DNA from: Sandaracinus amylolyticus
GTDB lineage: Bacteria; Myxococcota_A; Polyangia; Polyangiales; Sandaracinaceae
Assembly (NCBI RefSeq): GCF_021631985.1
Contig: NZ_CP070225.1
Span: 6,076,001 to 6,140,000 of the forward strand
Direction: 5' to 3'
Length of the DNA: 64,000 nucleotides
Under the pieces are notes generated by a model. That model was given only the letters and a program-made list of their open reading frames with translations. It did no database searches and had not been told where the DNA came from. This document shows, one piece after another, positions 1 through 64,000 of the stretch (within the stretch, counting starts at the first letter, position 1; the number at the start of each line of letters is the position of its first letter). Position numbers and translations under genes: made by a program.

Positions 1-1300
1 GCCCGAGCGCCTCGCGGAAGAAGCCGAGATCCTGCTCGCTCTCGGCGCTCAGCTTCGAGAGCTGCTTCCCCATGAGATCGAGGTTCGCCATCACGTACGC
101 GAGCGGGTTGTTGATCTCGTGCGCGACGCCGGCCGCGAGCGTGCCCACCGTCGCCATGCGATCCGCCTGCGCGAGCCGCGCCTCGAGCGCCTTGCGCTGC
201 GTCACGTCGCGCGCGAACGCGAGGATCGCGGTGCCTCCCTCGTACTCGATCGGGATCGTCGCGACCTCGGTGGTGATCGTCTCACCGTCCTTCTTGCGCA
301 GTCGGAGCTCGCGCATCGGGAGCTGCTGCCGGTCGTTCAGCATCATCGGCACGCGGCGGCGATAGCCGTCGAGCTCGTCGGGGTGCAGCACGTCCTCGAC
401 GCGGAGCGCGAGCACCTCCTCGCGATCGCCGTACCCGAGCAGCCGCACGAGCGCCGCGTTCACCAGCATGAATCGCTCGCCGCGATGCACGGCGATCGCG
501 TCGGGCGCGCTCTCGATGAGCATGCGGAACGACTCCGCCGAGCGCTGCAGCGCCTCCTGCGCGCGCACCCGCTCGGTCACGTCCTCCGCGATGCACACGC
601 CTCCGACGACGCGCCCTCCGTCGCCGAAGATCGGCGCGAAGTCGACCTTCACCGACGTGACCTTGCCCGCGGTCGCCGAGCGATACTCGCCCTCGTAGTG
701 CGCGCGATGCCCGGAGAGCGCCTGGCGCATCGAGCGCTTCATCGTCTCGTCGGGCAGCGTCTCCATGCGCAGCCCGATCAGGATGCGTCGCGGCGAGCCG
801 ATGATGCGCACGAACGCGTCGTTGCACGCGGTGATCACGCCCTCGGCGTCGAAGTGGAAGATGCCGACCGGCGCGCCCTCGAAGACCAGCTCGTAGGTCT
901 CGTCGTGCGCGCACACGACGGCCGCGAGATCCGTCGCAGGCAGCGGGCGCAACATCACGACCGCGGTGCCCTCGCCCACGCGGCTCGCCGAGAGATCGAC
1001 GCGCAGCTGCGTGCCGGATCGATGCACCGCGGACGCGGCGATGCCCTCGCCGTGCGGCAGCGAGAGCAACTGATCGAGCAGCGCGACGCCCGCCGGCGGA
1101 CGCGCGTCGGCGACCACGAGATCGGTGAGCGCCACGCCCTCGAGCTCCCCCGGGGAGCGCCCGAGGAGCGAGAGCGCGAGCGAGCTCGCCCACGCGACAC
1201 GACCGTCGAGGCGACACACGAGCACGCGCTCCGGCAGCGCATCGAGCAGACGGCGCTGCGCTTCGGCGAGCGGGTCGGCGCCGACCTTCGGCGCGGTCAT
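1..1300 (-). CDS. PAS-domain sensor histidine kinase (C-terminus cut by window edge)
   Basis: Reads MTAPKVGADPLAE from an ATG at 1300 and stays open to the left edge, so only the N-terminal ~433 residues are visible. Three PAS-like segments can be followed: one near residues 15-115, one near 125-250 (EGAPVGIFHFDAEG, then an EDVTER exit), and one near 255-375 (SAPDAIAVHRGERF, then FARDVTQRK). A HisKA segment follows with the H-box GVAHEINNPLAY; the phospho-acceptor His is about residue 394. The ATPase domain must lie outside the window. No membrane segment is visible, so it is probably a cytosolic sensor. It diverges from the stand-alone receiver at 1574, a possible partner, but the pairing is inference. 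Confidence 0.9.
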   Translation of the reverse strand, partial: MTAPKVGADPLAEAQRRLLDALPERVLVCRLDGRVAWASSLALSLLGRSPGELEGVALTDLVVADARPPAGVALLDQLLSLPHGEGIAASAVHRSGTQLRVDLSASRVGEGTAVVMLRPLPATDLAAVVCAHDETYELVFEGAPVGIFHFDAEGVITACNDAFVRIIGSPRRILIGLRMETLPDETMKRSMRQALSGHRAHYEGEYRSATAGKVTSVKVDFAPIFGDGGRVVGGVCIAEDVTERVRAQEALQRSAESFRMLIESAPDAIAVHRGERFMLVNAALVRLLGYGDREEVLALRVEDVLHPDELDGYRRRVPMMLNDRQQLPMRELRLRKKDGETITTEVATIPIEYEGGTAILAFARDVTQRKALEARLAQADRMATVGTLAAGVAHEINNPLAYVMANLDLMGKQLSKLSAESEQDLGFFREALG

Positions 1301-1573
1301 CGAGAGCCTCCGGGCGTCCTCACAGGCTACCGCAATTCTTCCTACGTGGGCACATTGGAATGCCTCGCATGCACGTCGCGCGAGCGCGGCGTTCCGCCAC
1401 GGATCGCGCTGCTGCGACACGCTCCACCGCCGAGACGAGGGCGCGATGCGACGCTCGACGAGGGCGACACCGCAACCCGAGGCCGTGGAGATCCACCATC
1501 GCGACGGCGCCTCGCAACGACCGCGCTCGCGGGCGTGAGGAGCACGGCATGCGCTTCGCACTCGCGCCGCGGC

Positions 1574-1939
1574 ATGGCTCGCCTCCTGGTTGCCGAGGAC
1601 TACGACGACTTCCGAGAGCTCCTCGCGGACTACCTGCGCGCACGCGGGCACGACGTGATCGAGGCGCGCAACGGCGCGGAGGCGATCGAGGCCGCACGGC
1701 TCGAGCATCCCGATGCGATCGTCATGGATCTGATGATGCCGGTGCGCGACGGCGCGTCGGCGACACGGGAGCTGAAAGCGAGCTCCGCGACGCGCGGCAT
1801 CCCGGTGGTCGCGGTCACCGCCGCGGCGCCGAGGGGCGTGCCCGCGCAGGAGATCTGCCCGGGCTGCGACGCGCTCGTCTCGAAGCCGGTCGACTTCGGG
1901 ACGCTGCTCGGCACCCTCGCGACCCTGCTCCGGTCGTGA
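1574..1939 (+). CDS. Stand-alone response regulator receiver protein
   Basis: 121 residues, a single CheY-like receiver domain with no output domain. Start MARLLVAEDYDD supplies the acidic pocket (Glu-Asp). The phospho-acceptor Asp lies in AIVMDLMMPV, the switch Thr in VVAVTAAAP, and the conserved Lys in LVSKPVDF. The insert APRGVPAQEICPGCDA contains two Cys and is longer than in CheY. The same frame is open far upstream, but that part has composition-driven, low-complexity sequence, so the start is set where homology begins. It lies head to head with the PAS histidine kinase and could be its target or part of a phosphorelay; that link is inference. Confidence 0.88.
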   Translation: MARLLVAEDYDDFRELLADYLRARGHDVIEARNGAEAIEAARLEHPDAIVMDLMMPVRDGASATRELKASSATRGIPVVAVTAAAPRGVPAQEICPGCDALVSKPVDFGTLLGTLATLLRS

Positions 1940-1946
1940 GCGTGGG

Positions 1947-2606
1947 TCAGGGCGCCGGCGTCGTCGGTCGCACGTCGAACGGCGTGGGCACCGGGAGCGT
2001 CGCGCTGGGTGCGGGCGGATACACGGCGGCGCGCGGCACGACGGTGCTCTCGAACGGCGCGGTCTGATCGTCGACGGTCAGCCGCATCGCCACCGATCGA
2101 CGCGTCTCGTCGGGCGCGATCACGTCGTCGTCGGCGTTCGGCGCGACGAGCACCACGACGTCGTACTCGCCCGCATCGGGCAGCGCGCACGGCAGCGAGA
2201 GCGACGTGCGCACCGACGCGCGCGGGCCGAGCACCGGCGGCACCGCGAGCCGTGTTCGCTCGCCGCCGCACCCCTCGACGAGCTCGGGCCCGCGGTACAC
2301 CGCCACCATCCCGAACGTGTCGCCCATCTCGAGCGGCACGTCGCGGCGATTGCGGATCTGCACGTGCACCGAGTAGTCGCGCGCGTTCTCGGGCAGGAGC
2401 GCCCCGACCGGCGTCTCGCCCTGCACCTCGACGTCGAGATCCCTCGGGCCCGCGACCTGCGCGGGCGCGAGCTCCCGGCGAACCTCGGACCGTGCGCTCG
2501 GGCTCTCCGCGCCCGCGCTCGGCTTTCCCGCGCCCTCGTCGGGTCGCGCGTCCGCTCCGCCACACGCGGCGAGCAAGCATGCGAGACCGATCGACACCCT
2601 GCGCAT
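1947..2606 (-). CDS. Predicted lipoprotein of unknown function
   Basis: 219 residues. The start MRRVSIGLACLLAACGG has an AGGAGG ribosome site five to seven bases upstream and a typical type II signal peptide with lipobox LAAC, so the mature protein should be lipid-anchored. The mature part begins with an Asp/Gly/Ala/Ser-rich linker. It then has a beta-rich region (about residues 60-190) with two Cys, in VEGCGGER and SLPCALPD, that could form a disulfide. The C-terminus is proline-rich. I recognise no family; the beta-strand pattern suggests an immunoglobulin-like fold, which is a guess. Its stop lies 7 bp from the stop of the convergent receiver gene. Confidence 0.75.
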   Translation of the reverse strand: MRRVSIGLACLLAACGGADARPDEGAGKPSAGAESPSARSEVRRELAPAQVAGPRDLDVEVQGETPVGALLPENARDYSVHVQIRNRRDVPLEMGDTFGMVAVYRGPELVEGCGGERTRLAVPPVLGPRASVRTSLSLPCALPDAGEYDVVVLVAPNADDDVIAPDETRRSVAMRLTVDDQTAPFESTVVPRAAVYPPAPSATLPVPTPFDVRPTTPAP

Positions 2607-2694
2607 GGCCTCCTCCTCGCCCCCGCTCTCTACGTTTGCGTGTAGCCACGAGAGAGCGCGCCGAAAGAGAGGCCGCGCGCCACGCATTCGCGAT

Positions 2695-3348
2695 TCAGAA
2701 CAAGATCAACGTGTTGAACACTTCGAGGCCGAACGTCGCCGCGCCGAGCCCGAGGTGCGCGATCGCGAGCCCCTGCATCGTGTCGAAGTCGTCCTGCGGA
2801 TCCGCCCATCCGAACCGCTCCGCGTTCGCGATGAGGAACCCGCCGATCGCCTGCACGACGAACATCCCGAGGCCGACCCAGCGCGTGACCTCGTAGATGC
2901 GCCAGTCCTCGTCGTGCCGCGACGCGATGTCGTAGTCGACCTGCGTCGAGAGGACGAACGTCGTGAGCCCGAGCCCGGCGGTCGCGCCGACCGCGATCAG
3001 GTGCGCCCACGGGGTCTGCTCGCCGCAGTGGTCCAGCAGCGCGTCGCCGCGCGCGCACGCGGTGTCCGCATAGTCGTCGTGGAACCCGTACTCGTCGTGG
3101 AACTGCAGCGCGCCGAGCGTCCCGGCGACCGCGAACACCGCGACGGTCACCGCGGACATCGTGCGCGTCCACTCGCGCATCGTCGCGTCGTGTTGCTCCG
3201 CGCGCAGCGCCTCGGCGTCGAGCGACAGCTCGGTGGTCTCCTCGAGCTGCGCGATCGGCGCGAGCGTCAGCGCGACGGGCATGCTCGGGGGCTGCAGCGC
3301 GAGTCCCCACACCGATGTCGTCCACACGAGCGCAGCGAGACCGGACAT
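2695..3348 (-). CDS. Multi-pass membrane protein, paralogue of the next gene
   Basis: 217 residues from MSGLAALVWTTSVWG, with AGGAG seven bases before the ATG. After a signal-like N-terminus (about 1-20) there are four hydrophobic stretches near residues 66-85, 118-137, 155-175 and 190-216. A soluble loop between the first two holds two Cys and several acidic residues (HDEYGFHDDYADTAC, then DHCGEQTP). It is clearly paralogous to the product of 3433-4125: they share the WTR motif, a QF-DEY-F motif, the Cys pair, TP-HLIA, and STQ-D followed by DWR-YE-TRW. Function is unknown. The two genes run in the same direction but are separated by a strong hairpin, so they may be transcribed separately. 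Confidence 0.75.
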   Translation of the reverse strand: MSGLAALVWTTSVWGLALQPPSMPVALTLAPIAQLEETTELSLDAEALRAEQHDATMREWTRTMSAVTVAVFAVAGTLGALQFHDEYGFHDDYADTACARGDALLDHCGEQTPWAHLIAVGATAGLGLTTFVLSTQVDYDIASRHDEDWRIYEVTRWVGLGMFVVQAIGGFLIANAERFGWADPQDDFDTMQGLAIAHLGLGAATFGLEVFNTLILF

Positions 3349-3378
3349 GCGAGCACTCCTGTCTTCCACGACGACGAC

Positions 3379-3411
3379 GACTGGCACGCTCGCGAGACGA
3401 GCGTGCCAGTC
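3379..3411 (-). terminator. Strong hairpin terminator between the two paralogues
   Basis: Perfect 14-bp inverted repeat, GACTGGCACGCTCG and its complement, around a 5-base loop. It lies just downstream of the stop of the 3433-4125 gene on the minus strand. There is no clear U-tract, which is common in GC-rich genomes. It should end transcription of the upstream paralogue. Confidence 0.7.
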
Positions 3412-3432
3412 CGTCCATCTGTTCGAAGAGGC

Positions 3433-4125
3433 TCAGAACAGAAGAATGGAGTTGGCGAGGTTCATGCCGACGTTCGCGACACCGAGCGCCGCGTGCGCGA
3501 CCGCGAATCCCTGGAGGATGTCGAAGTCGTCCGGGTCCTCGTAGTTGAGCACGTCGGTGCGGGTGATGTTCGCGAGGAACGCCCCGGCGCCCGCCTGCAG
3601 GATGCCCAGCGCGAGCGCGATCCAGCGCGTCGTCTCGTAGGTGCGCCAGTCGCCGTCGCGGCGCTCCGCGCGATCGAAGTCGATCTGCGTCGAGACGATG
3701 AACGTCGAGATCAGCGCGCCGGCGCTCACGCTCGCCGCGATCAGGTGGGGAACGGGCGTCGAGTCACCGCAGTAGTCGAACACCGGATCGCCCTGCGCGC
3801 CCATTCCACACGGCGTCTCGGAGTATTCGCTCTCGAAGTGGTACTCGTCGTAGAACTGGATGATCCCGAACGCGCCCGTGACCGCCATCGCCAGCGTGGT
3901 CGTGACGTTGAGCGCGCGAGTCCAGTCCATCAGCGCCAGATTGCGCGCCTCGGCGTTCGCGTCTGCGACGGTGTCGATCCCGTAGTCGTACTCGTATTCC
4001 TCGTCGACCACGGTGCGCACCTGCGAAGCGACCTCGGGCAGGACGACCGGCGCAGCCGTCACGGGGGGCTGCAGCGAGAAGCCCCAGATCGGAGTGCTGA
4101 GAGCGAGCGCGAACAGCGAGTTCAT
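3433..4125 (-). CDS. Multi-pass membrane protein, paralogue of the preceding gene
   Basis: 230 residues from MNSLFALALSTPIWGFS, with GGAGG five bases before the ATG. It has a signal-like N-terminus, then a Tyr/Glu/Asp-rich stretch (VVDEEYEYDYG). After that come four hydrophobic segments in the same order as in the 217-residue paralogue. The loop between the first two carries the conserved QFYDEYHF motif and the Cys pair (SETPCGMG, then DYCGDSTP). Ends with NSILLF, comparable to NTLILF in the paralogue. Function unknown; an ancient tandem duplication is the simplest explanation for the pair. Confidence 0.75.
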   Translation of the reverse strand: MNSLFALALSTPIWGFSLQPPVTAAPVVLPEVASQVRTVVDEEYEYDYGIDTVADANAEARNLALMDWTRALNVTTTLAMAVTGAFGIIQFYDEYHFESEYSETPCGMGAQGDPVFDYCGDSTPVPHLIAASVSAGALISTFIVSTQIDFDRAERRDGDWRTYETTRWIALALGILQAGAGAFLANITRTDVLNYEDPDDFDILQGFAVAHAALGVANVGMNLANSILLF

Positions 4126-4520
4126 CAGGACCTCCGGACGCACGCATCCCACGTGCGAGAACGAGTCACTCCACGTCGATCGCGAGCGTCGCGCGCACAT
4201 CGCGACGCGCACGCCACACCGCATGGCGGATCGATCGAGTCGACCTCCTTCGCGGAGCGCGACGCGACCACCATCGCCTGGGCCGCGACTGCACCACGCA
4301 TTCCAGCCCCGGACGCGCGGACGCAGCGGATCGCCCGTGTCGCCGTACGCTCGGCGTTTCCCGGGCGATCCGCGAGTGTCGCGCGCGTGCACGTCCGCGT
4401 GCGCTGGGCACGCCACGCGGCGGCTCTGCCGCGTGACGTCGTCTCACCGCGCGAGCACGTCGCACGTCCGCCCGCGGCGACGAGGCGACGACCTCCGGCG
4501 CGTCGCGTCGCGCGGTGCGA
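4126..4520. other. 395-bp spacer without a convincing gene
   Basis: All frames here are short or low-complexity. The only structure I see is an 8-bp hairpin at 4414-4435, entered separately. The first part must hold the promoter and leader of the membrane-protein gene that starts at 4125; I cannot pick out promoter boxes. Confidence 0.5.
4414..4435 (-). terminator. Possible hairpin terminator after the proline-rich gene
   Basis: CACGCGGC and its exact complement flank a 6-base loop. It lies about 86 bp downstream (minus strand) of the stop at 4521. Short hairpins are frequent in DNA this GC-rich, so the call is weak. Confidence 0.35.
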
Positions 4521-5762
4521 TCAGGTGCCCGCAGTGCGGCGCGGCGCGGGCGCGCGGCGCACGAACCCGCTCTCGCGGCGATCACGCGACGTCGCGTCGT
4601 CGCCCTCGAGCACCTCCGACGGGCGTGGCACGCGCACCCGTGTGGCGTCGGCGTGAGGCGGAGGGATCGTGCGCACGGGCGGCGGCGGCATCGCGCGAGG
4701 GCGCGGCGGCACGGACCTCGTGTCGCTCGGTGCGATCCGAGGCACGCCGGGCGGCGGAGGCGCGACGCGCGCCGACGACACGCGCACCGCGGCCGGAGAA
4801 GGTGGCGGCACGAGCCGCGCGACCCGCGCCGCAGCGCGCGCGATCGCAGCGCGATCGAGCGCGTCGCGATCGACCTCCGGAGCCGGCGGATCGGGCGCGC
4901 GCGGAGCGGGAGGTGGAGGCGGCGTCGCGCGGCGTCGCGCGTCCTCGGCCTTGCGCGCCTCGCACGCGCCGCACTTCGCCTTGGTCAGCGGCACGATCGA
5001 CGCGGGCTCCTCGTCCTCGTCGTCGCGCCATCGAGGCGCGGCCCGCACGCCCGACATCCCGGCCGGCGCGCTCGCGTCGAAGAGATCGCTCCAGTCGCTC
5101 GGTCGCTCGCAGTCGATCTGATCCGCGGCCGCGAGCCGTCCCGCCTGGCTCCTCCGCAGCGGCAGGAACACCGCGAGGCCCGGCGCGCTCCGCAGCGGAA
5201 CGAAGCGACGCGCGTCGCGGCTCGCGGCGAGCAGCAGGTTGATCGCGGCCATGATCGTCCACGCGTCGATGCTCGCCACGCGGGTCCCGCGACGGACCGC
5301 GATGCGCGCGTGCGTCGCGACCCCGCGCAGCGAGACCACGTGCGTGCCGAGCCTCACCTCGCGACCACCATCGGCCGTGCGTCGCGCCTCGAGCGGCAAC
5401 GCGAGCGCCGCTGCGCATCGCACCAGCGCGCGCTCGACGTCGATCTCTCCGCGGCTCGGCAGATCGACGATCCCGTCCTCGAACGCACGCCGCGAGCACG
5501 ACGCGTCGCGCCCGAGGTAGTACGCGGCGAGCACCACGCCGCGCAGCACGTCGCTGGGCTCGCGCCTCAGCAGCTCGCGGAACGGCGGAGGCAGCGCACC
5601 GGGCGCGATCCCGCGCGCCACGCCGGCGTCGCGCACGTCCTCCAACCAGAAGCGCCACTCCGGATGCACCGCGATCGCATCCGCTGGCTCGTGAGGGACC
5701 GACGAGTACGACGTTGCCGGCACGAGTCCCACCTCAGCAACTCGCGTACCGCGCACGTGCAC
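4521..5762 (-). CDS. Hypothetical protein with proline-rich C-terminal half
   Basis: 413 residues from MHVRGTRVAEVG. Residues about 20-245 look globular, with mixed helix and strand and no signal peptide. They include an acidic/aromatic stretch (HPEWRFWLEDV) and a segment IDAWTIMAAINLLLAASRD that resembles a helix. Residues 250-290 hold a CGAC motif (KAKCGACEARKAED). From about 290 on the chain is mostly Pro, Ala and Arg (PPPPPAPRAPDPPAP), a likely disordered tail or linker. I do not recognise a family. Third-position GC and the clean, non-repetitive N-terminal half argue that it is a real gene. Confidence 0.65.
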   Translation of the reverse strand: MHVRGTRVAEVGLVPATSYSSVPHEPADAIAVHPEWRFWLEDVRDAGVARGIAPGALPPPFRELLRREPSDVLRGVVLAAYYLGRDASCSRRAFEDGIVDLPSRGEIDVERALVRCAAALALPLEARRTADGGREVRLGTHVVSLRGVATHARIAVRRGTRVASIDAWTIMAAINLLLAASRDARRFVPLRSAPGLAVFLPLRRSQAGRLAAADQIDCERPSDWSDLFDASAPAGMSGVRAAPRWRDDEDEEPASIVPLTKAKCGACEARKAEDARRRATPPPPPAPRAPDPPAPEVDRDALDRAAIARAAARVARLVPPPSPAAVRVSSARVAPPPPGVPRIAPSDTRSVPPRPRAMPPPPVRTIPPPHADATRVRVPRPSEVLEGDDATSRDRRESGFVRRAPAPRRTAGT

Positions 5763-5817
5763 TCCATCAGTCGCACGGAAAACCCAGCGATCCGCTCGAT
5801 CGCACGGAGCACGACGG

Positions 5818-5849
5818 CGCGTGCTGGCGACTCACGTGACCAGCACGCG
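5818..5849 (-). terminator. Hairpin terminator after the LLM oxidoreductase gene
   Basis: A 10-bp perfect stem (CGCGTGCTGG with its complement) around a 12-base loop. It lies 21 bp past the stop of the oxidoreductase gene on the minus strand and before the start of the 4521-5762 gene. Confidence 0.55.
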
Positions 5850-5869
5850 GCGCACGGGATGTTCCGTGA

Positions 5870-6877
5870 TCACTGCGGCGCGTCGATCGCGTCGCGCACC
5901 TGCGCGAGCAGCTCGAACGATCGCAGCCGCGCCGCGTGGTCGAAGATCTGCGCGGTCACCATGAGCTCGTCCGCGCCGGTCCGCGCCGCGAACGCCAGGA
6001 GCCCGCGACGCACCGTCTCCGGCGATCCCACGACGGAGCACGCGAGCGCCGAGTCGATCATCGCGCGGTCGATCGGATCGAGCCGTGCATCGAGGTCGCG
6101 CACCGGAGGCTTCAGCTTCGTCGGATGACCGCGACGCAGCGCGACGAACGCCTGCTTCACCGAGGTCGACAGGAGCTGCGCCTCCTCGTCGCTCTCCGCG
6201 ACGATCGTGTTGAGCCCGAGCATCACGTACGGCTTCTCGAGCTGCGCCGAGGGCCGGAACCGATGTCGATAGAGCTCGATCGCGTGCTCCATCTGCGCCG
6301 GCGCGAAGTGCGACGCGAACGCGTACGGCAGGCCCAGCGCGGCCGCGAGCTGCGCGCCGAACAGGCTCGATCCCAGGATCCACAGCGGCACGTCGAGCCC
6401 TTCGCCCGGCACGGCACGCACGCGGGCGCCGGGCTCGGGCCGGAAGTAGTGCATCAGCTCGACCACGTCGTGGGGGAACGCGTCGGCGGCGGTCGCGAGA
6501 TCGCGACGCATCGCGCGCGCCGTGATCGCGTCCGCGCCCGGCGCGCGCCCGAGGCCGAGATCGATGCGCCCCGGGTAGAGCGATGCGAGCGTCCCGAACT
6601 GCTCCGCGATCACCAGCGGCGAGTGGTTCGGCAGCATGATCCCGCCCGCACCGACGCGGATCGTCGCCGTGCCGGCGGCGACGTGCGCGATCACCACCGA
6701 GGTCGCCGCCGACGCGATGCCCGGCATGCTGTGGTGCTCGGCGAGCCAGAAGCGCCGGTATCCCCAGCGCTCGGCGTGCTGGGCGAGATCGCGTGAATTC
6801 CAGAGGGCCTGCGCCGCGTCCGAGCCTTCGACGATCGGCGCGAGATCGAGAACCGAGAGAGGCACCATCCGAGGCAC
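5870..6877 (-). CDS. LLM-class flavin-dependent oxidoreductase (luciferase-like monooxygenase)
   Basis: 335 residues, the usual length for single-domain luciferase-like FMN-dependent monooxygenases. Diagnostic pieces are [10 protein letters not shown] at the N-terminus, [16 protein letters not shown] (the family's W-AEHH signature), [45 protein letters not shown] and a late VVGSPETV. This resembles the YhbW/alkanal-monooxygenase-like branch, which reduces FMN-bound oxygen on unknown substrates. Two starts are possible (MPRMVPL at 6877 or MVPL at 6868). The substrate cannot be read from the sequence or from the neighbours. Confidence 0.93.
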
Positions 6878-6928
6878 ATGGGGCGCGCGAGCGCGATCGC
6901 AACTCCATCGTGCCTATGCACGACGCGC

Positions 6929-7039
6929 ATGCGCACGCTCGTCGCCGTCGTGGTGCTCGCCCTCGCCACCAGCGTCTTCGCGCCGATCGCCAGCGGCTGC
7001 TGTTGCTGCGTGATCCCGATCCCGACCGCGGAGCGCTGA
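6929..7039 (+). CDS. Small possible lipopeptide with four consecutive cysteines
   Basis: 36 residues, MRTLVAVVVLALATSVF, then APIASGCCCCVIPIP. The first 22 residues form a textbook signal peptide, and ASGC is a usable lipobox that would leave a 13-residue lipidated peptide beginning Cys-Cys-Cys-Cys. It sits in the divergent/convergent gap between the oxidoreductase and hydrolase genes and ends 3 bp before the hydrolase stop. No clear ribosome site precedes the ATG, so translation is uncertain. A run of four Cys by chance after a good signal peptide is unlikely, and this is the main support. Confidence 0.4.
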   Translation: MRTLVAVVVLALATSVFAPIASGCCCCVIPIPTAER

Positions 7040-7041
7040 CC

Positions 7042-8277
7042 TCACCGCAGCGCCGCGAGCTTCGCGGCGTGGTCGGCGAGCGCCTCGGGCATCTCGTTGT
7101 GCAGCGAGTGCCCACAGCGCGCGACGCGCACCTCGGGATGCCCCACGTCGGCGTTGCGCAGGCAGGCGACCTTCTTCGCGAGCAGCTCGGTCTCCTCGTG
7201 GAGCCCCATCCCGACGTCGTGCTCGCCCGCGAGGATCACCATCTCCGCGCGCACGTCGTCGGCGATGTCGTGCAGCGACGTCGCGAGCTGTTGGATCGCG
7301 ACGTACAGCCACGCGAGGTGGAAGTCGCGCGAGTATCGCTCGCGCCGATAGAGCTCGGCCTCGCGCAGCGCGCGATCACGCGCCGCGTCGGGGAAGTGCG
7401 GCCCGTACCAGTGGCCTCCCTGGCGTGTCACCGACCACTCGATGAACCCGTTCTCTCCGGCACGATCGGGCCACGCGAACATCAAGAGCGTCTCTTCCCC
7501 GCCCGGCGGCTCGCGCCACGCGCTGCCCGGCGACCACACGACGTTGCGCGGAAATCGCCGAGGCGCGGCGTGCGCCAATCGGAACACGACGTTGCCGCCC
7601 AGACTGCCACCCATCCCGATCACGTCACCGGTCACCCCGACCGCGTGCAGGAATCGCTGACAGACCTCCACGTAGAGATCGATGATCGGAGCGCGCCTGT
7701 CGCTCGTCGCGCGCGGGAGCTCGGCCGGCGCATCCGAATAACCGCACCACGGCAGATCCGGCGCGAGCACTCGAAACCCTCGCGCGCACAGCGCCTCGAT
7801 CAGCGCAGTGCCCTCCTCGAGCGACGATGCGTGCCCGTGCACCAGCAGCACCGTTCCCGCCCGCGCGGTGCCCACGTCGACGTAGCGCACGCGCAACGAC
7901 CCCACGCGACACGTCCGCTGCTCCCACGGCGTCGGCTCCGGCCTCAGCGGCCGCACCGGTCGCGCGATGCGTGGGCTCAGCGCGCCGAGCTGCGCGCGCG
8001 CCTTCTCGCGGATCTCGCGCGCGGCGCCGAGCGCGCAGACCAGCGCGGGCGTGCGCGTCGCCGCGATCGCGATCCGCGCAGCGCTCGCACCGGGGATGGC
8101 GCGGATCGCGGACTGCAGCGCGTCGACGCGCAACGACGATCCTTCTCCGAACGCATCGACGAGCTCGTAGAAGCCCGGCGCGGAGCACACGTGCTCGTCG
8201 AGCGCGGCCTCCAGCGCGGGAGCCGAGGTGACGATGCGGACGAACGACGGAGAGAGGTGAGACACGTTCGGCTCCAT
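7042..8277 (-). CDS. Alpha/beta hydrolase with extra N-terminal domain
   Basis: 411 residues from MEPNVSHLSPSF. The catalytic domain starts near residue 125. It has the oxyanion-region motif VLLVHGHASSLEEG, the nucleophile elbow GMGGSLGG (Ser about 225), an acid in LAGEHDVGM and the catalytic His in VARCGHSLHNEMP, so the triad is complete. The first ~120 residues are an additional helical region (VDAFGEGSSLRVDALQSA) not part of the standard fold. Probably an esterase, epoxide-hydrolase-like or C-C hydrolase; the substrate is unknown. An in-frame extension upstream of 8277 is possible but reads as low-complexity Arg/Ala, so I rejected it. Confidence 0.88.
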   Translation of the reverse strand: MEPNVSHLSPSFVRIVTSAPALEAALDEHVCSAPGFYELVDAFGEGSSLRVDALQSAIRAIPGASAARIAIAATRTPALVCALGAAREIREKARAQLGALSPRIARPVRPLRPEPTPWEQRTCRVGSLRVRYVDVGTARAGTVLLVHGHASSLEEGTALIEALCARGFRVLAPDLPWCGYSDAPAELPRATSDRRAPIIDLYVEVCQRFLHAVGVTGDVIGMGGSLGGNVVFRLAHAAPRRFPRNVVWSPGSAWREPPGGEETLLMFAWPDRAGENGFIEWSVTRQGGHWYGPHFPDAARDRALREAELYRRERYSRDFHLAWLYVAIQQLATSLHDIADDVRAEMVILAGEHDVGMGLHEETELLAKKVACLRNADVGHPEVRVARCGHSLHNEMPEALADHAAKLAALR

Positions 8278-8399
8278 ACCACCAACTCGTACGCTCGATC
8301 CCAGCGGTCTCGATCCCCCGGCCCTGGCGGGCAACACCCTGCCAGCGCGCGCTTCACCCGCCGAAATCGGCGCATTTTCACGGCAATTGCGGGTGGCAC

Positions 8400-10034
8400 A
8401 TGCGCTGCTCATCCGCGCTGCGAATGCGTCCTCGACCCTCGCACCTGCTCGTCGCGCTCGCCCTCCTCGGCTGCCAGGGCGAGCTCGGCGCCGGGCCCGC
8501 CGGGCCACGCGGCCCGCGTGATCCGCGCGATCCGACGGAGCTCGCGATCCAGCCCTCGTCGGTGCGCCGCCTCGCGCGCCACGAGTACGACCACTCGGTC
8601 GCCGATCTGCTCGGCTTCGAGACCGATGCGTCCGACGGCTTCGCAGGCGACGCCCGCGTCGCGGGCTACACCGCGAGCGCCGCGCTCCGCGTCGACGCGA
8701 CCCTCGGCGAGCAGCTGCGCACCGCGGCCGAAGCGATCGCGACCACCGCGGTCACCGAGCACCTCGCGACCGTCGTGCCCTGCGATCGCAGCGCCGCCGA
8801 TTGCCCGCGCACCTTCGTCACGACCCTCGCGACACGCGCGTTCCGCAGGCCCGCGACCGACCTCGAGATCGAAGGGCTGCTCGCGATCTTCACGCTCGCG
8901 TCGACGAACGGCGGCACGTTCGAAGAGGGCGTGTCCGCAGTGCTCCAGGCCGTGCTGCAGTCGGCGTCGTTCCTCTACGTCCCGCAGATCGGCGCCGGCG
9001 ACGACCTCGATCGCACGCTCGACGCCTACGAGACGGCCTCGGCGCTCTCGTACTTCCTCACCGCCTCGCCCCCCGACGCCGCGCTGCTCGAGGCCGCCGC
9101 CGCGGACTCGCTGCGCACGCCCGATCAGCGCGAGGCCCAAGCGCGACGTCTCCTCGACGAGCATCCGCGCGCCCGCGCGCAGGTCGTGCGCTTCGTCCAG
9201 GAGTGGCTCGGCCTCGACACGCTGCACTACGTCGCGCGCGACTCCGAGACCCACGACTTCACATCGCTGCGTCCGCTCATGGAAGAAGAGACGCGCCGCT
9301 TCGTCGAGGACGTCGTGTTCGCGGGAGACGGAACGTTCGAGTCGCTGATCGCCGCCGACTTCACGCTCGCGAATGGCACGCTGCGCGACTTCTACGGTCT
9401 CGAGGTCACGAGTGACGACTGGTCGCGCGCCGAGCTCGAGGGCACACCGCGCCGCGGCCTGCTCGGTCAGGCCTCGTTCCTCGCGACCCACGCCGCGCGC
9501 GACGAGAGCTCGCCGGTGAAGCGCGGCGTCACGATCCTGCGCCGCATCCTCTGCCTCGACGTGCCCGCGCCCACCGGCGATGTCGCCGAGCAGGCGATGA
9601 TGACGCCTCCTCCCGCGCGCACGACGCGCGAGCGCTTCACACAGCACTCGACGAACCCGGTCTGCGCGGGCTGCCACTCCCTGATCGATCCGCTCGGCTT
9701 CGCGTTCGAGGACTTCGATCAGCTCGGGGCGTTCCGCACCGAGGAGAACGGCACGCCGGTGGACTCATCGGGCGAGCTCGTGGGCACCGACGTGAACGGT
9801 CCGTTCGCGGATGGAGGCGAGCTCGTCGCGATGCTCGCGGAGAGCCCGCAGGCCCACGCGTGCTTCGCGCGCAACCTCTTCCGCTTCGCGTCGGCGCGCT
9901 CGTCGCAGCCGCTCGAGGCGTCGTTCCTCGACGCGTGGGGCCGCATGCCCGACGAGCGTCGCTCGAGCCTGGTGGAGATCTGGATCGAGCTCGTGCGCAG
10001 CGAGCTCTTCGTGCAGAGGAGGGCAGTCCCGTGA
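8400..10034 (+). CDS. DUF1592/DUF1588-family secreted haem-motif protein (lipoprotein)
   Basis: 544 residues from the first ATG. A start at 8424 (MRPRPSHLLVALALLGC) gives a cleaner lipoprotein signal and may be the true one. Domains follow the usual order of this family: the DUF1587-like HEYDHSVADLLG near residue 60, DUF1595-like FVTTLATRAFRRPATD, the DUF1592 core (SALSYFLTASPPD, VQEWLGLD), and DUF1588 with NPVCAGCHSLIDPLGFAFE. The CxxCH there (Cys about 422) fits covalent haem. A DUF1585-like tail follows. Such proteins are exported and almost always paired with a DUF1552 protein, as here. Their reaction is not established. Confidence 0.93.
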   Translation: MRCSSALRMRPRPSHLLVALALLGCQGELGAGPAGPRGPRDPRDPTELAIQPSSVRRLARHEYDHSVADLLGFETDASDGFAGDARVAGYTASAALRVDATLGEQLRTAAEAIATTAVTEHLATVVPCDRSAADCPRTFVTTLATRAFRRPATDLEIEGLLAIFTLASTNGGTFEEGVSAVLQAVLQSASFLYVPQIGAGDDLDRTLDAYETASALSYFLTASPPDAALLEAAAADSLRTPDQREAQARRLLDEHPRARAQVVRFVQEWLGLDTLHYVARDSETHDFTSLRPLMEEETRRFVEDVVFAGDGTFESLIAADFTLANGTLRDFYGLEVTSDDWSRAELEGTPRRGLLGQASFLATHAARDESSPVKRGVTILRRILCLDVPAPTGDVAEQAMMTPPPARTTRERFTQHSTNPVCAGCHSLIDPLGFAFEDFDQLGAFRTEENGTPVDSSGELVGTDVNGPFADGGELVAMLAESPQAHACFARNLFRFASARSSQPLEASFLDAWGRMPDERRSSLVEIWIELVRSELFVQRRAVP

Positions 10035-11572
10035 GCGAGCGCGTCCATCGAGCCCGTCGAGCGTTCTTGAAGACGGTCGGTCTCGCCGCCGCCGCCCTGC
10101 CCTTCTACAAGATGCTCGAGAACGACGTGGTGCGTGCCCAGACTGGCACGCTCCCCCAGAAATTCGTCGGAGTGGGCATGTTCCACGCGACGACACAGAC
10201 CTTCTATGCGCGCCGCGCGGGCGAGACCGACACGAGCTTCGACATCTCGTACGCGGACTCGTGCCTGCGTCCCTTCGACGACGCCGCGACCTACGGGTCG
10301 AGCTTCCGCGACGACATCATCGTGTTCGAGGGGTTCGACTACGGCGTCGGCGAGATCGGCCCGACCGGCGGCGATCTCCACGTGCCGATGCACGGCGCGC
10401 TCGGCATCTTCCTCACCGGCAGCTCGGCGACCGGCGGAGACGGCACCGACTGGAACCTCCAGAACGAGTCGCTCGATCAATACCTCGCTGCGCGACACGG
10501 CGGAGAGACTCCGTTCCGATCCGTCGAGCTCTGCACCGAGGTCGACTTCGCCCCGCTGATGTCGTCGAGCTGCATCGCCTATGGCGCCGGGGGCGCGCCC
10601 CTCGCGCGCATGACGAGCCCCGAGGCGATCTGGGATCGTCATTTCGCGTCGTTGATCATCCCCAACGACGAGGCGGCGCGCGCGGCCGCAGAGCGCCGGC
10701 GTCGCGTCGGCGCGAGCGTGCTCGACTTCGTCGCAGGCGACATCCAGCGCCTCGATTCACGCCTGGCCGGGGAAGAGCGACAGAAGCTCGATCAACACCT
10801 CACCGTGGTGCGCGACATGGAGCGCCGGCTCTCCGATCCGGTGATCGCGGGCATGTGCAGCGTCCCCACGCGCCGCGCGGAGCGTGGCAATCCGGATCCC
10901 GCCGACGACTACCTCGTCTCCAATGGTCCGAATGGAGGCAGCCCGTATTTCGATCTGATCACCGATCTCCAGATCGAGCTCCTCGCACAGATGTTGATCT
11001 GCGATCTCACGCGCTTCGGGACCATCGTGCTCGGCAACACCGCGGGAGAAGGCACCTCGCCTCGGATGGTCGCGGGGCTCAATCCCGACGACGACACCCC
11101 GCGGCCCGAAGAGCTCGCCGCGACCGGCACCGACTACCTCGTTCCCGCGAATTTCCACGACTCGATCGCGCACGTCTCGGGCTCGTCGCGCCTCGAGGTG
11201 CAGCGCGCGGTCGCGTGCATGAACCGCTACTACTTCGGCAAGGTCGCGCGCCTCATGCAGCGCCTGCGCGCCGCGAACGTGCTCGACAGCACGCTGATCC
11301 TCGTCGGCAACGAGGGCGGCCACGGCGCGGGGCACAGCACGACGCACGTGCCGATCGTGCTCGCGGGCGGCGCGAACGGCGCGATCACGATGGGCCGTCG
11401 CGTGGTCGCGCCGGGCCGCACCGCGCAGATCGGCGAAGCCCCGATCGGTGCGAGCCGCACCTCGCACAATCCCATCCTCGTTGCGGTCGCGAACGCGTTC
11501 GGCGAGGAGCTCGAGGGCTACGGCACCTGCGCCGATCCCGCGCTCACCGCGGGCGTGAGCGATTTGATCTGA
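10031..11572 (+). CDS. DUF1552 family Tat-exported protein
   Basis: 513 residues with a GTG start that overlaps the stop of the preceding gene (GTGA), implying translational coupling. The N-terminus VHRARRAFLKTVGLAAAAL carries a twin-arginine motif (RRAFLK), so export should go through Tat as a folded protein. The body matches DUF1552: MFHATTQTFYARR, VPMHGALGIFLTG, SSRLEVQRAVACMNRYY, and STLILVGNEGGHGAGHSTTH, whose His/Glu-rich pocket resembles sulfatase/alkaline-phosphatase-superfamily metal sites. The family has no assigned function. It pairs with the haem-motif DUF1592-type protein. Confidence 0.93.
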   Translation: MSERVHRARRAFLKTVGLAAAALPFYKMLENDVVRAQTGTLPQKFVGVGMFHATTQTFYARRAGETDTSFDISYADSCLRPFDDAATYGSSFRDDIIVFEGFDYGVGEIGPTGGDLHVPMHGALGIFLTGSSATGGDGTDWNLQNESLDQYLAARHGGETPFRSVELCTEVDFAPLMSSSCIAYGAGGAPLARMTSPEAIWDRHFASLIIPNDEAARAAAERRRRVGASVLDFVAGDIQRLDSRLAGEERQKLDQHLTVVRDMERRLSDPVIAGMCSVPTRRAERGNPDPADDYLVSNGPNGGSPYFDLITDLQIELLAQMLICDLTRFGTIVLGNTAGEGTSPRMVAGLNPDDDTPRPEELAATGTDYLVPANFHDSIAHVSGSSRLEVQRAVACMNRYYFGKVARLMQRLRAANVLDSTLILVGNEGGHGAGHSTTHVPIVLAGGANGAITMGRRVVAPGRTAQIGEAPIGASRTSHNPILVAVANAFGEELEGYGTCADPALTAGVSDLI

Positions 11573-11589
11573 TCGGATCGGGATGAGCG

Positions 11590-11606
11590 CCAGTCGTGCC
11601 GACTGG
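11590..11606 (+). terminator. Weak hairpin after the DUF1592/DUF1552 pair
   Basis: CCAGTC and GACTGG flank a 5-base loop, 18 bp past the DUF1552 stop. The stem is short and there is no U-tract, so this is only a candidate terminator. Confidence 0.35.
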
Positions 11607-11747
11607 ACCGACACGACGCAGCGAGTCTGATCCAATCTCGCTGCACAACTCTTGCGCTCGCCTTGGGCGCATCGAGATGCTACCCAGCCGTTCGGCGCTC
11701 GCGGTTTTCGTCTCTCTCACGACGACGCCGCACGCCTCGAGGTCGCG

Positions 11748-12401
11748 ATGGGAACGCGAACGACCCTTCCTCCGGCTCCTGCGGAGCCGCGCACTGCCAT
11801 TCTCAGCGCGGGCAACGAGCGCGCGTATGGCCGCATCGAGCGTTGTGGGCCCAGCTACGTCCTGGTGCGCACCAACCTGACTCCCGCGCTCGGGCAGCCG
11901 GTCCACCTGCGCATTCCATCGACGTGCTTCGGCGAGCTGCAGCTCGAAGGAATCGCGCGCTGGCAGGACCGCAACGGTGCGCTCGCACTGCAGCTCGGCA
12001 GTCTGCGCCCCCGCGATCTCGTGGCGCTGCGTCGCCTCGTCCCGGAGCCGGAGCCCGATGGACGGCTCTTGGCGCGTCGTCGTGGATATCGCGTCGACGG
12101 CCGCATCGATCCCTTCGCGCCGACGCCCGATCGCACGATGCCGCTCGACGGAGTGCCGGTATCGCTGATCCTCGTCAACGGCGAGCTCGAAGGCGTGGCG
12201 ACGACGCTCGACGACCAGCGCGCGATCGTCCACGCGTGGATCGAGCTGAAGCCGGGCTCGCACGTCGCGGTGCGGGTGTTCGAGGACGAGCTCTTCGAGC
12301 GCTGGCACGACGTCGCGATGGTCGTGGTGAAGAGCGATCGCGGCGTGCACGAGCTCGCTCGGCAAGAGCCGCGCTGGACGCCGCTTCCGCGAGGCGTGTG
12401 A
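11748..12401 (+). CDS. PilZ-like domain protein
   Basis: 217 residues from MGTRTTLPPAPAEPR, with GAGG just upstream. Residues about 15-100 have a PilZ-like pattern: an AYGRIERCGPSY start, NLTPALGQPVHLRIP, then GIARWQDRNGALALQLGSL. A second beta-rich half (about 120-205) may be a degenerate repeat. The classical c-di-GMP-binding RxxxR and D/NxSxxG motifs are not evident, so it may be a non-binding PilZ variant. It has no signal peptide or membrane segment. It converges on the alcohol dehydrogenase gene across a shared terminator. Confidence 0.6.
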   Translation: MGTRTTLPPAPAEPRTAILSAGNERAYGRIERCGPSYVLVRTNLTPALGQPVHLRIPSTCFGELQLEGIARWQDRNGALALQLGSLRPRDLVALRRLVPEPEPDGRLLARRRGYRVDGRIDPFAPTPDRTMPLDGVPVSLILVNGELEGVATTLDDQRAIVHAWIELKPGSHVAVRVFEDELFERWHDVAMVVVKSDRGVHELARQEPRWTPLPRGV

Positions 12402-12412
12402 CGAGCACGTCA

Positions 12413-12442
12413 GTCGGTGACCGGAGCATGCCAGTCACCGAC
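12413..12442. terminator. Bidirectional hairpin terminator
   Basis: GTCGGTGAC and its exact complement enclose a 12-base loop between the stop of the PilZ-like gene (12401) and the stop of the convergent alcohol dehydrogenase gene (12459). Its position suits both strands. Confidence 0.6.
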
Positions 12443-12458
12443 CGACTCACACGCTCGC

Positions 12459-13670
12459 TCACGCGCTCGGATTCAGCGCGACCTTCAGCCATCCCGGCTT
12501 CCGCGCGTCGAACGCCTCGTAGGCCTTCTTCACGTCGTGCAGCGGCTCGACCTTCGTGAGGATCTCGACCGGGTCGATGACCTTCGCGCGCACGAGCTCG
12601 ACGAGGTGCGGGATGTACTTGCGATGGTTGCAGTTGCCCATGCGGATCGTCAGGTTCTTGTTCATCGCCTGACCGATCGGGAAATGCTCCATCGCGGGCG
12701 GATAGACACCCACGATCACCAGCGTCCCCGCCTTCGCGAGCGCATCCACTGCCCACGAGAGCGCCTGTGCGGGCGCATCGCCGGGGACGAAGGGGGCCTC
12801 GTCGCGATGCACCGGCGCGACCTTCTGCACGTCACCCGCGTCCTCTCGTGCGTGCTTCTTCGCGCGCTTCGCCGCGGGCCCGTGGTGCGCGTGCACCGCG
12901 TCGACACCGACCGCATCGATCGCGCGATCCACGCCGATGCCGCCGGTGAGCGTCAGGATGGTCTCGACCGGATCTTCGCGCTCGAAGCTGATGATCTCCG
13001 CGCCCTGGCGGCGCGCCATCGCGAGTCGGTCCTCGTTGCCGTCGATCGCGATGATGCGCCCCGCGCCGAGCAGCTTCGCGCTCGCGATCACGAACTGCCC
13101 CACCGGCCCGCAGCCGAACACCGCGACCGTGCTGCCCGCGTGGATCGCCGCGAGATCGGCAGCGAAGTAGCCCGTCGGGAAGATGTCCGAGAGCATGATC
13201 GCCTGTTCGTCACTGACCTCGTCGGGCAGCTTCACGAGCCCGATGTTCGCGAAAGGGACTCTCGCCTTCTCCGCCTGCAGCCCGTGGAACGCGCCCGCAG
13301 CTTCGGGCCCTCCGAAGAACGCCGTGCCGGCGCGCTTGCCCGAGGGGTTCGCCTGATCGCACTGCCCGTAGTACCCGGCGCGACAGTACGAGCAGTTCCC
13401 GCACGCGATGGTGGACGCGATCACCACGCGATCGCCGACGTCGAGGTTGCGCACCTCTTCTCCCAGCTCCTCGACGACCCCGACGCCCTCGTGACCGAGG
13501 ATCGTTCCCGACCGCATGCCCGACACGGTCCCGCGCACGAAGTGGAGATCGGTGCCGCAGATCGCCGACGAAGTGAGGCGCACGATCGCATCGGTCGGCT
13601 GCTCGATCCGGGGCTCGGGCACGTCGTCGAGGCGGATGTCGCCGACCCCGTGATAGACGAGAGCTCGCAT
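12459..13670 (-). CDS. Zinc-dependent alcohol dehydrogenase, formaldehyde-dehydrogenase-like subfamily
   Basis: 403 residues from MRALVYHGVGDIRLDD, with AGGA eight bases before the ATG. The catalytic zinc ligands are in SAICGTDLHFV and the GHEGVGVVEE helix. The structural zinc loop is CGNCSYCRAGYYGQC. The NAD(P)-binding Rossmann motif is VFGCGPVGQF, followed by an acidic strand end (AIDGN). An insertion around residues 240-285 is His/Lys/Asp-rich (HAHHGPAAKRAKKHARED). That insertion is typical of the glutathione-independent formaldehyde dehydrogenase/FdhA-like branch rather than of plain alcohol dehydrogenases. The true substrate is unproven. No partner gene is adjacent in the same operon. 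Confidence 0.92.
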   Translation of the reverse strand: MRALVYHGVGDIRLDDVPEPRIEQPTDAIVRLTSSAICGTDLHFVRGTVSGMRSGTILGHEGVGVVEELGEEVRNLDVGDRVVIASTIACGNCSYCRAGYYGQCDQANPSGKRAGTAFFGGPEAAGAFHGLQAEKARVPFANIGLVKLPDEVSDEQAIMLSDIFPTGYFAADLAAIHAGSTVAVFGCGPVGQFVIASAKLLGAGRIIAIDGNEDRLAMARRQGAEIISFEREDPVETILTLTGGIGVDRAIDAVGVDAVHAHHGPAAKRAKKHAREDAGDVQKVAPVHRDEAPFVPGDAPAQALSWAVDALAKAGTLVIVGVYPPAMEHFPIGQAMNKNLTIRMGNCNHRKYIPHLVELVRAKVIDPVEILTKVEPLHDVKKAYEAFDARKPGWLKVALNPSA

Positions 13671-13752
13671 TGCTTCGTTCCTTTCTGCGCCTCGTCTCGC
13701 CGACGAGCGCGGCCCGGCCGATGGGTGCATCACGCGCGCCGCGGCGCACGGA

Positions 13753-15024
13753 TCAGAGCTGCGCGCGCGCGTTCCACGCGAGCCAGTCGGCCGCTTTCTC
13801 GAGCACGCTGCGCGAGCGCCACTCCTCGAGGCCCAGCCGCCGCGCATGCGCGAGGTCGGCTTCGAACGCCGCGGCGAGCTCCTGGGCGACGCCCTCGTCG
13901 AACACGCTCAGCGTGACCTCTTCGTTGATGTCCATCGATCGATCGTCGAAGTTCGTGGAGCCGATGCCCGCCCAGACTCCGTCGATCACGAACACCTTCT
14001 GGTGCAGCAGCGTGAGGTCGTAGAGGTAGACTTCGATGCCGCACTCGAGCAGCGGGCGCAGCGCATGGCGCGTCGCGTGACTGACGATCTTCGCGTCGGT
14101 CGCCTCGCGCGAGGGAACCATCACCCGCACCCGCACGCCGCGCTTCCGCGCGCGACAGAGCGCGTCGCGTGCCCCGCCGAACGGCAGGAAATACGGGTTC
14201 TGAATCAGGATCTCTCGCTCTGCGGACTCGATCGCGAGGTGGTGCAGCACCTTCAGCGACGAGGTCCTTCGCGCCAGGCTCAGATACGAGAGGTGCGCGG
14301 TCACGTGCCCCGACGCGCGCGGTGCCGGGAAGAGCTCCTCCCCGACGAGCAGCTCCCCCGCCGCCTCGGTCCAGTTGTCCGAGAACACGCCCTGGAGCTG
14401 GGTCACGATCGGGCCCTCGACGCGCGCGCTGGTGTCGCGGAAGTGCGCGCGGTCCTGCGCGTCACCCAGCCAGTCGTCGGTGATGCAGTGCCCGCCGACG
14501 TAGCCGATGCAGCCGTCGATCACCGCGAGCTTGCGGTGGTCGCGCGTGTTGTACGTGCCGAGGTTCCGGAAGCGCGCGTGGTTGTAGAAGACGACGGTCG
14601 CGCCCGACGCCTCGAGGCGCTCGCGCTCCTCGCGTTCGATCTTCCCGCCGATGCCGTCGAGCAGGACCCGCACCGGCACGTCGGCGCGCGCACGATCGCA
14701 GAGCGCGTCGACGAGCGCGGCGCTGCACTCGCCGGTCTTCCACAGGAACGTCTCGAAGTGCACCGACGAGCGCGCAGCCCGGATGTCGGCGAGCAGCGCG
14801 GCGAAGTACGCATCTCCGTTCTGCAGGATCCGTAGGTCGTTGCAGTGCGTGAGGGTGCTGAGCGAGAGCGTCGCGATCATCTCGTCGAAGCGCTCGCCGC
14901 GACGCAGCGGTCCGACCTCGGACCATCGCGTGTAGAGCTCGAGCTTCACCGACCACAGGGCCCAACCGAGCAACGCCGTCGTGGCGCCGAAGACGGCCAC
15001 GAGGATCCAGGGATCGATCGACAC
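13753..15024 (-). CDS. Phospholipase D-family protein, cardiolipin synthase-like
   Basis: 423 residues. One N-terminal membrane segment (WILVAVFGATTALLGWALW) anchors the protein. Two HKD motifs define the PLD fold: RDHRKLAVIDGCIGYVGG in the first half and LLHQKVFVIDGVWAGIGSTNF in the second. Between them are family markers such as HFRDTSARVEGPIV and EILIQNPYFLP. This layout matches ClsA/ClsB-type cardiolipin synthases, which join phospholipid head groups by transphosphatidylation, but a phospholipase cannot be excluded. One membrane anchor instead of two points to the ClsB/C-like branch. Confidence 0.9.
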   Translation of the reverse strand: MSIDPWILVAVFGATTALLGWALWSVKLELYTRWSEVGPLRRGERFDEMIATLSLSTLTHCNDLRILQNGDAYFAALLADIRAARSSVHFETFLWKTGECSAALVDALCDRARADVPVRVLLDGIGGKIEREERERLEASGATVVFYNHARFRNLGTYNTRDHRKLAVIDGCIGYVGGHCITDDWLGDAQDRAHFRDTSARVEGPIVTQLQGVFSDNWTEAAGELLVGEELFPAPRASGHVTAHLSYLSLARRTSSLKVLHHLAIESAEREILIQNPYFLPFGGARDALCRARKRGVRVRVMVPSREATDAKIVSHATRHALRPLLECGIEVYLYDLTLLHQKVFVIDGVWAGIGSTNFDDRSMDINEEVTLSVFDEGVAQELAAAFEADLAHARRLGLEEWRSRSVLEKAADWLAWNARAQL

Positions 15025-15229
15025 GATGAGGATCTCTCTAGCTCCCGATCGGCGAGCCCAAACCGCCGGGCACGACTGGCACTCTCCGTTCGTATCGCCG
15101 CTTGAGACCAGCAGATAATCACGACCGGCTCAACCTCCGAATTCTCGGCATTTCCCGTCGCAGCTCGCCGGCATGCGCCCTGCTCAGGGGCCGCTCGCCC
15201 GACGCAGCGCGGGCCGAACGGAGGACGTC

Positions 15230-16867
15230 ATGTCGAGCTATGCCCGCCACCTCGCGCCGAACGCGACGCCGCAGAGCGAGCGCGCCGATGCGCGCCAGGT
15301 CCGCAACTCGGCGGGCGGCTTCACGTTCGCGCTGGACGACTTCGCGCGCCTCGAGCGCTTCTTGATCCTCGGCAACGAGGGCGGCTCGTACTACGCGACC
15401 GAGCGTGCGCTGACGATCGAGAACGCGGGCGCGCTCGTGCGTTGCCTCGGCGTCGACGGTGCGCGCACGGTCGACACGATCGTCGCGATCAGCGAGTCGG
15501 GCCGTGCGCCCGAGAACGACCCCGCGATCTTCGCGCTCGCGCTCGCCGCGTCGCACGCCGTCCCCTCGGTGCGCGCGCGTGCGCTCGCCGCGATGCCGCG
15601 CGTCTGCCGCACCGGCACGCACCTCTTCCACTTCGTGCGCGAGGTGCAGGCGCTGCGTGGCTGGGGCCGCGCGCTCCGCAAGGCGATCGCGTCGTGGTAC
15701 CTCGCGAAGGCGCCCGACGAGCTCGCGTACCAGCTCGCGAAGTACACGCAGCGCGACGGCGTCTCGCACCGCGACGTGCTCCGTCTCGCGCACCCGAAGG
15801 CGAAGGATCCCGCGACCCACGCGCTCCTGCGCTGGGCGGTCGCGGGTGAGGGCGCGCTCGGCCCGCGCGAGGTGAAGCGCGTGGACGCGACCGCGATTTA
15901 CCCCGCGGTCGATGCGAGCGCGATGCCGCGCCTCGTCGAGGGCTTCGCGCGCGTTCGTGCGCAGGACCTCTCGTCGCGCGACGTCGCGGCGCTGATCACG
16001 GAGCACGGGCTCACGCACGAGATGATCCCCTCGATCTATCTCGCGCGCCCCGAGGTCTGGGAGGCGCTGCTCCCCCGCATGCCGCTGCACGCGATGCTCC
16101 GCAACCTCGCGCGCATGACGGCGAACGGCCTGGTCGCGCCGGGCTCGGCGGCGACCTCGCGCATCGTCGCGCGTCTCGGGGATCGCGATGCGATCCGCAA
16201 GTCGCGCGTGCACCCGATGGACGTGCTCATCGCGCTCCGCACCTATGCGTCGGGCCACGGTCTCCGCGGCTCGCTCGCGTGGACGCCGGTGTCGACGATC
16301 GTCGACGCGCTCGACGCGGCGTTCGATCTCGCGTTCGTCAACGTCGAGCCCACGGGCAAGACGCTGATGCTCGCGCTCGACGTGTCGGGCTCGATGTCGA
16401 TGGGCCAGCTCGCGGGCTCGCCGCTCACGCCTCGCGAGGCTGCGGCGGCGATGGCGCTCGTCACGGCGCGCACCGAGCGCGACTACCAGATCATGGCGTT
16501 CTCGGATCGTTTCGTTCCGCTCGACGTGACGGCGCGCATGCGCCTCCACGACGTGGTGGAGAAGACGAGCCGACTCCCCTTCAGCGCGACGGATTGCGCG
16601 ATCCCGATGCTCCACGCGACGGAGCGCAATCTCCGCGTCGACGCGTTCTGCGTCTACACCGACAACGAGACCTGGTTCGGCGGCATCCATCCGCACCAGG
16701 CGCTCGCGGCGTATCGCGCGAAGACGGGCATCCCCGCGAAGCTCGTCGTCACCGGCATGACCGCGACGAAGTTCACGATCGCGGATCCGAACGACCCGGG
16801 CATGCTCGACGTCGTCGGGTTCGACGCGGCGGCACCGGCGATCCTCGCTGCGTTCCTCCGCAATTGA
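15230..16867 (+). CDS. rsr: TROVE-domain Ro60 orthologue (Rsr-like Y RNA-binding protein)
   Basis: 545 residues from MSSYARHLAPNAT, with GGAGG five bases before the ATG; the Deinococcus Rsr has a similar length. Residues ~15-350 form the HEAT-repeat TROVE ring (GGFTFALDDFARLERFLILG, FHFVREVQALRGWGR, LAKYTQRDGVSHRDVLRLAHP). The C-terminal half is a von Willebrand A domain with an intact MIDAS, DVSGSMS at residues 384-390. Ro proteins bind misfolded RNAs in the ring and Y RNAs on the outer surface, and in bacteria help exoribonucleases mature or degrade structured RNA. Two structured RNA candidates lie directly downstream on the same strand, which fits. rtcB/rtcA, common partners elsewhere, are absent. 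Confidence 0.95.
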   Translation: MSSYARHLAPNATPQSERADARQVRNSAGGFTFALDDFARLERFLILGNEGGSYYATERALTIENAGALVRCLGVDGARTVDTIVAISESGRAPENDPAIFALALAASHAVPSVRARALAAMPRVCRTGTHLFHFVREVQALRGWGRALRKAIASWYLAKAPDELAYQLAKYTQRDGVSHRDVLRLAHPKAKDPATHALLRWAVAGEGALGPREVKRVDATAIYPAVDASAMPRLVEGFARVRAQDLSSRDVAALITEHGLTHEMIPSIYLARPEVWEALLPRMPLHAMLRNLARMTANGLVAPGSAATSRIVARLGDRDAIRKSRVHPMDVLIALRTYASGHGLRGSLAWTPVSTIVDALDAAFDLAFVNVEPTGKTLMLALDVSGSMSMGQLAGSPLTPREAAAAMALVTARTERDYQIMAFSDRFVPLDVTARMRLHDVVEKTSRLPFSATDCAIPMLHATERNLRVDAFCVYTDNETWFGGIHPHQALAAYRAKTGIPAKLVVTGMTATKFTIADPNDPGMLDVVGFDAAAPAILAAFLRN

Positions 16868-16876
16868 TCACGCATC

Positions 16877-16957
16877 CGGAAGGTCCGGGCCGCTGCACGA
16901 GGGTTACCTCTTCACAAGGTCACCCCCCTCGCGCGTTCTGTTGTCCGGACCCTTCCG
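16877..16957 (+). ncRNA. Possible first Y-like RNA: long imperfect hairpin after the Ro gene
   Basis: Ten bases after the TROVE stop an ~81-base segment folds back on itself. The outer stem is CGGAAGGTCCGG (16877-16888) with CCGGACCCTTCCG (16945-16957), 12 bp with one bulged C. Then comes an asymmetric internal loop, then an inner stem of 8 pairs and one mismatch, GCACGAGGG (16895-16903) with CCCTCGCGC (16926-16934), and a pyrimidine-rich apical loop with a small ACCT/AGGT helix. A long stem of paired ends, an internal loop and a bulge is the architecture of Y RNAs. The alternative is a terminator of the TROVE gene, since a CTCCTTTT tract follows at 16960-16967. Confidence 0.5.
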
Positions 16958-16968
16958 CACTCCTTTTC

Positions 16969-17094
16969 GGATCGAGCCGTAGTCAACGGGTTATCGCTTT
17001 CACGCGGGAGATGCGGGTTCGAATCCCGCCGAGCTCGAGAGAGCTCGTCGTCCAATGGCCAGGACCCCTATCCGTGACGTTCTTTGTTCGATCC
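16969..17094 (+). ncRNA. yrlA: YrlA-type Y RNA with a circularly permuted tRNA(Glu)-like domain
   Basis: Ends pair: GGATCGAGC (16969-16977) with GTTCGATCC (17086-17094), nine pairs including one G-U. An inner helix pairs ACGGGT (16986-16991) with ATCCGT (17070-17075), with GTC/GAC next to it. Inside is a tRNA-like fold in permuted order. An anticodon-loop-like CTTTCAC is at 16997-17003. The T arm is GCGGG-TTCGAAT-CCCGC at 17013-17029. The acceptor 3' strand CGAGCTC (17030-17036) is followed by a GAGA tetraloop, then the acceptor 5' strand GAGCTCG (17041-17047), seven perfect pairs. U8-like T is at 17048. The D arm is GTCC-AATGGCCA-GGAC (17050-17065) with the invariant GG. No CCA end exists. 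This matches the published description of YrlA RNAs, tRNA mimics lacking a free CCA end. Exact 5' and 3' ends are not known. Confidence 0.85.
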
Positions 17095-17119
17095 TCTTCT
17101 CTTCGCGACTGACACGCTC

Positions 17120-17803
17120 GTGAGCACCAAAGATCTGAGTCGCACCGTCGTCGAGGGCGGCCGATATTTCCGCAATCGCGACGATCGACGCCAGTCGCAC
17201 CGCGACGAGCGCGCGATCGAGCGAGCCTATCTCCGCGACGTCCGGCTCGATCCCGACCTGGCCGACGCGCGCGTGCCCGAGCGCGCGCAGCGCGTCGGTC
17301 GCGGATCGCGCGACAAGCTCTCACCGGCCGAGCGATGGCTCGCGACCCACGTCGGGCGGCCGTGGCGTGAGGTCGAGGGAGAGATCTTCGCGACGTTCGA
17401 CACCCGCACACTGATGGGCCGACACGTCGTGATCGATCACCTGCTGCCGTGGCGATGGACTCCCCGTGGCTGGCCCCTCGGCGCGTGGCGGGTGCACCGG
17501 CGCGGCTTCGTCGTGGACGCCCGAGGAATCCTGCGGTTCGCGGGGCCGCTCTGGACGAGGCCCCGCGTCGAGCACTCGGCGTCCGATGCGGTCGTCTCGC
17601 AGCTCGGAGAGCGGCGCGTCGCGGTGCACGGTGAGCGTCTCTATTGGCGCGAGCCCACCGGGCGGGTGGGTCGCGACGCCAAGCTCGCCTATCGCCAGAC
17701 CCACGAGCTGAGCGACGACGAGCGCGCGTGGTGGGCGTCACTGTGCGACTGCGAGCGGGTCTACGCGTGCACGCCCGCCGAGCCGGCCACCACACGTCGA
17801 TGA
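17120..17803 (+). CDS. Unknown protein encoded next to the Y RNA
   Basis: 227 residues from a GTG (VSTKDLSRTVVEGGRYF), 25 bp after the Y RNA's closing stem. There is no good ribosome site, so the start is uncertain; a TTG at 17084 would lie inside the RNA's 3' strand. The N-terminal 60 residues are very rich in Arg and Asp (RNRDDRRQSHRDERAIERAY). A more ordered part follows (LSPAERWLATHVGRPW, MGRHVVIDHLLPW, an LGAWRVHRRGFVVD strand pair), then a C-terminal segment with WWASLCDCERVYAC. No signal peptide or membrane segment. I know no family. Its basic character and location suggest an RNA-related role, as inference only. Confidence 0.7.
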   Translation: MSTKDLSRTVVEGGRYFRNRDDRRQSHRDERAIERAYLRDVRLDPDLADARVPERAQRVGRGSRDKLSPAERWLATHVGRPWREVEGEIFATFDTRTLMGRHVVIDHLLPWRWTPRGWPLGAWRVHRRGFVVDARGILRFAGPLWTRPRVEHSASDAVVSQLGERRVAVHGERLYWREPTGRVGRDAKLAYRQTHELSDDERAWWASLCDCERVYACTPAEPATTRR

Positions 17804-17828
17804 TCGCTGCGCTACATTCGCGCGCCGC

Positions 17829-18509
17829 ATGTCGACCGAGACCCTCGTCGTTCGAGAAGGACCTCAGCCGCGCACCGTGATCACGCCCGACGGGCGCACC
17901 CTCGCGGTGCCCGCGGGATGGACGCTCCTGCCGCCCGGCGATGCAGGGCTCACCCGACGCGTGAAGGCCGCGGGGCCTACTTGGACGGTGCAGGAGAAGG
18001 TCGGGCGCAAGCTCTTCTCGCGCGGCGTGTGGGCGCCCGCCGAGCACGTGGCGACGGCGCGCGCCGCGCTCGAGATCGAGCGCGCCGATCCCGCGTACAC
18101 GAAGAAGCTCGAGGCCGGACGTGCCCGGCGCGACAAGAAGCAGACGGAGTACGTCGGCGACTTCCGCGCGGCGGTGCTCGCGTACCTCGACTTCGATCCG
18201 AAGCACGCCGAGCTCGCGGCGAAGCTCGCCGAAGCGGTCACGACCCACGCGACGCCCGTCGGCAGCGGCACCGTCGCGCGCACCGAGCGCATTCCGATCG
18301 AGGAGCGCGCCGAGTCCGCAGTGATCGCGTGGATGCGCCACCAGACGACCGCGTACGACGACATGCAGATCGCGCGCATCAAGGGCGAGCGGCGTCGAGT
18401 GCGACGCATGCTCGCGGAGCGATCGAAGCGCCTGCTCGACGCGTACCGCCACGGCACCGGGATCGTCCCCGCGACCTGCCCGCTCCAGCGCGCGCTCGTG
18501 CCGCGCTGA
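17829..18509 (+). CDS. DUF2293 domain protein
   Basis: 226 residues from MSTETLVVREGPQPR, 25 bp after the previous gene. The N-terminal ~60 residues contain AVPAGWTLLPPGDAGLTRRVK and PTWTVQEKVGRKLFSRGVWAP. The C-terminal ~110 residues match DUF2293: a SAVIAWMRHQTTAYDDM segment, then RIKGERRRVRRMLAERSK and LLDAYRHG. The conserved run of basic residues in the last helices would suit nucleic acid binding, but no function is established for the family. It is third in the Ro/Y-RNA gene string and precedes the sigma-54 activator by 37 bp. Confidence 0.8.
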   Translation: MSTETLVVREGPQPRTVITPDGRTLAVPAGWTLLPPGDAGLTRRVKAAGPTWTVQEKVGRKLFSRGVWAPAEHVATARAALEIERADPAYTKKLEAGRARRDKKQTEYVGDFRAAVLAYLDFDPKHAELAAKLAEAVTTHATPVGSGTVARTERIPIEERAESAVIAWMRHQTTAYDDMQIARIKGERRRVRRMLAERSKRLLDAYRHGTGIVPATCPLQRALVPR

Positions 18510-18532
18510 AACGGCGTGCAACACGCGTTTCA
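18507..18532 (+). promoter_or_regulatory. TGAAAC/GTTTCA inverted repeat upstream of the sigma-54 activator
   Basis: TGAAAC at 18507-18512 and GTTTCA at 18527-18532. The last 16 bases alone (TGCAACACGCGTTTCA) are a one-mismatch version of the exact palindrome found inside the gene at 18965-18980. It lies 15 bp before the start codon, where an autoregulatory site could sit. Confidence 0.5.
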
Positions 18533-18546
18533 CGTATCCTCGCGCC

Positions 18547-19896
<1,350 letters not shown>

Positions 19897-19899
<3 letters not shown>

Positions 19900-19923
19900 A
19901 ACGCGTTGTTTCACTGCGTTTCA
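19897..19923 (+). promoter_or_regulatory. TGAAAC/GTTTCA cluster at the 3' end of the activator gene
   Basis: TGAAAC (19897-19902, overlapping the stop codon) and GTTTCA (19908-19913) form a dyad with a 5-base spacer. A further GTTTCA follows at 19918-19923, and one more at about 19941-19946. These could be enhancer sites acting on this gene or on the STAS-like gene downstream. Confidence 0.45.
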
Positions 19924-20051
19924 TGCGCTCTCCATCGCACGTTTCACGACGCGCGCCGCATGATGTGCATCAGCCCATGTGACAACGCCGCGACAACTGC
20001 CCCGTATCCGTGATACCGGTCGATCGTCCAGGGGGACGGGAGCAGTACGGC

Positions 20052-20438
20052 ATGGGCACGTGGTCGGTGGATGGTGAGAGTCGCCCTGGAATCCTCGTGT
20101 TGCGGCTCGAGGGCCACTTCGGTGAGGACGAGATCCGCGCGTTCGTCGCCGCCCACAACGCCGCCATCGATGCCTTCCGCGGCGCCGACTACCGCGTGCT
20201 CTGCGACATCCGCGAGCTGCGGCCGATGAGCCCCGAGGCGGCGGCGATCATGGAGAAGGCGAAGCAGTACAGCAGCTCGCGGAAGAACTTCCAGGGCAGT
20301 GCGGTGCTCGTCGCGAGCAAGGTCGTCGCGATGCAGCACCAGCGAACCAGCGTGTCGGGCGGCGTGATGAGCACGGAGCTGATCTCGGAGGACGAGGCAG
20401 CCTGCGAGCGACATCTCGCGCGCGTGCGACGGGGCTGA
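20052..20438 (+). CDS. Small STAS/SpoIIAA-like protein
   Basis: 128 residues from MGTWSVDGESRPG. The fold pattern of strand-helix repeats (ILVLRLEGHFGEDEIRAFVA, YRVLCDIRELRPMSPEAA, SAVLVASKVVAMQHQR) resembles STAS or SpoIIAA-like domains, which act as anti-anti-sigma factors or small ligand-binding modules. The usual phosphorylatable Ser in a D-S-G-type motif is not obvious. Cytosolic, single domain. A 7-bp hairpin follows at 20445-20470. The assignment is by pattern only. Confidence 0.65.
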   Translation: MGTWSVDGESRPGILVLRLEGHFGEDEIRAFVAAHNAAIDAFRGADYRVLCDIRELRPMSPEAAAIMEKAKQYSSSRKNFQGSAVLVASKVVAMQHQRTSVSGGVMSTELISEDEAACERHLARVRRG

Positions 20439-20444
20439 TCGAGC

Positions 20445-20470
20445 GAGGTCGCGGCGAGCGCCACGACCTC
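20445..20470 (+). terminator. Hairpin after the STAS-like gene
   Basis: GAGGTCG and CGACCTC enclose a 12-base loop that can itself pair (GCG/CGC). It lies just past the stop at 20438 and just before the ohr promoter region. Confidence 0.45.
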
Positions 20471-20480
20471 ATCGCGAACA

Positions 20481-20502
20481 ATTCGATTGCGCGCAATTGA
20501 AT
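20481..20502 (+). promoter_or_regulatory. Probable OhrR operator upstream of ohr
   Basis: ATTCGATTGCG followed by CGCAATTGAAT, an 11-bp inverted repeat with one mismatch, 47 bp before the ohr start. AT-rich dyads with AATT/CAATT cores are the usual OhrR binding sites, and the region is notably AT-rich for this genome. Peroxide oxidation of OhrR should release it. Confidence 0.6.
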
Positions 20503-20549
20503 CGTGAGCTACTCATCATCCAGCGGCGCCGCCGCAGGAGGACACGACG

Positions 20550-20987
20550 ATGAGCACGCCCCGGATCACCCTCGACAAGGCTCTCTACACCGCCACCGCG
20601 AGCGCCACCGGCGGACGCGACGGGCGCATCGCGAGCGACGACGGCACGCTCGATCTCCCGGTGTCGATGCCGCGCGCGCTCGGCGGCAGCGGCGCGCCGG
20701 GGACGAACCCGGAGCAGCTCTTCGCGGCGGGCTACGCAGCGTGCTTCGGCAGCGCGTACTCGCTCGTCGCGCGCATGCAGAAGATCAAGACCGGCCCGGT
20801 CACGATCACCGCGAACGTGACGATCGGCACCGCCGGCAGTGGGTTCGGCCTCGCGGTCGATCTCGTCGCGAACGTGCCCGAGCTCCCGCGCGAGCAGGCC
20901 GAAGCGCTGATGCACGCGGCGCACGAGGTCTGCCCGTACTCCAACGCGACGCGCGGTAACATCGCAGTGTCCCTCCGACTCGCCTGA
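20550..20987 (+). CDS. ohr: Organic hydroperoxide resistance protein Ohr
   Basis: 145 residues, the standard length for Ohr in the OsmC/Ohr family. Both redox cysteines are present: GYAACFGSAY (Cys about 65) and HEVCPYSNATRGN (Cys about 128), the latter being an Ohr signature. The N-terminal segment KALYTATASATGGRDGRI is also typical. Ohr reduces fatty-acid and other organic hydroperoxides using lipoylated protein as the electron donor. GGAGG precedes the ATG. The ohrR gene follows 9 bp downstream, and a dyad operator lies upstream, so this is a classic ohr-ohrR unit. Confidence 0.96.
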   Translation: MSTPRITLDKALYTATASATGGRDGRIASDDGTLDLPVSMPRALGGSGAPGTNPEQLFAAGYAACFGSAYSLVARMQKIKTGPVTITANVTIGTAGSGFGLAVDLVANVPELPREQAEALMHAAHEVCPYSNATRGNIAVSLRLA

Positions 20988-20996
20988 CGAGGCCCC

Positions 20997-21467
20997 GTGG
21001 CCGCCGACGATCCGCTCCACCTCGACCAGCAGCTCTGCTTCGCGCTCTACACCGCGTCGCGCGCCTTCACGCGCGCGTACGCGCCGCTGCTGGAGCCGCT
21101 CGGCCTCACCTACCCGCAGTACCTCGTGATGTTGGTGCTCTGGGAGGAGGACGGCGTGCCGGTGAAGCGCCTCGGCGAGCGGCTCGTGCTGGACTCCGGC
21201 ACGCTCACGCCGCTGCTCAAGAGGCTCGAGCAACAGGGCCTCGTCGAGCGGCGGCGCGACGCGGAGGACGAGCGCGTGGTGCGCATCCACCTGACCGCAC
21301 AGGGGCGCGCGCTGCGCGCGAAGGCGCGGCGCGTGCCGGTCGCGCTCGCGTGCCGCGCCGGGTTCGACGTCGACGACGAGCGCTCGATCGCGCGCCTCAC
21401 GAAGCTGCGCGAGGAGCTCGGGCGCTTGATCGCGCGGCTCGATCGCGCCGATGACGACGACGCATGA
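20997..21467 (+). CDS. ohrR: MarR-family organic peroxide sensor OhrR
   Basis: 156 residues from a [18 protein letters not shown] carries the peroxide-sensing Cys (about residue 14) at the position conserved in OhrR. The winged-helix part runs through [37 protein letters not shown] and [14 protein letters not shown] late second Cys (LACRAG, about residue 118) could allow an intersubunit disulfide as in two-Cys OhrR. It is expected to repress ohr and itself through the dyad at 20481-20502. Confidence 0.94.
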
Positions 21468-21526
21468 CGTGAGCCGGTGGTTCGTGCTGGATCGCTGCTG
21501 CGCTCTCGGCGACGCTCGGGATCGCG

Positions 21527-23425
21527 ATGAGTGAACGGGACGACGAGCCGTCTTCGTCGATCGCGACGACGTGGGTGTCGGACCCACGCAGCGACGCGAC
21601 GCTGTGGAGCGCGGAGCCGCAGCGTGCCGCGCGCGACGAGCGGCCCTTGGTGGCGGTCGATCGCGCGCGCTACCGCGGCGAGGCCGTGCTCGGCCTCGGC
21701 GGGATGGGCGAGGTGCGGCTCTGTCACGACGAGGTGATCGGCCGCGACGTCGCGCTCAAGCGCATGCTCGACGAGGTGCGCGAGCGACCTCGCGCGCGGG
21801 CTCGCTTCGCGCGCGAGGCGCTGATCCAGGCGCGCCTCGAGCATCCGTCGATCGTGCCGGTCTACGACGTCGGGCTCGCCGACGACGACGGACCGTGGTT
21901 CACGATGAAGCGCATCCGCGGGCGCTCGCTCGACTCGATCCTGCGCAGCGCGCGCGAGGGCGATCCGGAGAGCGTGCCCTCGCGGCGCAAGCTGCTGACC
22001 TCGTTCGTACAGGTGTGCCTCGCGGTCGACTACGCGCACCGACGCGGGGTGATCCATCGCGATCTGAAGCCCGGGAACGTGATGCTCGGGGAGTTCGGCG
22101 AGGTGCACCTGCTCGACTGGGGCCTCGCGAAGGTGCGCGGAGAGAGCAGCGCCGAGCCGCTCGATCTCGCGGCGTCGGAGGACGACGCAACGGTGACCGG
22201 GAGCCTGATGGGCACGCCGGGGTACATGTCACCGGAGCAGGCGCGCGGCGCGACCGATCACGTCGACGGGCGCGCCGACGTGTACGCGCTCGGCGCGATC
22301 CTGTTCGAGCTGCTCACGCTCGAGCCGCTCGTGCCGGGGCAGAGCACGATCTCGCTGCTCTCCGCGACGATGCAGGGCATGCCGCGCTCGCGCTTCGATC
22401 GCGAGGAGCTCCCGCCCGAGCTCGCCGAGGCGTGTGCGCGCGCGACCGAGACCGAGCCCGAGGATCGACTGCCGAGCGCGCGTGCGCTCGCGGAGCTGGT
22501 CGAGCGTTATCTCGACGGCGATCGCGACGTGCAGCTGCGCGGGCGGCTCGCCGGCGAGCACTTCGAGCGCGCGAAGCGGCACCTGAGCGCGGCGTCGACG
22601 ACCGCCGCCACCGAGGCGGCGCGGGCCGATGCGCTGCGCGAGCTCGGCCGCGTGGTCGCGCTCGATCCGACGAACGCGGCAGCGCTCGATCTGATGACGC
22701 ACCTGCTGGTCGAGCCGAGCGCCACCGACGCGGTCCCGCCCGACGTCGAGCCCGAGCTCGAGCGTTCGCGCGACGACGAGCGCCGGCGCGCGGCGAGCTC
22801 CGCGGCACGTCGTTATCTGCTGTGGTGCGTCTTCGTGCCGGTGCTCGCGGTGATGGGCGTGCAGCACCTGCCGACGGTGATCGCGATCGGCGTGCTCGTC
22901 GCGTCGTCGGCGCTCGTCGCGGCCTTCATCGCGCGCACGCGACCGGTGAGCGCGCCGCTCGCCGCGCTGCTCTTCGCGACGAGCTCGCTCGCGATCGCGT
23001 TCACCGCGGGGGTGTTCGGGCCCTTCGTGCTGGTTCCCGGGCTCGCAGCGACGAACACGATGTTCTTCGCGCTGCACGCCGACGCACGACATCGCGTGTG
23101 GGTGACGCTCGCGGGCGTGCTCGCGATCGTGTTGCCGTTCGCGCTCGATGCGCTCGGCCTCACGCCTCCCGCGTACTCGTTCTCGGTGCGTGGGCTGCAG
23201 CTCGAGGAGCGCATCGTCGCGCTGCCCGAGACGACGACGACGATCACGCTGCTGCTCACCAGCACGCTGCTCGTGGCAGTGCCGACGCTGATGATCGCGC
23301 GCATGCGCGACGCGCTCGGGGTCGCGGAGCGAAGGCTGACGACCCAGGCGTGGCGGCTCCGCCAGATGTTGCCCGCAGGAACGCGCGAGCTGCTCGCGCG
23401 TGGCTCGCAGCGTCCGCCGAAGTGA
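21527..23425 (+). CDS. Membrane-anchored Ser/Thr protein kinase
   Basis: 632 residues. The kinase domain spans about 45-320, with glycine loop GLGGMGEVRL, catalytic Lys in VALKRML, catalytic loop HRDLKPGNVM (His about 177), magnesium loop DWG in place of DFG, and GTPGYMSPEQARG. A helical linker follows (about 330-420). Then come several hydrophobic segments between about 425 and 605 (YLLWCVFVPVLAVMGV, VIAIGVLVASSALVAAFIA and others), probably six membrane helices rather than the usual single one. The C-terminus is a short basic tail. Its stop overlaps the GTG of tmcA, so kinase and tRNA-modification enzyme are probably co-translated. Confidence 0.93.
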   Translation: MSERDDEPSSSIATTWVSDPRSDATLWSAEPQRAARDERPLVAVDRARYRGEAVLGLGGMGEVRLCHDEVIGRDVALKRMLDEVRERPRARARFAREALIQARLEHPSIVPVYDVGLADDDGPWFTMKRIRGRSLDSILRSAREGDPESVPSRRKLLTSFVQVCLAVDYAHRRGVIHRDLKPGNVMLGEFGEVHLLDWGLAKVRGESSAEPLDLAASEDDATVTGSLMGTPGYMSPEQARGATDHVDGRADVYALGAILFELLTLEPLVPGQSTISLLSATMQGMPRSRFDREELPPELAEACARATETEPEDRLPSARALAELVERYLDGDRDVQLRGRLAGEHFERAKRHLSAASTTAATEAARADALRELGRVVALDPTNAAALDLMTHLLVEPSATDAVPPDVEPELERSRDDERRRAASSAARRYLLWCVFVPVLAVMGVQHLPTVIAIGVLVASSALVAAFIARTRPVSAPLAALLFATSSLAIAFTAGVFGPFVLVPGLAATNTMFFALHADARHRVWVTLAGVLAIVLPFALDALGLTPPAYSFSVRGLQLEERIVALPETTTTITLLLTSTLLVAVPTLMIARMRDALGVAERRLTTQAWRLRQMLPAGTRELLARGSQRPPK

Positions 23426-25446
23426 GCCCGCGTCATCGCCGCTGCGTGGTGCTGCGAGGGAGCGCCGACGCGACGCGCGCATCGGCCCTCGAGCGGCTGC
23501 AGACGCTCGAGGACGCGCGTGTGCTGTGGGTCGGGCGCGAGACGACGCGCTTCGTGAGCGTGCGCGAGCGGGGCGTGCGAGCGCTGGTCGGACGCGCGTT
23601 CGACGTCGTGGTGATCGACCTCCACGAAGGCCTCGATGCGGACGTGCTCGGGCTCGCGTGCGGGATGATCTGGGGCGGGGGCGCGCTCGTGCTGCGCATG
23701 CCGCCCGAAGGCGAAGTGTCGGCCGCGCGCGACGACGAGCTCGTGGTCGCACCACACACGGCGGCGGACGTGACACATCGATTCTGGGCACGCTTCGAGC
23801 GCGTGCTCGCGACCACCACGGCGCGCGACGACGCGGCAGTGATCGGCGAGGCGCCCCACGAGGTGAGCGGGGATGCCGATCAACGTCGGGTGATCGACGC
23901 GCTCTCCGCGACCTTCGCGGGTGATGCGCCCGGGCTCGCGGTGCTGCTCGCGGATCGCGGGCGAGGGAAGTCGAGCGCGCTCGGCCTCGCGATCCGCGAT
24001 GCGCTCGCGCGATGCCCGGCGCTTCGCATCGCGGTCGGCGCGGCGAGCCCCGACGCGACCGCCGAGATCTTTCGATTCGCGCTGGGCGCGCCCGACCCGG
24101 TGCGCGAAGGATCGGTGCGCTTCGTGGGCCCGGCCGCCCTGGCGCACGACGGCGATCGCTACGACGTGATCGTGATCGACGAGGCCGCACAGCTCCCGGT
24201 GCCGCTGCTGCAGCGGATCACGCGCGCGCACCCCGACGCGCGCATCGCGTTCTCGAGCACGTGCCGCGGCTACGAAGGGACCGGGCGAGGATTCGTGCTG
24301 CGCTTCCTCGAATGGGCGCGGAGCGAGCCGCGGCCGATCGTGGAGCTCGAGCTCGCGCATCCGATCCGGTGGGACGAGGGAGATCCGCTCGAGCGCTTCG
24401 TCGAGCACGCGCTCGCGCTCGACGCCGAGCCCGCAGCATTCGACGGGATCGACGAGCACGCGGTGGAGCACGTGGTCGTCGATCGCGCGCGCCTCGCGGA
24501 GGACGAGGTGCTGCTCGCGGAGCTCTTCGGACTGCTGGTGCACGCGCACTACCGCACCACGCCGGGCGATCTGCACCGCATGCTCGACGCGCCGAACCTC
24601 GCGGTCCACGCGCTGCTGCACCGCGGGCACGTGATCGCGGCGAGCGTGATCGCGCACGAGGGCGCGCTCTCGCCCGAGCTCTGCGATCGGCTCGCGCACG
24701 GTCGCGAGCGCATCCGAGGTCACGCGCTACCCGACACGCTGATCTCGCACGGGGGCTTCGCGGAGGCGGGCGCGCTGCGGATGGTGCGCAGCGTGCGCAT
24801 CGCCGTGCATCCCTCGCTGCGACGGCAGGGGCTCGCGCGGCGGCTCGTCGAGCACGTGCACGCGACGTATTCGCCCGATCTCTTCGGGACGCTCTTCGGC
24901 GCGACGCCCGAGCTCGTGCGGTTCCGCCGCGAGCTGGGCTACGAGCTGGTTCGCGTCGGCGCGTCGCGCGGGAGCCGCACCGGCGAGCCCGCCGCGGTGA
25001 TGGTGCGCGCGGCATCGGAGCGCGGCGCCGCGCTCGTCGCGTCGATGCGCATCGAGCTCGCGCGGAACCTGCCGCGACAGCTCGCGCTGCTCGACGCCGA
25101 CGGCGAGGTGAGCCTCGAGCCCGAGCTCGATCACGTGCTCCGCGAAGGGCTCCCCACCCGTGCGCCGCTCGACGCCGACACGCGTCGCGCGATCGTGGCG
25201 CGCTACGTCTCGGGCCCTCAGCCGTTCGATGCGGTCGCGCTCGCCGTCACGGGCTACGTCGAGGACCACGCGGACGCGATTCGTGCGCTGGACGCACGAG
25301 CGGCCGCCCTGATCGAGTCTCGCGTGCGCTGCACGCACGGATGGGAGCGGGTCGCGGCCGACGCGGGATATCCGACCGTCGCCGCCGCGATGCGCGCGCT
25401 GCGCCCTGCGATCCGCGCGCTCTTCGAGCACGTCGAGCGCTCATGA
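23422..25446 (+). CDS. tmcA: tRNA(Met) cytidine acetyltransferase TmcA
   Basis: 674 residues, matching E. coli TmcA (about 670). GTG start, overlapping the kinase stop. The N-terminal domain (~1-150) is divergent. The RNA-helicase-like module has Walker A LADRGRGKSSALG (Lys about 183) and Walker B VIVIDEAAQLPV. A GNAT acetyltransferase part follows, including RSVRIAVHPSLRRQGLARRL (acetyl-CoA loop) and FGTLFGATPELVRFRRELGY. The C-terminal region resembles the tRNA-binding tail. TmcA uses acetyl-CoA and ATP to make N4-acetylcytidine at the wobble position of elongator tRNA-Met. Confidence 0.95.
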   Translation: MSPRHRRCVVLRGSADATRASALERLQTLEDARVLWVGRETTRFVSVRERGVRALVGRAFDVVVIDLHEGLDADVLGLACGMIWGGGALVLRMPPEGEVSAARDDELVVAPHTAADVTHRFWARFERVLATTTARDDAAVIGEAPHEVSGDADQRRVIDALSATFAGDAPGLAVLLADRGRGKSSALGLAIRDALARCPALRIAVGAASPDATAEIFRFALGAPDPVREGSVRFVGPAALAHDGDRYDVIVIDEAAQLPVPLLQRITRAHPDARIAFSSTCRGYEGTGRGFVLRFLEWARSEPRPIVELELAHPIRWDEGDPLERFVEHALALDAEPAAFDGIDEHAVEHVVVDRARLAEDEVLLAELFGLLVHAHYRTTPGDLHRMLDAPNLAVHALLHRGHVIAASVIAHEGALSPELCDRLAHGRERIRGHALPDTLISHGGFAEAGALRMVRSVRIAVHPSLRRQGLARRLVEHVHATYSPDLFGTLFGATPELVRFRRELGYELVRVGASRGSRTGEPAAVMVRAASERGAALVASMRIELARNLPRQLALLDADGEVSLEPELDHVLREGLPTRAPLDADTRRAIVARYVSGPQPFDAVALAVTGYVEDHADAIRALDARAAALIESRVRCTHGWERVAADAGYPTVAAAMRALRPAIRALFEHVERS

Positions 25447-26667
25447 CGCGAGGCCGAGCGCGTGCACGATCCATCCGAGCGCCGCGCCCGCCACCACGAG
25501 CCAGGTCGCGCTCGGCTTCCACTTCACCAGCACGACCGCGCTCGCGACGGCGATCGCCAGCGTCGGCACGTCGATGATCGTCGCGAGGCCGAGCTGCACG
25601 GTGACGACGACCATCAGCGCGAGCGACGCGATGTTCACTCCGTCGAGGAACGCCGAGGCCACGCGGGAGCTGCGGATGCGGGGGACGAGCGGACCGCTCA
25701 GCGCGACGAACACGAACGCGGGCAGGAAGATCCCCGCGGTCGCGACGATCGCGCCCGCCGGGCCCGCGAGCACGTAGCCGATGAACGTCGCGGTGGTGAA
25801 CACCGGACCGGGCGTGACCTGACCCACCGCGACGGCATCGACGAGCTGCGCCTCGGTGAGCCAGCCGAGGTCCTCGACGAGCTCGGCGCGGAGGAACGCG
25901 AGCAGCACGTAGCCGCTCCCGAAGAGCACCGATCCGATCTTGCAGAACACCCAGAAGATCGCGGGCAGCGTGATCGCGCTCGCGCCCGTCGCCGCAGCAC
26001 CGCCGGCGCCGAACGGCCACCACCACATCGGCGCGGGCGGCGGCCCCTCGGGCTCGGCCGGTGTGCTCGGCCGCTCGGCGAAGATCGCGAGCACGCCGAT
26101 CACGAACAGCACCGCGAGCTCGTGGAGGCCCGCTGCGACGAGCGCCACCGCGAGCGCCGCGAGCAAGCGCAGCACGCGCGTGCGCGCCGCCTTCGGAGCG
26201 AGCCCCGCGATCGCCTGCACCACGATGCCCAGGACGACCGGGGCGACGCCATACAGGATCCACCCGACCTGAGGCAGCGCTGCGTACTCGACGTACGCCC
26301 AGCCGCACGCTGCGGTCACGAGCATCGCGGGGACGATGAAGCACACGCCGGCGACGAGGAGCCCGACACCCCGACGCCGCTCCCAGCCCACGTGGATCGC
26401 GAGCTCGGTCGAGGTCGGGCCCGGGATCAGGTTCGCCGCGCCGAGCAGGTCGAGGAAGCGCTGCTCGCTCAGCCACTTCCGGCGCGTGACCACCTCGTCG
26501 TGGATCATCGCGATGTGCGCGGCGGGGCCGCCGAACGCAGTCGCACCCAGGCGCAGGAACAAGAGCGCCAATTCGCGCAGCGACGTTCGCGAATTCTCCG
26601 TCTCCACCGCCGCGCCTATACGTCGCCCGAGGGGACGCCGCAAAGGCTCTTCTCCACAAGTTTCCAA
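25441..26667 (-). CDS. chrA: Chromate transporter ChrA
   Basis: 408 residues, a fused two-repeat CHR protein. Each half begins with the family motif: FLRLGATAFGGPAAHIAMIH then AANLIPGPTSTELAIHVG, and FCKIGSVLFGSGYVLLAFLR then VGQVTPGPVFTTATFIGYVL. About ten hydrophobic segments are visible, split by a Pro-rich cytosolic linker (RPSTPAEPEGPPPAPMWWW). ChrA proteins export chromate by a proton-coupled mechanism. Its stop overlaps the end of tmcA by 6 bp on the opposite strand. The start may be the ATG at 26667 or a GTG at 26607; the longer form adds only a basic leader. Confidence 0.94.
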   Translation of the reverse strand: METCGEEPLRRPLGRRIGAAVETENSRTSLRELALLFLRLGATAFGGPAAHIAMIHDEVVTRRKWLSEQRFLDLLGAANLIPGPTSTELAIHVGWERRRGVGLLVAGVCFIVPAMLVTAACGWAYVEYAALPQVGWILYGVAPVVLGIVVQAIAGLAPKAARTRVLRLLAALAVALVAAGLHELAVLFVIGVLAIFAERPSTPAEPEGPPPAPMWWWPFGAGGAAATGASAITLPAIFWVFCKIGSVLFGSGYVLLAFLRAELVEDLGWLTEAQLVDAVAVGQVTPGPVFTTATFIGYVLAGPAGAIVATAGIFLPAFVFVALSGPLVPRIRSSRVASAFLDGVNIASLALMVVVTVQLGLATIIDVPTLAIAVASAVVLVKWKPSATWLVVAGAALGWIVHALGLAS

Positions 26668-26816
26668 TCTCGCCGCGTGTGCGCGCCGCGATCCGCGTCG
26701 GGATTACCCCCGATATCCTGATCACCCGTGCCCGCCAATACTGGCGATGACTGGAACGCAGCCGCGCTGCTCGCCGACGCGGGCAAAGCGCGCGCGAGAG
26801 GGGGCACAGGTGATCG

Positions 26817-28793
26817 ATGACCGACGCGCGGCCGACCACGATCTCGACCGAACGAGCCGACCTCGGCGAGCTCGGGCGATATCGTCTCTGCGCCGAGCTC
26901 GCCGCGGGCGGAATGGCGACTGTGTTCCTGTCGAGCACGATATCGAGCGCGGGATTCAGCAAAGTCGTCGCACTGAAACGCATCCACGAGCACCTGGCGC
27001 GCGACGCTCGGTTCGTGGACATGTTCCTCGACGAGGCGCGCGTCGCATCGCGCATCACCCACCCGAACGTCTGTTCGGTGTTCGACTTCGGCGCGGTCGA
27101 GAGCACGTACTTCATCGCGATGGAGTACCTGATGGGCGAGACGTTCTCGTCCATCCAGCGCTCGCTGAGAGAGCGGGGACGCACCGAGTGGACTGCGCAC
27201 CTGGCGGAGATCTTCGCGCAGGCGGCCGAGGGACTGCACGCGGCGCACGAGCTCCGCGGTGACGACGGCGGGCTGCTCGACGTCGTGCATCGCGACGTGT
27301 CTCCACAGAACCTGTTCCTGACCTACGACGGATGCGTCAAAGTCGTCGACTTCGGCGTCGCGCGCTGCGCCGGGCGCATCCAAGAGACCGAGCCCGGGAC
27401 GATCAAGGGCAAGCTCGCGTACATCGCGCCCGAGCAGATGCGCTGTCAGGAGGTCGACCGGAGGAGCGATGTCTGGTCGCTGGGAGTGACGTTCTGGGAG
27501 ATGCTGGTCGGACGACAGCTCTTCAAGCGCGGCAGTGACATCGAGACGCTCCAGGCCGTGCTGAGCGCCGAGATCCCGGCGCCATCGTCGCTGAATCCGA
27601 CCGTGCCTCCGGCGCTCGACCTCATCGTGCTGAAGGCGCTCTCGCGCGACGTGAGCGCGCGCTGGCAGACGGCGCGGGACATGAGCCGTGCGCTGCGCGA
27701 CTTCAATCGCGCCGAGCGTGCGAGCCTGGGTCAGGTGGAGCTCGAGGAGTGGATGCTCGAGCTCTTTCCCCTGCAATACCGCGAGAAGCGCGCGCTCGTG
27801 CAGGCCGCGCGCGAGCGCTCGGACCCGACCGAGCGCATCCCGGTGGGAGAAGCGATCGAGTCGGCGGAGATGCCACTCCAATCGTCGGGTGCTCACGCGC
27901 TGTCGAGCCCTTCGCCGGCGATCTCGCTGCACGAGCGGATCTCCACGACTCCGACCCACGCAGGATCGATGTCGCCCGACGTGCCCGGAGCGCCGCACGC
28001 GTTCTGGGCGGGCGTCGGATTCGCGACGACGCTCGCCGTGATGCTCGGAGGATGGATCCTCGCACTGACGTGGCCGGCCACGAGGTTCGACGAGGCGCTG
28101 CCGGCGGCGCTCGCGACCGGCGCCACCCATCTGTCGGTCCCGATTCCGTCGGTGGTGCCGCCACCGATGCCGGTGGTGCCCGCGACGCCGTCGGAGGAGC
28201 CCACGGCGACGACGCTCGCGAGCACGACGACGCGATCGCGTCAGCCCACGCCCCGTCCGGGGCGCAGCGCGTCCCGCGGGAGCTCGCGCGGCGGCGAGCG
28301 CACTGGCGACGACGTCGAGCAGATGGACGCGACGGACCACGAGAATCCCGAGGTGGAGGAGGCGATCGATCAAGCGCCCGCCGCAGTGCCCGCGGAGACG
28401 CCGGCGGCCCCGGAGCCCCCGGTGCTGCCCGCGACGATCGCGCCGTCATCGCTCGATGCGCGGGTGTCGATCGACGCGCTGCGGACCGGCGGATCGATCC
28501 CGACGAGCGCAGTCCGTCAGGCGATCGAGCGCCTGGAGGACGAATATCAGCGCTGTTATCGCAACGCAGCGCAGCGGGCCCAGCGCGACGCGAGCGGGAC
28601 CGTCGATGTCGGTCTCACCATCGACGAGATGGGTCTACCGCAGCACGTGAGCGTCGGCAGTGGGGCGCTGCCCGGCCTCTCCGAGTGTGTGCAGGACGTC
28701 ACCTCGCGACTGCGCACGCGACTGCGGCCCGACACCGGCACTGCCGACGTGTCCTACGGAGTCCGCTACACCGTACGCGGCGGAGCTCGGTGA
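26817..28793 (+). CDS. Ser/Thr protein kinase with AgmX/TonB-like C-terminal domain
   Basis: 658 residues. The kinase domain (about 20-310) has AAGGMATVFL, catalytic Lys in VALKRIHEH, HRDVSPQNLFL (His about 158), DFGVAR and AYIAPEQM. The HRDVSPQN variant is the common myxobacterial form. A Ser/Pro linker follows, then one membrane helix near 395-420 (GFATTLAVMLGGWILAL), then a long Thr/Pro/Ser-rich periplasmic linker. The last ~100 residues resemble the AgmX/PglI C-terminal domain (YQRCYRNAAQRAQ, GTVDVGLTIDEMGLPQHV). It heads a string of five genes for secreted and outer-membrane proteins, so it may sense or control that envelope system. Confidence 0.93.
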   Translation: MTDARPTTISTERADLGELGRYRLCAELAAGGMATVFLSSTISSAGFSKVVALKRIHEHLARDARFVDMFLDEARVASRITHPNVCSVFDFGAVESTYFIAMEYLMGETFSSIQRSLRERGRTEWTAHLAEIFAQAAEGLHAAHELRGDDGGLLDVVHRDVSPQNLFLTYDGCVKVVDFGVARCAGRIQETEPGTIKGKLAYIAPEQMRCQEVDRRSDVWSLGVTFWEMLVGRQLFKRGSDIETLQAVLSAEIPAPSSLNPTVPPALDLIVLKALSRDVSARWQTARDMSRALRDFNRAERASLGQVELEEWMLELFPLQYREKRALVQAARERSDPTERIPVGEAIESAEMPLQSSGAHALSSPSPAISLHERISTTPTHAGSMSPDVPGAPHAFWAGVGFATTLAVMLGGWILALTWPATRFDEALPAALATGATHLSVPIPSVVPPPMPVVPATPSEEPTATTLASTTTRSRQPTPRPGRSASRGSSRGGERTGDDVEQMDATDHENPEVEEAIDQAPAAVPAETPAAPEPPVLPATIAPSSLDARVSIDALRTGGSIPTSAVRQAIERLEDEYQRCYRNAAQRAQRDASGTVDVGLTIDEMGLPQHVSVGSGALPGLSECVQDVTSRLRTRLRPDTGTADVSYGVRYTVRGGAR

Positions 28794-28797
28794 CCTC

Positions 28798-29790
28798 ATG
28801 GTCCGACTCGGTGGCTCCCACGGCCGCGCGGCAGGCGCGGGCCGGTCGTCGACTCTCGTCTTCCTGGTGCTCGCGAATGGATGCCTCGGGCCGCTGGTCG
28901 ACGACACCGCGACGTACAGCCCCCACGTGCTGCCGCGCGGCGTGGAGCCGCCCGCCGCGATCGACGATCCCGTGCTGCGCGCGCAGATCGACACCTACGA
29001 TCAGCTCGACGGCAGCGTCGTCCCGCGGCGCTATGCGTGGGCCGACGGAGAGCCGATCCACTACTGGGATCTCGGTTCCTCCTCGCGCGTCGCGAATCCC
29101 GTCTTCGAGCTGTCCCGCTGCGACGAGGAGGGCAATCCGCTCGAGGGCGAAGCGGGCCAGATCGAGCATCCGTGGATCGTGGACACGATCCCGGGCTCGA
29201 CGCTCTACAGCGGATACTGGTCGGTGCACGTCGTGTGCGTCACCGATTCGTACGACGGCGAGCGCGTGGTCTCGGTGGGCGGGATCTCGGACGCGGTCGA
29301 GCTCGGCCTGGCTCGCGAGGCGACTCCGACACAGCGCTGGTTCAGCGCGCCGATCACGCTGCCCGAGGTCGCCATCGATCGCGGCGTCGGTCGCGCACCG
29401 CGGCCGACCGAGCGCGTGTACTACCGAGGGCTCTGGGTCGCGGCGCTCGCACCGACGGGGCGGCGCGACGTGCTCACGTTCGCGCGCAGCCGGATCGTGA
29501 CCGAGGCCCAGGTCTACGTGCTCGCGCGGCGCGGAGACGAGGAGTACGAGGAGGTGATCTTCGCAGACGCGCGCCGCGTCGGGATGGAGCAGTCCGACTC
29601 GTACACACCGCTGGTGCGGGTCGTGAAGATCACGATGGGAGAGGCGTTCGAGCCGGGCAGCGTGCGCGACGCGGACGAGCTCGTGATGCGCGCACCGTCG
29701 GGGCCGGTCGCGGTGCATCCCGAGGTGATCGCGATCGAGGTCACGAACGACCTGCGCAACTACGAGATCGAGTGGGAGGACCCGAGTTGA
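28798..29790 (+). CDS. Secreted lipoprotein of unknown function
   Basis: 330 residues from MVRLGGSHGRAAGAG, 4 bp after the kinase gene. The signal region STLVFLVLANGCLGP gives a plausible lipobox (ANGC). The mature protein is acidic and beta-rich, with PIHYWDLGSSSRVANPV, HPWIVDTIPGSTLYSGYWSV and YYRGLWVAALAPTGRRDV. It has two Cys after the lipid Cys (LSRCDEEG, VHVVCVTD), which may be bonded. No haem motif and no family recognised. Its gene ends as TTGA, overlapping the start of the next gene, which places it firmly in the haem-motif/porin operon. Confidence 0.75.
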   Translation: MVRLGGSHGRAAGAGRSSTLVFLVLANGCLGPLVDDTATYSPHVLPRGVEPPAAIDDPVLRAQIDTYDQLDGSVVPRRYAWADGEPIHYWDLGSSSRVANPVFELSRCDEEGNPLEGEAGQIEHPWIVDTIPGSTLYSGYWSVHVVCVTDSYDGERVVSVGGISDAVELGLAREATPTQRWFSAPITLPEVAIDRGVGRAPRPTERVYYRGLWVAALAPTGRRDVLTFARSRIVTEAQVYVLARRGDEEYEEVIFADARRVGMEQSDSYTPLVRVVKITMGEAFEPGSVRDADELVMRAPSGPVAVHPEVIAIEVTNDLRNYEIEWEDPS

Positions 29791-30248
29791 GATCGCGTCT
29801 CGCCGCGCTCTCGCTCGCCGGTGTCGTCGCGCTGGGCGGTTGTCTCGATCCCATCGCGCCCGACGTGGGAGGTCCGATCGTCGGACGCTGCGACCCCGCG
29901 GACAGCGATCCCGATCACGACGTCTCGTTCCACGTCGAGGTGCTGCCGCTGCTCGCGCGCGCGCCGCGCGAGGGAGGGTGCACATGTCACGACCAGAGTC
30001 GCAACGGCATCGGATATCAGCTCTCGGCCCTCGACCTCACGAGCTACGACGCGCTGATGCGCGGGGGCCGGAGCTCCGGGCGCGACATCGTCGTCGAGGG
30101 CGATCCCTGCATCAGCATCCTGTATCTGAAGCTCACCGCGGCGCCGCCCTTCGGGGCGCGGATGCCGCTCGGCGGTCCTCCGTACTTCACGAGCGACGAG
30201 CTGCGCGTCGTGCACGACTGGATCGCCGAGGGCGCAGATGCGGAGTGA
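29787..30248 (+). CDS. Planctomycete-type cytochrome-like lipoprotein with CXCH
   Basis: 153 residues from a TTG that overlaps the previous stop. The signal peptide RSRLAALSLAGVVALGGC ends in a perfect lipobox. The body follows the planctomycete-type cytochrome C pattern: EVLPLLARAP, then GGCTCHDQSRNG, LSALDLTSYDALMRGG, SGRDIVVEGDP, SILYLKLT, GARMPLGG with the expected axial Met, and RVVHDWIAEGA. The haem motif reads Cys-Thr-Cys-His, one residue short of CxxCH. Haem attachment is therefore uncertain, or it may use an unusual ligase. Small electron carrier is the likely role. Confidence 0.78.
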   Translation: MRSRLAALSLAGVVALGGCLDPIAPDVGGPIVGRCDPADSDPDHDVSFHVEVLPLLARAPREGGCTCHDQSRNGIGYQLSALDLTSYDALMRGGRSSGRDIVVEGDPCISILYLKLTAAPPFGARMPLGGPPYFTSDELRVVHDWIAEGADAE

Positions 30249-30666
30249 CCTGCTCCGCACGGTCCTCGCGGCGTCGTCGCTGGTGTGGATCGTCGCGTGC
30301 GGAGGCACGGGCGCGGGGCTCGACGCCGCCCGACTCCCGGCCTCGATGCGTGCGCCGTATCGGCGCTTCGAGGCGCGCTGCAGTCGCTGTCACAGCCTCT
30401 CTCGTCCGCTGAGCGCACCGGTCCAGAGCGTCGAGCACTGGCAGCGTTATCTCGCTCGGATGCGGCGCATGCCGGGCAGCGGCATCAACCAAGGCGACGC
30501 CGCGATGATCCTCGAGTTCCTCACGTACTACACGACCGTGATGCGCCGCGAGGAGGAGGCGCAGTCTCAGGGCGGCGAAGTGCTGGAGACCGTGCCCAGC
30601 GAGGCGCGCAGCGGAGACGCGATGGCGGACGCGGGCGAGACCGAGAGGAGCGACGATGCGCCGTGA
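30238..30666 (+). CDS. Monohaem c-type cytochrome-like lipoprotein
   Basis: 142 residues, overlapping the previous gene by 11 bp. Signal peptide RTVLAASSLVWIVACGG with lipobox VAC. A single CxxCH occurs in FEARCSRCHSLSRPL, with a later RMRRMPGSG region that supplies a candidate axial Met. A C-terminal helix (AAMILEFLTYYTTVMRREEE) and a short acidic tail follow. The pattern fits a small periplasmic or outer-membrane-attached electron carrier. Its end overlaps the start of the beta-barrel gene by 11 bp. Confidence 0.82.
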   Translation: MRSDLLRTVLAASSLVWIVACGGTGAGLDAARLPASMRAPYRRFEARCSRCHSLSRPLSAPVQSVEHWQRYLARMRRMPGSGINQGDAAMILEFLTYYTTVMRREEEAQSQGGEVLETVPSEARSGDAMADAGETERSDDAP

Positions 30667-31828
30667 GACTCGAGGAGGATGGGTCGCGCTGGGGGTCTGC
30701 GTGCTCGTCGCGAGCGCGCTCCTCGGGCTCCGGGCACCTCGCGCACGCGGGCAGGATCTCGCGTTCGCGGGCTCGGTGCAGGCCAGTTATCTGTTCTCGC
30801 CGACGAGCCCTGCCGACCTGCATCACGCGTTCGACGGATTCACCACCGAGGCGTCGCTGAAGGTGTCGGCCGACGTCGGTGATCACGTCTCGGCACAGGT
30901 GAAGGCCTGCTTCGGGTGCCACGGATTCGAGCTGGGAATGGCGTTCGTCGATTTCCGGGTCGCCGACGAGCTCAACCTGCGCGTGGGCCGATTCAGCCCG
31001 TCGTTCGGCGAGTTCCCCTTGAGGCACGATCCCGCCAATCACCACACCGTGGACAAGCCGCTCGTCTACGACATGGGCCGCATGTTGCGAATGCGCGAGT
31101 GGAACCTCGGGATCCTGCCGATTCCCTACGTCGATCAGGGCATCGAGGTGAACGGCACGCACTGGTGCGACGGCACCGCGCAGGTCGACTACGCGGTGTA
31201 CGTCGTCGGCGGATTGCGGGGAACGACGGAGCCCTTCGACATCGACTGGATCGAGACACGCTCGCTGGGTCGCTATTACGTCGACGACAACGCGTCACCG
31301 GCGGGCGGCGCGCGAGTCGGCTTCGCGTTCAACCTCGGCGAGGAGGCGGCGCTCTCGTTCGGCGCGTCGGGGATGTACGGCCTCTACGATCCCGACGCGA
31401 CGCGCTCGTATCTGATCGTCGGGGCCGATCTCTACGCACGATGGGGCCCACTGACGCTGCGGGCGGAGTATCTCCTGCGCCGCACCGAATTCGCGCTGGG
31501 CGACGATCCCGCGAGCCGGTTCGCCTATGGTCCCGGAGAGAACGGCCAGTTCGACGACTTCTTCTTGAAGGACGGGTGGTACGCAGACGTCGAGATCCGA
31601 TTGCACCCCGCGGTCGAGCTGATCGGGCGGTTCGACGGATTGCGCCGCATCGGGAACGTCGCGGCGACGTCGCCGCTCCGCTCGGAGAGCATGATCCTGC
31701 GTTATACGGCCGGGTTCAATTTCATCCCGGACAGAGCGTTCCGCATCAAGCTCTTCTCGCAGCTCTACGACTTCAGCGATTTTGCAGACGAAGTCACGAT
31801 TCAAGCGGCGGTGGCGGCGAACTTCTGA
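30656..31828 (+). CDS. Outer-membrane beta-barrel (porin-like) with an internal CxxCH
   Basis: 390 residues. Signal peptide GWVALGVCVLVASALLGLRA, probably cleaved after ARG-Q. The rest alternates in the way expected for a beta-barrel (GSVQASYLF, LNLRVGRFSPSFGEFPL, RVGFAFNLGEEAALSFG, ADLYARWGPLTLRAEYLLR) and ends in a terminal Phe (AAVAANF), the Omp85 signal. Near residue 85 it has VKACFGCHGFEL, a CxxCH in an otherwise Cys-poor barrel. Adjacent genes encode two haem-motif lipoproteins, so a porin-cytochrome conduit or a haem-bearing pore is plausible. It could also be just a disulfide. Confidence 0.85.
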   Translation: MRRETRGGWVALGVCVLVASALLGLRAPRARGQDLAFAGSVQASYLFSPTSPADLHHAFDGFTTEASLKVSADVGDHVSAQVKACFGCHGFELGMAFVDFRVADELNLRVGRFSPSFGEFPLRHDPANHHTVDKPLVYDMGRMLRMREWNLGILPIPYVDQGIEVNGTHWCDGTAQVDYAVYVVGGLRGTTEPFDIDWIETRSLGRYYVDDNASPAGGARVGFAFNLGEEAALSFGASGMYGLYDPDATRSYLIVGADLYARWGPLTLRAEYLLRRTEFALGDDPASRFAYGPGENGQFDDFFLKDGWYADVEIRLHPAVELIGRFDGLRRIGNVAATSPLRSESMILRYTAGFNFIPDRAFRIKLFSQLYDFSDFADEVTIQAAVAANF

Positions 31829-31968
31829 GACTCGCGCCTGTTTCTGCTCGTTGTCGGGAGATCCCCCCGTTCCTCGTGAGCGTGCCAGTTCGTACCTTCT
31901 CGAAACATCGCAGTCGGAGCGTACCAATCGGCCCGCACACGGCTCGCGCACTCGAGAGGGAGCAAGAG

Positions 31969-33375
31969 ATGCACTGGAATCGTGCTTTCACGTGGACTGC
32001 CGTCGTCGGCGCGCTCGTCTGGGGTGGCTGCGGCGGAGAGGCGACACCGGGCTCCGGCTCGCTCGCGCTCGGAGGGGCGACGGATTCGACGACACGTCCC
32101 GACGACACGGTGCTGGTGCTGGGAGACGCGGGCGCGCCCGAGGTCGACATCATCGATCCGCCGCCCGTGGATACGATTCCGCCGCCCGGCGCGGTCGTGA
32201 TCGACGTCGAGCGCGAGCTGATGATCACGGATCTCTCGGTGGTCGAAGATCCGGTGCGCACCACGGGCGACGGAGTGTGGACGTTCGGGCATCTCATGAG
32301 CGAGATGGCCGGTGACATTCCGCCCGGCGAATTCGTGATGCAGTGGCTCCGCGAGTGGGAGGTCGATCAGCAATTCGGCGACTCCGTCGCTCCGGCGCGT
32401 CCGCCCATTCGCACACTGATCATCGATCCCTGGCTGGCCCGCAGTGGGTGCGCCGCGGGGGCGACGAGCTGCGAGCTCGATCTCGCGTCGGCGCCGTTCC
32501 GACTGCTCGCGATCGTGAATCGCCTCGATCTGCGCGATGCCGAGCTCACCGGGCCGGGGGGCAGCGAAGACGCGCACACCCGTCATTCCGGCGAGGGACG
32601 GTTCGTGTTCGGCGTGCTCGGACCAGCGGGAGAGCGACTCCGATTCACGGTGATCTTCGAGTACACGCAGGTCGCGGACACCGCCGCCGAAGTGCAGGAA
32701 TGGGCACAGCGCTGGCACGACCTCGGCGCGATTCCGTTCGGTCCGGACTACAACGCTGCGCTGGAGGAGGTGACGCACCTCTTCGCGGGCGCGAACATGG
32801 CGCCCGGTCGTCCCAACGGCAGCGCGATCGCGCAGGTGCGCACCAACGAGATCGCGATCACGCCGATCTGGGAGCTGCGTGAATTCCTGCTCTCGGAGTC
32901 GGGCCTGCACCTCGCGCCGATCCAGCAGACGCCGGACTTCTCGGAGAACGGGACGAACAAGCTGCGCAATCGAATCCGCAGCCACGAGTCGGCGATCCTC
33001 GACGGCTCGTATCGGGTCCCCCCGGGTCAGCTCGGCGCGATCGGTCCGACGCCGACGAGCCGCTTCTTCTGGGACGCGCCCGGGCTCACCGATCACGCCG
33101 CAGCGCGACACCAGTTCTCGCTCAACACGTGCAGCGGGTGCCACGCGGGCGAGACCGCGACGCGGTTCCTCCACGTCGGCACGCGCGAGGCGGGCGCCGA
33201 GGCAGTGCTCTCGGGCTTCCTCGTCGGCGCGCAGGTGGCAGACCCGGTGACCGGAGAGGTGCGCACCTTCGCCGATCTCGATCGTCGCGCCCAGGACATG
33301 GTCGACGTGCTGACCGCAACGCTCGACACCGTGCCTCCGCGGGGTCGCGGAATGAGCGGCGCGCGCGTCCACTGA
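31969..33375 (+). CDS. Secreted lipoprotein with C-terminal CxxCH
   Basis: 468 residues from MHWNRAFTWTAVVGALVWGGC, with AGGGAG upstream and a GGC lipobox. After an Asp/Pro-rich linker (VDIIDPPPVDTIPPPG) comes a globular domain (PIRTLIIDPWLARSGC, FRLLAIVNRLDLRD, RFVFGVLGPAGERLRFTVIF, IRSHESAILDGSY). The C-terminal part has HQFSLNTCSGCHAGETATRF, one CxxCH. I have seen this general shape among myxobacterial secreted proteins but know no function. It is the last gene of the string and is followed by a strong hairpin. A 140-bp gap separates it from the barrel gene, so it may have its own promoter. Confidence 0.82.
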   Translation: MHWNRAFTWTAVVGALVWGGCGGEATPGSGSLALGGATDSTTRPDDTVLVLGDAGAPEVDIIDPPPVDTIPPPGAVVIDVERELMITDLSVVEDPVRTTGDGVWTFGHLMSEMAGDIPPGEFVMQWLREWEVDQQFGDSVAPARPPIRTLIIDPWLARSGCAAGATSCELDLASAPFRLLAIVNRLDLRDAELTGPGGSEDAHTRHSGEGRFVFGVLGPAGERLRFTVIFEYTQVADTAAEVQEWAQRWHDLGAIPFGPDYNAALEEVTHLFAGANMAPGRPNGSAIAQVRTNEIAITPIWELREFLLSESGLHLAPIQQTPDFSENGTNKLRNRIRSHESAILDGSYRVPPGQLGAIGPTPTSRFFWDAPGLTDHAAARHQFSLNTCSGCHAGETATRFLHVGTREAGAEAVLSGFLVGAQVADPVTGEVRTFADLDRRAQDMVDVLTATLDTVPPRGRGMSGARVH

Positions 33376-33383
33376 TTCTCCCG

Positions 33384-33404
33384 GGGGAGGCTGCGCGCCT
33401 CCCC
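33384..33404 (+). terminator. Strong hairpin terminator of the haem-motif/porin gene string
   Basis: GGGGAGGC and its exact complement around a 5-base loop, 9 bp after the stop at 33375, followed by a pyrimidine tract (TCTCGCCCCCC). Confidence 0.7.
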
Positions 33405-33489
33405 TCTCGCCCCCCGTCAGTCGGCGCACGCCGCGGATTTCGGCTCGTTTCGGGCGAGCGCGCGCGATGCCTCGGGTAGCACCGCCTCG

Positions 33490-35157
33490 ATGGAGGTGCG
33501 TGTGCCTCGAGCGAAGACGAGATGGACGATCGGTGTGGGCGCGCTCGCGCTCGCGGCATGTGGAGGCGACGACGTCGCGGTGATGCCCGACGCGAGCGTG
33601 CCGGCGATCGACGCCGGTGCGATCGACGACGGGAGCGTCGCGAGCGAAGGAATCGCGTGGGAGCCGTGCACACTGCAGGACGCACCGAGCGTGACCGCGG
33701 AGTGCGCGCGAGTGAGCGTACCGCTCGACTGGTCGGCGCCCGAGGGCGAGCACATCGAGCTCTTCGTCGAGCGCGTGGTCGCAGCCGAGCCATCGGGCCG
33801 CGCGATGTGGGTGCTGATGGGCGGGCCCGGCCAGTCGGGGCAGGACTTCGAGGGGCTCGCGGCCGTGATCGCGGCGCGCGATCACGGGCTCGACATCTAC
33901 TTCCCCGATCATCGCGGCACCGGAGACTCGACGCGCCTCGTGTGCACGAACGAAGAAGCCCCGTTCTCGCCGGGCGGCGCGCACATCGTTCCCGACGAGT
34001 GGCCTGCTTGTCGTGATGCGATGCTCGCGCAATGGGGCGCCGCGCGGCTCGCGCACTTCTCGACGACGAGCGCCGCGCACGACGTGCGGCACCTGATCGA
34101 GCTCGAGCACGACGAGGACGATCGAGTCGTGGTGCTCGGAATCTCCTACGGCACCTATCTCGCGAATCGATATCTGCAGATCGCGCCCGACCAGGCGGAC
34201 GGCGTGGTGCTCGACTCGATGTGCGCGCCCGACGACTGCTTCTTGTCCGAGCAGGATCTCTGGGAGGACGAGGCCGGTCGCATGATCCTCGCGCGCTGCG
34301 CGGAGCACGAGGCGTGTCGCGCGCGGCTCGGTGACGATCCGGTCGCGGCGCTCGCATCGCTGCACGAGCGCGTCGCGGCCGGGCACTGTCCGATGCTCGG
34401 CGATCCCGCGGTCGACGTGGAGCTGCTGCGCACCGCGCTCGGACAGATGATGTTCGGGTACGGGACGCGTCAGCTCGTGCCCGCGCTGATCCATCGGATG
34501 ACCCGGTGCGACGACGCGGATCGCGCGGTGATCCAGCATCTCTATCAGCTCTTCTTCGGGCCGATCTTCGCGGCGGGCGCGAGCTTCGAGCCGGGCACGA
34601 TGGGCGCGCCGCCGGCCGGCGGAGGAGGAGGCGGGCCTCGCAAGTACTCGTTCCCGCTCGCGATCAACATCGTCGCCGGCGAGATGTGGGAGCCGAGCGA
34701 TCCCTCGCGCGAAGAGCTGCAGACGCGCTGGGAAGGAACGCTGATGTGCCGCGGCGTCTCGCGCTCGATCGGGTGGGAGATCGATGGATGGCCGCACTAC
34801 GTCGACGCGCTCGCGGGGCGCTATGGCGAGACGTCGATTCCCGTGCTCGGGATGAATGCCGATCTCGACACCGCGACGCCTGCTCGCCACGCGCGTCCGT
34901 GGGGCGAGCGACTCGACGGCCCGCACCAGCGCTACGTCGAGATCCCGAACGCCGCGCACTCCGTCATCGCGCAGGGCGTGCTCACCGACGATCACACGAC
35001 GACGTGCGGGCGCGAGCTGCTCCTGCAGTTCGTGCGCGATCCCCGCGCCGAGCTCGACACGAGCTGTCTCGCGCAGACGCTCCCGCTGCGCTTCTTCGGC
35101 TCGGATCCCTTCGTCGAGGCGCACTTCGGGACGACGGATCTCTGGGGCGATCCCTGA
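33490..35157 (+). CDS. Secreted alpha/beta-hydrolase peptidase (tripeptidyl aminopeptidase-like)
   Basis: 555 residues. Signal region TRWTIGVGALALAACGG suggests a lipoprotein, followed by an Asp/Ala-rich linker. The catalytic domain follows the TAP/prolyl aminopeptidase plan: VSVPLDWSAPEGEHIELFV, the oxyanion motif MGGPGQSGQDF, DHRGTGDS, and the nucleophile elbow VLGISYGTYLANRY (Ser about 219). The acid lies in GMNADLDTATP and the His in PNAAHSVIAQG. Extra Cys pairs (CNEE, CRAR, CGRE, TSCLAQ) suit an exported enzyme. Likely cleaves N-terminal residues from peptides outside the cytoplasm. It converges on the NB-ARC/TPR gene. Confidence 0.92.
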   Translation: MEVRVPRAKTRWTIGVGALALAACGGDDVAVMPDASVPAIDAGAIDDGSVASEGIAWEPCTLQDAPSVTAECARVSVPLDWSAPEGEHIELFVERVVAAEPSGRAMWVLMGGPGQSGQDFEGLAAVIAARDHGLDIYFPDHRGTGDSTRLVCTNEEAPFSPGGAHIVPDEWPACRDAMLAQWGAARLAHFSTTSAAHDVRHLIELEHDEDDRVVVLGISYGTYLANRYLQIAPDQADGVVLDSMCAPDDCFLSEQDLWEDEAGRMILARCAEHEACRARLGDDPVAALASLHERVAAGHCPMLGDPAVDVELLRTALGQMMFGYGTRQLVPALIHRMTRCDDADRAVIQHLYQLFFGPIFAAGASFEPGTMGAPPAGGGGGGPRKYSFPLAINIVAGEMWEPSDPSREELQTRWEGTLMCRGVSRSIGWEIDGWPHYVDALAGRYGETSIPVLGMNADLDTATPARHARPWGERLDGPHQRYVEIPNAAHSVIAQGVLTDDHTTTCGRELLLQFVRDPRAELDTSCLAQTLPLRFFGSDPFVEAHFGTTDLWGDP

Positions 35158-35161
35158 TCGA

Positions 35162-37387
35162 TCAGCGCGGCACGACGACGACGGCGGGATCGAGCGCGTA
35201 CCCGCCGTCGCGCCGCGCGAGCACCGGCGCGAGGCCGAGACGGCGCAACGTCGCGATCGCGGTGTAGACGCGCTCCGCGCCGCTCTCCGCGCTCATCTTC
35301 TCACCGGGCCAGCCGGCCGCGACGAGATCCGCGACGCTCGCCGACTCGCCACGCGCGTGTCTCGCCACGAGGTTCACGAGGATGCGGCGCAGGCTGGCGC
35401 GTCGCGCGAGATCGACGGGTGCTCCGCGGTCGAGCGAGAACGACGATGCGTCCTCGTCGATCGCGAGCTCGACCCGGTGCGCGTCGCCCTCGTCGTCGCC
35501 GAGCGACGCGAGGAGCGCTTCGATCTCCGGGATCGTGGCGCCGGCGCGCAGCCGTCGCGCGAGCGCGAGCGCTTCGTCGGCCTCGGCGCGCGCGGGGGTG
35601 CGCTCGCCGCGCGCGGCGTGACGCTCGGCGCGCGCGAGGTGTGCCTCGAGCACCAATCCGCGATCCCCGAGCTGCTCGGCGTCCGCGATCGCGCTCGCGA
35701 TCGCGCGCTCCGCTTCGTCGAGCGCGCCCGTACGGATCGCGACGCGCGCCGCCCGCATCGCGAGCTTCGCGGTCATCATCCGATCCCCCTGCGCGGCGAA
35801 CGCCGCGATCCCCTGCGCGCTGCGGGCGCGCGAGAGCTCGAGCTCGCCGAGGGCCTCGTGCACCGTCGCGAGGTTCGCGAGACAGAGCGCCTCGATGCGG
35901 CGCATGCGCAATTCACGCGCAGCAGCGAGCGTCGACAGATACAGCGCGCGACCCGCCGCGAGGTCGTCGCCCACGACGAGCGCCGAGGCGAGGTTGTGCA
36001 TCGCGCGCACCTCGCCTTCGGCGTCGCCGAGCGCGCGGCTCTCTTCGATCGCGCGCTCCGCGAGCGCGCGTGCCGCGCCGGGATCGCCCATCTCCCGCGC
36101 GATCGCCGACGCGACGTTCGAGACCGCGAGCGCGCCGCGGCGATCCCCGCCCGCACGTGCGCGCTGCATCGCGTCCGCGCACGCCCCACGCGCGTCGGCG
36201 AACCGACCGCGCAGGAAGAGCGCCCGCGCGCGCACGCGCGCCAGATCGACCGCGAGCGCGAGATCCCCCGCACGATCCGCGGCCTCGATCGCGGCGTCGA
36301 CGAGCGCGGCGTGGCGCGCCTCGGGCGCGCGCGAGAGCCACCACGCCTCGAGACCGAGCGCGATGCGCGCCGCGATCTCCGGCGCATCGACGCGACGTCG
36401 CTCGAACGCGTTCGCGAGATCCCGCTCGTGCGCAGCGAGCGCGCGCAGCGCGGCCGAGGGCTCGCCTTCGTGCAGCTCGTGCGCCCATCGCGGAGACTCG
36501 CGCGCGAGCCACGTCGCGAGGAGCGCATCGAGCTGCTCCGCGTCGCGAGGCTCGGTGCGCGCGCGCACCGAGGCGCGGATCTCGTCGTGCAGTCGATGCC
36601 AGCCCGGGGCGCCGTCCGCGACGCGCTGCACGAGGGCACGATCACGCAGCGCCGCGATCGACGCGGACGCGAGCAGCGCGTCGGCGGCGTCGTGCGCGAA
36701 GCGTCCCTCGAGACGCGCGAGCGCGCGCAGCGCGACGGCGAGCCGAGGCGCGAGCGCATCGAGCGCGCTCTCGATCGCCGCGCCGACCGCATCGGTCTCG
36801 CCCTGCGACGCGATCCGTCGCGCGACCACCGCGGGCGCCTCGTCGACGAGGCGCGCAGCAGCGAGCTCGAGGGCGAGCGGCATGCCCCGCGTGGCGCGCG
36901 CGATCGCGGCGAGCGCGGGCTCGTCCCACGCGCCGGGTGCGCGCGCCCGCAAGAGCGCGATCGCGTCGTCCTCCTCGAGCCCACCGATCGCGACCACGTG
37001 CTCGTCGCGGATGCCGAGCCGCACCCGCGACGTGACGATCCACGTCGCATCGGGCGCGCCGTCGAGCAGCGCTGGCAGCACCGCCACCAGCGCGTCCACG
37101 ACCGGCTCCGCGCGATCCGCGAGCACCTCGATCGCACCGCGTGCGTCGAGCGCCGCCGCGATCTCGGCCGCACCGAGCGCCGCGCTGCGCAGCCCGAGCG
37201 CCTCGGCGATCGCCGAGAGCGGATCGCGCCCGCTCTCGAGGTCGACGACGAGCGCGCGCGAGCGCCCGACGTCGGCCTCGGCCAGCGTCGTCTTCCCCGC
37301 GCCGCCCGGCCCGACGAGCGTGATCACGCGCGCACCCGAGGCGAGCGCGTCGTGGATCGCGATCCGCTCCTTGCGCCGCCCGAGCAC
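35162..37387 (-). CDS. NB-ARC-like ATPase with TPR repeats and C-terminal winged helix
   Basis: 741 residues from a GTG (VLGRRKERIAIHDAL). The STAND ATPase has Walker A TLVGPGGAGKTTLA, a Walker B-like WIVTSRVRLGI sensor and the GLxx-lid segment RGMPLALELAAARLV. About 350 residues of Ala-rich TPR helices follow (ALVDAAIEAADRAGDLALA, RGRFADARGACADAMQRA, NLASALVVGDDLAAGRA, and more). The C-terminal ~90 residues contain LRRILVNLVARHARG and AERVYTAIATLRRLGL, a winged-helix pattern like the transcription-factor half of SARP/OmpR proteins. Here it sits at the opposite end from usual. Likely a ligand-gated regulator. It reads away from the fluoride exporter gene. Confidence 0.85.
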   Translation of the reverse strand: MLGRRKERIAIHDALASGARVITLVGPGGAGKTTLAEADVGRSRALVVDLESGRDPLSAIAEALGLRSAALGAAEIAAALDARGAIEVLADRAEPVVDALVAVLPALLDGAPDATWIVTSRVRLGIRDEHVVAIGGLEEDDAIALLRARAPGAWDEPALAAIARATRGMPLALELAAARLVDEAPAVVARRIASQGETDAVGAAIESALDALAPRLAVALRALARLEGRFAHDAADALLASASIAALRDRALVQRVADGAPGWHRLHDEIRASVRARTEPRDAEQLDALLATWLARESPRWAHELHEGEPSAALRALAAHERDLANAFERRRVDAPEIAARIALGLEAWWLSRAPEARHAALVDAAIEAADRAGDLALAVDLARVRARALFLRGRFADARGACADAMQRARAGGDRRGALAVSNVASAIAREMGDPGAARALAERAIEESRALGDAEGEVRAMHNLASALVVGDDLAAGRALYLSTLAAARELRMRRIEALCLANLATVHEALGELELSRARSAQGIAAFAAQGDRMMTAKLAMRAARVAIRTGALDEAERAIASAIADAEQLGDRGLVLEAHLARAERHAARGERTPARAEADEALALARRLRAGATIPEIEALLASLGDDEGDAHRVELAIDEDASSFSLDRGAPVDLARRASLRRILVNLVARHARGESASVADLVAAGWPGEKMSAESGAERVYTAIATLRRLGLAPVLARRDGGYALDPAVVVVPR

Positions 37388-37458
37388 GCTCGCGTGTGTA
37401 GCACGCGCGCTTGACGCGACCGCGCGCGTCTCCGAGGATCACGAGCAGCCCGACAGAT

Positions 37459-37510
37459 GGCGGTGGAGTCCGCCGAGAACCGCTGCCTCGATGCAGCCAA
37501 TGACTCCTAC
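37459..37510 (+). promoter_or_regulatory. Fluoride riboswitch (crcB motif) aptamer
   Basis: The first stem is GGCGG (37459-37463) with CCGCC (37470-37474). Its loop bases GGAGT (37465-37469) pair with ACTCC (37503-37507) as the aptamer pseudoknot. The second stem is GCTGC (37482-37486) with GCAGC (37493-37497). The conserved AACCGCTGC and CCAATGACTCCTAC segments match the known consensus closely. It lies 77 bp before a CLC-F gene, a usual target. Fluoride binding should switch the gene on. The 3' strand CTCCTAC can instead pair with GTAGGAG at 37548-37554. Confidence 0.95.
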
Positions 37511-37547
37511 GATGCGCAGCTCCGCGACCCGCGGAGCGCGGCGCGCC

Positions 37548-37554
37548 GTAGGAG
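37548..37554 (+). promoter_or_regulatory. Anti-aptamer segment of the fluoride riboswitch (expression platform)
   Basis: GTAGGAG is an exact complement of CTCCTAC (37504-37510), which belongs to the aptamer pseudoknot. Pairing between them would destroy the aptamer and form a 7-bp helix over GC-rich DNA (37511-37547). That helix would plausibly act as a terminator or ribosome-blocking structure when fluoride is absent. Confidence 0.6.
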
Positions 37555-37586
37555 CTCCCCCGGGCGATCTCCTCGGCGCAGAAGGG

Positions 37587-38858
37587 ATGCCGATGATCGA
37601 TCGCGAGGGTTGGAAGAGGCTGGGTCAGTGGGTCGCGCTGGGCGCCCTCGTCGGCGTCGCGTGCGGCGCGGCGTCCGCGCTCTTCCTCTGGCTGCTCGAT
37701 CTCGCGACCGACTTCCGCACCGAGCACGAGGTCGTCGTCTTCACGCTCCCGCTCGCGGGGCTCGTGATCGGCGCGATCTACGAGCGCTGGGGCGCATCGA
37801 TCGAGGGCGGCAACAACCTCGTCATCGACACGATCCACGATCAAGGCCCGCAGCTGCCGCTGCGCATGGCGCCGATGGTCCTGGTCGGCACCGTGCTGAC
37901 GCACCTCTTCGGCGGCAGCGCGGGACGCGAGGGCACCGCGGTGCAGATGGGCGCGAGCCTCGCCGACGCGATCGCGTTCCGGCTGCGCGTGGACGGTCCG
38001 GTGCGACGACAGCTCCTCGCGGCGGGCGTCGCGGGCGGGTTCGGCAGCGTGTTCGGCACGCCGATCGCGGGGTGCGTGTTCGGGCTCGAATTCGTCGTGC
38101 TCGGGCGCCTCGAGTACGACGCGCTGGTGCCCGCGCTCGTCGCGTCGATCGTCGGCGATCTCGTGACGCGCGGGATCGGGATCGTGCACACGCCCTACCC
38201 GACGCTCGCGCCGCTCGCGCTCACACCGATGCTGCTCGCGCAGTGGGTGCTCTTTGCGATCGCGATCGCCGCGACGACCACCGCGTTCATCGAGCTCACG
38301 CATCGCATCAAGACGACGCTGAAGGCGCGGGTGACGCGGCTTCCGTTCCGCATGTTCCTCGGCGGCGCGGCGGTGGTCGTGCTCTGGCAGCTCCTGGGCA
38401 CGAGCGAGTACCTCGGGCTCGGCGTGCCGACGATCGTGCGCGCGTTCTCCGATCCCTCGCTCCCGGTCTACGCGTTCGCGGCGAAGCTGCTCCTCACCGC
38501 GATCACGATCGGCGCGGGCTTCCTCGGCGGCGAGGTCACGCCGCTCTTCTTCGTCGGGGCCGCGCTCGGCAGCGTGCTCGCGCGCGCGATGGGCCTGCCG
38601 ATCGACGTCGGCGCGGGCGTCGGTCTCGCCGCGGTGTTCGCGGCCGCGTCGAACGCGCCGCTCGCGCTCTCGATCATGGCGGTCGAGCTGCTCGGCGCGA
38701 GCGTGCTGCCGCACGTCGTGATCGTCGCCGTGCTCGCGTACCTCCTCACCGGACATCGCGGCATCTATCCGTCGCAGCGCCTCGCGCGCCCGAAGTGGGG
38801 CGGCGCGCCGTGGGCGACGATCCGCACGCTGCGCGATCACGACGACGAGCGAGCTTGA
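37587..38858 (+). CDS. eriC: CLC-F type fluoride/proton antiporter
   Basis: 423 residues with about ten hydrophobic segments. It has CLC landmarks in the fluoride-specific form: GGNNLVIDTIH (Asn76-Asn77 in place of the Ser-containing GSGIP loop) and GREGTAVQMG at 113-122 (GREGT instead of GREGP, with the gating Glu). FGTPIAGCVFGLEFVVLG and GGEVTPLFFVGAALG follow. The GNN and GREGT substitutions mark the CLC-F branch, which exports fluoride against protons. The fluoride riboswitch just upstream confirms the role. A second ATG at 37593 has the better-spaced AAGGG ribosome site and may be the true start. Confidence 0.96.
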   Translation: MPMIDREGWKRLGQWVALGALVGVACGAASALFLWLLDLATDFRTEHEVVVFTLPLAGLVIGAIYERWGASIEGGNNLVIDTIHDQGPQLPLRMAPMVLVGTVLTHLFGGSAGREGTAVQMGASLADAIAFRLRVDGPVRRQLLAAGVAGGFGSVFGTPIAGCVFGLEFVVLGRLEYDALVPALVASIVGDLVTRGIGIVHTPYPTLAPLALTPMLLAQWVLFAIAIAATTTAFIELTHRIKTTLKARVTRLPFRMFLGGAAVVVLWQLLGTSEYLGLGVPTIVRAFSDPSLPVYAFAAKLLLTAITIGAGFLGGEVTPLFFVGAALGSVLARAMGLPIDVGAGVGLAAVFAAASNAPLALSIMAVELLGASVLPHVVIVAVLAYLLTGHRGIYPSQRLARPKWGGAPWATIRTLRDHDDERA

Positions 38859-38890
38859 TCGCGCGTCACGTCCGTGGTGCATTCGAGAAG

Positions 38891-39712
38891 ATGAACGTGC
38901 TGAGCGAGCGTTATCGCCGGGATGGTTTCCTGGTGCTCGAGGGGTTCGTCGAGCCCGCGCGATGCGATGCGCTGCGCGCCCACGCCGATCGCCTCGTCGC
39001 GGGGTTCGACCCCGACGCGCATCGCTCGGTGTTCACGACGAACGAGCAGACGCGGCACAGCGACGATCACTTCCTCGACTCGGCCGGCGAGATCCGTTTC
39101 TTCTTCGAGGAGGACGCGTTCGACGCGAGCGGCGTGCTGCGCCAGCCGAAGGAGCGCTCGATCAACAAGATCGGCCACGCGCTGCACGATCTCGATCCGG
39201 AGTTCGACGCGTTCTCGCGCGATCCGAAGATCGAAGCGCTGGTCGCGGAGCTCGGGCTCGCAGCGCCGCTGCTGATGCAGTCGATGTACATCTTCAAGCA
39301 GCCGTTCATCGGCGGCGAGGTGCGCTGTCATCAGGACTCGACGTTCCTCCACACCGAGCCCGAGGCGATGATCGGCCTCTGGTTCGCGCTGGAGGACGCG
39401 CACCGCGGCAACGGGTGTCTGTGGGCGATCCCGGGCGGGCACCACGCGGGGCTCAAGTCGCGCTTCGTGCGCGAGGGCCGCGCGACGCGCTTCGAGGTGC
39501 GCGACGAGACGCCGTGGGACGACTCGCTGCTGGTGCCGCTCGAGGTGCCGAAGGGCACGGTGATCGTGCTCGACGGGCTGGTGCCCCACATGAGCCAGGC
39601 GAACCGATCGCCGGCGTCGCGCCACGCCTACACGCTGCACCTCGTCTCGGGCGAGAGCGCGTATCCGTCGACGAACTGGCTGCAGCGCCCGACGCCCGCG
39701 CGCGGCTTCTGA
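38891..39712 (+). CDS. Phytanoyl-CoA dioxygenase (PhyH) family protein
   Basis: 273 residues from MNVLSERYRRDGFLVLEGF, a typical PhyH opening. The Fe(II) ligands are visible: HxD in VRCHQDSTFLHTEP and the distal His in LVPHMSQANRS. The Arg that binds 2-oxoglutarate is in PASRHAYTLHLV, and WAIPGGHHAGLKSRF is also conserved. The enzyme should hydroxylate an unknown substrate with 2-oxoglutarate and oxygen. It is close in sequence layout to the human PHYHD1-like branch. It lies 32 bp after the fluoride exporter and could be read through from it, and is followed by the dispersed repeat. Confidence 0.94.
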   Translation: MNVLSERYRRDGFLVLEGFVEPARCDALRAHADRLVAGFDPDAHRSVFTTNEQTRHSDDHFLDSAGEIRFFFEEDAFDASGVLRQPKERSINKIGHALHDLDPEFDAFSRDPKIEALVAELGLAAPLLMQSMYIFKQPFIGGEVRCHQDSTFLHTEPEAMIGLWFALEDAHRGNGCLWAIPGGHHAGLKSRFVREGRATRFEVRDETPWDDSLLVPLEVPKGTVIVLDGLVPHMSQANRSPASRHAYTLHLVSGESAYPSTNWLQRPTPARGF

Positions 39713-39713
39713 G

Positions 39714-39797
39714 CCCGGCGGGAGTGCTCGTCCCGGAGGGACCGGACGGGAGCGCGCGAAGCGCGCGGACGGTAGGGACCGGAGCGGCGAGCCGATT
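39714..39797. repeat. Dispersed palindromic repeat, unit 1
   Basis: 84-bp unit running from CCCGGCGGGAGTGCTCG to GGCGAGCCGATT. It contains GTCCC-GGA-GGGAC and a central perfect hairpin GCGCGC-GAA-GCGCGC. It begins two bases after the PhyH stop. A nearly identical unit follows 94 bp on, and a related one sits at 61358-61438. Confidence 0.85.
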
Positions 39798-39807
39798 TTT
39801 GTCGGTG

Positions 39808-39891
39808 CCCGGCGGGAGTGCTCGTCCCGGAGGGACCGGACGGGAGCGCGCGAAGCGCGCGGACGGTAGGGACCGGAGCGGCGAGCCGATT
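39808..39891. repeat. Dispersed palindromic repeat, unit 2
   Basis: Second 84-bp copy, as far as I can see identical to unit 1. The spacer between the units is 10 bp (TTTGTCGGTG). Confidence 0.85.
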
Positions 39892-39900
39892 GGTTCTGAG

Positions 39901-39953
39901 CCCTGCAGGAGTGCTCGTCCCGGAGGGACCGGACGGCAGCGCGCGAAGCCGAT
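39901..39953. repeat. Dispersed palindromic repeat, unit 3 (internally deleted)
   Basis: Begins CCCTGCAGGAGTGCTCG and follows the unit up to GCGCGCGAAG. It then jumps to the terminal GCCGAT, losing about 30 bp of the second half. It ends seven bases before the stop codon of the minus-strand cytochrome gene. The array lies between convergent genes and may act as a terminator for both. Confidence 0.8.
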
Positions 39954-39959
39954 CTTTGA

Positions 39960-40454
39960 TCAGTGCGCGCTCGCGGTGAGCGCGGCCCACCGCGCTTCGT
40001 CGACGATCTCCTGACGGTACGCGGCGTGACAGCCGGTGCACGACGCGAGCGTCGTCGCGAGCGCGCGTGTGGTCGCCGCGCGATCACCCTCGCGCGCGGC
40101 GTGCGCGATCGCGTCGGCCTGGTGGTGCATCTCGAGCGCGCGCTCGGTGAAGCCCGGCGCGCCCGCGCCCATGTGCGTGCACATCGCGGTCATCGAGTCG
40201 CTCGTGCCCAGGCGTGACGCGGCGCTCGCGGCGGCCGCGAGATCGTCGCGCGCGAGCGCGTCCGTGACCTCCTGCACGACCACCAGGTGACCGCGCATCT
40301 GCGCGCGCTGGTGCGCTGCCATGCGCGGCAGGAGCGGCACCGGCGTGCGCGGATCGAGCTCCGCGAGCTCGGCGTGCGGATCCGGAGGTGGCGCCGCGGG
40401 CGCGCTGGAGCACCCGAGCGCGAGGCACACGAGCACGAGCAGCGAGCGCGTCAT
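39960..40454 (-). CDS. Cytochrome c-prime-like lipoprotein
   Basis: 164 residues from MTRSLLVLVCLALGC, with GGAGG six bases before the ATG and a clean ALGC lipobox. The mature chain is an Ala-rich four-helix pattern (RAQMRGHLVVVQEVTDALA, AADAIAH-type helices). It ends with LASCTGCHAAYRQEIVDEA, a CxxCH close to the C-terminus as in cytochrome c-prime and related proteins. It likely binds one haem and acts in electron transfer or gas/thiol chemistry outside the membrane. Its start overlaps the end of the MarR gene by 4 bp, so the two form an operon. Confidence 0.88.
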   Translation of the reverse strand: MTRSLLVLVCLALGCSSAPAAPPPDPHAELAELDPRTPVPLLPRMAAHQRAQMRGHLVVVQEVTDALARDDLAAAASAASRLGTSDSMTAMCTHMGAGAPGFTERALEMHHQADAIAHAAREGDRAATTRALATTLASCTGCHAAYRQEIVDEARWAALTASAH

Positions 40455-40927
40455 TCCGCCCCTCCGGGAGGCACGACGGCCATCGCTTGCACGAGGAGCT
40501 CGAGCGCGCCGAGCACCCTCGCCCGCTCGCGACGCGGGATCGTCGCGACCAGCCGCGCGTGACGCTCGAGGCTCGCGCGCTCCACCATGCGGGCCGCGCG
40601 CGTGCCCTTCGCGGTGAGCGCGAGCCGGACGAAGCGCGCGTTCTCCGCGTCGCGCGCCGCCTCGAAGTGCCCGGCGTCGGTCATCCGCTGGACGAGCCGC
40701 GTCGCGCTGCTCTTGTCGAGCCCGAGCGCGCTCGCGAGGTCGCGCGGCGCGAGGGACCCCTCGGGCGCCGACGCGAGCAGCATCAGCGCGTGCGCGTGCG
40801 ACGGCGAGAGGTCGAGACCGCACGCGGTACGGTCGGGCTCGAGCGCGCCGCTGAGGCGCACGACGCGCTGCAGCGAGGCACGGAGGCGGAGCGCATCGCG
40901 CTCACCGGCAGGCACCGAGGTGGACAC
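40451..40927 (-). CDS. MarR-family transcriptional regulator
   Basis: 158 residues from a GTG (VSTSVPAGERDALRLRAS). The winged helix-turn-helix runs through LSPSHAHALMLLASAPEG, LAPRDLASALGLDKSSATRL and RMTDAGHFEAARDAENARFV, with the wing residues following. The long flanking helices give the usual MarR dimer. In-frame sequence upstream of the GTG encodes repeated VAHAT units that are only a readthrough of the operator repeats, so the GTG is preferred. It should bind the three palindromes at 40950-41005 and control itself, the cytochrome gene and perhaps the divergent transporter gene. Confidence 0.9.
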   Translation of the reverse strand: MSTSVPAGERDALRLRASLQRVVRLSGALEPDRTACGLDLSPSHAHALMLLASAPEGSLAPRDLASALGLDKSSATRLVQRMTDAGHFEAARDAENARFVRLALTAKGTRAARMVERASLERHARLVATIPRRERARVLGALELLVQAMAVVPPGGAE

Positions 40928-40949
40928 GCCGCGAGCATGGCGCGCCACG

Positions 40950-41005
40950 GTTGCGTGCGCAACCGTGAGAGTTGCATGCGCAACCGTCGGAGTTGCGCGC
41001 GCAAC
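40950..41005. promoter_or_regulatory. Three palindromic MarR operators at exact 21-bp spacing
   Basis: GTTGCGTGCGCAAC (40950-40963), GTTGCATGCGCAAC (40971-40984) and GTTGCGCGCGCAAC (40992-41005), each followed by CGT. The period is exactly 21 bp, two helical turns, so three dimers would sit on one face of the DNA. They lie 23 bp upstream of the MarR GTG and 77 bp upstream of the divergent transporter GTG. TTGC-N4-GCAA-like dyads suit the MarR family. Confidence 0.8.
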
Positions 41006-41082
41006 CGTGCCGATCCAGTCGCTCCGAAGGTGCGGAACGCACGATCGGCGGCCATGTACCGGGGCAGGAGGCCTCGACACCC

Positions 41083-42420
41083 GTGCCCTGGACCCTCGAG
41101 ATCGCGATCGTGCTCGCCCTGATCTTCGCGAACGGGCTCTTCTCCGGCGCGGAGATCGCCATCATCTCGGTGCGTTCCACGCGTCTCGAGGAGCTCGCGA
41201 CGGAGACCCGCGCCGGCGCGTTCCTGGCGCGGCTCCGGCGCGATCCCGAGCGCTTCCTCGCGACGGTGCAGATCGGGATCACCGTCGTGGGCTCGACCGC
41301 GGCGGCATTCGGCGGCGCGACCATCGCCGACCGGCTCGCGACCACGCTCGAGCCGTGCGGGCTCTCGCACGACACGGGAGAACGCATCGCGCTCACCATC
41401 GTCGTCGTGGTGGTCTCGTACCTCTCGCTGGTGCTCGGCGAGCTCGTGCCCAAGTCGCTCGCGCTGAAGTGGTCGGAGCGCTACGCGCTGGTCGCGGCGC
41501 GCCCGCTCTTCCTCCTCGGGCGGCTGAGCGCGCCCTTCGTGTGGCTGCTGACCGCGAGCTCGAACCTCATCCTGCGCGGGTTCGGCGATCGCACGAGCTT
41601 CAGCGAGTCGCAGATCTCGCGCGACGAGGTGCTCGCGGTGATCGATCAGGCCGCCGGAGCGGGCGAGGTCTCGCAGCGCGCCGGCGACATGGCCGTGCGC
41701 GCGATCTCGCTCGACGATCTCCACGTCGGCTCGGTGATGATCCCGCGCGCGGCGATCGTCGCGATCGATGCGAGCGCGACGATCGAGGAGCTCGCGCAGC
41801 GCATCGACTCGACCGACGAGGAGCGCTTCCCGGTGCGCCGCGGCGGCGAGGACTTCATCGGCTACGTGCGCACGCGCGATGTCGGGCGCCTGATCGCGGG
41901 GCGCGTGCAGGGCGGGCTCGAGGCGATCCTCCGCCCGGTGCACGCGGTGCCGGAGACCGCGCTCGCGCTCGAGGTGCTCGATCAGCTGCAGTCGCGCCGC
42001 ATCCCGATCGCGGTGGTCGTCGACGAATCGGGCGGCGTCGAAGGCGTGATCGACATCGACGATCTCGCGGAGGAGGTCGTGGGCTCGCTGCTCGTCGGCG
42101 GCGCGCACGAGGACGCGGGGTTCCTGCGCGACGAGGACGGCTCGTACGTGCTGCCCGCGACCACGCGCGTGCACGTCGTGAATCGACGGCTCGATCTCGA
42201 CCTGCCGACGAGCGCGCGGTGGGCGACCCTCGGTGGGCTGGTGCTCGCGCAGCTCGGCGCGGTGCCGAGCGTCGGTGCGAGGGTGGAGCTCGACGACGGC
42301 TCGATCCTCGAGGTCGTCGAGGCGAGCGAGCGACGCGTGCAGCGCGTCCGCCTGCGCCGTCCCGAGCAGCCGGCGCACGGCACGCCCGCGGAGCGCGACG
42401 ACGCAGCGCGCGGACGTTGA
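41083..42420 (+). CDS. CNNM/CorC-type transporter (hemolysin-like, CBS pair)
   Basis: 445 residues from a GTG (VPWTLEIAIVLALIF). The CNNM (DUF21) membrane domain covers about 1-190: FANGLFSGAEIAIISVRSTR, VQIGITVVGSTAAAFGGA, VVVVSYLSLVLGELVPKSLAL. A CBS pair follows (about 205-330: VGSVMIPRAAIVAIDASATI and HAVPETALALEVLDQLQSRR), then a CorC/HlyC domain (about 345-430: YVLPATTRVHVVNRRLD). Such proteins move Mg2+ or related divalent ions. An AGGAGG lies 11 bases before the GTG, a little far. The MarR operators lie upstream, so metal or phenolic-ligand control is possible. Confidence 0.92.
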   Translation: MPWTLEIAIVLALIFANGLFSGAEIAIISVRSTRLEELATETRAGAFLARLRRDPERFLATVQIGITVVGSTAAAFGGATIADRLATTLEPCGLSHDTGERIALTIVVVVVSYLSLVLGELVPKSLALKWSERYALVAARPLFLLGRLSAPFVWLLTASSNLILRGFGDRTSFSESQISRDEVLAVIDQAAGAGEVSQRAGDMAVRAISLDDLHVGSVMIPRAAIVAIDASATIEELAQRIDSTDEERFPVRRGGEDFIGYVRTRDVGRLIAGRVQGGLEAILRPVHAVPETALALEVLDQLQSRRIPIAVVVDESGGVEGVIDIDDLAEEVVGSLLVGGAHEDAGFLRDEDGSYVLPATTRVHVVNRRLDLDLPTSARWATLGGLVLAQLGAVPSVGARVELDDGSILEVVEASERRVQRVRLRRPEQPAHGTPAERDDAARGR

Positions 42421-42452
42421 CCCCGCGCGGGCGTAGAGACACGTTCGCGCGC

Positions 42453-43979
42453 GTGCGACCGCTCTTCTTCGCATCCGCGCCGCTCTTCTTCCTCGTGACG
42501 ATCGCGTGCGGCGAGAGCCCAGCCGCATCGGAGCCCGATGCCGGCACCGACGCGAGCGCGGCCGACGCGAGCCTCGCCGACGCGCCGAGCACCTGCGCGT
42601 CCGACGACGCGTGCGACGACGACACGTGGTGCAACGGCACCGAGCGGTGCGCGCCGAGCACGCCGGGCGCCGACGCGCGCGGCTGCGTGACCGGCGACGC
42701 GCCGTGCGCGGCCGACAGCTGCGACGAGAGCGCCGACCGCTGCGACGCGTGCGACGCGGACGGCGACGGCAGCGAGGCGATGGGCTGCGGCGGCGACGAC
42801 TGCGACGACGACGATCGCCAGTGCTTCCCCGGCAACACCGAGGTCTGCGACGCCGAGGCGCACGACGAGGACTGCCGGCAGGACACGTTCGGCGAGCTCG
42901 ACCGCGATCGCGACGGCTGGTTCGCGGCGACGTGCTGCAACGTCAGCGGCGAGGGCGTGCGCACCTGCGGCGACGACTGCGCGGACGACGATCCCGAGGT
43001 GCACCCGACCGAGGCCGAGATGTGCAATCGCCGCGACGACGACTGCGACGGGGGCGTCGACGAGCGCGCGTGCGAGGTGCCGGTCGCGGTCTCGTCGGAC
43101 TCGGGCCACGCGTGCGCGGTGAGCGCGCTCGGGACGGTGTGGTGCTGGGGCCGCAACAACTACGGTCAGCTCGGCGACGGCACGCAGACCGACCGCAGCG
43201 CCGCGGTCTCGGTCGCGGGGCTCACCGGCGTGGTCGAGCTCGACCTCGACGGCATCGGCTACACGTGCGCGCGCACGTCGGGCGGCGACGTGCACTGCTG
43301 GGGCGGCGACGACACCTGCGGCAACACCGAGCCGGTCGCGGTGATGACCGGCACCGACGTCGTCGACATCGACATGTTCTATTACGAGATGTGCGCAGTG
43401 CGCCGCGACGGCAGCACGGCGTGCGTCTCGTTCGACTACGACTGCGCGACGAGCACGACGACGCGCTGCGGGGCCGCGCCCAGCGACGCGGTGCAGGTCG
43501 CGGTCGGCGCGGACTTCTGTTGCTGGCGGCGGCGCAGCGGCGCGGTGCAGTGCGTCGGCAGCAACACGTACGGACAGCTCGGCGACGGGAGCATCACCGA
43601 CGCAGTCGATCTCGACGCGGGCGCGGTCTCGGCGTGCGCGGTGCGCGGCAACGGCACGGTCGTGTGCTGGGGCGACAACGAGTACGACCAGCTCGGCCGC
43701 GGCGCGGGCGCGCCGGCGATGAGCGCGAGCCCCGCAGCGGTCGCGACGATCACGAGCGGCGCGACGCAGGTGTCGGTGCGATCGCAGGACGCGTGCGCGC
43801 TGGTCGGCGGCGAGGTTCGGTGCTGGGGTCGCGACTTCGGCGGGACGCCCGAGGTGATCGTCGACGCGGACGCGACGCAGATCTCGGCGGGCACCGGCGA
43901 GTCGTGCGCGGTGATCGGCGAGGGCGTGTACTGCTGGAGCGAAGCCGGCACGCCCAGGCGCGTCAGCGGGATCCCCTGA
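42453..43979 (+). CDS. Secreted lipoprotein with Cys-rich and RCC1-like repeats
   Basis: 508 residues from a GTG (VRPLFFASAPLFFLVTIACG, lipobox IAC). The N-terminal mature part is a Cys/Asp-rich MopE-like region (CASDDACDDDTWCNGTERC, GCGGDDCDDDDRQCFPGN, NRRDDDCDGGVDERAC), likely calcium-binding and disulfide-rich. From residue ~210 there are RCC1-type propeller blades: ACAVSALGTVWCWGRNNYG, QLGDGTQTDRSAAV, VHCWGGDD, VQCVGSNTYGQLGDG, VVCWGDNEYDQLGRG, VRCWGRDFGG. Myxobacteria carry many such surface proteins; none has a clear role. The gene ends at a shared terminator. Confidence 0.9.
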   Translation: MRPLFFASAPLFFLVTIACGESPAASEPDAGTDASAADASLADAPSTCASDDACDDDTWCNGTERCAPSTPGADARGCVTGDAPCAADSCDESADRCDACDADGDGSEAMGCGGDDCDDDDRQCFPGNTEVCDAEAHDEDCRQDTFGELDRDRDGWFAATCCNVSGEGVRTCGDDCADDDPEVHPTEAEMCNRRDDDCDGGVDERACEVPVAVSSDSGHACAVSALGTVWCWGRNNYGQLGDGTQTDRSAAVSVAGLTGVVELDLDGIGYTCARTSGGDVHCWGGDDTCGNTEPVAVMTGTDVVDIDMFYYEMCAVRRDGSTACVSFDYDCATSTTTRCGAAPSDAVQVAVGADFCCWRRRSGAVQCVGSNTYGQLGDGSITDAVDLDAGAVSACAVRGNGTVVCWGDNEYDQLGRGAGAPAMSASPAAVATITSGATQVSVRSQDACALVGGEVRCWGRDFGGTPEVIVDADATQISAGTGESCAVIGEGVYCWSEAGTPRRVSGIP

Positions 43980-43985
43980 GCACGA

Positions 43986-44018
43986 AGCGCGACGCGCCCC
44001 AGCGGGACGCGTCGCGCT
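43986..44018. terminator. Bidirectional hairpin terminator
   Basis: AGCGCGACGCG and its exact 11-base complement enclose an 11-base loop between the convergent stops at 43979 and 44025. Confidence 0.7.
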
Positions 44019-44024
44019 CTCCGA

Positions 44025-44285
44025 TCACGCCACGCGGGTGCGCGCGATCAGGCGATCCACCAGACCGCAGATCCCGGCGAGCGTCCGGAAGCTCTCGGGC
44101 ACGATGTCCTCGTCGCGGACCTCGATGTCGAACGCCTGCTCGAGATAGCGGATCAGGTGCACGATCGAGAGCGAGTCGAGGATGCCCGCCTCGATGAGAT
44201 CGTCGTTCGGTCCGATCGTGCCGCGCGCGCGACCACGCCCGAGGTCGCTCAGCACGTAGCGCTCGATGCGCTCGCTGTTCTTCAC
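44025..44285 (-). CDS. Stand-alone peptidyl/acyl carrier protein (PltL-like)
   Basis: 86 residues from a GTG that overlaps the stop of the adenylation gene (GTGA), with AGGAGG seven bases upstream. Phosphopantetheine Ser is in EAGILDSLSIVHLIRYLE (Ser about 38), followed by a typical carrier helix III (RTLAGICGLVDRLI). Free carrier proteins of 80-90 residues next to a proline-type adenylation enzyme and an acyl-CoA dehydrogenase are the PltL/RedO/CloN5 type. The prolyl group is loaded on the carrier and oxidised to pyrrole-2-carboxyl. It needs a phosphopantetheinyl transferase, not present in the window. Confidence 0.9.
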   Translation of the reverse strand: MKNSERIERYVLSDLGRGRARGTIGPNDDLIEAGILDSLSIVHLIRYLEQAFDIEVRDEDIVPESFRTLAGICGLVDRLIARTRVA

Positions 44286-45907
44286 TCTGCAGCCTCCTCT
44301 CGTGCCGCGACGCTCTCGAGGAGCGCGCGGCGGTCGGTCTTGCCGCTCGACGTGAGCGGGAGCTCGGCGACGATCTCGATCGACTCGGGCAGCATGTAGC
44401 GAGGCAGACGCTCGGCGCAGAACTGCTCGAGATCGCCGGGCGAGGGCGGCGCGACGCCGTCCGCGAGCACCACGAACGCGCGGATCAGGTGGCCGACGAT
44501 CGGATCGGGCACCGGCACCGCGGCCGCGAGCGACACCGCGGGGTGCGCTCCGAGCGTGGTCTCGATCTCGCCGAGCTCGACGCGGTAGCCGCGCGTCTTC
44601 ACGAGGTGATCGTTGCGCCCGAGGAACTCGTAGGTGCCGCCCTCCTCGATGCGCACGCGATCGCCGGTGCGGTACGCGAGCTCGAGCACGCCCTGGTGCA
44701 GCGGGCTCGGCACGAACGCGCGCGCGGTCTTCTCGGCGTCTCCGAAGTAGCCGCGCGCGAGGCACGCGCCGCGCACCCAGAGCTCGCCGACCGCGCCCGT
44801 CGCGGTGACCTGCGCGCCGTCCTCGTCGATGACGAACGTGTCGACGTTCTCGATCGGACCGCCGATCGACACCGGCTTGTCGCGGGTGCGCGCGTCCTCG
44901 CGATCGACCTCGTGGTAGGTGCAGACGTTCGTCTCGGTCGGCCCGTAGAGGTTGTAGAAACGCGCCTTCGGCGCGTGCTCGAGCCACGCGCGCAGGTACT
45001 TCGGCGCGAACACCTCGCCCGCGAAGAGCACGGTGCGCAGCGCGCTCAGATCGCGCTTCGTGAGCTCGCCGTGCTCCGCCATCATCGAGAGCGCGGAGGG
45101 CACGAGGTACGTGACGGTGATGCGCTCGCGCTCGATGAGCTCGGCGAAGCGCACCGGGAACGTCGACGTGCCCTCGGGGACGATCACGATCGTCGCGCCC
45201 GCCGCGACGCTCGAGAACACATCGAACGTCGAGAGATCGAAGTGCAGCGGCGCGTGGCTCGTGACGCGATCGCCGTGCACGAGCTCGAAGCGGCGCGCGG
45301 CCCACGACACGAAGCACGTGCTCGCGCGGTGATCGATCGCGACGCCCTTCGGCACACCGGTCGAGCCCGACGTGTAGAGGATGTATGCGAGATCGGTGTC
45401 GACCCCGACGAGCGCGGGTGCACGCTCGGGATCGCTCGTCGCGGCGTCCCATCCGACCAGGCGCGGTCCACCGCGCGCGGTGCGCTGCGCCGCCATCGGC
45501 CCGCTCTCGTCGAGGAGGATCACCGCCTCGATGCCGCGCAGATGTCCCTGCGCGCTCAGCTCGTCGAGCCGCACGCGCGACGTGACGAGCACGCGGATCC
45601 CCGCGTTCTCGATCGCGTACGAGACGCGGGCCGGAGGCGCGCCGGGATCGAGCGGCACGTACGCGGCGCCCGCGCGGAGCACGCCGAACACCGCGGCGAG
45701 CGTGCGCGAGGTCTTCTTGGCGTGGATGCCGACGCGATCGCCGCGCTTCACGCCGAGCGCACGCAGCGTGCCCGCGATGGCCGCGCTCCACGCCGCGAGC
45801 GTGCGGTAGTCGGTCGTGTCCTTTCCTTCGCGGATCGCCGGATGGTCGGGACGCGCTGCCGCGGTTCGTTCGAGCATCGCGTGCAGGAGGAACGTCATCG
45901 TCGTCAC
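44282..45907 (-). CDS. Stand-alone adenylation enzyme, probable L-prolyl-AMP ligase (PltF-like)
   Basis: 541 residues from a GTG overlapping the previous stop; an ATG at 45898 is the alternative. Core motifs: A3 LAYILYTSGSTGVPKGVAI, A5 NLYGPTETNVCTYHE, A7 YRTGDRVRIEEGG, A8 KTRGYRVELGEIETTLGA and A10 SSGKTDRRAL. Reading the ten specificity positions by alignment to GrsA gives D-L-F-Y-L-A-L-V-C-K (D in HFDLSTFDV, Y in ITVTYLVPS, L/A in TVLFAGE, L/V/C in the A5 motif). From memory the proline code of PltF/RedM/CloN4 enzymes is D-L-L-Y-L-A-L-V-C-K, one difference. So it should activate L-proline and load it onto the adjacent carrier protein. Confidence 0.9.
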   Translation of the reverse strand: MTTMTFLLHAMLERTAAARPDHPAIREGKDTTDYRTLAAWSAAIAGTLRALGVKRGDRVGIHAKKTSRTLAAVFGVLRAGAAYVPLDPGAPPARVSYAIENAGIRVLVTSRVRLDELSAQGHLRGIEAVILLDESGPMAAQRTARGGPRLVGWDAATSDPERAPALVGVDTDLAYILYTSGSTGVPKGVAIDHRASTCFVSWAARRFELVHGDRVTSHAPLHFDLSTFDVFSSVAAGATIVIVPEGTSTFPVRFAELIERERITVTYLVPSALSMMAEHGELTKRDLSALRTVLFAGEVFAPKYLRAWLEHAPKARFYNLYGPTETNVCTYHEVDREDARTRDKPVSIGGPIENVDTFVIDEDGAQVTATGAVGELWVRGACLARGYFGDAEKTARAFVPSPLHQGVLELAYRTGDRVRIEEGGTYEFLGRNDHLVKTRGYRVELGEIETTLGAHPAVSLAAAVPVPDPIVGHLIRAFVVLADGVAPPSPGDLEQFCAERLPRYMLPESIEIVAELPLTSSGKTDRRALLESVAAREEAAE

Positions 45908-47043
45908 CCCACTCCCAGCGATCGCGCGATCGCGCTGCGCTGGATCTCGTTGGTCCCCGAAGCGATGCGAAGCCCGATCGCGTCGCGTAGATCTGCGTGG
46001 ACGCCGAGCTCGGTCGCGTAGCCAGCCGCGCCGTGGAGCTGGATCGCGTCGAGCGACGACTGCACGTAGCTCTCGCTCACGTGCAGCTTCACCAGGGCCG
46101 CATCGAGCGTCGCGTCGGCGCCGCTCGCCATCGTGCGCGCGAATCGATGCAGCAGCAGGCGCGCCGTCTCGAGCCGCAGCTTCATGTCGGCGATGCGGTG
46201 CGAGACCGCCTGGAACGCCCCGATCGGACCGCCGAATTGCTTGCGCTCGTTCGCGTGCTCCACGCACGCATCGAGCTGGCGCTTCATCGCGCCGACGAAG
46301 GGCGCAGCGAGCGCGCCTCGCTCGTACGTGAGCGCGTGCTCGAAGATCTCGGCCCCGCGGCCCCAGCGACCGAGGATCGCGCTCTTCGGCACCTCGCAGC
46401 CGTCGAGCACCACCTCGGCCATCGGGCTCTCGTCGAGACCGAGCTTCGGCGTGCGCGCCTCGACGATCAGCCCGGGCGTGTCGCGCTCGACGAGGAACGC
46501 GGCGGTGCGCACGAACGCGCCGCCCGCCTCGCCCACCGTCGCGAGCACGATGAAGACGTCGGCGATCGGCGCGTTGGTGATCCACGCCTTGCGCCCGTGG
46601 ATCACCACGCGTCCGTCGCGCTCCTCGGCGCGCGTTCGCATCGAGAAGAGATCCGAGCCCGCGCCCGGCTCGCTCAGCGCGATCGCACCGACGAGCTCAC
46701 CGCTGCACAGACGGCGGAGGATCGCGTCCTTCTGCGCGTCGCTGCCGAACGCGAGGATCGGCATCTGCACCGCCCAGACCTGCGCGCCCAGCGAGAACGC
46801 GGTGCCGCCGTCGATGCCCGCTTCACCGAGCGCCTCGAGCGCCGCGACCGCCGCGACGATGCCCGCGCCGTTGCCCCCGTGCGCCTCGGGGATCGGCATG
46901 CCGAGCACCCCGAGCGCACCGAGCTCGCGCATCGTCGCGCGCAGCTCTCGGACCTCGCGACGATCGCGGCGGAACATCCGTCGCGCGACGTCCATCACGT
47001 GAGCTCGGACCGCGCGCGTCTCCTCGTCCCACTCGAAGTCCAT
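45904..47043 (-). CDS. Acyl-CoA dehydrogenase family flavoenzyme, probable prolyl-carrier protein dehydrogenase (PltE-like)
   Basis: 379 residues from MDFEWDEETRAVRAHVMDVA. FAD/substrate motifs are ALSEPGAGSDLFSMRTRAE, GRKAWITNAPIADVFIV, YERGALAAPFVGAMKRQLD, ERKQFGGPIGAFQAVSHRIA, IQLHGAAGYATELGV and GTNEIQRSAIARSLGVG. On its own it would be a generic acyl-CoA dehydrogenase. Its position, overlapping the adenylation gene and two genes from the carrier protein, plus its size (PltE is about 380), suggest it oxidises carrier-bound proline to the pyrrole. GGAGG-like sequence is not obvious before the ATG. A 107-bp gap separates it from the GNAT-like gene upstream. Confidence 0.9.
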   Translation of the reverse strand: MDFEWDEETRAVRAHVMDVARRMFRRDRREVRELRATMRELGALGVLGMPIPEAHGGNGAGIVAAVAALEALGEAGIDGGTAFSLGAQVWAVQMPILAFGSDAQKDAILRRLCSGELVGAIALSEPGAGSDLFSMRTRAEERDGRVVIHGRKAWITNAPIADVFIVLATVGEAGGAFVRTAAFLVERDTPGLIVEARTPKLGLDESPMAEVVLDGCEVPKSAILGRWGRGAEIFEHALTYERGALAAPFVGAMKRQLDACVEHANERKQFGGPIGAFQAVSHRIADMKLRLETARLLLHRFARTMASGADATLDAALVKLHVSESYVQSSLDAIQLHGAAGYATELGVHADLRDAIGLRIASGTNEIQRSAIARSLGVG

Positions 47044-47150
47044 CCCCGCCCGTCCTCTGCACGTCTTCGTGCGTCGTTCGGGCGGTCAGATACTCGCGCG
47101 CGGTGCCCACCGTAGTCCCGGGCCGAGCGGCTCCGATCGCACGCGCGCGA

Positions 47151-48290
47151 TCAGAGACCCATCGGTCCGTGACCGTCCATGTTCGTGAGGAAGATGCGCT
47201 CGCGCGTGTCCTCCCACGGCGAGAGCAATTCGACGAGCGGAGGTGCCGCGCAGAAGTAGCGACCGCGCTCGTAGCGCAGGAAGGCGTTCTCCTCGAACGC
47301 TCGGATCCACCGCGGGTCGCTCTGGTTCGCGATGACGAGCTCGACGCCTGCGCGCTCCAGCCAGTCGTACGCCGCGTGGATGACCTCGCCCGCGTTGCGC
47401 ACCGGCGCGAGCGCGTCGACGATCGTGCCGACGTGGAGATCGCCGAAGCGCGGGTGATTCTCCATCCGTCTCTTGCAGACGACCGCCCAGCCGAGGTCGT
47501 TGCCCTCGCGGTCTCGCACTCGCAGGCGGATCTGCTCCGACCACTCGTAGTGCGCTCCGGTCCGAGGCACGAGCGTGTTCATCGCGCGCGCATCGCGCAC
47601 CGCGATCGCGGCGTAGTCGTGCTTCGCGCGATCCCAGATCGGATCGGCCCACGGACCGAACTCGGGCACGACCTCGGCCTTCGCACCGAAGCTCTTCATC
47701 GACGAGATGCGCAGCGCCGTGGTGAGCGCGCGACCGCCGATCGAGGCGAGCCCGGTGAACGCGAGCGCGTCGAGCGCCATGCGCTTGCGCGGATCGACAC
47801 GCAGCACGCCGTTCTTCCGTGCGAAGTGCGCGGGCCGCACGATGCGGAACATCAGCGGCGTCGCGTAGAGCATCCAGCCGAGCCCCTTGATCAGCTTGAA
47901 GAGCGCGGCGTCCTCGCCGCCGTGGCCCCAGCTGTAGAGGAGCGGACGTTTGCTCACCATGTCGCGGAGCATGCGCAGCCCGAGCGCGCCGTAGCGGTTC
48001 GACACGGCCCCTTCGGAGAACGGCCCCTGCCAATCCGTCACGGTGTGCGACGAGCCGCGCACCCACCACTCTTGAGGCTTCAGCGCGTAGCCGCCGCGCA
48101 CCTCTCTTCCGTCCTCGACGACGAGGTAGTACTCGCGCCAGACGGGCTGCGACGGCTCGCGTTTGGGAAGCCACGGAGGCTCGGGCGCGACGTAGAACCC
48201 GTATCGGGAGCCGCCCGCGCGCATGCGTGCGTTGAAGGACTCGACAGCGTCTTTCCACGACTCGGCGTGAGGCACGATGGAGATGGGCAT
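47151..48290 (-). CDS. GNAT/FemAB-like acyltransferase-fold protein
   Basis: 379 residues from MPISIVPHAESWKDAVESFN, with AGGAGG four bases before the ATG. The layout is a GNAT-type N-terminal half (REYYLVVEDGREVRGGYALK, SNRYGALGLRMLRDMVSK, LLYSWGHGGEDAALFKLI) and a second acyltransferase-like half (RVRDREGNDLGWAVVCKRR, VIHAAYDWLERAGVELVIAN, FEENAFLRYERGRYFC). I have seen this type near polysaccharide and secondary-metabolite genes. Since it is first in the string with the prolyl-carrier genes, it could transfer the pyrrolyl group to an amine or hydroxyl, but that is inference. No membrane segment. Confidence 0.75.
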   Translation of the reverse strand: MPISIVPHAESWKDAVESFNARMRAGGSRYGFYVAPEPPWLPKREPSQPVWREYYLVVEDGREVRGGYALKPQEWWVRGSSHTVTDWQGPFSEGAVSNRYGALGLRMLRDMVSKRPLLYSWGHGGEDAALFKLIKGLGWMLYATPLMFRIVRPAHFARKNGVLRVDPRKRMALDALAFTGLASIGGRALTTALRISSMKSFGAKAEVVPEFGPWADPIWDRAKHDYAAIAVRDARAMNTLVPRTGAHYEWSEQIRLRVRDREGNDLGWAVVCKRRMENHPRFGDLHVGTIVDALAPVRNAGEVIHAAYDWLERAGVELVIANQSDPRWIRAFEENAFLRYERGRYFCAAPPLVELLSPWEDTRERIFLTNMDGHGPMGL

Positions 48291-48447
48291 GTTCCCTCCT
48301 CGATCGACATGAGCCCCGCAACGCGCACGCCAGCCCCCGATGTCCGCTTCGCGGATGTGGAACCGGCGACCGAGATGCGGTGTCGAGGGACCTTGCAGGC
48401 GGCACGCCGGGGAACGTCGGACGGACGTGGAGCGGAGGAGAGCGAGC

Positions 48448-49605
48448 ATGGAGCGAAGGCGACGGATGCGTGCGATCGCGGTGATGCTCGGTGTGCTCGT
48501 GGTGGGATGTGGCGGCGCAGCGACGAGCGCGCGCGAGACGCGCACCGAGCCCACGGTGAGCGAAGCGCCCAGCCCGCCCGAGGAGACGCGCGGCGAGGAG
48601 CGTGAGGAGGCGCGCGCGGCGCCCGCGCCGATCGTGCCGGCGCACGGCCCGCTCGCCGAAGACGATCTCCATCACGGCGTGCTCGCGCGGCTCCGCGACG
48701 CGCCCTTCCCTGCGTGCACCGTCGAGCCGCTGCCGCCGGCGCTCCGCCGCCGCGTGCGAGGCGGCGACGACCTCGCGTCGCTCCGCGCGCGGGTGTCGAT
48801 CGACGTTCCCGACGACGCGATCACGACCGCGCGCGTCGATGCGAGCGAAGGCGTGGTGTATCGATCGGCGGCGCTCGATCCTCGGTCCGACGTGGGCGAT
48901 CTCGGCTATCGCGTGCGGCTGCGCGACGGCACGTCGGGCACCGAAGAGGACCTCGCGCTCGGGCTCACCGCGATGCGCCCGCTGGTGCTCGTCGACAACC
49001 CGATGGTCCGCCTCGTCGACGCGGGCGAGGTCCGGATCGAGGCGGAGCTGCGCGCGATCGACGACGCGTCGATCGAGTTCCGTCCCGCGGACGCGACGAG
49101 CACCACGCGCGACGGCCGCGAGCGCCTGGTGCGCTGCAGGCTCGAGGATCTCCGTCGCGATCAGGACGCCGACGGGCTCACCGATCTCACCGAGCAACGG
49201 CTCCTCACCGACGCATGGGATCCCGACACCGACGGCGACGGAACGCGCGACGGCGACGACGTCTCGCCCCTCGGCAGCGCAGCGCCCTCGAGCGACGCGG
49301 ACGGAGTCTGGCTCGCCGCGGCGCGGGAGATCGCGGGCGACGAGGAAGGGCTGCACGTCGTGGTGCGCTCGGGCGCGCGCCTCGACCTCGGTGCGCGCGG
49401 CGAGGGCGCTGCGCGCGTGCTGGTGCTGCGCGAGGACGAGCTCGCGGCCTACCAGCGTCGCTACGGGCTGCGCGCGCCGGTGGTCATCGCGGTGCGGATG
49501 CGCGGGCGCGATCGCGCGGAGGTGACGATCGATCGCGTGTGGTCGCAGTCGCTGCTCGACGCGCGGCGCGACGCGTCCGGGGTGTGGTCGCTCGTCGCGC
49601 GCTGA
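48448..49605 (+). CDS. Secreted lipoprotein with thrombospondin type 3-like calcium motif
   Basis: 385 residues from MERRRRMRAIAVMLGVLVVGC, GGAGGAG upstream, lipobox VGC. A Glu/Arg/Pro-rich linker follows. The middle is a beta-rich domain (RARVSIDVPDDAITTARVD, DLGYRVRLRDGTSGTEED). A TSP3-like repeat then follows: RRDQDADGLTDLTEQ, WDPDTDGDGTRDGDD, with Asp spacing suited to calcium. The last part (GLHVVVRSGARLDLGARGEG, RRYGLRAPVVIAVRMRG) is unassigned. The gene diverges from the GNAT-like gene across a 157-bp gap. Function unknown. Confidence 0.78.
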   Translation: MERRRRMRAIAVMLGVLVVGCGGAATSARETRTEPTVSEAPSPPEETRGEEREEARAAPAPIVPAHGPLAEDDLHHGVLARLRDAPFPACTVEPLPPALRRRVRGGDDLASLRARVSIDVPDDAITTARVDASEGVVYRSAALDPRSDVGDLGYRVRLRDGTSGTEEDLALGLTAMRPLVLVDNPMVRLVDAGEVRIEAELRAIDDASIEFRPADATSTTRDGRERLVRCRLEDLRRDQDADGLTDLTEQRLLTDAWDPDTDGDGTRDGDDVSPLGSAAPSSDADGVWLAAAREIAGDEEGLHVVVRSGARLDLGARGEGAARVLVLREDELAAYQRRYGLRAPVVIAVRMRGRDRAEVTIDRVWSQSLLDARRDASGVWSLVAR

Positions 49606-49694
49606 CGCGCGTGTCGCGATGCGCCCCGTCGGACCGCGCCGCAGCGCCGTCTCGCGACTCGCGCCCAGGGCCCGCGGTTCTCAGGTGATTCGAT

Positions 49695-50663
49695 GTGCTC
49701 CGAGCCATCGCGATCGCTGCGCTCCTGCTGATCGTGCCCCTCGCCACGGCACACGCGCAGGCACCAGGAGTCGACGCCGCCGTCGAGGCCGCGAGCGAGG
49801 AGATGCCCGAGCTGCGCGAGCCGCCGCAGCGATGGGAGTACGGTCGCTCGCACTGGCAGCCGCAGTGGGAGCGCTTCGGCTGGGGGAACGTCGCGCTGAC
49901 GCTCGGGGCGGAGGCCGCGGCGCTCACGATCTACTTCGTCGCCACCGACCCGGTGGTGCGATGGACCCAGCCGCTCCCGCTCGACCGCGCGGCCGCGCGC
50001 GCGTTCGCGCTCGACACGATCGACGACCAGCAGATGATCAACACAGTCAGCCACGTGATCCTCGAGACGATGATCATCTGGCCGTTCCTGATCGACTCGC
50101 TCCTGCTCGCGGGCGCGGTGCACGGCGACACCGACACGATGCTGCAGATGCTGCTGATCAGCGCGGAGACGACCGCGGTCGCGCAGCTCGTGACGTGGGC
50201 GACGAACCGCCTCACCGGGCGCGTCCGGCCGCGCCACATGGAGTGCGCGCCGAACGGTACGTGCTCCGATACCGGCATGGGGCCGGTCGCGAGCTTCGCG
50301 AGCGGGCACTCGCTGATGACCTACGCGTCGGCGGGGCTCACCTGCGTGCACCACATCATGAACCCGTGGATCGTCGGCTCGACCGAAGGCGCGTATGCGC
50401 TGTGCGCGTCGAGCCTCACGCTCGCGACGAGCGTCGGCTTCCTGCGGCTCATGTCGGATCTGCACTGGGCGTCGGACGTCGTGATCAGCTCGCTGCTCGG
50501 CTCGCTGATCGGCTGGGGGATGCCGCTCGCGCTGCACTACGCGCGACCTCGCCCGCAGTCGTCGAACCGTCGCTCCGAGGGCGGGGGGCTGCCCATCACG
50601 ATGATGGTGCGCCCCGGCGCGGGCGACGAGATCACGGGGCTGACGCTGAGCGGGATCTTCTGA
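49695..50663 (+). CDS. PAP2-family membrane phosphatase
   Basis: 322 residues from a GTG (VLRAIAIAALLLIVPLATA, probable cleavage after AHA). About five hydrophobic segments. The three PAP2 signature motifs are visible: NRLTGRVRPRH, SFASGHSLMT and RLMSDLHWASDVV, with catalytic His residues in the second and third. Such enzymes remove phosphate from phosphatidate, undecaprenyl pyrophosphate or other lipid phosphates at the outer face of the membrane. The exact substrate cannot be told. The C-terminus has a hydrophilic extension (VRPGAGDEITGLTLSGIF). Confidence 0.9.
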   Translation: MLRAIAIAALLLIVPLATAHAQAPGVDAAVEAASEEMPELREPPQRWEYGRSHWQPQWERFGWGNVALTLGAEAAALTIYFVATDPVVRWTQPLPLDRAAARAFALDTIDDQQMINTVSHVILETMIIWPFLIDSLLLAGAVHGDTDTMLQMLLISAETTAVAQLVTWATNRLTGRVRPRHMECAPNGTCSDTGMGPVASFASGHSLMTYASAGLTCVHHIMNPWIVGSTEGAYALCASSLTLATSVGFLRLMSDLHWASDVVISSLLGSLIGWGMPLALHYARPRPQSSNRRSEGGGLPITMMVRPGAGDEITGLTLSGIF

Positions 50664-50670
50664 TCGCGAG

Positions 50671-51486
50671 ATGCGATCGCGATCCGGGCGTGCGATACGC
50701 ACCTGCGTGTCCTCGCCGTATCGCCGCCCCTCGCCGCCCGAGCGAGCCGCAGCACCGGAGATCGACCTCGGGGCTCGCATCGGAGAGCACCGCGCGAAGC
50801 GCGACCCGGCCACGATCGTGGGCGCCGTCGTCCTCCCGGTGATCGCGACGATCGCGGCGCTCCGAGCGCGCGTTCCCATGCGCGCGGTTCCGATCGCGCT
50901 GCTCGTGGGATGCACGCTCGGGCTCGTGCTCTTCGCCGTCCTCCAGATGACGCGACGCCGACCGCACGTCGCGGTGCACGAGGGCGGGATCGTGATCACC
51001 CTGCGCCGCATCGCACGCGCGATCGCGTGGAGCGACGTCGATCGTCTCGTCGTCGGGCCGGAGACGCGACCCGTCTTGTTCGGCGTCGGGATCATCTCGG
51101 GACCGAACGTCCGGCTCACGACGCACGACGGAGCCTCGTTCGAGCTGCGCTCGGACGAGCTGCACGACCTCGAAGGGCTCGCGAATCTGCTCGAGCGTCG
51201 CTGCTCCGATCCGCTCGTCGACGACGCGCGCGACGCGCTCGATGCAGGAGAGACGCTCGACTTCGGTCCGCTGCGAGTGCGGCGCGAAGGCGTCGAGGTC
51301 GGTGGCGCGAGCGCGGCGTGGAGCGAGATCGAGGTCGTGAAGCACGTCGATCGCATCGAGCTGATGCGCGACGGACGCGTGTGGAAGACCGTGCGCTTCG
51401 AGCAGCTCGTGCACCGGCGCGTCGCGCTCGCGATGCTCGCGCGGAGCACGCGCGTGCGCGACGGCGTGCACATCGACCTCACGTGA
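50671..51486 (+). CDS. Membrane protein with PH-like domain (DUF6585-like)
   Basis: 271 residues. An Arg/Pro-rich start precedes two hydrophobic segments near 48-66 (IVGAVVLPVIATIAAL) and 70-92 (AVPIALLVGCTLGLVLFAVL). The cytosolic remainder has a repeated beta pattern (HVAVHEGGIVITLRRIARAI, NVRLTTHDGASFELR, LRVRREGVEVGGASAAWSEI) like pleckstrin-homology-type membrane domains, and resembles DUF6585 proteins. The start may also be the GTG at 50707. No catalytic residues seen. It overlaps the convergent PHP-domain gene by 8 bp. Confidence 0.65.
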   Translation: MRSRSGRAIRTCVSSPYRRPSPPERAAAPEIDLGARIGEHRAKRDPATIVGAVVLPVIATIAALRARVPMRAVPIALLVGCTLGLVLFAVLQMTRRRPHVAVHEGGIVITLRRIARAIAWSDVDRLVVGPETRPVLFGVGIISGPNVRLTTHDGASFELRSDELHDLEGLANLLERRCSDPLVDDARDALDAGETLDFGPLRVRREGVEVGGASAAWSEIEVVKHVDRIELMRDGRVWKTVRFEQLVHRRVALAMLARSTRVRDGVHIDLT

Positions 51487-53083
51487 TCCGCGATCGACGC
51501 CGCACGATCCCGACCCCGATCACGAGCGCGATCAGCGGCCACGCGCGCGAGCCGCTCCCGGTGCTCGTCGCGCGGCACGTGCACCCACCGCCACCCGGCT
51601 CACCGACGGCGCCCGCATCGGGCGCGACGCCCGCATCGGGCCCGCCCGGCGTGCTCGGCCGCACGAAGAGATGGCTCGTAATCACGCGAGGACGCCCGCC
51701 GATCAGCAGCTCGGCGCGCACGAAGTCCTCGCTCGCGCCCGCGACCATCGTCGTCTCGTGCTCGAAGGGATCTCCGACGACCTCGATGTCCTCGCCGGGC
51801 ACACCGCTGCGCACGAGGCGCAGGCTCGCCCCGAGCGCTGCGCCGGTGACGCGCACCCGGAACGTCACGGAGTCGGCGACGATCGTGTCGTCGTCGGGCC
51901 CGAGCTCGGGCGACGAGAGCTCGACCATCGGATCGTCGGGGCCGCCCAGCTTCACGACGGTGCGCCCGCGACGCACGCCCTCGAGGATCGCGGCGACGCT
52001 CAGCTCCTCGGCCCACACCATCGTGGTCGGACTGCCGATCGGGCTGTCGAGGGTCCCGGTGCCCGTGCCCGCGCGATGATCGTCGCTGCCGCCCAGCGCG
52101 ACCACGCGATGCCCCGCCGCGACGAGCCCCTCCCAGCGCATGATCGTGCGCGGCAGGAACAGGCTCGTGGGGCCGAGCGCGCCGGTCTGGATCTCGATCG
52201 CGTCGATCGCCGCACCGTCGAGCGTCGCGCTCCACGCGCACCCGATGCACGCGTCACCGAGGTTCAGCGAGGGATGGTTGATCGAGAAGAGCGCGCCGTC
52301 GTCGCGCACCGCGCCGGCGATCTCCGCCATCGTGATCCCCTCGAAGCCGAGCCGGTGATCGATCCAGGTCGTGCCGCCGAGCGACATCGCGTGGCCCTGG
52401 TACGTCGTGACCTCGATGCCGGGCACCAGCAGCAGCGCGGGGTGCGCCGCCTGGGTCGCCGCGTAGAGCTCGAGCTGGGACGTCGTGTTGTGCTCGCTGA
52501 GCATCACGAAATCGAGATCGATGCTCTCGGCATACATCGCGATCTCGTCGAGCGTGCCCGACGCGTCGCCGCTCTCGCGCGAGTGCACGTGGAAGTCGCC
52601 GGCGTACCAGCGCGCCTCGGTCTCGAGCGCGTCCACCGGCGCATAGGGCGCCCGCTCGGGCTGCGGCGCGAGCGTCGCGGTGTCGCGCAGCACGATCTCG
52701 ATGCGATAGCGCGCAGGCGTCTCGTCGACGCGCGCCTTGCCGACGTAGACGCTCCAGGTGCCGGGCGTGATCGGCCCGGGGAGATAGCTGCGCGACGCCG
52801 CATCGACTCCGACGATCGCGGGCTCGGTGTTCCCTCCGCCGTACCCGCGGAACTCACTGGGATCGAAGAGGCCCCAGTCCAGGATGTTCACGTCCGAGAG
52901 GTCGTCGTGGCGCACCTCGATCTCGACCACGCCCTCGGGCACCTCGAAGGGGATCACGAAGTAGTCGCCCTCGCTCGGCACCTCGCCCTCGATGACCTCT
53001 TGGGCGCGCGCGCGTGGCGCGAAGAGAAGGAACGACAGACCGAGCACGATCGCGATGCGTGACATCGATCGGGAGGATCTCAT
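51479..53083 (-). CDS. Secreted PHP-domain phosphoesterase-like protein with MYXO-CTERM tail
   Basis: 534 residues; the start may also be the ATG at 53065. The signal peptide IAIVLGLSFLLFAPRARA is followed by a beta-sandwich-like domain (~30-165, YFVIPFEVPEGVVEIEV). The PHP domain then has its metal-ligand motifs: GDFHVHSRESGD, MLSEHNTTSQLE, VPGIEVTT, SINHPSL and LGGSDDHRAGT. A further beta-rich part follows. The C-terminus is GCTC-, a short hydrophobic helix (WPLIALVIGVGI) and RRRSR, the MYXO-CTERM sorting signal, so the protein should be processed and placed at the cell surface. PHP proteins of the CehA type hydrolyse phosphoesters or carbamates. Confidence 0.9.
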   Translation of the reverse strand: MRSSRSMSRIAIVLGLSFLLFAPRARAQEVIEGEVPSEGDYFVIPFEVPEGVVEIEVRHDDLSDVNILDWGLFDPSEFRGYGGGNTEPAIVGVDAASRSYLPGPITPGTWSVYVGKARVDETPARYRIEIVLRDTATLAPQPERAPYAPVDALETEARWYAGDFHVHSRESGDASGTLDEIAMYAESIDLDFVMLSEHNTTSQLELYAATQAAHPALLLVPGIEVTTYQGHAMSLGGTTWIDHRLGFEGITMAEIAGAVRDDGALFSINHPSLNLGDACIGCAWSATLDGAAIDAIEIQTGALGPTSLFLPRTIMRWEGLVAAGHRVVALGGSDDHRAGTGTGTLDSPIGSPTTMVWAEELSVAAILEGVRRGRTVVKLGGPDDPMVELSSPELGPDDDTIVADSVTFRVRVTGAALGASLRLVRSGVPGEDIEVVGDPFEHETTMVAGASEDFVRAELLIGGRPRVITSHLFVRPSTPGGPDAGVAPDAGAVGEPGGGGCTCRATSTGSGSRAWPLIALVIGVGIVRRRSRIT

Positions 53084-53133
53084 CTCGCGGTCGCGCGACC
53101 AAACGAACGTGCGGCTACGTGGTCGTCACGACG

Positions 53134-54411
53134 ATGTCGCTGCCCCCCGGATACGACGACATGCTGCGCTTCCCGCTGATCGAGGCGCTGCTGGGACGTC
53201 GCTCCCGACGCTTCTTCCGAGGCGCCGAGCTCCCCGACGGAGTCTTCGCGTTCCGCTCGCGCCACCCACCGATGCCGCTCTCCGAGCTCGAGACGATGCT
53301 CGTCGTCGCGGCGTGCGGCTCCAACACCGGCTGGCACCACCTGATCCGTCGCGCGAAGAGCTACGCGCCCCACCTCTCGAGCTATGCCGGCGCGGCGGGC
53401 GGCCGCACGTTCCCGTCTGCCGCGGGGTTCCACACCAGCAAGACCTTCTTCACCGATGACACCGGCACATATGTGCTCGAAGCACGCGATTCGGGCGCGT
53501 TCGCCGAGCGCGACGAGCACGGCGCGCTCGACCTCGACGCGATCCGCCGCGCGGTCGGCGCGCGCATCCGCCGGCTGAGCGATCGACGCTTGTTCCTCCC
53601 CGCCGAGCCGCCCTTCGTCGAGGCGCACAACACCTGGGTCGCGAACGCGCCGGGCTCGCTGCTCGTCGTCCCGGTGGGCGATCTCTCGCAGCACGTGCTG
53701 CTCGGCCTCGCGTACCTCGCGCAGAACCGCCAGGTCGTCTTCGACGACGTGCACGGTCGCGCGATCCCGGGCATCGAGCGCTTCTCGCGCATCGTCGATC
53801 CCGACGCGTCGTGGCCGATCTCGTTCTTCGAGCAGTGGTGCTTCGCGGAGCTCTCGGTCGAGCTCGGCACCAGCTGCTACGCGGGCGCGCTGATGCTGCA
53901 GGCGATGGGGCTCGGCGGCTGGATGTACGACGGGCTCGATCCCTTCGGCGTGCTCGGCGCGAGCGGGCGCCCCGACGTGCCGGGCCTCGGCTTCCGCTTC
54001 GATCGCGATCCGCGCTGGCCCACGCCGAACCCCACCGGCCTGCCCGGCGTGATGGAGGGCTCGTGCCCGCCCCACCACCGCACGATGCGCGACGCGGTCG
54101 AGGCGATGTGCGAGCGCAAGTTCGGCCCCGGCGGTCCGTTCCATCCCGACACGCCGGGACCGTGGAAGGACTCGCGCCGCGTGCGCAGCGCCGCGATGCC
54201 CTACGACGAGACGTTCCGCGAGTGCGTCGCGCTCCAGGCGCAGTACCTCTTCGACACGTTCGGTCGTTTCCCCGGCACCGTGCCCTCGATGATCTCGGTG
54301 ATGGTGCTGCAGGCCCATCACCTCGACCTCGACTACTACGACCACTTCTACGAGAAGGGCGCGTACCTCGAGACCCACGCTCGCCACGACGAGCGCTGGC
54401 ATCCCCGGTGA
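53134..54411 (+). CDS. Nitroreductase-like protein, function unknown
   Basis: 425 residues from MSLPPGYDDMLRFPLIEALL. The opening LLGRRSRRFFRGAELPDG, then PPMPLSELETMLVVAACGSN, resembles the FMN-binding start of nitroreductases (RRSxRxF). The rest is much longer than a nitroreductase. It has aromatic- and His-rich stretches (GWHHLIRR, GSCPPHHRTMRDAVEAMC, VMVLQAHHLDLDYYDHFYEK) that could bind metal or FMN. No signal peptide. It diverges from the PHP gene with a 50-bp gap. The relation to nitroreductases is by short motif only, so other assignments are open. Confidence 0.6.
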   Translation: MSLPPGYDDMLRFPLIEALLGRRSRRFFRGAELPDGVFAFRSRHPPMPLSELETMLVVAACGSNTGWHHLIRRAKSYAPHLSSYAGAAGGRTFPSAAGFHTSKTFFTDDTGTYVLEARDSGAFAERDEHGALDLDAIRRAVGARIRRLSDRRLFLPAEPPFVEAHNTWVANAPGSLLVVPVGDLSQHVLLGLAYLAQNRQVVFDDVHGRAIPGIERFSRIVDPDASWPISFFEQWCFAELSVELGTSCYAGALMLQAMGLGGWMYDGLDPFGVLGASGRPDVPGLGFRFDRDPRWPTPNPTGLPGVMEGSCPPHHRTMRDAVEAMCERKFGPGGPFHPDTPGPWKDSRRVRSAAMPYDETFRECVALQAQYLFDTFGRFPGTVPSMISVMVLQAHHLDLDYYDHFYEKGAYLETHARHDERWHPR

Positions 54412-54415
54412 TCGC

Positions 54416-54841
54416 TCACCGATCGAGCCGCGCCCACGCTTCGATCGCGCCGCCGATCACGCCGATCACCAGCGCGCCGAACCCGATCGCGGCCGAGCCT
54501 CCGTCGGTCACCACGAGGAGCAACACCGCGCCGCCGACCGCGAGGCTGCACACCGTGGTGAACGCGATCGACCACCCGATGCGCGCTGCGCCCTCGGCCG
54601 CGGCGAGGCGCGTCGCGCACAGCGCGCTCCCCAGCCACGTCACGCTCGCGAGGAGCCCACCGCCCGCGACGCCGAGCGCGCGCTGCGGTCCGTCGAGCAG
54701 CAGCGCGCCGATCGCCAGCACGACCGCGACGCCGACGACCCATCGCGAGACGATCGCGATCGCGCCGGTCGTCATCGCATCGCTCGTCCCACCCCGTGCG
54801 GTCGCGCTCATGACGAGAGTATGCAGCGCGTCGCGTGCCAT
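54416..54841 (-). CDS. Small four-helix membrane protein
   Basis: 141 residues from the ATG at 54841; an ATG at 54811 (MSATARGGTSDAMTT) would give 131. Four hydrophobic segments: about 30-52, 58-75, 90-110 and 115-133. Glycine-rich motifs (VAGGGLLASVTWLGSALCA, FGALVIGVIGGAIEAWARL) resemble ATP synthase subunit I and other small-membrane families, but I cannot assign one. The gene converges on the nitroreductase-like gene. A 7-bp hairpin with a GCGA loop lies just upstream of its start. Confidence 0.6.
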   Translation of the reverse strand: MARDALHTLVMSATARGGTSDAMTTGAIAIVSRWVVGVAVVLAIGALLLDGPQRALGVAGGGLLASVTWLGSALCATRLAAAEGAARIGWSIAFTTVCSLAVGGAVLLLVVTDGGSAAIGFGALVIGVIGGAIEAWARLDR

Positions 54842-55090
54842 CCGCAGTGGCGTGGCGACACGCCACGGATCACGCGAATTCGTGAGTACGCGCGCGTTCC
54901 CGCTCGCGCATCACACACGATCTGCTAGACACGGCCGCTCCATTTCCCACGAGGGGCGGAAGTTTCGAAATGCCCCTCCCCGCCGGAACGAGTCCGGCGC
55001 GGCGATCACCCCGAGCACTTCGCGTCACTGGACGACGCTTCACGCGCGGGGCCCCAGCCCCGCTCACGTGAGAGCGGAACGACGAGTGTG
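54842..55090 (+). promoter_or_regulatory. Structured leader region upstream of the DEAD-box helicase gene
   Basis: Several perfect hairpins occur in series: TGGCGTG-GCGA-CACGCCA (54848-54865), GAGGGGC paired with GCCCCTC (about 54951-54988), GCCGG with CCGGC (about 54991-55007), and GCGGGGC with GCCCCGC (about 55048-55065). Long, folded 5' leaders are common for RNA helicase and cold-shock genes and can be autoregulated. I see no clear promoter boxes; TGCTAGACA near 54922 could be a -10. Confidence 0.35.
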
Positions 55091-56749
55091 ATGACGAACG
55101 AAGCCGGGCTCCCGGACGTTCTCGAGCCGGCCCTTCGGGGCGCGCTCGAGCGCAAGGGCTACACCAATCTCACCCCCGTACAGCTCGCCGTGCTCCAGCC
55201 GAGCGCCGCGGGCCGTGACCTCCGCATCAGCTCGCAGACGGGCTCGGGCAAGACGGTCGCGATCGGTCTCGTGCTGCGCGAGCTCGTCCTCGCGAGCGAC
55301 GCGCCCGCGCCGCGCGCGCTGGTGATCGCGCCCACGCGCGAGCTCGCGCGTCAGGTCGAGCGCGAGCTCACCTGGCTCTACGCGCAGGTCGGCGCGCGCG
55401 TGGTCTCGGTCACCGGCGGCTCGAGCTACCGCGACGAGCACCGCGCGCTCTCGTCGCGCCCCGAGGTCGTCGTGGGCACGCCGGGCCGCCTGCTCGACCA
55501 CGCGGAGCGCGGTGCGCTCGATCTCTCGTCGCTCGGCGCGGTCGTGCTCGACGAGGCCGATCGCATGCTCGACCTCGGCTTCCGCGAGGCGCTCGAGTCG
55601 ATCCTCGCGCGCACGCCGGCGACGCGCCGCACCCACCTCGTGAGCGCGACCTTCGCCGACGAGGTCGGTGGTCTCGCCGATCGCGTTCAGAAGAACGCGC
55701 TGCGCGTCGAGGGCACGCGGCTCGGCGCGGCGAACGCCGACATCGATCACATCGTGCACCTCGTCTCGCAGGACGAGCGCTTCGACGCGGTGGTGAACCT
55801 GCTCCTCGCGCAGCCCGACGCGCGCACGCTCGTGTTCGCGCGCACCCGCGCCGACGTCGCGTGCATCGCCGAGGATCTCGCGGAGGCGGGCTTCCCCGTC
55901 GCGCCGCTCTCGGGCGAGATGGATCAGCGCGAGCGCAACCGCGCGCTCGCCGCGTTCCGCCGCGGCAACGTGCGCGTGCTGGTCGCGACCGACGTCGCAG
56001 CGCGCGGGCTCGACGTGCAGGAGGTCACCCTCGTCGTCCACGTCGAGGCGCCGACCGATCCCGACGACTACACGCACCGCAGCGGCCGCACCGGTCGCGC
56101 CGGGCGCAAGGGCACGAGCGCGCTCCTGGTCACGCCGCGCGAGCTGCCGCGCGCCCGCTCGGTGATGCACCGCGCCGCGGTGCGCTTCCGCTTCGAGCCG
56201 CTCCCGACCGCGAACGCGATCCGCGGCCAGCAGGACGAGCGCCTCGTCGCGCAGCTCACGGCCGCCGACGACGACATCGCGATCGATCCTCGCGCGATCG
56301 AGCTCGCGCGCCGGCTCGTCGCGGAGGGCGACGTGGAGCGCGCGATCGCGCGCCTCGTCGCGGAGAGCGCGATCCTCCGTGGACCGGCGCCGCGCGACGT
56401 GCGCCCGATCGCGCCGCCCACCCCGGGCAGCCGTGATCGCATGGGCGATCGCCCGCGCCGCGAAGCGCCGCGCGCGCCGCGTGATCTCGATCGCAACTGG
56501 GCGCACTTCCACGTGACGTGGGGCGCGCGCCACGGCGCCGATCCGCGCCGCGTGCTCGCGATGGTGTGCCGTCGCGGTCGCATCGCGAGCGACGAGGTCG
56601 GCGGCATCCGCGTCGGTCCGTTCTCGTCCGAGGTGCAGGTCGCGGGCGAGGTCGCGGAGCGCTTCGCGGAGGCGGTGCGCCGCCCCGATCCGCGCGATCC
56701 GCGCGTGCAGATCCGTCCCGACGACGGCCAGCGCCAGCTCTCGCGCTAG
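55091..56749 (+). CDS. DEAD-box RNA helicase with C-terminal RNA-binding domain
   Basis: 552 residues from an ATG; a GTG three bases earlier is equivalent. The helicase motifs are: Q motif GYTNLTPVQ, motif I SQTGSGKT (Lys about 54), VIAPTRELARQ, VGTPGRLLDH, motif II VLDEADRM (154-157), motif III VSATF, TDVAARGLDV and motif VI HRSGRTGRAG. The C-terminal ~75 residues (NWAHFHVTWGARHGADPRRVLAM, GRIASDEVGGIRVGPFSSEV) match the DbpA/CsdA RNA-binding domain, used in ribosome assembly. Its stop shares bases with that of the convergent propeller gene. A long structured leader precedes it. Confidence 0.94.
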   Translation: MTNEAGLPDVLEPALRGALERKGYTNLTPVQLAVLQPSAAGRDLRISSQTGSGKTVAIGLVLRELVLASDAPAPRALVIAPTRELARQVERELTWLYAQVGARVVSVTGGSSYRDEHRALSSRPEVVVGTPGRLLDHAERGALDLSSLGAVVLDEADRMLDLGFREALESILARTPATRRTHLVSATFADEVGGLADRVQKNALRVEGTRLGAANADIDHIVHLVSQDERFDAVVNLLLAQPDARTLVFARTRADVACIAEDLAEAGFPVAPLSGEMDQRERNRALAAFRRGNVRVLVATDVAARGLDVQEVTLVVHVEAPTDPDDYTHRSGRTGRAGRKGTSALLVTPRELPRARSVMHRAAVRFRFEPLPTANAIRGQQDERLVAQLTAADDDIAIDPRAIELARRLVAEGDVERAIARLVAESAILRGPAPRDVRPIAPPTPGSRDRMGDRPRREAPRAPRDLDRNWAHFHVTWGARHGADPRRVLAMVCRRGRIASDEVGGIRVGPFSSEVQVAGEVAERFAEAVRRPDPRDPRVQIRPDDGQRQLSR

Positions 56750-57843
56750 TCGATGATCACGAGGCGCGTCGCGAGCAGCACCGCGACGCGCCCTTCCGCG
56801 ATCATCGCGAGATCGATCGGTGGCTCGCCGAGCGCGACCGCTGCGACCACCGATCCATTGCGCGCGTCGAGCAGCTCGACACCCTCGAGCGTCGGGACCG
56901 CGAGGCGATCGTCGCGATCGATCACGGGCCCGAGCCCACCCCAATGCAGCGAAGGCAGGACGAGCGCGCGCTCCCAGCGGGCCACGCCGCGCGCATCGAC
57001 CCGGGCCACACGATCCTGCGCAACGAGGGCCCAGTCGCCGCCGCTCAGCTCCCCGCACCCGCCTGCGGCGCCGTAGGCACCGAGCTGCGATCCATCGCGC
57101 GCGATGAACACGGTGCGCCCGTCGTTCACCACGCCGAACGCGCTCTCGCCGGTCGCGCGCACGGTCGCCAGCATGTCCGCATCACGCGCGCCGCCGCGCC
57201 ACCGCACCCGGCCATCGGGCTCGAGGCACACCGCGCCGCGACCCGCGTAGCCCGCGACGTACATCGCGCCCTCGTCGTCGATCGCCGGCGCGACCACGTC
57301 GTAGCCGAACGCGCCGAGCTCGCGTGCGCCATCGGCGTCGATGCGGATCACCTCGCCGGTCGGGCACGTGACGATCAGCGCGCCGTCGGGCGTCACGTTC
57401 GGCGCCGGGCCCGAGTCGTCGAGCCCGACCTCGAGCTCGATGCGACCGCGCACCGCGCCATGCGCGTCGACGAAGCACACCGCGCGTCCGCACGTGATCA
57501 CGCAGCTGCCATCGTCGAGCACCGCCGGGGCGGACACCACCTTCCGCGCGCGCTTGCTCGCGATCTCGACCGACCACGCCACGACGGCAGCACGCTCGAT
57601 CGCGACGAGCTGCCCGCCTGCGCTCACGCGCAGCGATCCATCGCGCGCGACCCCGATGCCGCGCGCCGTGCGCTCGGTCGAGCCCTCGAGCGCGATCTCG
57701 CGCACCACGCGTCCCTCGCTCGGTCCTCGCACCTGCACCCGACGCGCGTGCCGCGTCCCTCCCGCGGTGCGCGGCCAGATCGATCGCGCGAGGCGGAGCG
57801 CCTCCGGCACCTCGCCCGAGACCTTCCTGCGCATCGTGCTCAT
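56746..57843 (-). CDS. PQQ-type beta-propeller repeat protein
   Basis: 365 residues from MSTMRRKVSGEVPEALR; the ATG overlaps the stop of the lysR gene (ATGA). No signal peptide, so it is probably cytosolic. A short basic N-terminus precedes six or more propeller-like repeats: GIGVARDGSLRVSAGGQLV, APAVLDDGSCVITCGRAVC, NVTPDGALIVTCPTGEVI, APAIDDEGAMYVAGYAGRG, GVVNDGRTVFIARDGSQL, GPVIDRDDRLAVPTLEGVE. The D-G-x pattern resembles PQQ-quinoprotein blades, but no catalytic residues can be assigned. Coupling with the LysR regulator suggests a shared pathway, perhaps scaffold or sensor, with unknown partner. Confidence 0.75.
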   Translation of the reverse strand: MSTMRRKVSGEVPEALRLARSIWPRTAGGTRHARRVQVRGPSEGRVVREIALEGSTERTARGIGVARDGSLRVSAGGQLVAIERAAVVAWSVEIASKRARKVVSAPAVLDDGSCVITCGRAVCFVDAHGAVRGRIELEVGLDDSGPAPNVTPDGALIVTCPTGEVIRIDADGARELGAFGYDVVAPAIDDEGAMYVAGYAGRGAVCLEPDGRVRWRGGARDADMLATVRATGESAFGVVNDGRTVFIARDGSQLGAYGAAGGCGELSGGDWALVAQDRVARVDARGVARWERALVLPSLHWGGLGPVIDRDDRLAVPTLEGVELLDARNGSVVAAVALGEPPIDLAMIAEGRVAVLLATRLVIID

Positions 57844-58757
57844 CGCGCGCGCCTCGCCGGCACCGACCACGCCGCGCCGCCGCCGAGCCGCTCGACTGCG
57901 AGCTCGACGAACGAGCGCACGCGCGCGCTGAGATAACGCGCGGACGCGAACACGATCCACACACCGCCGGCGTCGATCGCGAAGTCGTCGAGCACGCTGC
58001 GCAGCTTTCCCCCGCGCAGATCCTGGGCGCACGCGTACTCGGGCACGATCGCGATGCCGAGCCCGGCGAGCGCAGCGGCGCGCGACATCTCGAAGCCATT
58101 GGTGCGCACTCGCCCGTCGACCGTGATCATCGTGGGACCCTTCGCGCCGCGGAACGGCCAGCGGACCACCGGGCCCTCCGACGTCAGCACCACGCACTCG
58201 TGCTCCGCGAGCTGCTCCGGCGTCTTCGGCACGCCACGACGCGCGAGGTACGCCGGGCTCGCGCAGTAGCGCACGCGCGCCGCGCCGAGGTGCGTCGCCG
58301 AGAGCGCGCCGCTCGCGTCCGGCACGTGCCCGACGCGGAACGCGACGTCGAAGCCCTCCTCGATCAGCTCGACGCGACGTCGCGTGAGCACGACGTCGAC
58401 GCGCACCTCGGGCCACGCGCGCACGTGCTCGATCACCAAGGGCCCCACGAACGTCTCGCCGAAGTGCGGGTCCGCGGTGATGCGCAGCAGGCCGCGCGGG
58501 GTCTCGCAGGTCTCGCGCACCGCGGCGTTCGCCTCGTCCGCGAGCCGCGCGATCTCGCTGCAGCGGGCCGCGTACGCCGCGCCGGCATCGGTCAGGTGCA
58601 GCCGGCGCGTGGTGCGCACCAGCAGCTGCGTGCCGAGCACGTCCTCGAGCTCCGCGACGCGCCGGCTGAGCGTCTGCTTCGGCACGCCGAGCGCGCGCGC
58701 CGCGCCGGTGAAGCTGCGCGCTTCGGCGACCTTCGCGAAGAGCCGCATGTCCTCCAT
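57840..58757 (-). CDS. LysR-family transcriptional regulator
   Basis: 305 residues from MEDMRLFAKVAEARSF, the canonical LysR opening. In-frame ATGs at 58772, 58787, 58802 and 58814 add up to 19 residues (MEAVR repeats), so several starts are possible. The HTH is SFTGAARALGVPKQTLSRRVA. The effector domain follows (GLLRITADPHFGETFVGPLV, DVAFRVGHVPDAS, CASPAYLARRGVPKTPEQL, LAGLGIAIVPEYA). The 58757 start has GGAGG at eight bases inside the preceding repeat. It is divergent from the SRPBCC gene, with a palindrome between them, and is overlapped by the propeller gene downstream. Confidence 0.92.
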   Translation of the reverse strand: MEDMRLFAKVAEARSFTGAARALGVPKQTLSRRVAELEDVLGTQLLVRTTRRLHLTDAGAAYAARCSEIARLADEANAAVRETCETPRGLLRITADPHFGETFVGPLVIEHVRAWPEVRVDVVLTRRRVELIEEGFDVAFRVGHVPDASGALSATHLGAARVRYCASPAYLARRGVPKTPEQLAEHECVVLTSEGPVVRWPFRGAKGPTMITVDGRVRTNGFEMSRAAALAGLGIAIVPEYACAQDLRGGKLRSVLDDFAIDAGGVWIVFASARYLSARVRSFVELAVERLGGGAAWSVPARRAR

Positions 58758-58802
58758 ACGCACAGCCTCCATGCGCACAGCCTCCATACGCACAGCCTCC
58801 AT
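58743..58802 (-). repeat. 15-bp tandem repeat that carries ribosome site plus start codon
   Basis: Four units: ATGGAGGCTGTGCGT, ATGGAGGCTGTGCGC, ATGGAGGCTGTGCGT and the diverged ATGGAGGACATGCGG. Each unit has an ATG followed by GGAGG. The GGAGG of one unit sits eight bases before the ATG of the next. In protein terms they add MEAVR units to the LysR N-terminus in frame. Confidence 0.9.
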
Positions 58803-58853
58803 ACGCACGTTCATGCGGGCACGATTGTCTCACGAGCGGGACGATTCGTCGCG

Positions 58854-58865
58854 ATCATCGATGAT
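58854..58865. promoter_or_regulatory. Palindrome in the lysR/SRPBCC divergent region
   Basis: ATCATCGATGAT, a perfect 12-bp palindrome 36 bp before the SRPBCC start. CGATTGTC and GACGAT-like sequences nearby repeat part of it. A LysR-type site (T-N11-A) may lie here; the assignment is weak. Confidence 0.35.
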
Positions 58866-58900
58866 TGTCCGCGCGCCAGCGCTCGCCTACAACGATCGCG

Positions 58901-59335
58901 ATGAGCACCGACGTGACGACCGAGATCGTGATCCGTCGCCCTCGCGCCGAGGTCGCGGCCTTCATGTTCGACCCGCACAACGACGTGCGCTGGACGACGG
59001 GGGTGGTGGAGAGCCGCCCGCGCGATCCCGGGCCGCTTCGTCGCGGCTCGCGGGTCGAGCGCATCTCGAAGTTCCTCGGCCGGCGCTTCGGCTACGAGTA
59101 CGAGGTGGTCGACACGGACGAGCGCTCGTTCGTCGAGATGAAGGTCGAGCGGCCGTTCCCGATGCACATCCGCTACGAGCTGGAGGACGTGCCCGAGGGC
59201 ACTCGCACGCGCATCCACGCGCGGGGCGACGCCGGCGGGTTCTTCCGCATCGCCGGCCCGCTGCTGAACGGAATGGTGAGGCGCAACATCACGCGCGACC
59301 TCGAGCTGCTCCGCGGCTGCCTCGAGCACACCTGA
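58901..59335 (+). CDS. SRPBCC/polyketide cyclase-like small protein
   Basis: 144 residues from MSTDVTTEIVIRRPRAEVAA. The START/SRPBCC pattern is clear: EVAAFMFDPHNDVRWTTGVV, RGSRVERISKFLGRRFGYEY, FVEMKVERPFPMHIRYELED, then a long C-terminal helix (RRNITRDLELLRGCLE). These helix-grip proteins bind hydrophobic ligands, and many stress-related ones act on lipids or polyketides. It is divergent from the LysR regulator, a likely controller. Cytosolic, single domain. Confidence 0.85.
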   Translation: MSTDVTTEIVIRRPRAEVAAFMFDPHNDVRWTTGVVESRPRDPGPLRRGSRVERISKFLGRRFGYEYEVVDTDERSFVEMKVERPFPMHIRYELEDVPEGTRTRIHARGDAGGFFRIAGPLLNGMVRRNITRDLELLRGCLEHT

Positions 59336-59402
59336 GCGCACGCGCCGGTGCTTCCACGGCGACACGCACGGCGCTACGTTCTGGCTCGGAGGGAGAGCCG
59401 GG

Positions 59403-61355
59403 ATGACGCTGCGCACGGTGCGCGTACCGACGCCGCACGAGGCGCTGTTCGCGCAGGCCGAAGAGGTCGTCTCGAGGTACTTCCGCGCGCGCCGCGACGA
59501 TCCCGAGCACGGCACCATCGAGATCTCCGGCGAGCGCTACGTGCTCGTGCGCGCGGCATCGCTCTCGGTCGAGTTCTTCGAGATGGTGCGCGGCCTCTAC
59601 GGCCCGGGCCGCGAGAGCGAGGCCGACGAGTTCGCGCGCAACATCCTGTTCGATCTCGCGCACGCGGTGGGTCGCGCCGACGCGCGCACGTTCCACGAGA
59701 AGATGGGGCTGACCGATCCCGTCGCGAAGCTCTCGGCGGGGCCGGTGCACTTCGCGCACGCGGGCTGGGCGTTCGTCGACATCTCGGAGCAGTCGCAGCC
59801 GACGCCCGACGACGAGTACTTCCTGCTCTACGATCACCCGTACTCGTTCGAGGCGGACGCGTGGATCCGCTCGGGAAGGCAGGCCTCGTTCCCGGTCTGC
59901 ATCATGAACAGCGGGTACTCGTCGGGGTGGTGCGAGCAGAGCTTCGGCATGACGCTCGTCGCGACCGAGGTGCTCTGTCGCGCGCGCGGTGACGAGGTCT
60001 GTCGCTTCCTGATGGCGCCGCCACATCGCATCGAGGCGCACGTCACGCGCTACCTCGATGCGCGCCCCGATCTCGCCACGCGCGTCGCGGGCTACGCGAT
60101 CCCGGACTTCTTCGCGCGCAAGCGCGTCGAGGAGGATCTGCGGCGTCGCTTCGCCGAGGAGCTGCGCGAGCGCGAGGCCGCGGAGGAGCGACTCCGCCAG
60201 GCGCAGAAGCTCGAGGCGGTGGGGCGTCTCGCCGGCGGCATCGCGCACGACTTCAACAACCTGATGGCGGTCGTGATGGCGCGCGCCGAGAACCTCGCGC
60301 GACGTCTCGAGCGCGACGATCCACACCGCGCCGAGCTCGATCAGATCGTGCTCGCCGCCGAGAAGGCGTCGCAGCTCACGCGGCAGCTCCTCGCGTTCTC
60401 GCGCTCGCAGGTGCTCCGCCCCGAGACCCTCGATCTGCGCGCGGTGGTCACGGACACGATGGCGCTGCTCGCGCCATTGCTCGGCGCCGACGTGACGGTC
60501 GAGCACGTTCGCGAGGGCGGCGACGGGCCCGCGTGGGTGAACGTCGATCGCAGCCAGATCGAGCAGGTGCTCGCGAACCTCGCGGTGAACGCGCGCGACG
60601 CGATGCCGGGCGGCGGCACGCTCAGCCTCGCGGTGCGACCGCTCGAGATCACGCGCGCGAACGCGACGGCGGAGCGTCCCGAGGGGCGATGGATCGAGCT
60701 CTCGGTGCGCGACACCGGGCACGGCATGGACGAGGCGGCGCGAGCGCGCGCGTTCGAGCCCTTCTTCACGACCAAGCCCGACGGCGAGGGGTCGGGCCTC
60801 GGGCTCGCGACGGTCTACGGCATCGTCGCGCAGTCGGGCGGAGCGGTGAGCGTCGAGAGCGAGCTCGGGCGCGGCGCGCGCTTCGTGGTGTTGCTCCCGC
60901 GCGCGACGCCGCCGCGCGGCGCACAAGGCGACGGCGTGCAGACCGGGGTGGTCGCGGCACGGCGCGCGCCGCTGCGGGTGCTCCTCGTCGACGACGATCT
61001 GCTGCTGCGCGAGGCGCTCGCCGCGTTGCTGCGCGAGAGCGGCGCCGAGGTCGTGGTCGCGCCGGGCCCGACCGAGGCGCTCGCGCTCGCCGAGGCACCG
61101 GGCGCGCGCTTCGACGCGCTGATCACCGACTTCGTCATGCCGCGCATGAACGGGCGCACGCTGACCGAGCGCCTGCGCGTCACGCACCCGGGCCTGCCGG
61201 TGCTCGTGGTCTCGGGGCATCTGCCCGATCCCACGGCGCTCGAAGGGCTCGAGCGCTCGCAGCTGCTGCTCAAGCCGTTCCGCGGCGAAGAGCTCCTCGA
61301 CGCGATCCGCGCGATCACCACGCCGGCCGCCGCGACGGCCGCTCGAACCCGCTGA
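59403..61355 (+). CDS. Hybrid sensor histidine kinase with XylR-N/V4R domain and receiver
   Basis: 650 residues. N-terminal ~215 residues: an XylR-N-like part (ARTFHEKMGLTDPVAKLSAG) and a V4R domain (PVCIMNSGYSSGWCEQSFG, VLCRARGDEVCRFLMAPP) with Cys residues as in ligand-sensing V4R modules. A coiled coil (RRFAEELREREAAEERLRQ) leads to HisKA (GIAHDFNNLMAVVM, His about 282). HATPase boxes follow (NLAVNARDAMPGGG, VRDTGHGMDEAA, EPFFTTKPDGEGSGLGLA). The receiver is C-terminal (VLLVDDDLLLREAL, phospho-acceptor Asp in ALITDFVMPRMNG about 576, LLLKPFRGEEL). No membrane segment. V4R sensors typically bind small hydrocarbons or hydrophobic molecules. Confidence 0.93.
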   Translation: MTLRTVRVPTPHEALFAQAEEVVSRYFRARRDDPEHGTIEISGERYVLVRAASLSVEFFEMVRGLYGPGRESEADEFARNILFDLAHAVGRADARTFHEKMGLTDPVAKLSAGPVHFAHAGWAFVDISEQSQPTPDDEYFLLYDHPYSFEADAWIRSGRQASFPVCIMNSGYSSGWCEQSFGMTLVATEVLCRARGDEVCRFLMAPPHRIEAHVTRYLDARPDLATRVAGYAIPDFFARKRVEEDLRRRFAEELREREAAEERLRQAQKLEAVGRLAGGIAHDFNNLMAVVMARAENLARRLERDDPHRAELDQIVLAAEKASQLTRQLLAFSRSQVLRPETLDLRAVVTDTMALLAPLLGADVTVEHVREGGDGPAWVNVDRSQIEQVLANLAVNARDAMPGGGTLSLAVRPLEITRANATAERPEGRWIELSVRDTGHGMDEAARARAFEPFFTTKPDGEGSGLGLATVYGIVAQSGGAVSVESELGRGARFVVLLPRATPPRGAQGDGVQTGVVAARRAPLRVLLVDDDLLLREALAALLRESGAEVVVAPGPTEALALAEAPGARFDALITDFVMPRMNGRTLTERLRVTHPGLPVLVVSGHLPDPTALEGLERSQLLLKPFRGEELLDAIRAITTPAAATAARTR

Positions 61356-61357
61356 GT

Positions 61358-61438
61358 CCCCACCGGAGTGCTCGTCCCGCCGGTCCCGGACGGGAGCGCG
61401 CGAAGCGCGCGGACTAGGGAACGGCGGGCGAGCCGATT
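61358..61438. repeat. Dispersed palindromic repeat, fourth copy
   Basis: About 81 bp, starting CCCACCGGAGTGCTCG and ending GGGCGAGCCGATT, the same ends as units 1 and 2 near 39.7 kb. CTCGTCCCGCCGGTCCC folds against GGGAACGGCGGGCGAG around the GCGCGC-GAA-GCGCGC hairpin. It starts 2 bp after the kinase stop and ends 11 bp before the stop of a minus-strand gene. Like the other site, it sits between convergent genes. Confidence 0.8.
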
Positions 61439-61449
61439 GTTCTTCGAGA

Positions 61450-62400
61450 TCAGGGCGTCGCGGGCGCGCGCACGCGGAGCTCGACCATGCCGCACCCGAA
61501 CGCCTCGTACTCGAACGCGTCGGCGACGACGTAGTACGTGCCCGCCTCGAGGCGCTGCGCGATGCGCGACTGCCGCACCTGCACGCCGCCCGCGCAGCCG
61601 CCGATCGTCGGATCGCTCTCGGTGCACGGGACGTCGTCGTCGCACGCGATCTGGGTGTCGCCGTCGTCGCAGGTGCTGCGTAGATAGACGACCGTGTCGA
61701 TGCTGCGCGTGCCGTCGACGTCGCGGAGATCGATCACGTAGAAGCCGCCGCTCGGGATCGTCAGCGCGAACGTGCGATCACCGACGTCGGCACGCGAGCC
61801 GCCGCAGTCGCCGCTCGATGCGTGGGTCTCGTCGTCGCTCTCGGAGCAGAGCGAGAAGCGCTGGTTGCCGCCCACCTCGATCGTCGGCAGGCCCTCGCAC
61901 GAGCCGCCCTCGAGCAGACAGGTCGCCGAGCTGCGATCGCAGAGCAGGCTGCACGGGATCTCCGTCTCGGCGCTGCCCCGCGCGTCGCACTCGATCACGC
62001 TGCGGAGATCGGACGAGCACGAGCGCGAGCCCGGCTCGCACACGCGCTCGAAGCACGTGCCTTCGTCGCAGTACGCGCCGAGCGCGGCGCAGTCGTCGCG
62101 CTGCTCGGCGCCGTCCTCGCACGTCACGAGCACCTCGCCCTCGCAGCGCGTCGCGCCCGGCGTGCACCCACTCGGCGCGTCGATGCGCGATCCGGCGTCG
62201 GCGCCGGGCTGGGTGCCCGCGTCGACGTCCGGCGTCGTGCCCGCATCGGGGCCCTGCTGCATCGGGCCCGAGTCGACGAGCGTCACGACGCGACCCGCGT
62301 CCGGTGGATCGAGACGCGACGGGTCGGGAGCGACGATGGCGCTGCACCCGGTGGCCGGAACGGCCAGAGCGCACACGAGCGCGGCACGGAGGCGAAGCAT
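61450..62400 (-). CDS. Cys-rich secreted lipoprotein
   Basis: 316 residues from MLRLRAALVCALAVPATGC (lipobox TGC). An Asp/Gly/Pro-rich linker is followed by Cys-rich modules: GCTPGATRCEGEVLVTCEDG, DDCAALGAYCDEGTCFERVC, PGSRSCSSDLRSVIECD, CSLLCDRSSATCLLEGGSC. A beta-rich domain ends the protein (IPSGGFYVIDLRDVDG, TYYVVADAFEYEAFGCGMV), the pre-peptidase C-terminal type found in secreted proteins. Such modular surface proteins are common in Polyangia; the role is unknown. It ends at the repeat element shared with the kinase gene. Confidence 0.85.
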   Translation of the reverse strand: MLRLRAALVCALAVPATGCSAIVAPDPSRLDPPDAGRVVTLVDSGPMQQGPDAGTTPDVDAGTQPGADAGSRIDAPSGCTPGATRCEGEVLVTCEDGAEQRDDCAALGAYCDEGTCFERVCEPGSRSCSSDLRSVIECDARGSAETEIPCSLLCDRSSATCLLEGGSCEGLPTIEVGGNQRFSLCSESDDETHASSGDCGGSRADVGDRTFALTIPSGGFYVIDLRDVDGTRSIDTVVYLRSTCDDGDTQIACDDDVPCTESDPTIGGCAGGVQVRQSRIAQRLEAGTYYVVADAFEYEAFGCGMVELRVRAPATP

Positions 62401-62478
62401 GCGCGGAGGCTATCGCCGGCTCCGAGCGCCCCACAACCGAGCGACCTCACACTGCGGGTGCACGTACACGACAACTCT

Positions 62479-63129
62479 CTACGCACCGCGTCGCTTGCGC
62501 TCGACCGGCGCGAGCATCCGCATCAGCTCCGCCTCGACGGCGCGCGCGTCGTACGGCGCGCCGAGCTGGGTCGCGACCTGCGCGCCCATCACCAGCGCGA
62601 GCAACATGTCGGCGATGGGCTCGGCGCGCAGATCGCCGCGCACCACGCCGGACGCCTGCGACGTGCGGAGCACCTCCGCGAGGCGCTCGCGCGCGCTGAC
62701 CATCACGCCGAGGTACTTCACCGTGAGCTCCCACGAGCGCGCGCACGCCTCGAGCACCTGCGACGCGCGCATACGCTGCGAGACCGGGAAGCGTCCCTCC
62801 TCCACGGCCTTCACGAACGCCGCGACGATGCTGCGCAGATCGCCCGCGCCCTCGGCGACGATCGCGTCGAGGAAGTCCTTCATCGCCTTCTCGACGACCG
62901 CGCCGACGAGCTCGTCGCGCGACGCGAAGTGCACGTAGAACGCGCCGCGCGTGTAGCCCGCACGCTCGCAGATCGCGTCGAGGCTCGGCGCATCGAGCCC
63001 CTGCTCGTGGAAGAGCGCGGCCGCCGCGGCGATCAGCGTCTCGCGCGTTCGCTCGGGGACGCGGCGGCGCGGCTCCTCGCGCGCCTTGCTCTTCGCCGAG
63101 GGCTTCTTCTTCGCGGGCTTCGACCCCAT
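62479..63129 (-). CDS. TetR-family transcriptional regulator
   Basis: 216 residues from MGSKPAKKKPSAKSKAREEP, with a Lys-rich N-terminal arm. The HTH is RTRETLIAAAAALFHEQGL followed by SLDAICERAGYTRGAFYVHF, the TetR signature. The ligand-binding part starts near residue 75 (KAMKDFLDAIVAEGAGDL). It should bind the two ACATAC-N6-GTATGT palindromes upstream and control itself and the divergent ABC1/UbiB kinase gene. Start chosen at the internal Met because the upstream in-frame residues overlap an operator. Confidence 0.92.
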   Translation of the reverse strand: MGSKPAKKKPSAKSKAREEPRRRVPERTRETLIAAAAALFHEQGLDAPSLDAICERAGYTRGAFYVHFASRDELVGAVVEKAMKDFLDAIVAEGAGDLRSIVAAFVKAVEEGRFPVSQRMRASQVLEACARSWELTVKYLGVMVSARERLAEVLRTSQASGVVRGDLRAEPIADMLLALVMGAQVATQLGAPYDARAVEAELMRMLAPVERKRRGA

Positions 63130-63148
63130 CGTCGCGCTCGTCTTCTTG

Positions 63149-63166
63149 ACATACGACGCCGTATGT
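63149..63166. promoter_or_regulatory. TetR operator 1
   Basis: ACATAC-GACGCC-GTATGT, a perfect 6-6-6 dyad, 20 bp upstream of the tetR start. A TTGACA -35-like hexamer (63146-63151) overlaps it on the plus strand. Confidence 0.8.
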
Positions 63167-63182
63167 TCCAAGCAGCCCTGCA

Positions 63183-63200
63183 ACATACGGTATCGTATGT
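63183..63200. promoter_or_regulatory. TetR operator 2
   Basis: ACATAC-GGTATC-GTATGT, the same dyad again 34 bp downstream of operator 1 and 22 bp before the ABC1/UbiB kinase GTG. Two sites in the divergent region suit regulation of both genes. Confidence 0.8.
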
Positions 63201-63221
63201 TGCGTCGCCCGAGGAGGCCGT

Positions 63222-64000
63222 GTGAGCATCCTTGCCGTGTCGTCCGCCGTCCCCGAACGTGATCCGAGCGACGTCGCGAGCGTCGCGCCGGACACGCTCT
63301 CCGCGCTCCCGCGTCCCTCCGCGCTGCAGGTGCTCGCGCGCTTCTTCGTCGTCAGCGGGATCCTCGTGTGGTTCTCGCTGCGTCGCGTCGTGGGCGCGAT
63401 CACGCGCAGCCTCGACGGGCCCACCGCGATGCGCCTCGCGTTCGAGCGGCTCGGTCCGATCTACGTGAAGCTCGGACAGCTCGTCGCGTCGGGCGAGGCG
63501 CTCTTCCCGGAGCGCTACTCGGAGGCGTTCCGAACGCTGCTCGATCGCGTGCCGCCCTTCTCGTACGACGAGGTCGAGCGCATCGTGCGCGAGGATCTCG
63601 GCAAGGGGACGCACGAGCTCTTCGCCGAGCTCGACCCGAAGCCGCTCGCGGCGGCGAGCATCGCGCAGGTGCACGCGGCGAAGCTCGCGGACGGACGCGA
63701 GGTCGTCGTGAAGGTGCAGCGCCCGGGCATCGGGGCGCTCGCCGCGGCGGACGTCGCGATCATGCGCTTCTTCGCGTGGATCGCGACGAAGGTCTCGCGC
63801 CTCGCGCGCAACTCGAACGTGATCGCGTTCGTCGACGACTTCGCGGTCAACCTCGCGCAGGAGCTCGACTTCCGGCGCGAGGCGCAGCGCATGCGCGACT
63901 TCAACCAGGTCATGCGGGACATGGGCAACGAGATCACCGCCGCGCCGGTGGTGATCGACGAGCTCACGCACGCGCGCGTGCTGACGATGGAGCGCTTCCG
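63222..64000 (+). CDS. ABC1/UbiB-family atypical kinase (right-truncated)
   Basis: About 259 residues visible from a GTG (VSILAVSSAVPERDPSD), with AGGAGG five bases upstream. Typical UbiB/ABC1 motifs: the KxGQ signature in GPIYVKLGQLVASGEALFP, the Ala-rich nucleotide loop PLAAASIAQVHAAKLADG, the catalytic Lys in VVVKVQRPG and the helix DDFAVNLAQELDFRREAQ. The open frame runs off the window before the HRD-equivalent region. UbiB-like kinases support ubiquinone or other isoprenoid lipid metabolism. It is likely controlled by the adjacent TetR regulator. Confidence 0.94.
   Translation, partial: MSILAVSSAVPERDPSDVASVAPDTLSALPRPSALQVLARFFVVSGILVWFSLRRVVGAITRSLDGPTAMRLAFERLGPIYVKLGQLVASGEALFPERYSEAFRTLLDRVPPFSYDEVERIVREDLGKGTHELFAELDPKPLAAASIAQVHAAKLADGREVVVKVQRPGIGALAAADVAIMRFFAWIATKVSRLARNSNVIAFVDDFAVNLAQELDFRREAQRMRDFNQVMRDMGNEITAAPVVIDELTHARVLTMERF

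What the first reader, a model, noticed from the sequence alone, without database searches (positions are those of the whole stretch)
16969..17094. YrlA-type Y RNA that is a circularly permuted tRNA(Glu)-like molecule beside a Ro60 gene
Seen: nine-pair closing stem, second helix with bulge, and a tRNA-like core in permuted order. The T arm is perfect (loop TTCGAAT). The seven-pair acceptor stem is capped by GAGA (a GNRA loop) instead of ending in CCA. The D arm has the GG pair, and there is a U8-like base. Known: YrlA RNAs bind Ro60 orthologues and mimic tRNA without a free CCA end. New to me: the CTTTCAC anticodon-loop-like piece (16997-17003), T arm and D arm read like tRNA-Glu(UUC) split and rejoined in reverse order. 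This suggests an origin by permutation of that tRNA.
Basis: partly seen in the sequence, partly recalled or inferred. Interest (0 to 1): 0.9.

Follow-up and report, generated by a model that had tools for sequence, protein, structure and literature searches.

The report
Y RNA that mimics a permuted tRNA
Next to a Ro60 gene in a soil bacterium lies a small RNA of a known type (YrlA) that imitates a transfer RNA whose parts are rearranged in a circle; comparison with dozens of relatives shows that many such RNAs also keep a tRNA-style anticodon arm, which makes the idea that they act as stand-ins for tRNA directly testable.

Summary
16969-17094 (+) folds as described and lies 0.1 kb after a bona fide Ro60 gene. 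It is a YrlA-class Y RNA, the second of two tandem Y RNAs (the first, 16877-16957, was not in the finding). A covariance model built without it or its genus picks it out of the 64 kb at E = 3.6e-12. The permuted order (T arm, acceptor hairpin, D arm) is the known YrlA architecture, already described as a circularly permuted tRNA. A tRNA-Glu(UUC) origin is not supported: the sister species has CTATCAA where this one has CTTTCAC, the D arm is closest to tRNA-Gln(CUG), and the T arm equals that of tRNA-Ser. In 52 non-redundant YrlAs, and again in 23 held-out phage, viral-contig and plasmid ones, the stretch 5' of the T arm forms an anticodon arm in exact tRNA register (complete 5-bp stem in 15/52 and 11/23; U33 in 13/15 and 10/11), with covariation. 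So many YrlAs look like complete permuted tRNAs, opened inside the anticodon stem where the Ro60 stem is attached. In the window RNA this arm is degenerate. The primary YrlA papers were not held, so prior mention cannot be excluded.

The parts
15230..16867 (+). Ro60/Rsr orthologue (TROVE + vWA_Ro60), the protein partner
   Evidence: Pfam PF05731 4.5e-45 and PF25045 7e-67; 96% identical in sister species
16877..16957 (+). first Y RNA (no tRNA-like domain; GGGTTACC motif); not in the finding
   Evidence: fold z -4.5; weak RF01053 Deinococcus Y RNA match 23.9 bits; 79/82 of 16876-16957 conserved in sister
16969..17094 (+). YrlA-class Y RNA
   Evidence: R2 model E 3.6e-12 on its core; RF02553 31.3 bits; fold
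16969..16977 (+). 5' strand of the 9-bp closing stem (presumed Ro60-binding); partner 17086-17094
   Evidence: fold; presumed by analogy with the known lower stem of bacterial Y RNAs
16982..16991 (+). second helix with bulged A16986; partner 17070-17078; overlaps the GGTTAY motif (16989-16994) shared with relatives
   Evidence: fold; GGTTAY in 30/42 YrlAs, shuffled mean 0.9
16994..17007 (+). anticodon-arm equivalent, degenerate: UCGC(UUUCAC)GCGG; CTTTCAC = 16997-17003
   Evidence: fold; sister UCGC(CUAUCAA)GCGG; family statistics
17009..17012 (+). variable-loop equivalent AGAT (short, 4 nt, as in the same subtype elsewhere)
   Evidence: alignment A2
17013..17029 (+). T arm, GCGGG TTCGAAT CCCGC
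   Evidence: sequence; fold
17030..17047 (+). acceptor-stem equivalent closed by a GAGA loop (no free CCA end)
   Evidence: sequence; fold; GAAA in sister
17048..17065 (+). U8-C9 and D arm, GTCC AATGGCCA GGAC (Gln/Glu type)
   Evidence: ranking against 54 own-genome tRNAs
17066..17068 (+). positions 26, 27-28 (CC); 27-28 can pair with 42-43 (GG, 17007-17008 in the 4-nt variable-loop register), the top of the anticodon stem
   Evidence: R2 alignment; family: 40/52 and 19/23 paired

Best explanation
The element is a YrlA-class Y RNA. Its lower stem and internal loop (16969-16991/17070-17094) are inferred to bind the Ro60 ring encoded just upstream. Its upper part is a tRNA opened inside the 5' strand of the anticodon stem (between positions 28 and 29), with the former 5' and 3' ends joined by a GNRA loop, so that no aminoacylation end exists. 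Such a domain is expected to be handled as a tRNA (pseudouridylation, dihydrouridine) and to tether an effector such as PNPase to Ro60, or to serve as a stand-in target for tRNA-binding enzymes. It belongs to a YrlA subtype of its order with a Gln/Glu-like D arm (U8-C9, GTCY AAYGG..GGAY) and short variable loop. Its anticodon arm is a fast-changing remnant. Shown here: gene context, fold, conservation, subtype and family-level anticodon-arm signal. Inferred: Ro60 binding, effector, modification, expression.
For: Ro60 identity. Independent model R2 hits only this place convincingly, E 3.6e-12. Same subtype with near-identical T arm and a Gln/Glu-like D arm in G169, G185, G488, G144 of the same order, in tandem with generic YrlAs. 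GGTTAY motif 5' of the hairpin shared with YrlAs of other Ro60 loci (30/42 vs 0.9 shuffled). Anticodon arm in tRNA register: 27-28:42-43 paired 40/52 (swapped partners 11.6, max 18), 29-31:39-41 15/52 (2.5, max 7); held-out set 19/23 and 12/23; hairpins with exactly 7-nt loops carrying U33 and R37 16/52 vs 1.8 (max 7 in 400), no such excess for loops of 6 or 8 nt. Covariation of the lower stem 0.734 vs 0.236 shuffled, 0/500. Handling of YrlA by DusA/TruB and PNPase tethering: PMC8394870.
Against: Rfam's YrlA gathering score is missed (31.3 of 69), although phage and alphaproteobacterial YrlAs beside Ro60 score only 36-42. In the window RNA the anticodon stem is mispaired in the CTTTCAC register (G.G, C.C) and the MFE hairpin has a 6-nt loop. 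No promoter or terminator pattern was found. R2 also scores adjacent tRNA-Ile/tRNA-Ala genes highly elsewhere in the genome (63 bits), so it is not specific against tandem tRNAs; the window has none. No expression or binding data.
Confidence: 0.9

Rival explanations
1. The RNA is a permuted copy of tRNA-Glu(UUC).
For: CTTTCAC equals the Glu(UUC) anticodon loop; a Gln/Glu loop occurs in 0.8% of shuffles of the 5' 44 nt, any anticodon loop in 9%. D arm is of Gln/Glu type. tRNA-Glu(UUC) of family members matches 33 nt at 91%, mostly through the T arm.
Against: Sister species has CTATCAA; 9 of 13 ungapped differences sit in that 17-nt linker. D arm nearer Gln(CUG), T arm identical to Ser. Closest relatives with the same D-arm type carry Gly-like CUUCCAA and Cys-like CUGCAAA loops. 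The YrlA class is far older than the genus.
Confidence: 0.07
2. It is two tandem tRNA halves or a tRNA pseudogene rather than a Y RNA; adjacent tRNA genes with complementary acceptor strands imitate the permuted core.
For: R2 hits tRNA-Ile/tRNA-Ala spacers in the same genome; RF00005 gives a sub-threshold 20-bit match at 16968-17037.
Against: No upstream D arm or downstream T arm; ARAGORN finds no tRNA in the window; acceptor loop is a GNRA tetraloop; two long enclosing helices conserved in the sister; position next to Ro60.
Confidence: 0.03
3. The family-level anticodon-arm signal is only a small structural hairpin without any link to anticodon recognition; U33 and purine 37 are kept because U-turn loops are stable.
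For: Triplets 34-36 vary freely between species; many YrlAs lack the hairpin or have other loop sizes; the window loop is 6 nt.
Against: Exact tRNA register including unpaired 26, 27-28:42-43, 5-nt variable loop and a 7-nt loop only; some loops are identical to real anticodon loops (Met CUCAUAA, Lys CUCUUAA, Gly CUUCCAA).
Confidence: 0.3

Closest known systems
YrlA RNA (Rfam RF02553; Salmonella YrlA, PDB 6CU1)
   Same: Beside Ro60, long closing stem, permuted order T arm - acceptor hairpin - D arm, U8, GG in D loop; circular permutation relative to tRNA already reported (PMC11472068)
   Different: Low score against the Rfam model; Gln/Glu-like D arm with U8-C9; short variable loop; anticodon-arm hairpin between helix 2 and the T arm, for which the Rfam consensus has no room
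Deinococcus Y RNA (RF01053)
   Same: Ro60-associated; resembles the first Y RNA 16877-16957 (23.9 bits, E 0.046)
   Different: Below Rfam cut-off 80; much shorter effector part; not the RNA of the finding
Ro60-linked YrlAs of Methylobacterium, mycobacteriophages and Gordonia phages
   Same: Same core, GGTTAY motif, often a complete anticodon arm (e.g. L193, L227, L324, L328)
   Different: Generic D arm TA-GCTC..GAGC and GGTC-type variable loop; lie upstream of Ro60, not downstream

Membership tests
YrlA-class Y RNA | Encoded next to a Ro60/Rsr gene | tested here: met
   Ro60 15230-16867; RNA starts about 100 nt after it
YrlA-class Y RNA | tRNA-like domain in order T arm, acceptor hairpin, D arm, no CCA end | tested here: met
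   R2 model E 3.6e-12
YrlA-class Y RNA | Long lower stem plus second helix joining both ends | tested here: met
   9 bp + 9 bp in MFE fold; kept in sister
YrlA-class Y RNA | Score above Rfam RF02553 gathering cut-off (a practical, not biological, criterion) | tested here: inconclusive
   31.3 of 69 bits; phage and Bosea YrlAs beside Ro60 score 36-42
YrlA-class Y RNA | Bound by Ro60; modified by tRNA enzymes; effector (PNPase) binding | not testable with these tools
   needs pull-down and mass spectrometry
Permuted tRNA-Glu(UUC) | Anticodon loop CUUUCAC conserved | tested here: not met
   CTATCAA in sister species
Permuted tRNA-Glu(UUC) | D and T arms closest to tRNA-Glu of the genome | tested here: not met
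   D arm best to Gln(CUG), T arm identical to Ser
tRNA | Cloverleaf in tRNA order with acceptor end | tested here: not met
   ARAGORN 0 in window

The most novel reading that the evidence does not exclude
Many YrlA RNAs are complete circularly permuted tRNAs that display an anticodon arm with U33 and a purine at 37, each paralogue presenting a different 'anticodon', and work as Ro60-bound decoys or sensors for anticodon nucleases and other anticodon-reading enzymes; the window RNA is a Gln/Glu-type member whose anticodon arm is being lost.
Probability: 0.3. Interest if true: 0.85.

Novelty: new variant of a known kind. Interest (0 to 1): 0.6.

Why it matters
Why a Y RNA should imitate a tRNA is open. 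The reviews I could read compare YrlA with the D, T and acceptor arms only. If many YrlAs also carry an anticodon arm, with several different 'anticodons' in one Ro60 locus, the published suggestion that YrlA competes for an anticodon nuclease (PMC7790460) becomes directly testable, also in phages that carry Ro60, YrlAs and tRNA arrays. It also gives a concrete picture of how the permutation sits: the chain is opened between tRNA positions 28 and 29.

Tried and rejected
Rfam at gathering threshold found nothing here. ARAGORN on 'un-permuted' sequences does not discriminate (46/52 against 42.5 with the anticodon arm shuffled). RF02553 over 379 genomes returns many tandem-tRNA false positives, and so does R2 in whole genomes. 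My first Gln/Glu-type model R1 contains the window and was used only to find relatives. The primary YrlA papers (Chen 2014, Wang 2018, the 2018 and 2020 reviews) are not in the library, so I cannot exclude that an anticodon-like hairpin was noted there. The sigma-54 regulator at 18547-19899 was considered as RtcR; Pfam found no RtcR domain. RtcB genes exist elsewhere in the genome.

Full report
1. What is there. The window lies at G000:C1:6076001-6140000 of a 10.96-Mb genome; the genome looks like a Sandaracinus (my inference from size and relatives). A Ro60 gene (15230-16867; TROVE and vWA_Ro60) is followed after 9 nt by an RNA-like element 16877-16957 (fold z -4.5; weak match to Deinococcus Y RNA) and by the reported element 16969-17094 (fold z -2.56). 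Both elements are conserved in the only other genome of the genus that has this Ro60.

2. Family. Rfam's best hit is YrlA (31.3 bits, E 5e-5 in a 401-base search, cut-off 69). The Rfam model shows the same order of arms: T arm, acceptor hairpin, D arm. Ro60-linked YrlAs of phages and Bosea also fall far below the cut-off (36-42 bits), so that cut-off is too strict outside its seed. I therefore built a model (R2) from 30 YrlAs of other genera, all of the generic D-arm type; neither the window, nor its sister, nor its Gln/Glu-like subtype was used. In the 64-kb window it finds 16994-17068 at 43.2 bits, E 3.6e-12; the next best is 12.1 bits.

3. The permutation is known. A comparison of RNA 3D structures describes bacterial Y RNA (PDB 6CU1) as circularly permuted relative to tRNA (PMC11472068). 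A review describes the D, T and acceptor likeness, the action of DusA and TruB, and tethering of PNPase (PMC8394870).

4. Is it a permuted tRNA-Glu? Against the 54 tRNA sequences of the same genome the D segment ranks Gln(CUG) 14, Glu(UUC) 12, Gln(UUG) 12, Glu(CUC) 10, next 8 of 18; the T arm is identical to tRNA-Ser(GCU) and Ser(GGA). So the D arm is of the Gln/Glu kind, not specifically Glu. The sister species is identical at 105 of 109 positions outside 16995-17011, but has CTATCAA instead of CTTTCAC; 9 of 13 ungapped differences lie in these 17 nt (Fisher p 8e-7). Allowing two 1-nt gaps, my own reading by eye, the change reduces to about five events: UCGC-UUUCAC-GCGG-GAGAU against UCGC-CUAUCAA-GCGG-AAAU. 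The same subtype (U8-C9, GTCT AAYGGYA GGAY, near-identical T arm) occurs in four genomes of another family of the order, in tandem with generic YrlAs. There the loops are CUUCCAA, CUGCAAA, UUUUACA and an imperfectly closed CUAUUCA. The anticodon-like triplet is therefore not conserved and does not agree with the D arm. A single tRNA-Glu parent is not supported.

5. What the CTTTCAC segment is. In the relatives the same place often forms a hairpin with the geometry of an anticodon arm. I tested this on 52 non-redundant YrlAs of genome loci. Hairpins with exactly 7-nt loops: 27/52, shuffled 12.6-13.9, maximum 22 of 400; with U33 and a purine at 37: 16, shuffled 1.8, maximum 7; no such excess for loops of 6 or 8 nt. 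In exact tRNA register (one unpaired base 26, 5-nt variable loop) pairs 27-28:42-43 form in 40/52 (swapped partners 11.6, maximum 18) and pairs 29-31:39-41 in 15/52 (2.5, maximum 7); all 15 have the full 5-bp stem, with U33 in 13 and R37 in 14. Restricting to RNAs with a closing helix of at least 7 Watson-Crick pairs leaves 13/39 (1.9, maximum 7).

6. Held-out test. The hypothesis was then applied to viral contigs, phages and plasmids not used before. Of 23 non-redundant YrlAs, 11 have the complete stem (29-31:39-41 in 12, swapped 2.5, maximum 8; 27-28:42-43 in 19, swapped 6.4, maximum 12), U33 10/11, R37 10/11. On alignment A4 (30 sequences chosen by 27-28:42-43 pairing but not by the lower stem) the lower stem alone has 32 cells changed on both sides (shuffled 13.2) and covariation 0.734 against 0.236, 0 of 500 shuffles. 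These shuffles ignore relatedness, so the numbers are not probabilities; the sliding control in the same call (0.11-0.38) and the held-out set guard against this.

7. Reading. Many YrlAs are best described as complete circularly permuted tRNAs opened between positions 28 and 29, with the Ro60 stem attached at the opening. Positions 27-28 come at the 3' side after the D arm; 29-43 with the anticodon loop come at the 5' side before the T arm. Some loops equal real anticodon loops (Met CUCAUAA, Lys CUCUUAA, Gly CUUCCAA). Paralogues in one locus present different triplets: L321 CUGUUAA and CUCUGGA; prophage prophiGD43A-5 CUUGUAA and CUUUCCA. In the window RNA, 27-28:42-43 (CC/GG) is kept, but the lower stem is mispaired in the CTTTCAC register and refolds as UCGC(UUUCAC)GCGG. 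It is a member with a degenerating anticodon arm.

8. Function. Inferred, not shown: Ro60 binds the lower stem; the tRNA-like part recruits PNPase or tRNA enzymes. A Salmonella study proposed that YrlA, not cut by an anticodon nuclease, may compete for it (PMC7790460). YrlAs with an anticodon arm would be stronger candidates for such a decoy role; phage tRNAs are thought to face the same kind of nuclease (PMC10264068). This step is speculation.

9. Limits. No expression data; no promoter or terminator pattern. The primary YrlA papers were not readable here, so the absence of an earlier report of the anticodon arm rests on the papers I could search. R2 does not separate YrlAs from adjacent tRNA genes (tRNA-Ile/Ala, 63 bits). 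That similarity also suggests, without proof, that permuted tRNAs could arise from tandem tRNAs; in several Myxococcota the Ro60 genes and YrlAs lie inside tRNA-like arrays.

Noticed in passing
window 16877-16957: A second Y RNA without a tRNA-like part, between Ro60 and the YrlA, with the same GGGTTAYC motif; 79/82 positions of 16876-16957 conserved in the sister species.
   Followed up: partly
G000:C1:9952407-9955391 (L084, L128): A second, divergent Ro60 gene in the same genome, next to an array of low-scoring tRNA-like genes (39-51 bits); conserved in the sister species (L129).
   Followed up: partly
L124, L125, L127, L134 (same order): Three to four YrlAs in tandem, with different D-arm types and different anticodon-like loops.
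   Followed up: partly
L138, L141, L145, L151: Permuted tRNA-like RNAs where the anticodon arm lies 3' of the D arm instead of 5' of the T arm (opening near the variable loop), most with a CACGCA motif upstream; G115 (L145) had no TROVE match.
   Followed up: no
L328 3217-3295 (MW584167.1 26001-26079): Annotated tRNA-Thr(tgt) of prophage prophiGD43A-5 is the 5' half (anticodon and T arms) of a YrlA at L328 3249-3323; at least two more YrlAs follow before the Ro60 gene.
   Followed up: partly
L031-L056, L130, L165, L186: In many Myxococcota the Ro60 gene sits inside an array of tRNA or tRNA-like genes; in L130 YrlAs and tRNAs abut without spacers, which suggests release by tRNA processing.
   Followed up: no
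G000:C1:9675955-9676070: The tRNA-Ile/tRNA-Ala junction scores 63 bits with the permuted-tRNA model, so tandem tRNAs imitate YrlA cores and may be their source.
   Followed up: no
window 37450-37516 +: Fluoride riboswitch aptamer (RF01734, 44.6 bits).
   Followed up: no

Follow-up and report, generated by a model that had tools for sequence, protein, structure and literature searches.

The closest described counterparts of the present locus are the prolyl-loading genes of pyoluteorin (Plt; gene names PltL/PltF) and undecylprodigiosin (Red; RedO/RedM), where a discrete carrier protein, a proline adenylation enzyme and a FAD dehydrogenase are found. Among related dehydrogenases, Bmp3 feeds bromopyrroles and AnaB feeds anatoxin. 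The Dlt system (DltA/DltC/DltB/DltD) likewise has no assembly line and relies on a stand-alone adenylation enzyme to load an amino acid on its small carrier protein. In the excerpted text of PMC10849742, PltE and RedW are named, structure 6cxt is assigned to Bmp3, and a catalytic Glu is described as separating pyrrole formation from N-oxygenation in the acyl-CoA-dehydrogenase fold.

Layout and context of the cassette

In the window, the whole 64,000-nucleotide stretch of Sandaracinus amylolyticus DNA that was analysed, a set of four genes was found at 44025-48290, all on the minus strand. A tandem-GNAT acyltransferase gene of an unnamed family (47151..48290, 379 aa, ATG after AGGAGGG) heads the operon and lies 107 nt upstream of the gene for an acyl-CoA-dehydrogenase-fold putative prolyl-carrier-protein dehydrogenase (45904..47043, 379 aa). 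A stand-alone, PltF-type adenylation enzyme (44282..45907) and a stand-alone PCP of 86 aa (44025..44285, GTG start) complete the set. The gene calls agreed with the original prediction in coordinates and in the sizes of 86, 541 and 379 residues. The predicted string of overlapping genes held for the carrier and adenylation genes (4 nt); the adenylation and dehydrogenase genes overlap, also by 4 nt, only when the GTG start at 45907 is used for the adenylation enzyme (541 aa), and not with the ATG at 45898 (538 aa). All four genes were under purifying selection, with dN/dS values of 0.145-0.211 relative to the same-genus genome G012.

The three loading genes are equal in size to their Plt and Red counterparts. 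The cassette differs from both systems in having no adjoining PKS or NRPS genes and in the tandem-GNAT gene at the head of the operon. As had been predicted, PKS/NRPS genes were missing from the window: no ketoacyl-synthase match was obtained there (21 genome-wide, the nearest on the chromosome more than 800 kb off), and the cassette adenylation gene was the only one of 34 genome-wide AMP-binding matches that a profile search placed in the window. Such genes are present elsewhere in the genome of this soil bacterium, including its second contig of 209,732 bp. The earlier statement that pyrrolyl starters normally feed a polyketide or aminocoumarin pathway proved too narrow, since prolyl cassettes of the same phylum also adjoin an MBOAT-like/SGNH membrane protein, a halogenase-type flavoprotein (named by eye) or a methyltransferase. 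A flanking transporter gene was recovered at E 1e-100 in only two of ten genomes, those of two Sandaracinus species, and therefore an empty insertion site for the cassette could not be shown.

Carrier protein, adenylation enzyme and dehydrogenase

The carrier protein matched PF00550 (PP-binding) with 36.9 bits against a cut-off of 20.8, and its predicted phosphopantetheine site is Ser38 in the DSL motif of GILDSLS. The adenylation enzyme contained AMP-binding (PF00501) and AMP-binding_C (PF13193) domains above cut-off, and TIGR01733 scored 398 bits (cut-off 317.4). Its nearest relative among single-domain solved structures was 6o6e; this entry bears the description L-proline carrier-protein ligase, and we take it to be PltF. 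A profile built from nine relatives scored PltF at 560 bits, compared with 383 for AnaC; the next chain matched in a single stretch reached 380. The ten pocket residues were DLFYLALVCK. In the alignment to PltF, DLLYLALVC(K), nine positions were readable and the sole change was L to F at position 3, which bears out the predicted single departure from the proline code. Across 11 relatives, this position was occupied by F in five and by L in six (adenylation matches in which fewer than 380 residues aligned, L083 among them, were left uncoded, and L127/L128 were added only afterwards), so the substitution is a natural variation. An identical pocket was found at L085, a locus with a halogenase-type flavoprotein, again named by eye.

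The dehydrogenase displayed three Acyl-CoA_dh Pfam domains, all above cut-off. The best NCBIfam models were RedW (390.0 bits) and PigA (368.6 bits), and the next family reached 217. Both values lie under the cut-offs of these models, that of RedW (NF045652, L-prolyl-[PCP] dehydrogenase equivalog) being far away at 650 bits and that of PigA 500 bits, and the enzyme is not filed as an equivalog of either. Over its full length it was 38-40% identical to Bmp3 (6cxt) and to 4irn, listed as a prolyl-ACP dehydrogenase and presumably AnaB; with 5zw0 included, the range was 38-43%. The genes downstream of Bmp3 and AnaB differ from those of the window. In the tree, the enzyme fell in a 17-row set together with AnaB, Bmp3 and 5zw0, with a support of 95/95 that applies to the whole set, and it sits on a long branch. 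Its Glu241 aligns with the catalytic Glu of these three proteins, a residue also kept with respect to Plt and Red, and 6af6 has Ala at this position. A ChmG-like N-oxygenase was rejected because Glu241 is present. An ordinary fatty acyl-CoA dehydrogenase with a CoA ligase was likewise discarded, as the adenylation gene is closer to amino-acid adenylation enzymes, according to its TIGR01733 score, and the scores of generic acyl-CoA dehydrogenase families were far lower than those of the prolyl families.

The resemblance of the cassette to PltL/PltF/PltE, as originally proposed, was backed by the Pfam domains, by PltF as nearest relative and by the dehydrogenase tree. Based on the PltF-type pocket, the grouping of the dehydrogenase with AnaB, Bmp3 and 5zw0 and the retained Glu241, this strong homology makes it very probable that the three loading genes carry out prolyl-to-pyrrolyl-PCP conversion. 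The adenylation enzyme would activate L-proline onto its dedicated carrier protein, and the FAD dehydrogenase, with Glu241 as base, would oxidise the carrier-bound prolyl group to pyrrole-2-carbonyl.

The tandem-GNAT protein and its family

No Pfam or NCBIfam match was obtained for the GNAT-like gene at E 0.001, using the 467-aa ORF that contains it as query. The AlphaFold2 model of the protein (pLDDT 90.6) matched the N-myristoyltransferase fold with a Z of 19.1 (4.9 Å over 317 residues), two GNAT domains being placed in the NMT arrangement. The protein shares with N-myristoyltransferase (4cav, 2nmt) and with tandem GNATs such as 2wpx a tandem-GNAT fold over nearly its whole length and a strongly conserved C-terminus, where DGHGP is invariant in its family. 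It differs from them in a sequence identity of 8-10% and, as far as the search with the 467-aa ORF goes, in the missing Pfam and NCBIfam assignment.

The family was evaluated at 29 loci, which include three host/G012 pairs and several short contigs; ten loci on contigs already counted, recognised by their equal lengths, were dropped (L094-L098, L101, L104 and L110-L112), short versions were replaced by longer ones, and a weak match in G320 (L093, 32% over part) was removed. Within 6 kb of the GNAT-family gene, an adenylation domain was found at 23 loci, a carrier protein at 21 and an AurF-like oxygenase at 19, the AurF-like and other labels at most loci being based on BLAST with a single Pfam-tested example per label, and a few having been given by eye. 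For comparison, positions within 6 kb of an adenylation domain make up 3.1% of the host chromosome. When only the 19 loci flanked by 6 kb or more on either side were considered, adenylation was present at 16, a carrier protein at 14, AurF at 12 and prolyl dehydrogenase at 3. The GNAT-like gene is more than a bystander. The protein has a genuine GNAT fold and may be the predicted transferase of the pyrrolyl group, in keeping with how often its family is paired with adenylation/carrier cassettes.

A prolyl cassette adjoins the GNAT at three of the 29 loci, including a distant one (L074/L110), which belongs to another GNAT branch and another dehydrogenase branch than the window. At L074, the conserved partner of the cassette is the MBOAT-like/SGNH protein and not the GNAT, and G002 carries a prolyl cassette without an adjoining GNAT. 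Surface-polysaccharide genes are frequent neighbours of the family; the window cassette itself lies outside any polysaccharide locus. The closest paralogues, L024/L027 (66-67%), occur in polysaccharide loci where no adenylation gene lies closer than 9 kb, and a GNAT of this kind is present in the same-genus genome G030, which lacks the prolyl cassette. Pyrrolyl-PCP is therefore not required by the family. The enzymology is already known and the pairing of a prolyl cassette with this GNAT is new; among the matches listed in a search of titles and abstract openings of the open-licence literature, no description of it was found.

Possible fate of the pyrrolyl group

The tandem-GNAT would move pyrrole-2-carbonyl from the carrier to an amine, giving a pyrrole-2-carboxamide. 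Such oxidation on the carrier followed by N-acylation has about an even chance of being correct, considering the NMT-like fold, the operon order and the recurrent pairing of the family with adenylation domains, a carrier protein and an AurF-like oxygenase. GNATs normally use acyl-CoA, which counts against a carrier-protein donor. Since the family is usually found near surface-polysaccharide genes, the first, tentative guess for the acceptor is a surface-glycan amino sugar, and the product is no less likely to be a decorated glycan than a small molecule.

Alternatively, pyrrolyl-PCP could act in trans as a starter for a PKS/NRPS encoded elsewhere in the genome, with the GNAT as a mere neighbour. 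Feeding an assembly line is the textbook function of such cassettes, PKS/NRPS genes exist on the chromosome and on the second contig, and the conserved 107-nt gap sets the GNAT apart; with neither a ketoacyl-synthase nor a second adenylation domain in the window, and with the family pairing with adenylation genes far above background, it is regarded as unlikely. The single pocket difference from PltF, together with the divergent, long-branch dehydrogenase under curated cut-offs, would also suit a proline analogue (e.g. pipecolate or methylproline) as substrate or an oxidation that halts at the pyrroline stage. This is very improbable in view of the identical pocket at L085, the free variation of F and L at position 3 and the retained Glu241.

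The product might also be the free pyrrole-2-carboxylate, released by a hydrolase, or an ester formed in a Dlt-like manner by a membrane O-acyltransferase, leaving the GNAT another job. An MBOAT-like/SGNH protein indeed co-occurs with the cassette in genomes G185, G197, G295 and G180, and its gene adjoins the cassette at L074, L082 and L080. The MBOAT label rests on a motif alignment and on weak genome matches to MBOAT-like ORFs, the profile comparison with true MBOAT being weak (probability 3.9%, E 0.011). In excerpts of PMC10849742, the hydrolase ChmF frees the pyrrole acid in chalkophomycin biosynthesis. Against this route, the profile found the MBOAT-like/SGNH protein in neither Sandaracinus genome, apart from one weak, far-away match in G000 to an ordinary MBOAT-like ORF, and the gene calls placed no hydrolase gene within the cassette. 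In contrast to Dlt, the window combines an oxidase with a GNAT, and no MBOAT or SGNH partner was seen by eye among its gene calls. A free acid or ester is accordingly held to be improbable.

Returning to N-acylation by the GNAT, its family may be one of carrier-dependent N-acyltransferases that put carrier-oxidised amino acids on surface-glycan amines. The standard version would use an AurF-like oxygenase, for which Sandaracinus would have swapped in a prolyl dehydrogenase, yielding pyrrole-2-carboxamide surfaces; this generalisation is speculative and rather unlikely. If N-acylation by the GNAT is correct, the pyrrole-making step known from antibiotics would be in use beyond assembly lines as well, and a testable role would emerge for an unnamed acyltransferase family, namely the removal of oxidised aminoacyl groups from carrier proteins. 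The conserved AurF/carrier/adenylation/GNAT cassettes of Myxococcota, Burkholderiales and Pseudomonadales would then represent unexplored surface or metabolite modifications.

The 107-nt gap between the GNAT-like and dehydrogenase genes (47044..47150, minus strand) is a possible leader or promoter. A known structured RNA was dismissed, as no Rfam match was found there and the fold gave a z of -1.5, with 18 of 200 shuffles equally or more stable. No promoter-like or terminator-like matches were detected in 47044-47150. The gap is nearly identical in G012 (1 mismatch, 2 gaps), and this conserved segment could allow the three loading genes to be transcribed from a promoter of their own.

Loading and oxidation genes of the cassette

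The host genome comprises two contigs (10,754,065 and 209,732 bp). The cassette at 44025-48290 lies on the minus strand and, in transcription order, consists of a GNAT-like gene (48290-47151), an acyl-CoA-dehydrogenase-like gene (47043-45904), an adenylation gene (from 45907 or 45898 to 44282) and a carrier-protein gene (44285-44025). The three loading domains were confirmed by Pfam. Judged by sequence, this is a complete proline-loading and pyrrole-forming set, with a GNAT-fold protein heading the same gene string. The flanking genes (42453-43979 and 48466-49605) are on the plus strand, converging on and diverging from the cassette, respectively, and they look unrelated to it. All four cassette genes were found in the same order in another genome of the genus (G012), with protein identities of 92-94%, and dN/dS values of 0.145-0.211 between both genomes indicated purifying selection. 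Among 10 genomes from the family, only these two yielded the adenylation gene at E 1e-70.

In a single-sequence search with the adenylation enzyme, PltF (6o6e) came out as the top solved structure with a single domain; the multidomain proteins above it were ranked on summed scores. A profile from nine relatives gave 560 bits for PltF, against 383 for AnaC and 380 for tyrocidine synthase. In the pocket region the score was 158.6 bits for PltF vs 130.2 for the next chain, the latter value being the sum of two stretches. The pocket obtained from the PltF alignment reads DLFYLALVC followed by K, compared with DLLYLALVC in PltF. Among 11 PltF-type adenylation domains, the third residue is F in five (window, L026, L081, L085 and L086) and L in six. 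The code of L085 is identical to that of the window; at this locus (5244-10758) the adenylation enzyme has as neighbours a carrier protein, a prolyl dehydrogenase and, as in chloropyrrole pathways, a flavoprotein that by eye resembles a halogenase. L085 is likely a halopyrrole locus.

Of the curated models, two for prolyl-PCP dehydrogenases fitted the dehydrogenase best, RedW with 390.0 bits and PigA with 368.6, ahead of the next family at 216.5. Since both scores are under the curated cut-offs (650 and 500, respectively), the protein is assigned to neither equivalog family. At L074, where the cassette is clear, a distant relative was likewise below both cut-offs (RedW 434, PigA 451). Identities to AnaB (4irn), Bmp3 (6cxt) and 5zw0 were 38.3%, 40.0% and 43.2%. 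A maximum-likelihood tree of 23 rows placed the dehydrogenase with these three proteins in a 17-row set (support 95/95), separate from four relatives without a PltF-type neighbour; the branch of the window's dehydrogenase is long, and the support holds for the set and not for the protein's place inside it. In the alignment Glu241 falls on the Glu shared by AnaB, Bmp3 and 5zw0, where the variant chain 6af6 has Ala, and the position is Glu in 13 of 16 aligned relatives and Asp in three (L088-L090). According to PMC10849742, this catalytic Glu is essential to both AnaB and Bmp3, whereas the N-oxygenase ChmG is marked by its loss.

A predicted tandem-GNAT acyltransferase

The GNAT-like protein matched no Pfam or NCBIfam model, and none of its sequence matches to solved chains was convincing (best E 0.0024). 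The AlphaFold2 model, from an alignment of 19 sequences, had a pLDDT of 90.6. By Foldseek and VIA-align 2, N-myristoyltransferases were matched across nearly the whole model (Z 19.1, 4.9 Å, 317 residues), and other tandem GNATs (2wpx, 2hv2) were among the Foldseek matches. On these matches the protein is, as modelled, a tandem-GNAT acyltransferase. Its C-terminus is near-invariant: in two alignments every row but L036 (DGDGP) ends in DGHGP and a few further residues. N-myristoyltransferases use their C-terminal carboxylate as catalytic base, and by analogy a functional role for the tail is a fair guess.

Acyl carrier proteins serve as donors for several GNAT-fold enzymes, namely LuxI-type enzymes, FeeM and OlsB. 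The enzyme studied here would move an acyl group from the carrier protein to an amine. Most loci of the family offer a direct parallel. There, an AurF-like enzyme encoded next to the GNAT would oxidise an amino acid bound to the carrier, and in the window a prolyl dehydrogenase would act as oxidase in its place. The chemistry as far as pyrrolyl-PCP is already known. The literature listings yielded no description of a tandem-GNAT enzyme at the head of a prolyl-to-pyrrolyl cassette, nor of this GNAT family paired with carrier-protein oxidase cassettes.

Distribution of the GNAT family and its possible link to the cassette

Whole-genome search detected the GNAT family in 9 genomes out of 144 from the order and in 9 out of 282 from the phylum, one of the latter being a weak partial match. 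A genome-contig scan gave 19 loci, some in Burkholderiales (Rhizobacter, Methylibium, Aquincola) and Pseudomonadales. Neighbours within 6 kb were counted at 29 loci picked on the GNAT alone. An adenylation domain was present at 23, a carrier protein at 21, an AurF-like oxygenase (the example tested matched PF11583) at 19 and a prolyl dehydrogenase at three (window, L026 and L074). By comparison, stretches no farther than 6 kb from an adenylation domain make up 3.1% of the host chromosome. Six loci had no adenylation domain: L024 and L027 are polysaccharide loci with 9 kb of flank on either side, L034 has an AurF-like gene, and the flanks of L029, L033 and L037 are cut by a contig end. Surface-polysaccharide-type neighbours (flippase, dTDP-rhamnose genes, glycosyltransferases, polysaccharide deacetylase, asparagine-synthase-like, WecG, carbamoyltransferase) were of at least two kinds at 18 of the 29. 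The AurF-linked adenylation enzymes mostly share one different fixed code, DLFFLCLICK. The host has three GNAT copies: the window copy, L025 with an AurF cassette, and L024 in a polysaccharide locus with no loader.

A four-gene set recurs in Myxococcota, Burkholderiales and Pseudomonadales, often with surface-polysaccharide genes: tandem-GNAT, AurF-like diiron oxygenase, carrier protein and adenylation enzyme, mostly DLFFLCLICK (L025, 6565-10851; L028, L031, L032, L076, L077, L099, L100, L102, L103, L105-L109). At L075 (10678-14413) and L078 (4729-8516), AurF and carrier protein are accompanied by adenylation enzymes of a second type (codes DNFFLAMVCK and DNFFIAMVCK), with a further predicted oxidoreductase (FAD-type by eye) and the same GNAT family nearby.

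In the GNAT tree, the window copy clusters among Sandaracinus sequences that include the loader-less polysaccharide copies; L074 is in another group, adjoining the AurF-type locus L105. The GNAT thus came to be paired with a prolyl cassette separately in the window and in L074, which counts for a functional link. Against it, the steady partner of the L074 cassette, also in G197, G295 and G180, is an 848-aa protein with an MBOAT-like membrane part and an SGNH domain (a weak PF13472 match, below its cut-off), and the L074 GNAT may be a mere neighbour. The GNAT family clearly works without prolyl cassettes, because the same-genus genome G030 has the GNAT while prolyl dehydrogenase and adenylation gene are both absent at the limits used. 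Conversely, an isolated prolyl-type cassette of another Sandaracinaceae genome (G002; L127, 1281-5453), which has an adenylation gene and, between its carrier-protein and dehydrogenase genes, a methyltransferase gene, lacks a GNAT beside it, so this GNAT is dispensable for such cassettes. The window cassette is outside any polysaccharide locus, and for this reason the acceptor is not readable from the genes.

The MBOAT-like/SGNH fusion stands beside carrier protein, adenylation enzyme and prolyl dehydrogenase at L074 (9579-15073), L082 (6686-12292) and L080 (4936-10351, split in two frames). These sets are possibly a Dlt-like system carrying a pyrrole group.

The gap before the dehydrogenase gene

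The 107-nt gap between the GNAT-like and dehydrogenase genes (47044-47150) is 97.2% identical in two Sandaracinus species, with one mismatch and two gaps. For comparison, identity was 91.8-94.3% for the four cassette genes and 55.6-85.1% for five other intergenic stretches. The gap matched no known RNA family, and its predicted fold has paired bases directly upstream of the dehydrogenase start. Possibly a promoter or leader within the gap uncouples the loading genes from the GNAT. The intergenic stretch 53066-53118, between the genes at 51479-53065 and 53119-54411, was also near-identical in two species (98.1%, one mismatch in 53).
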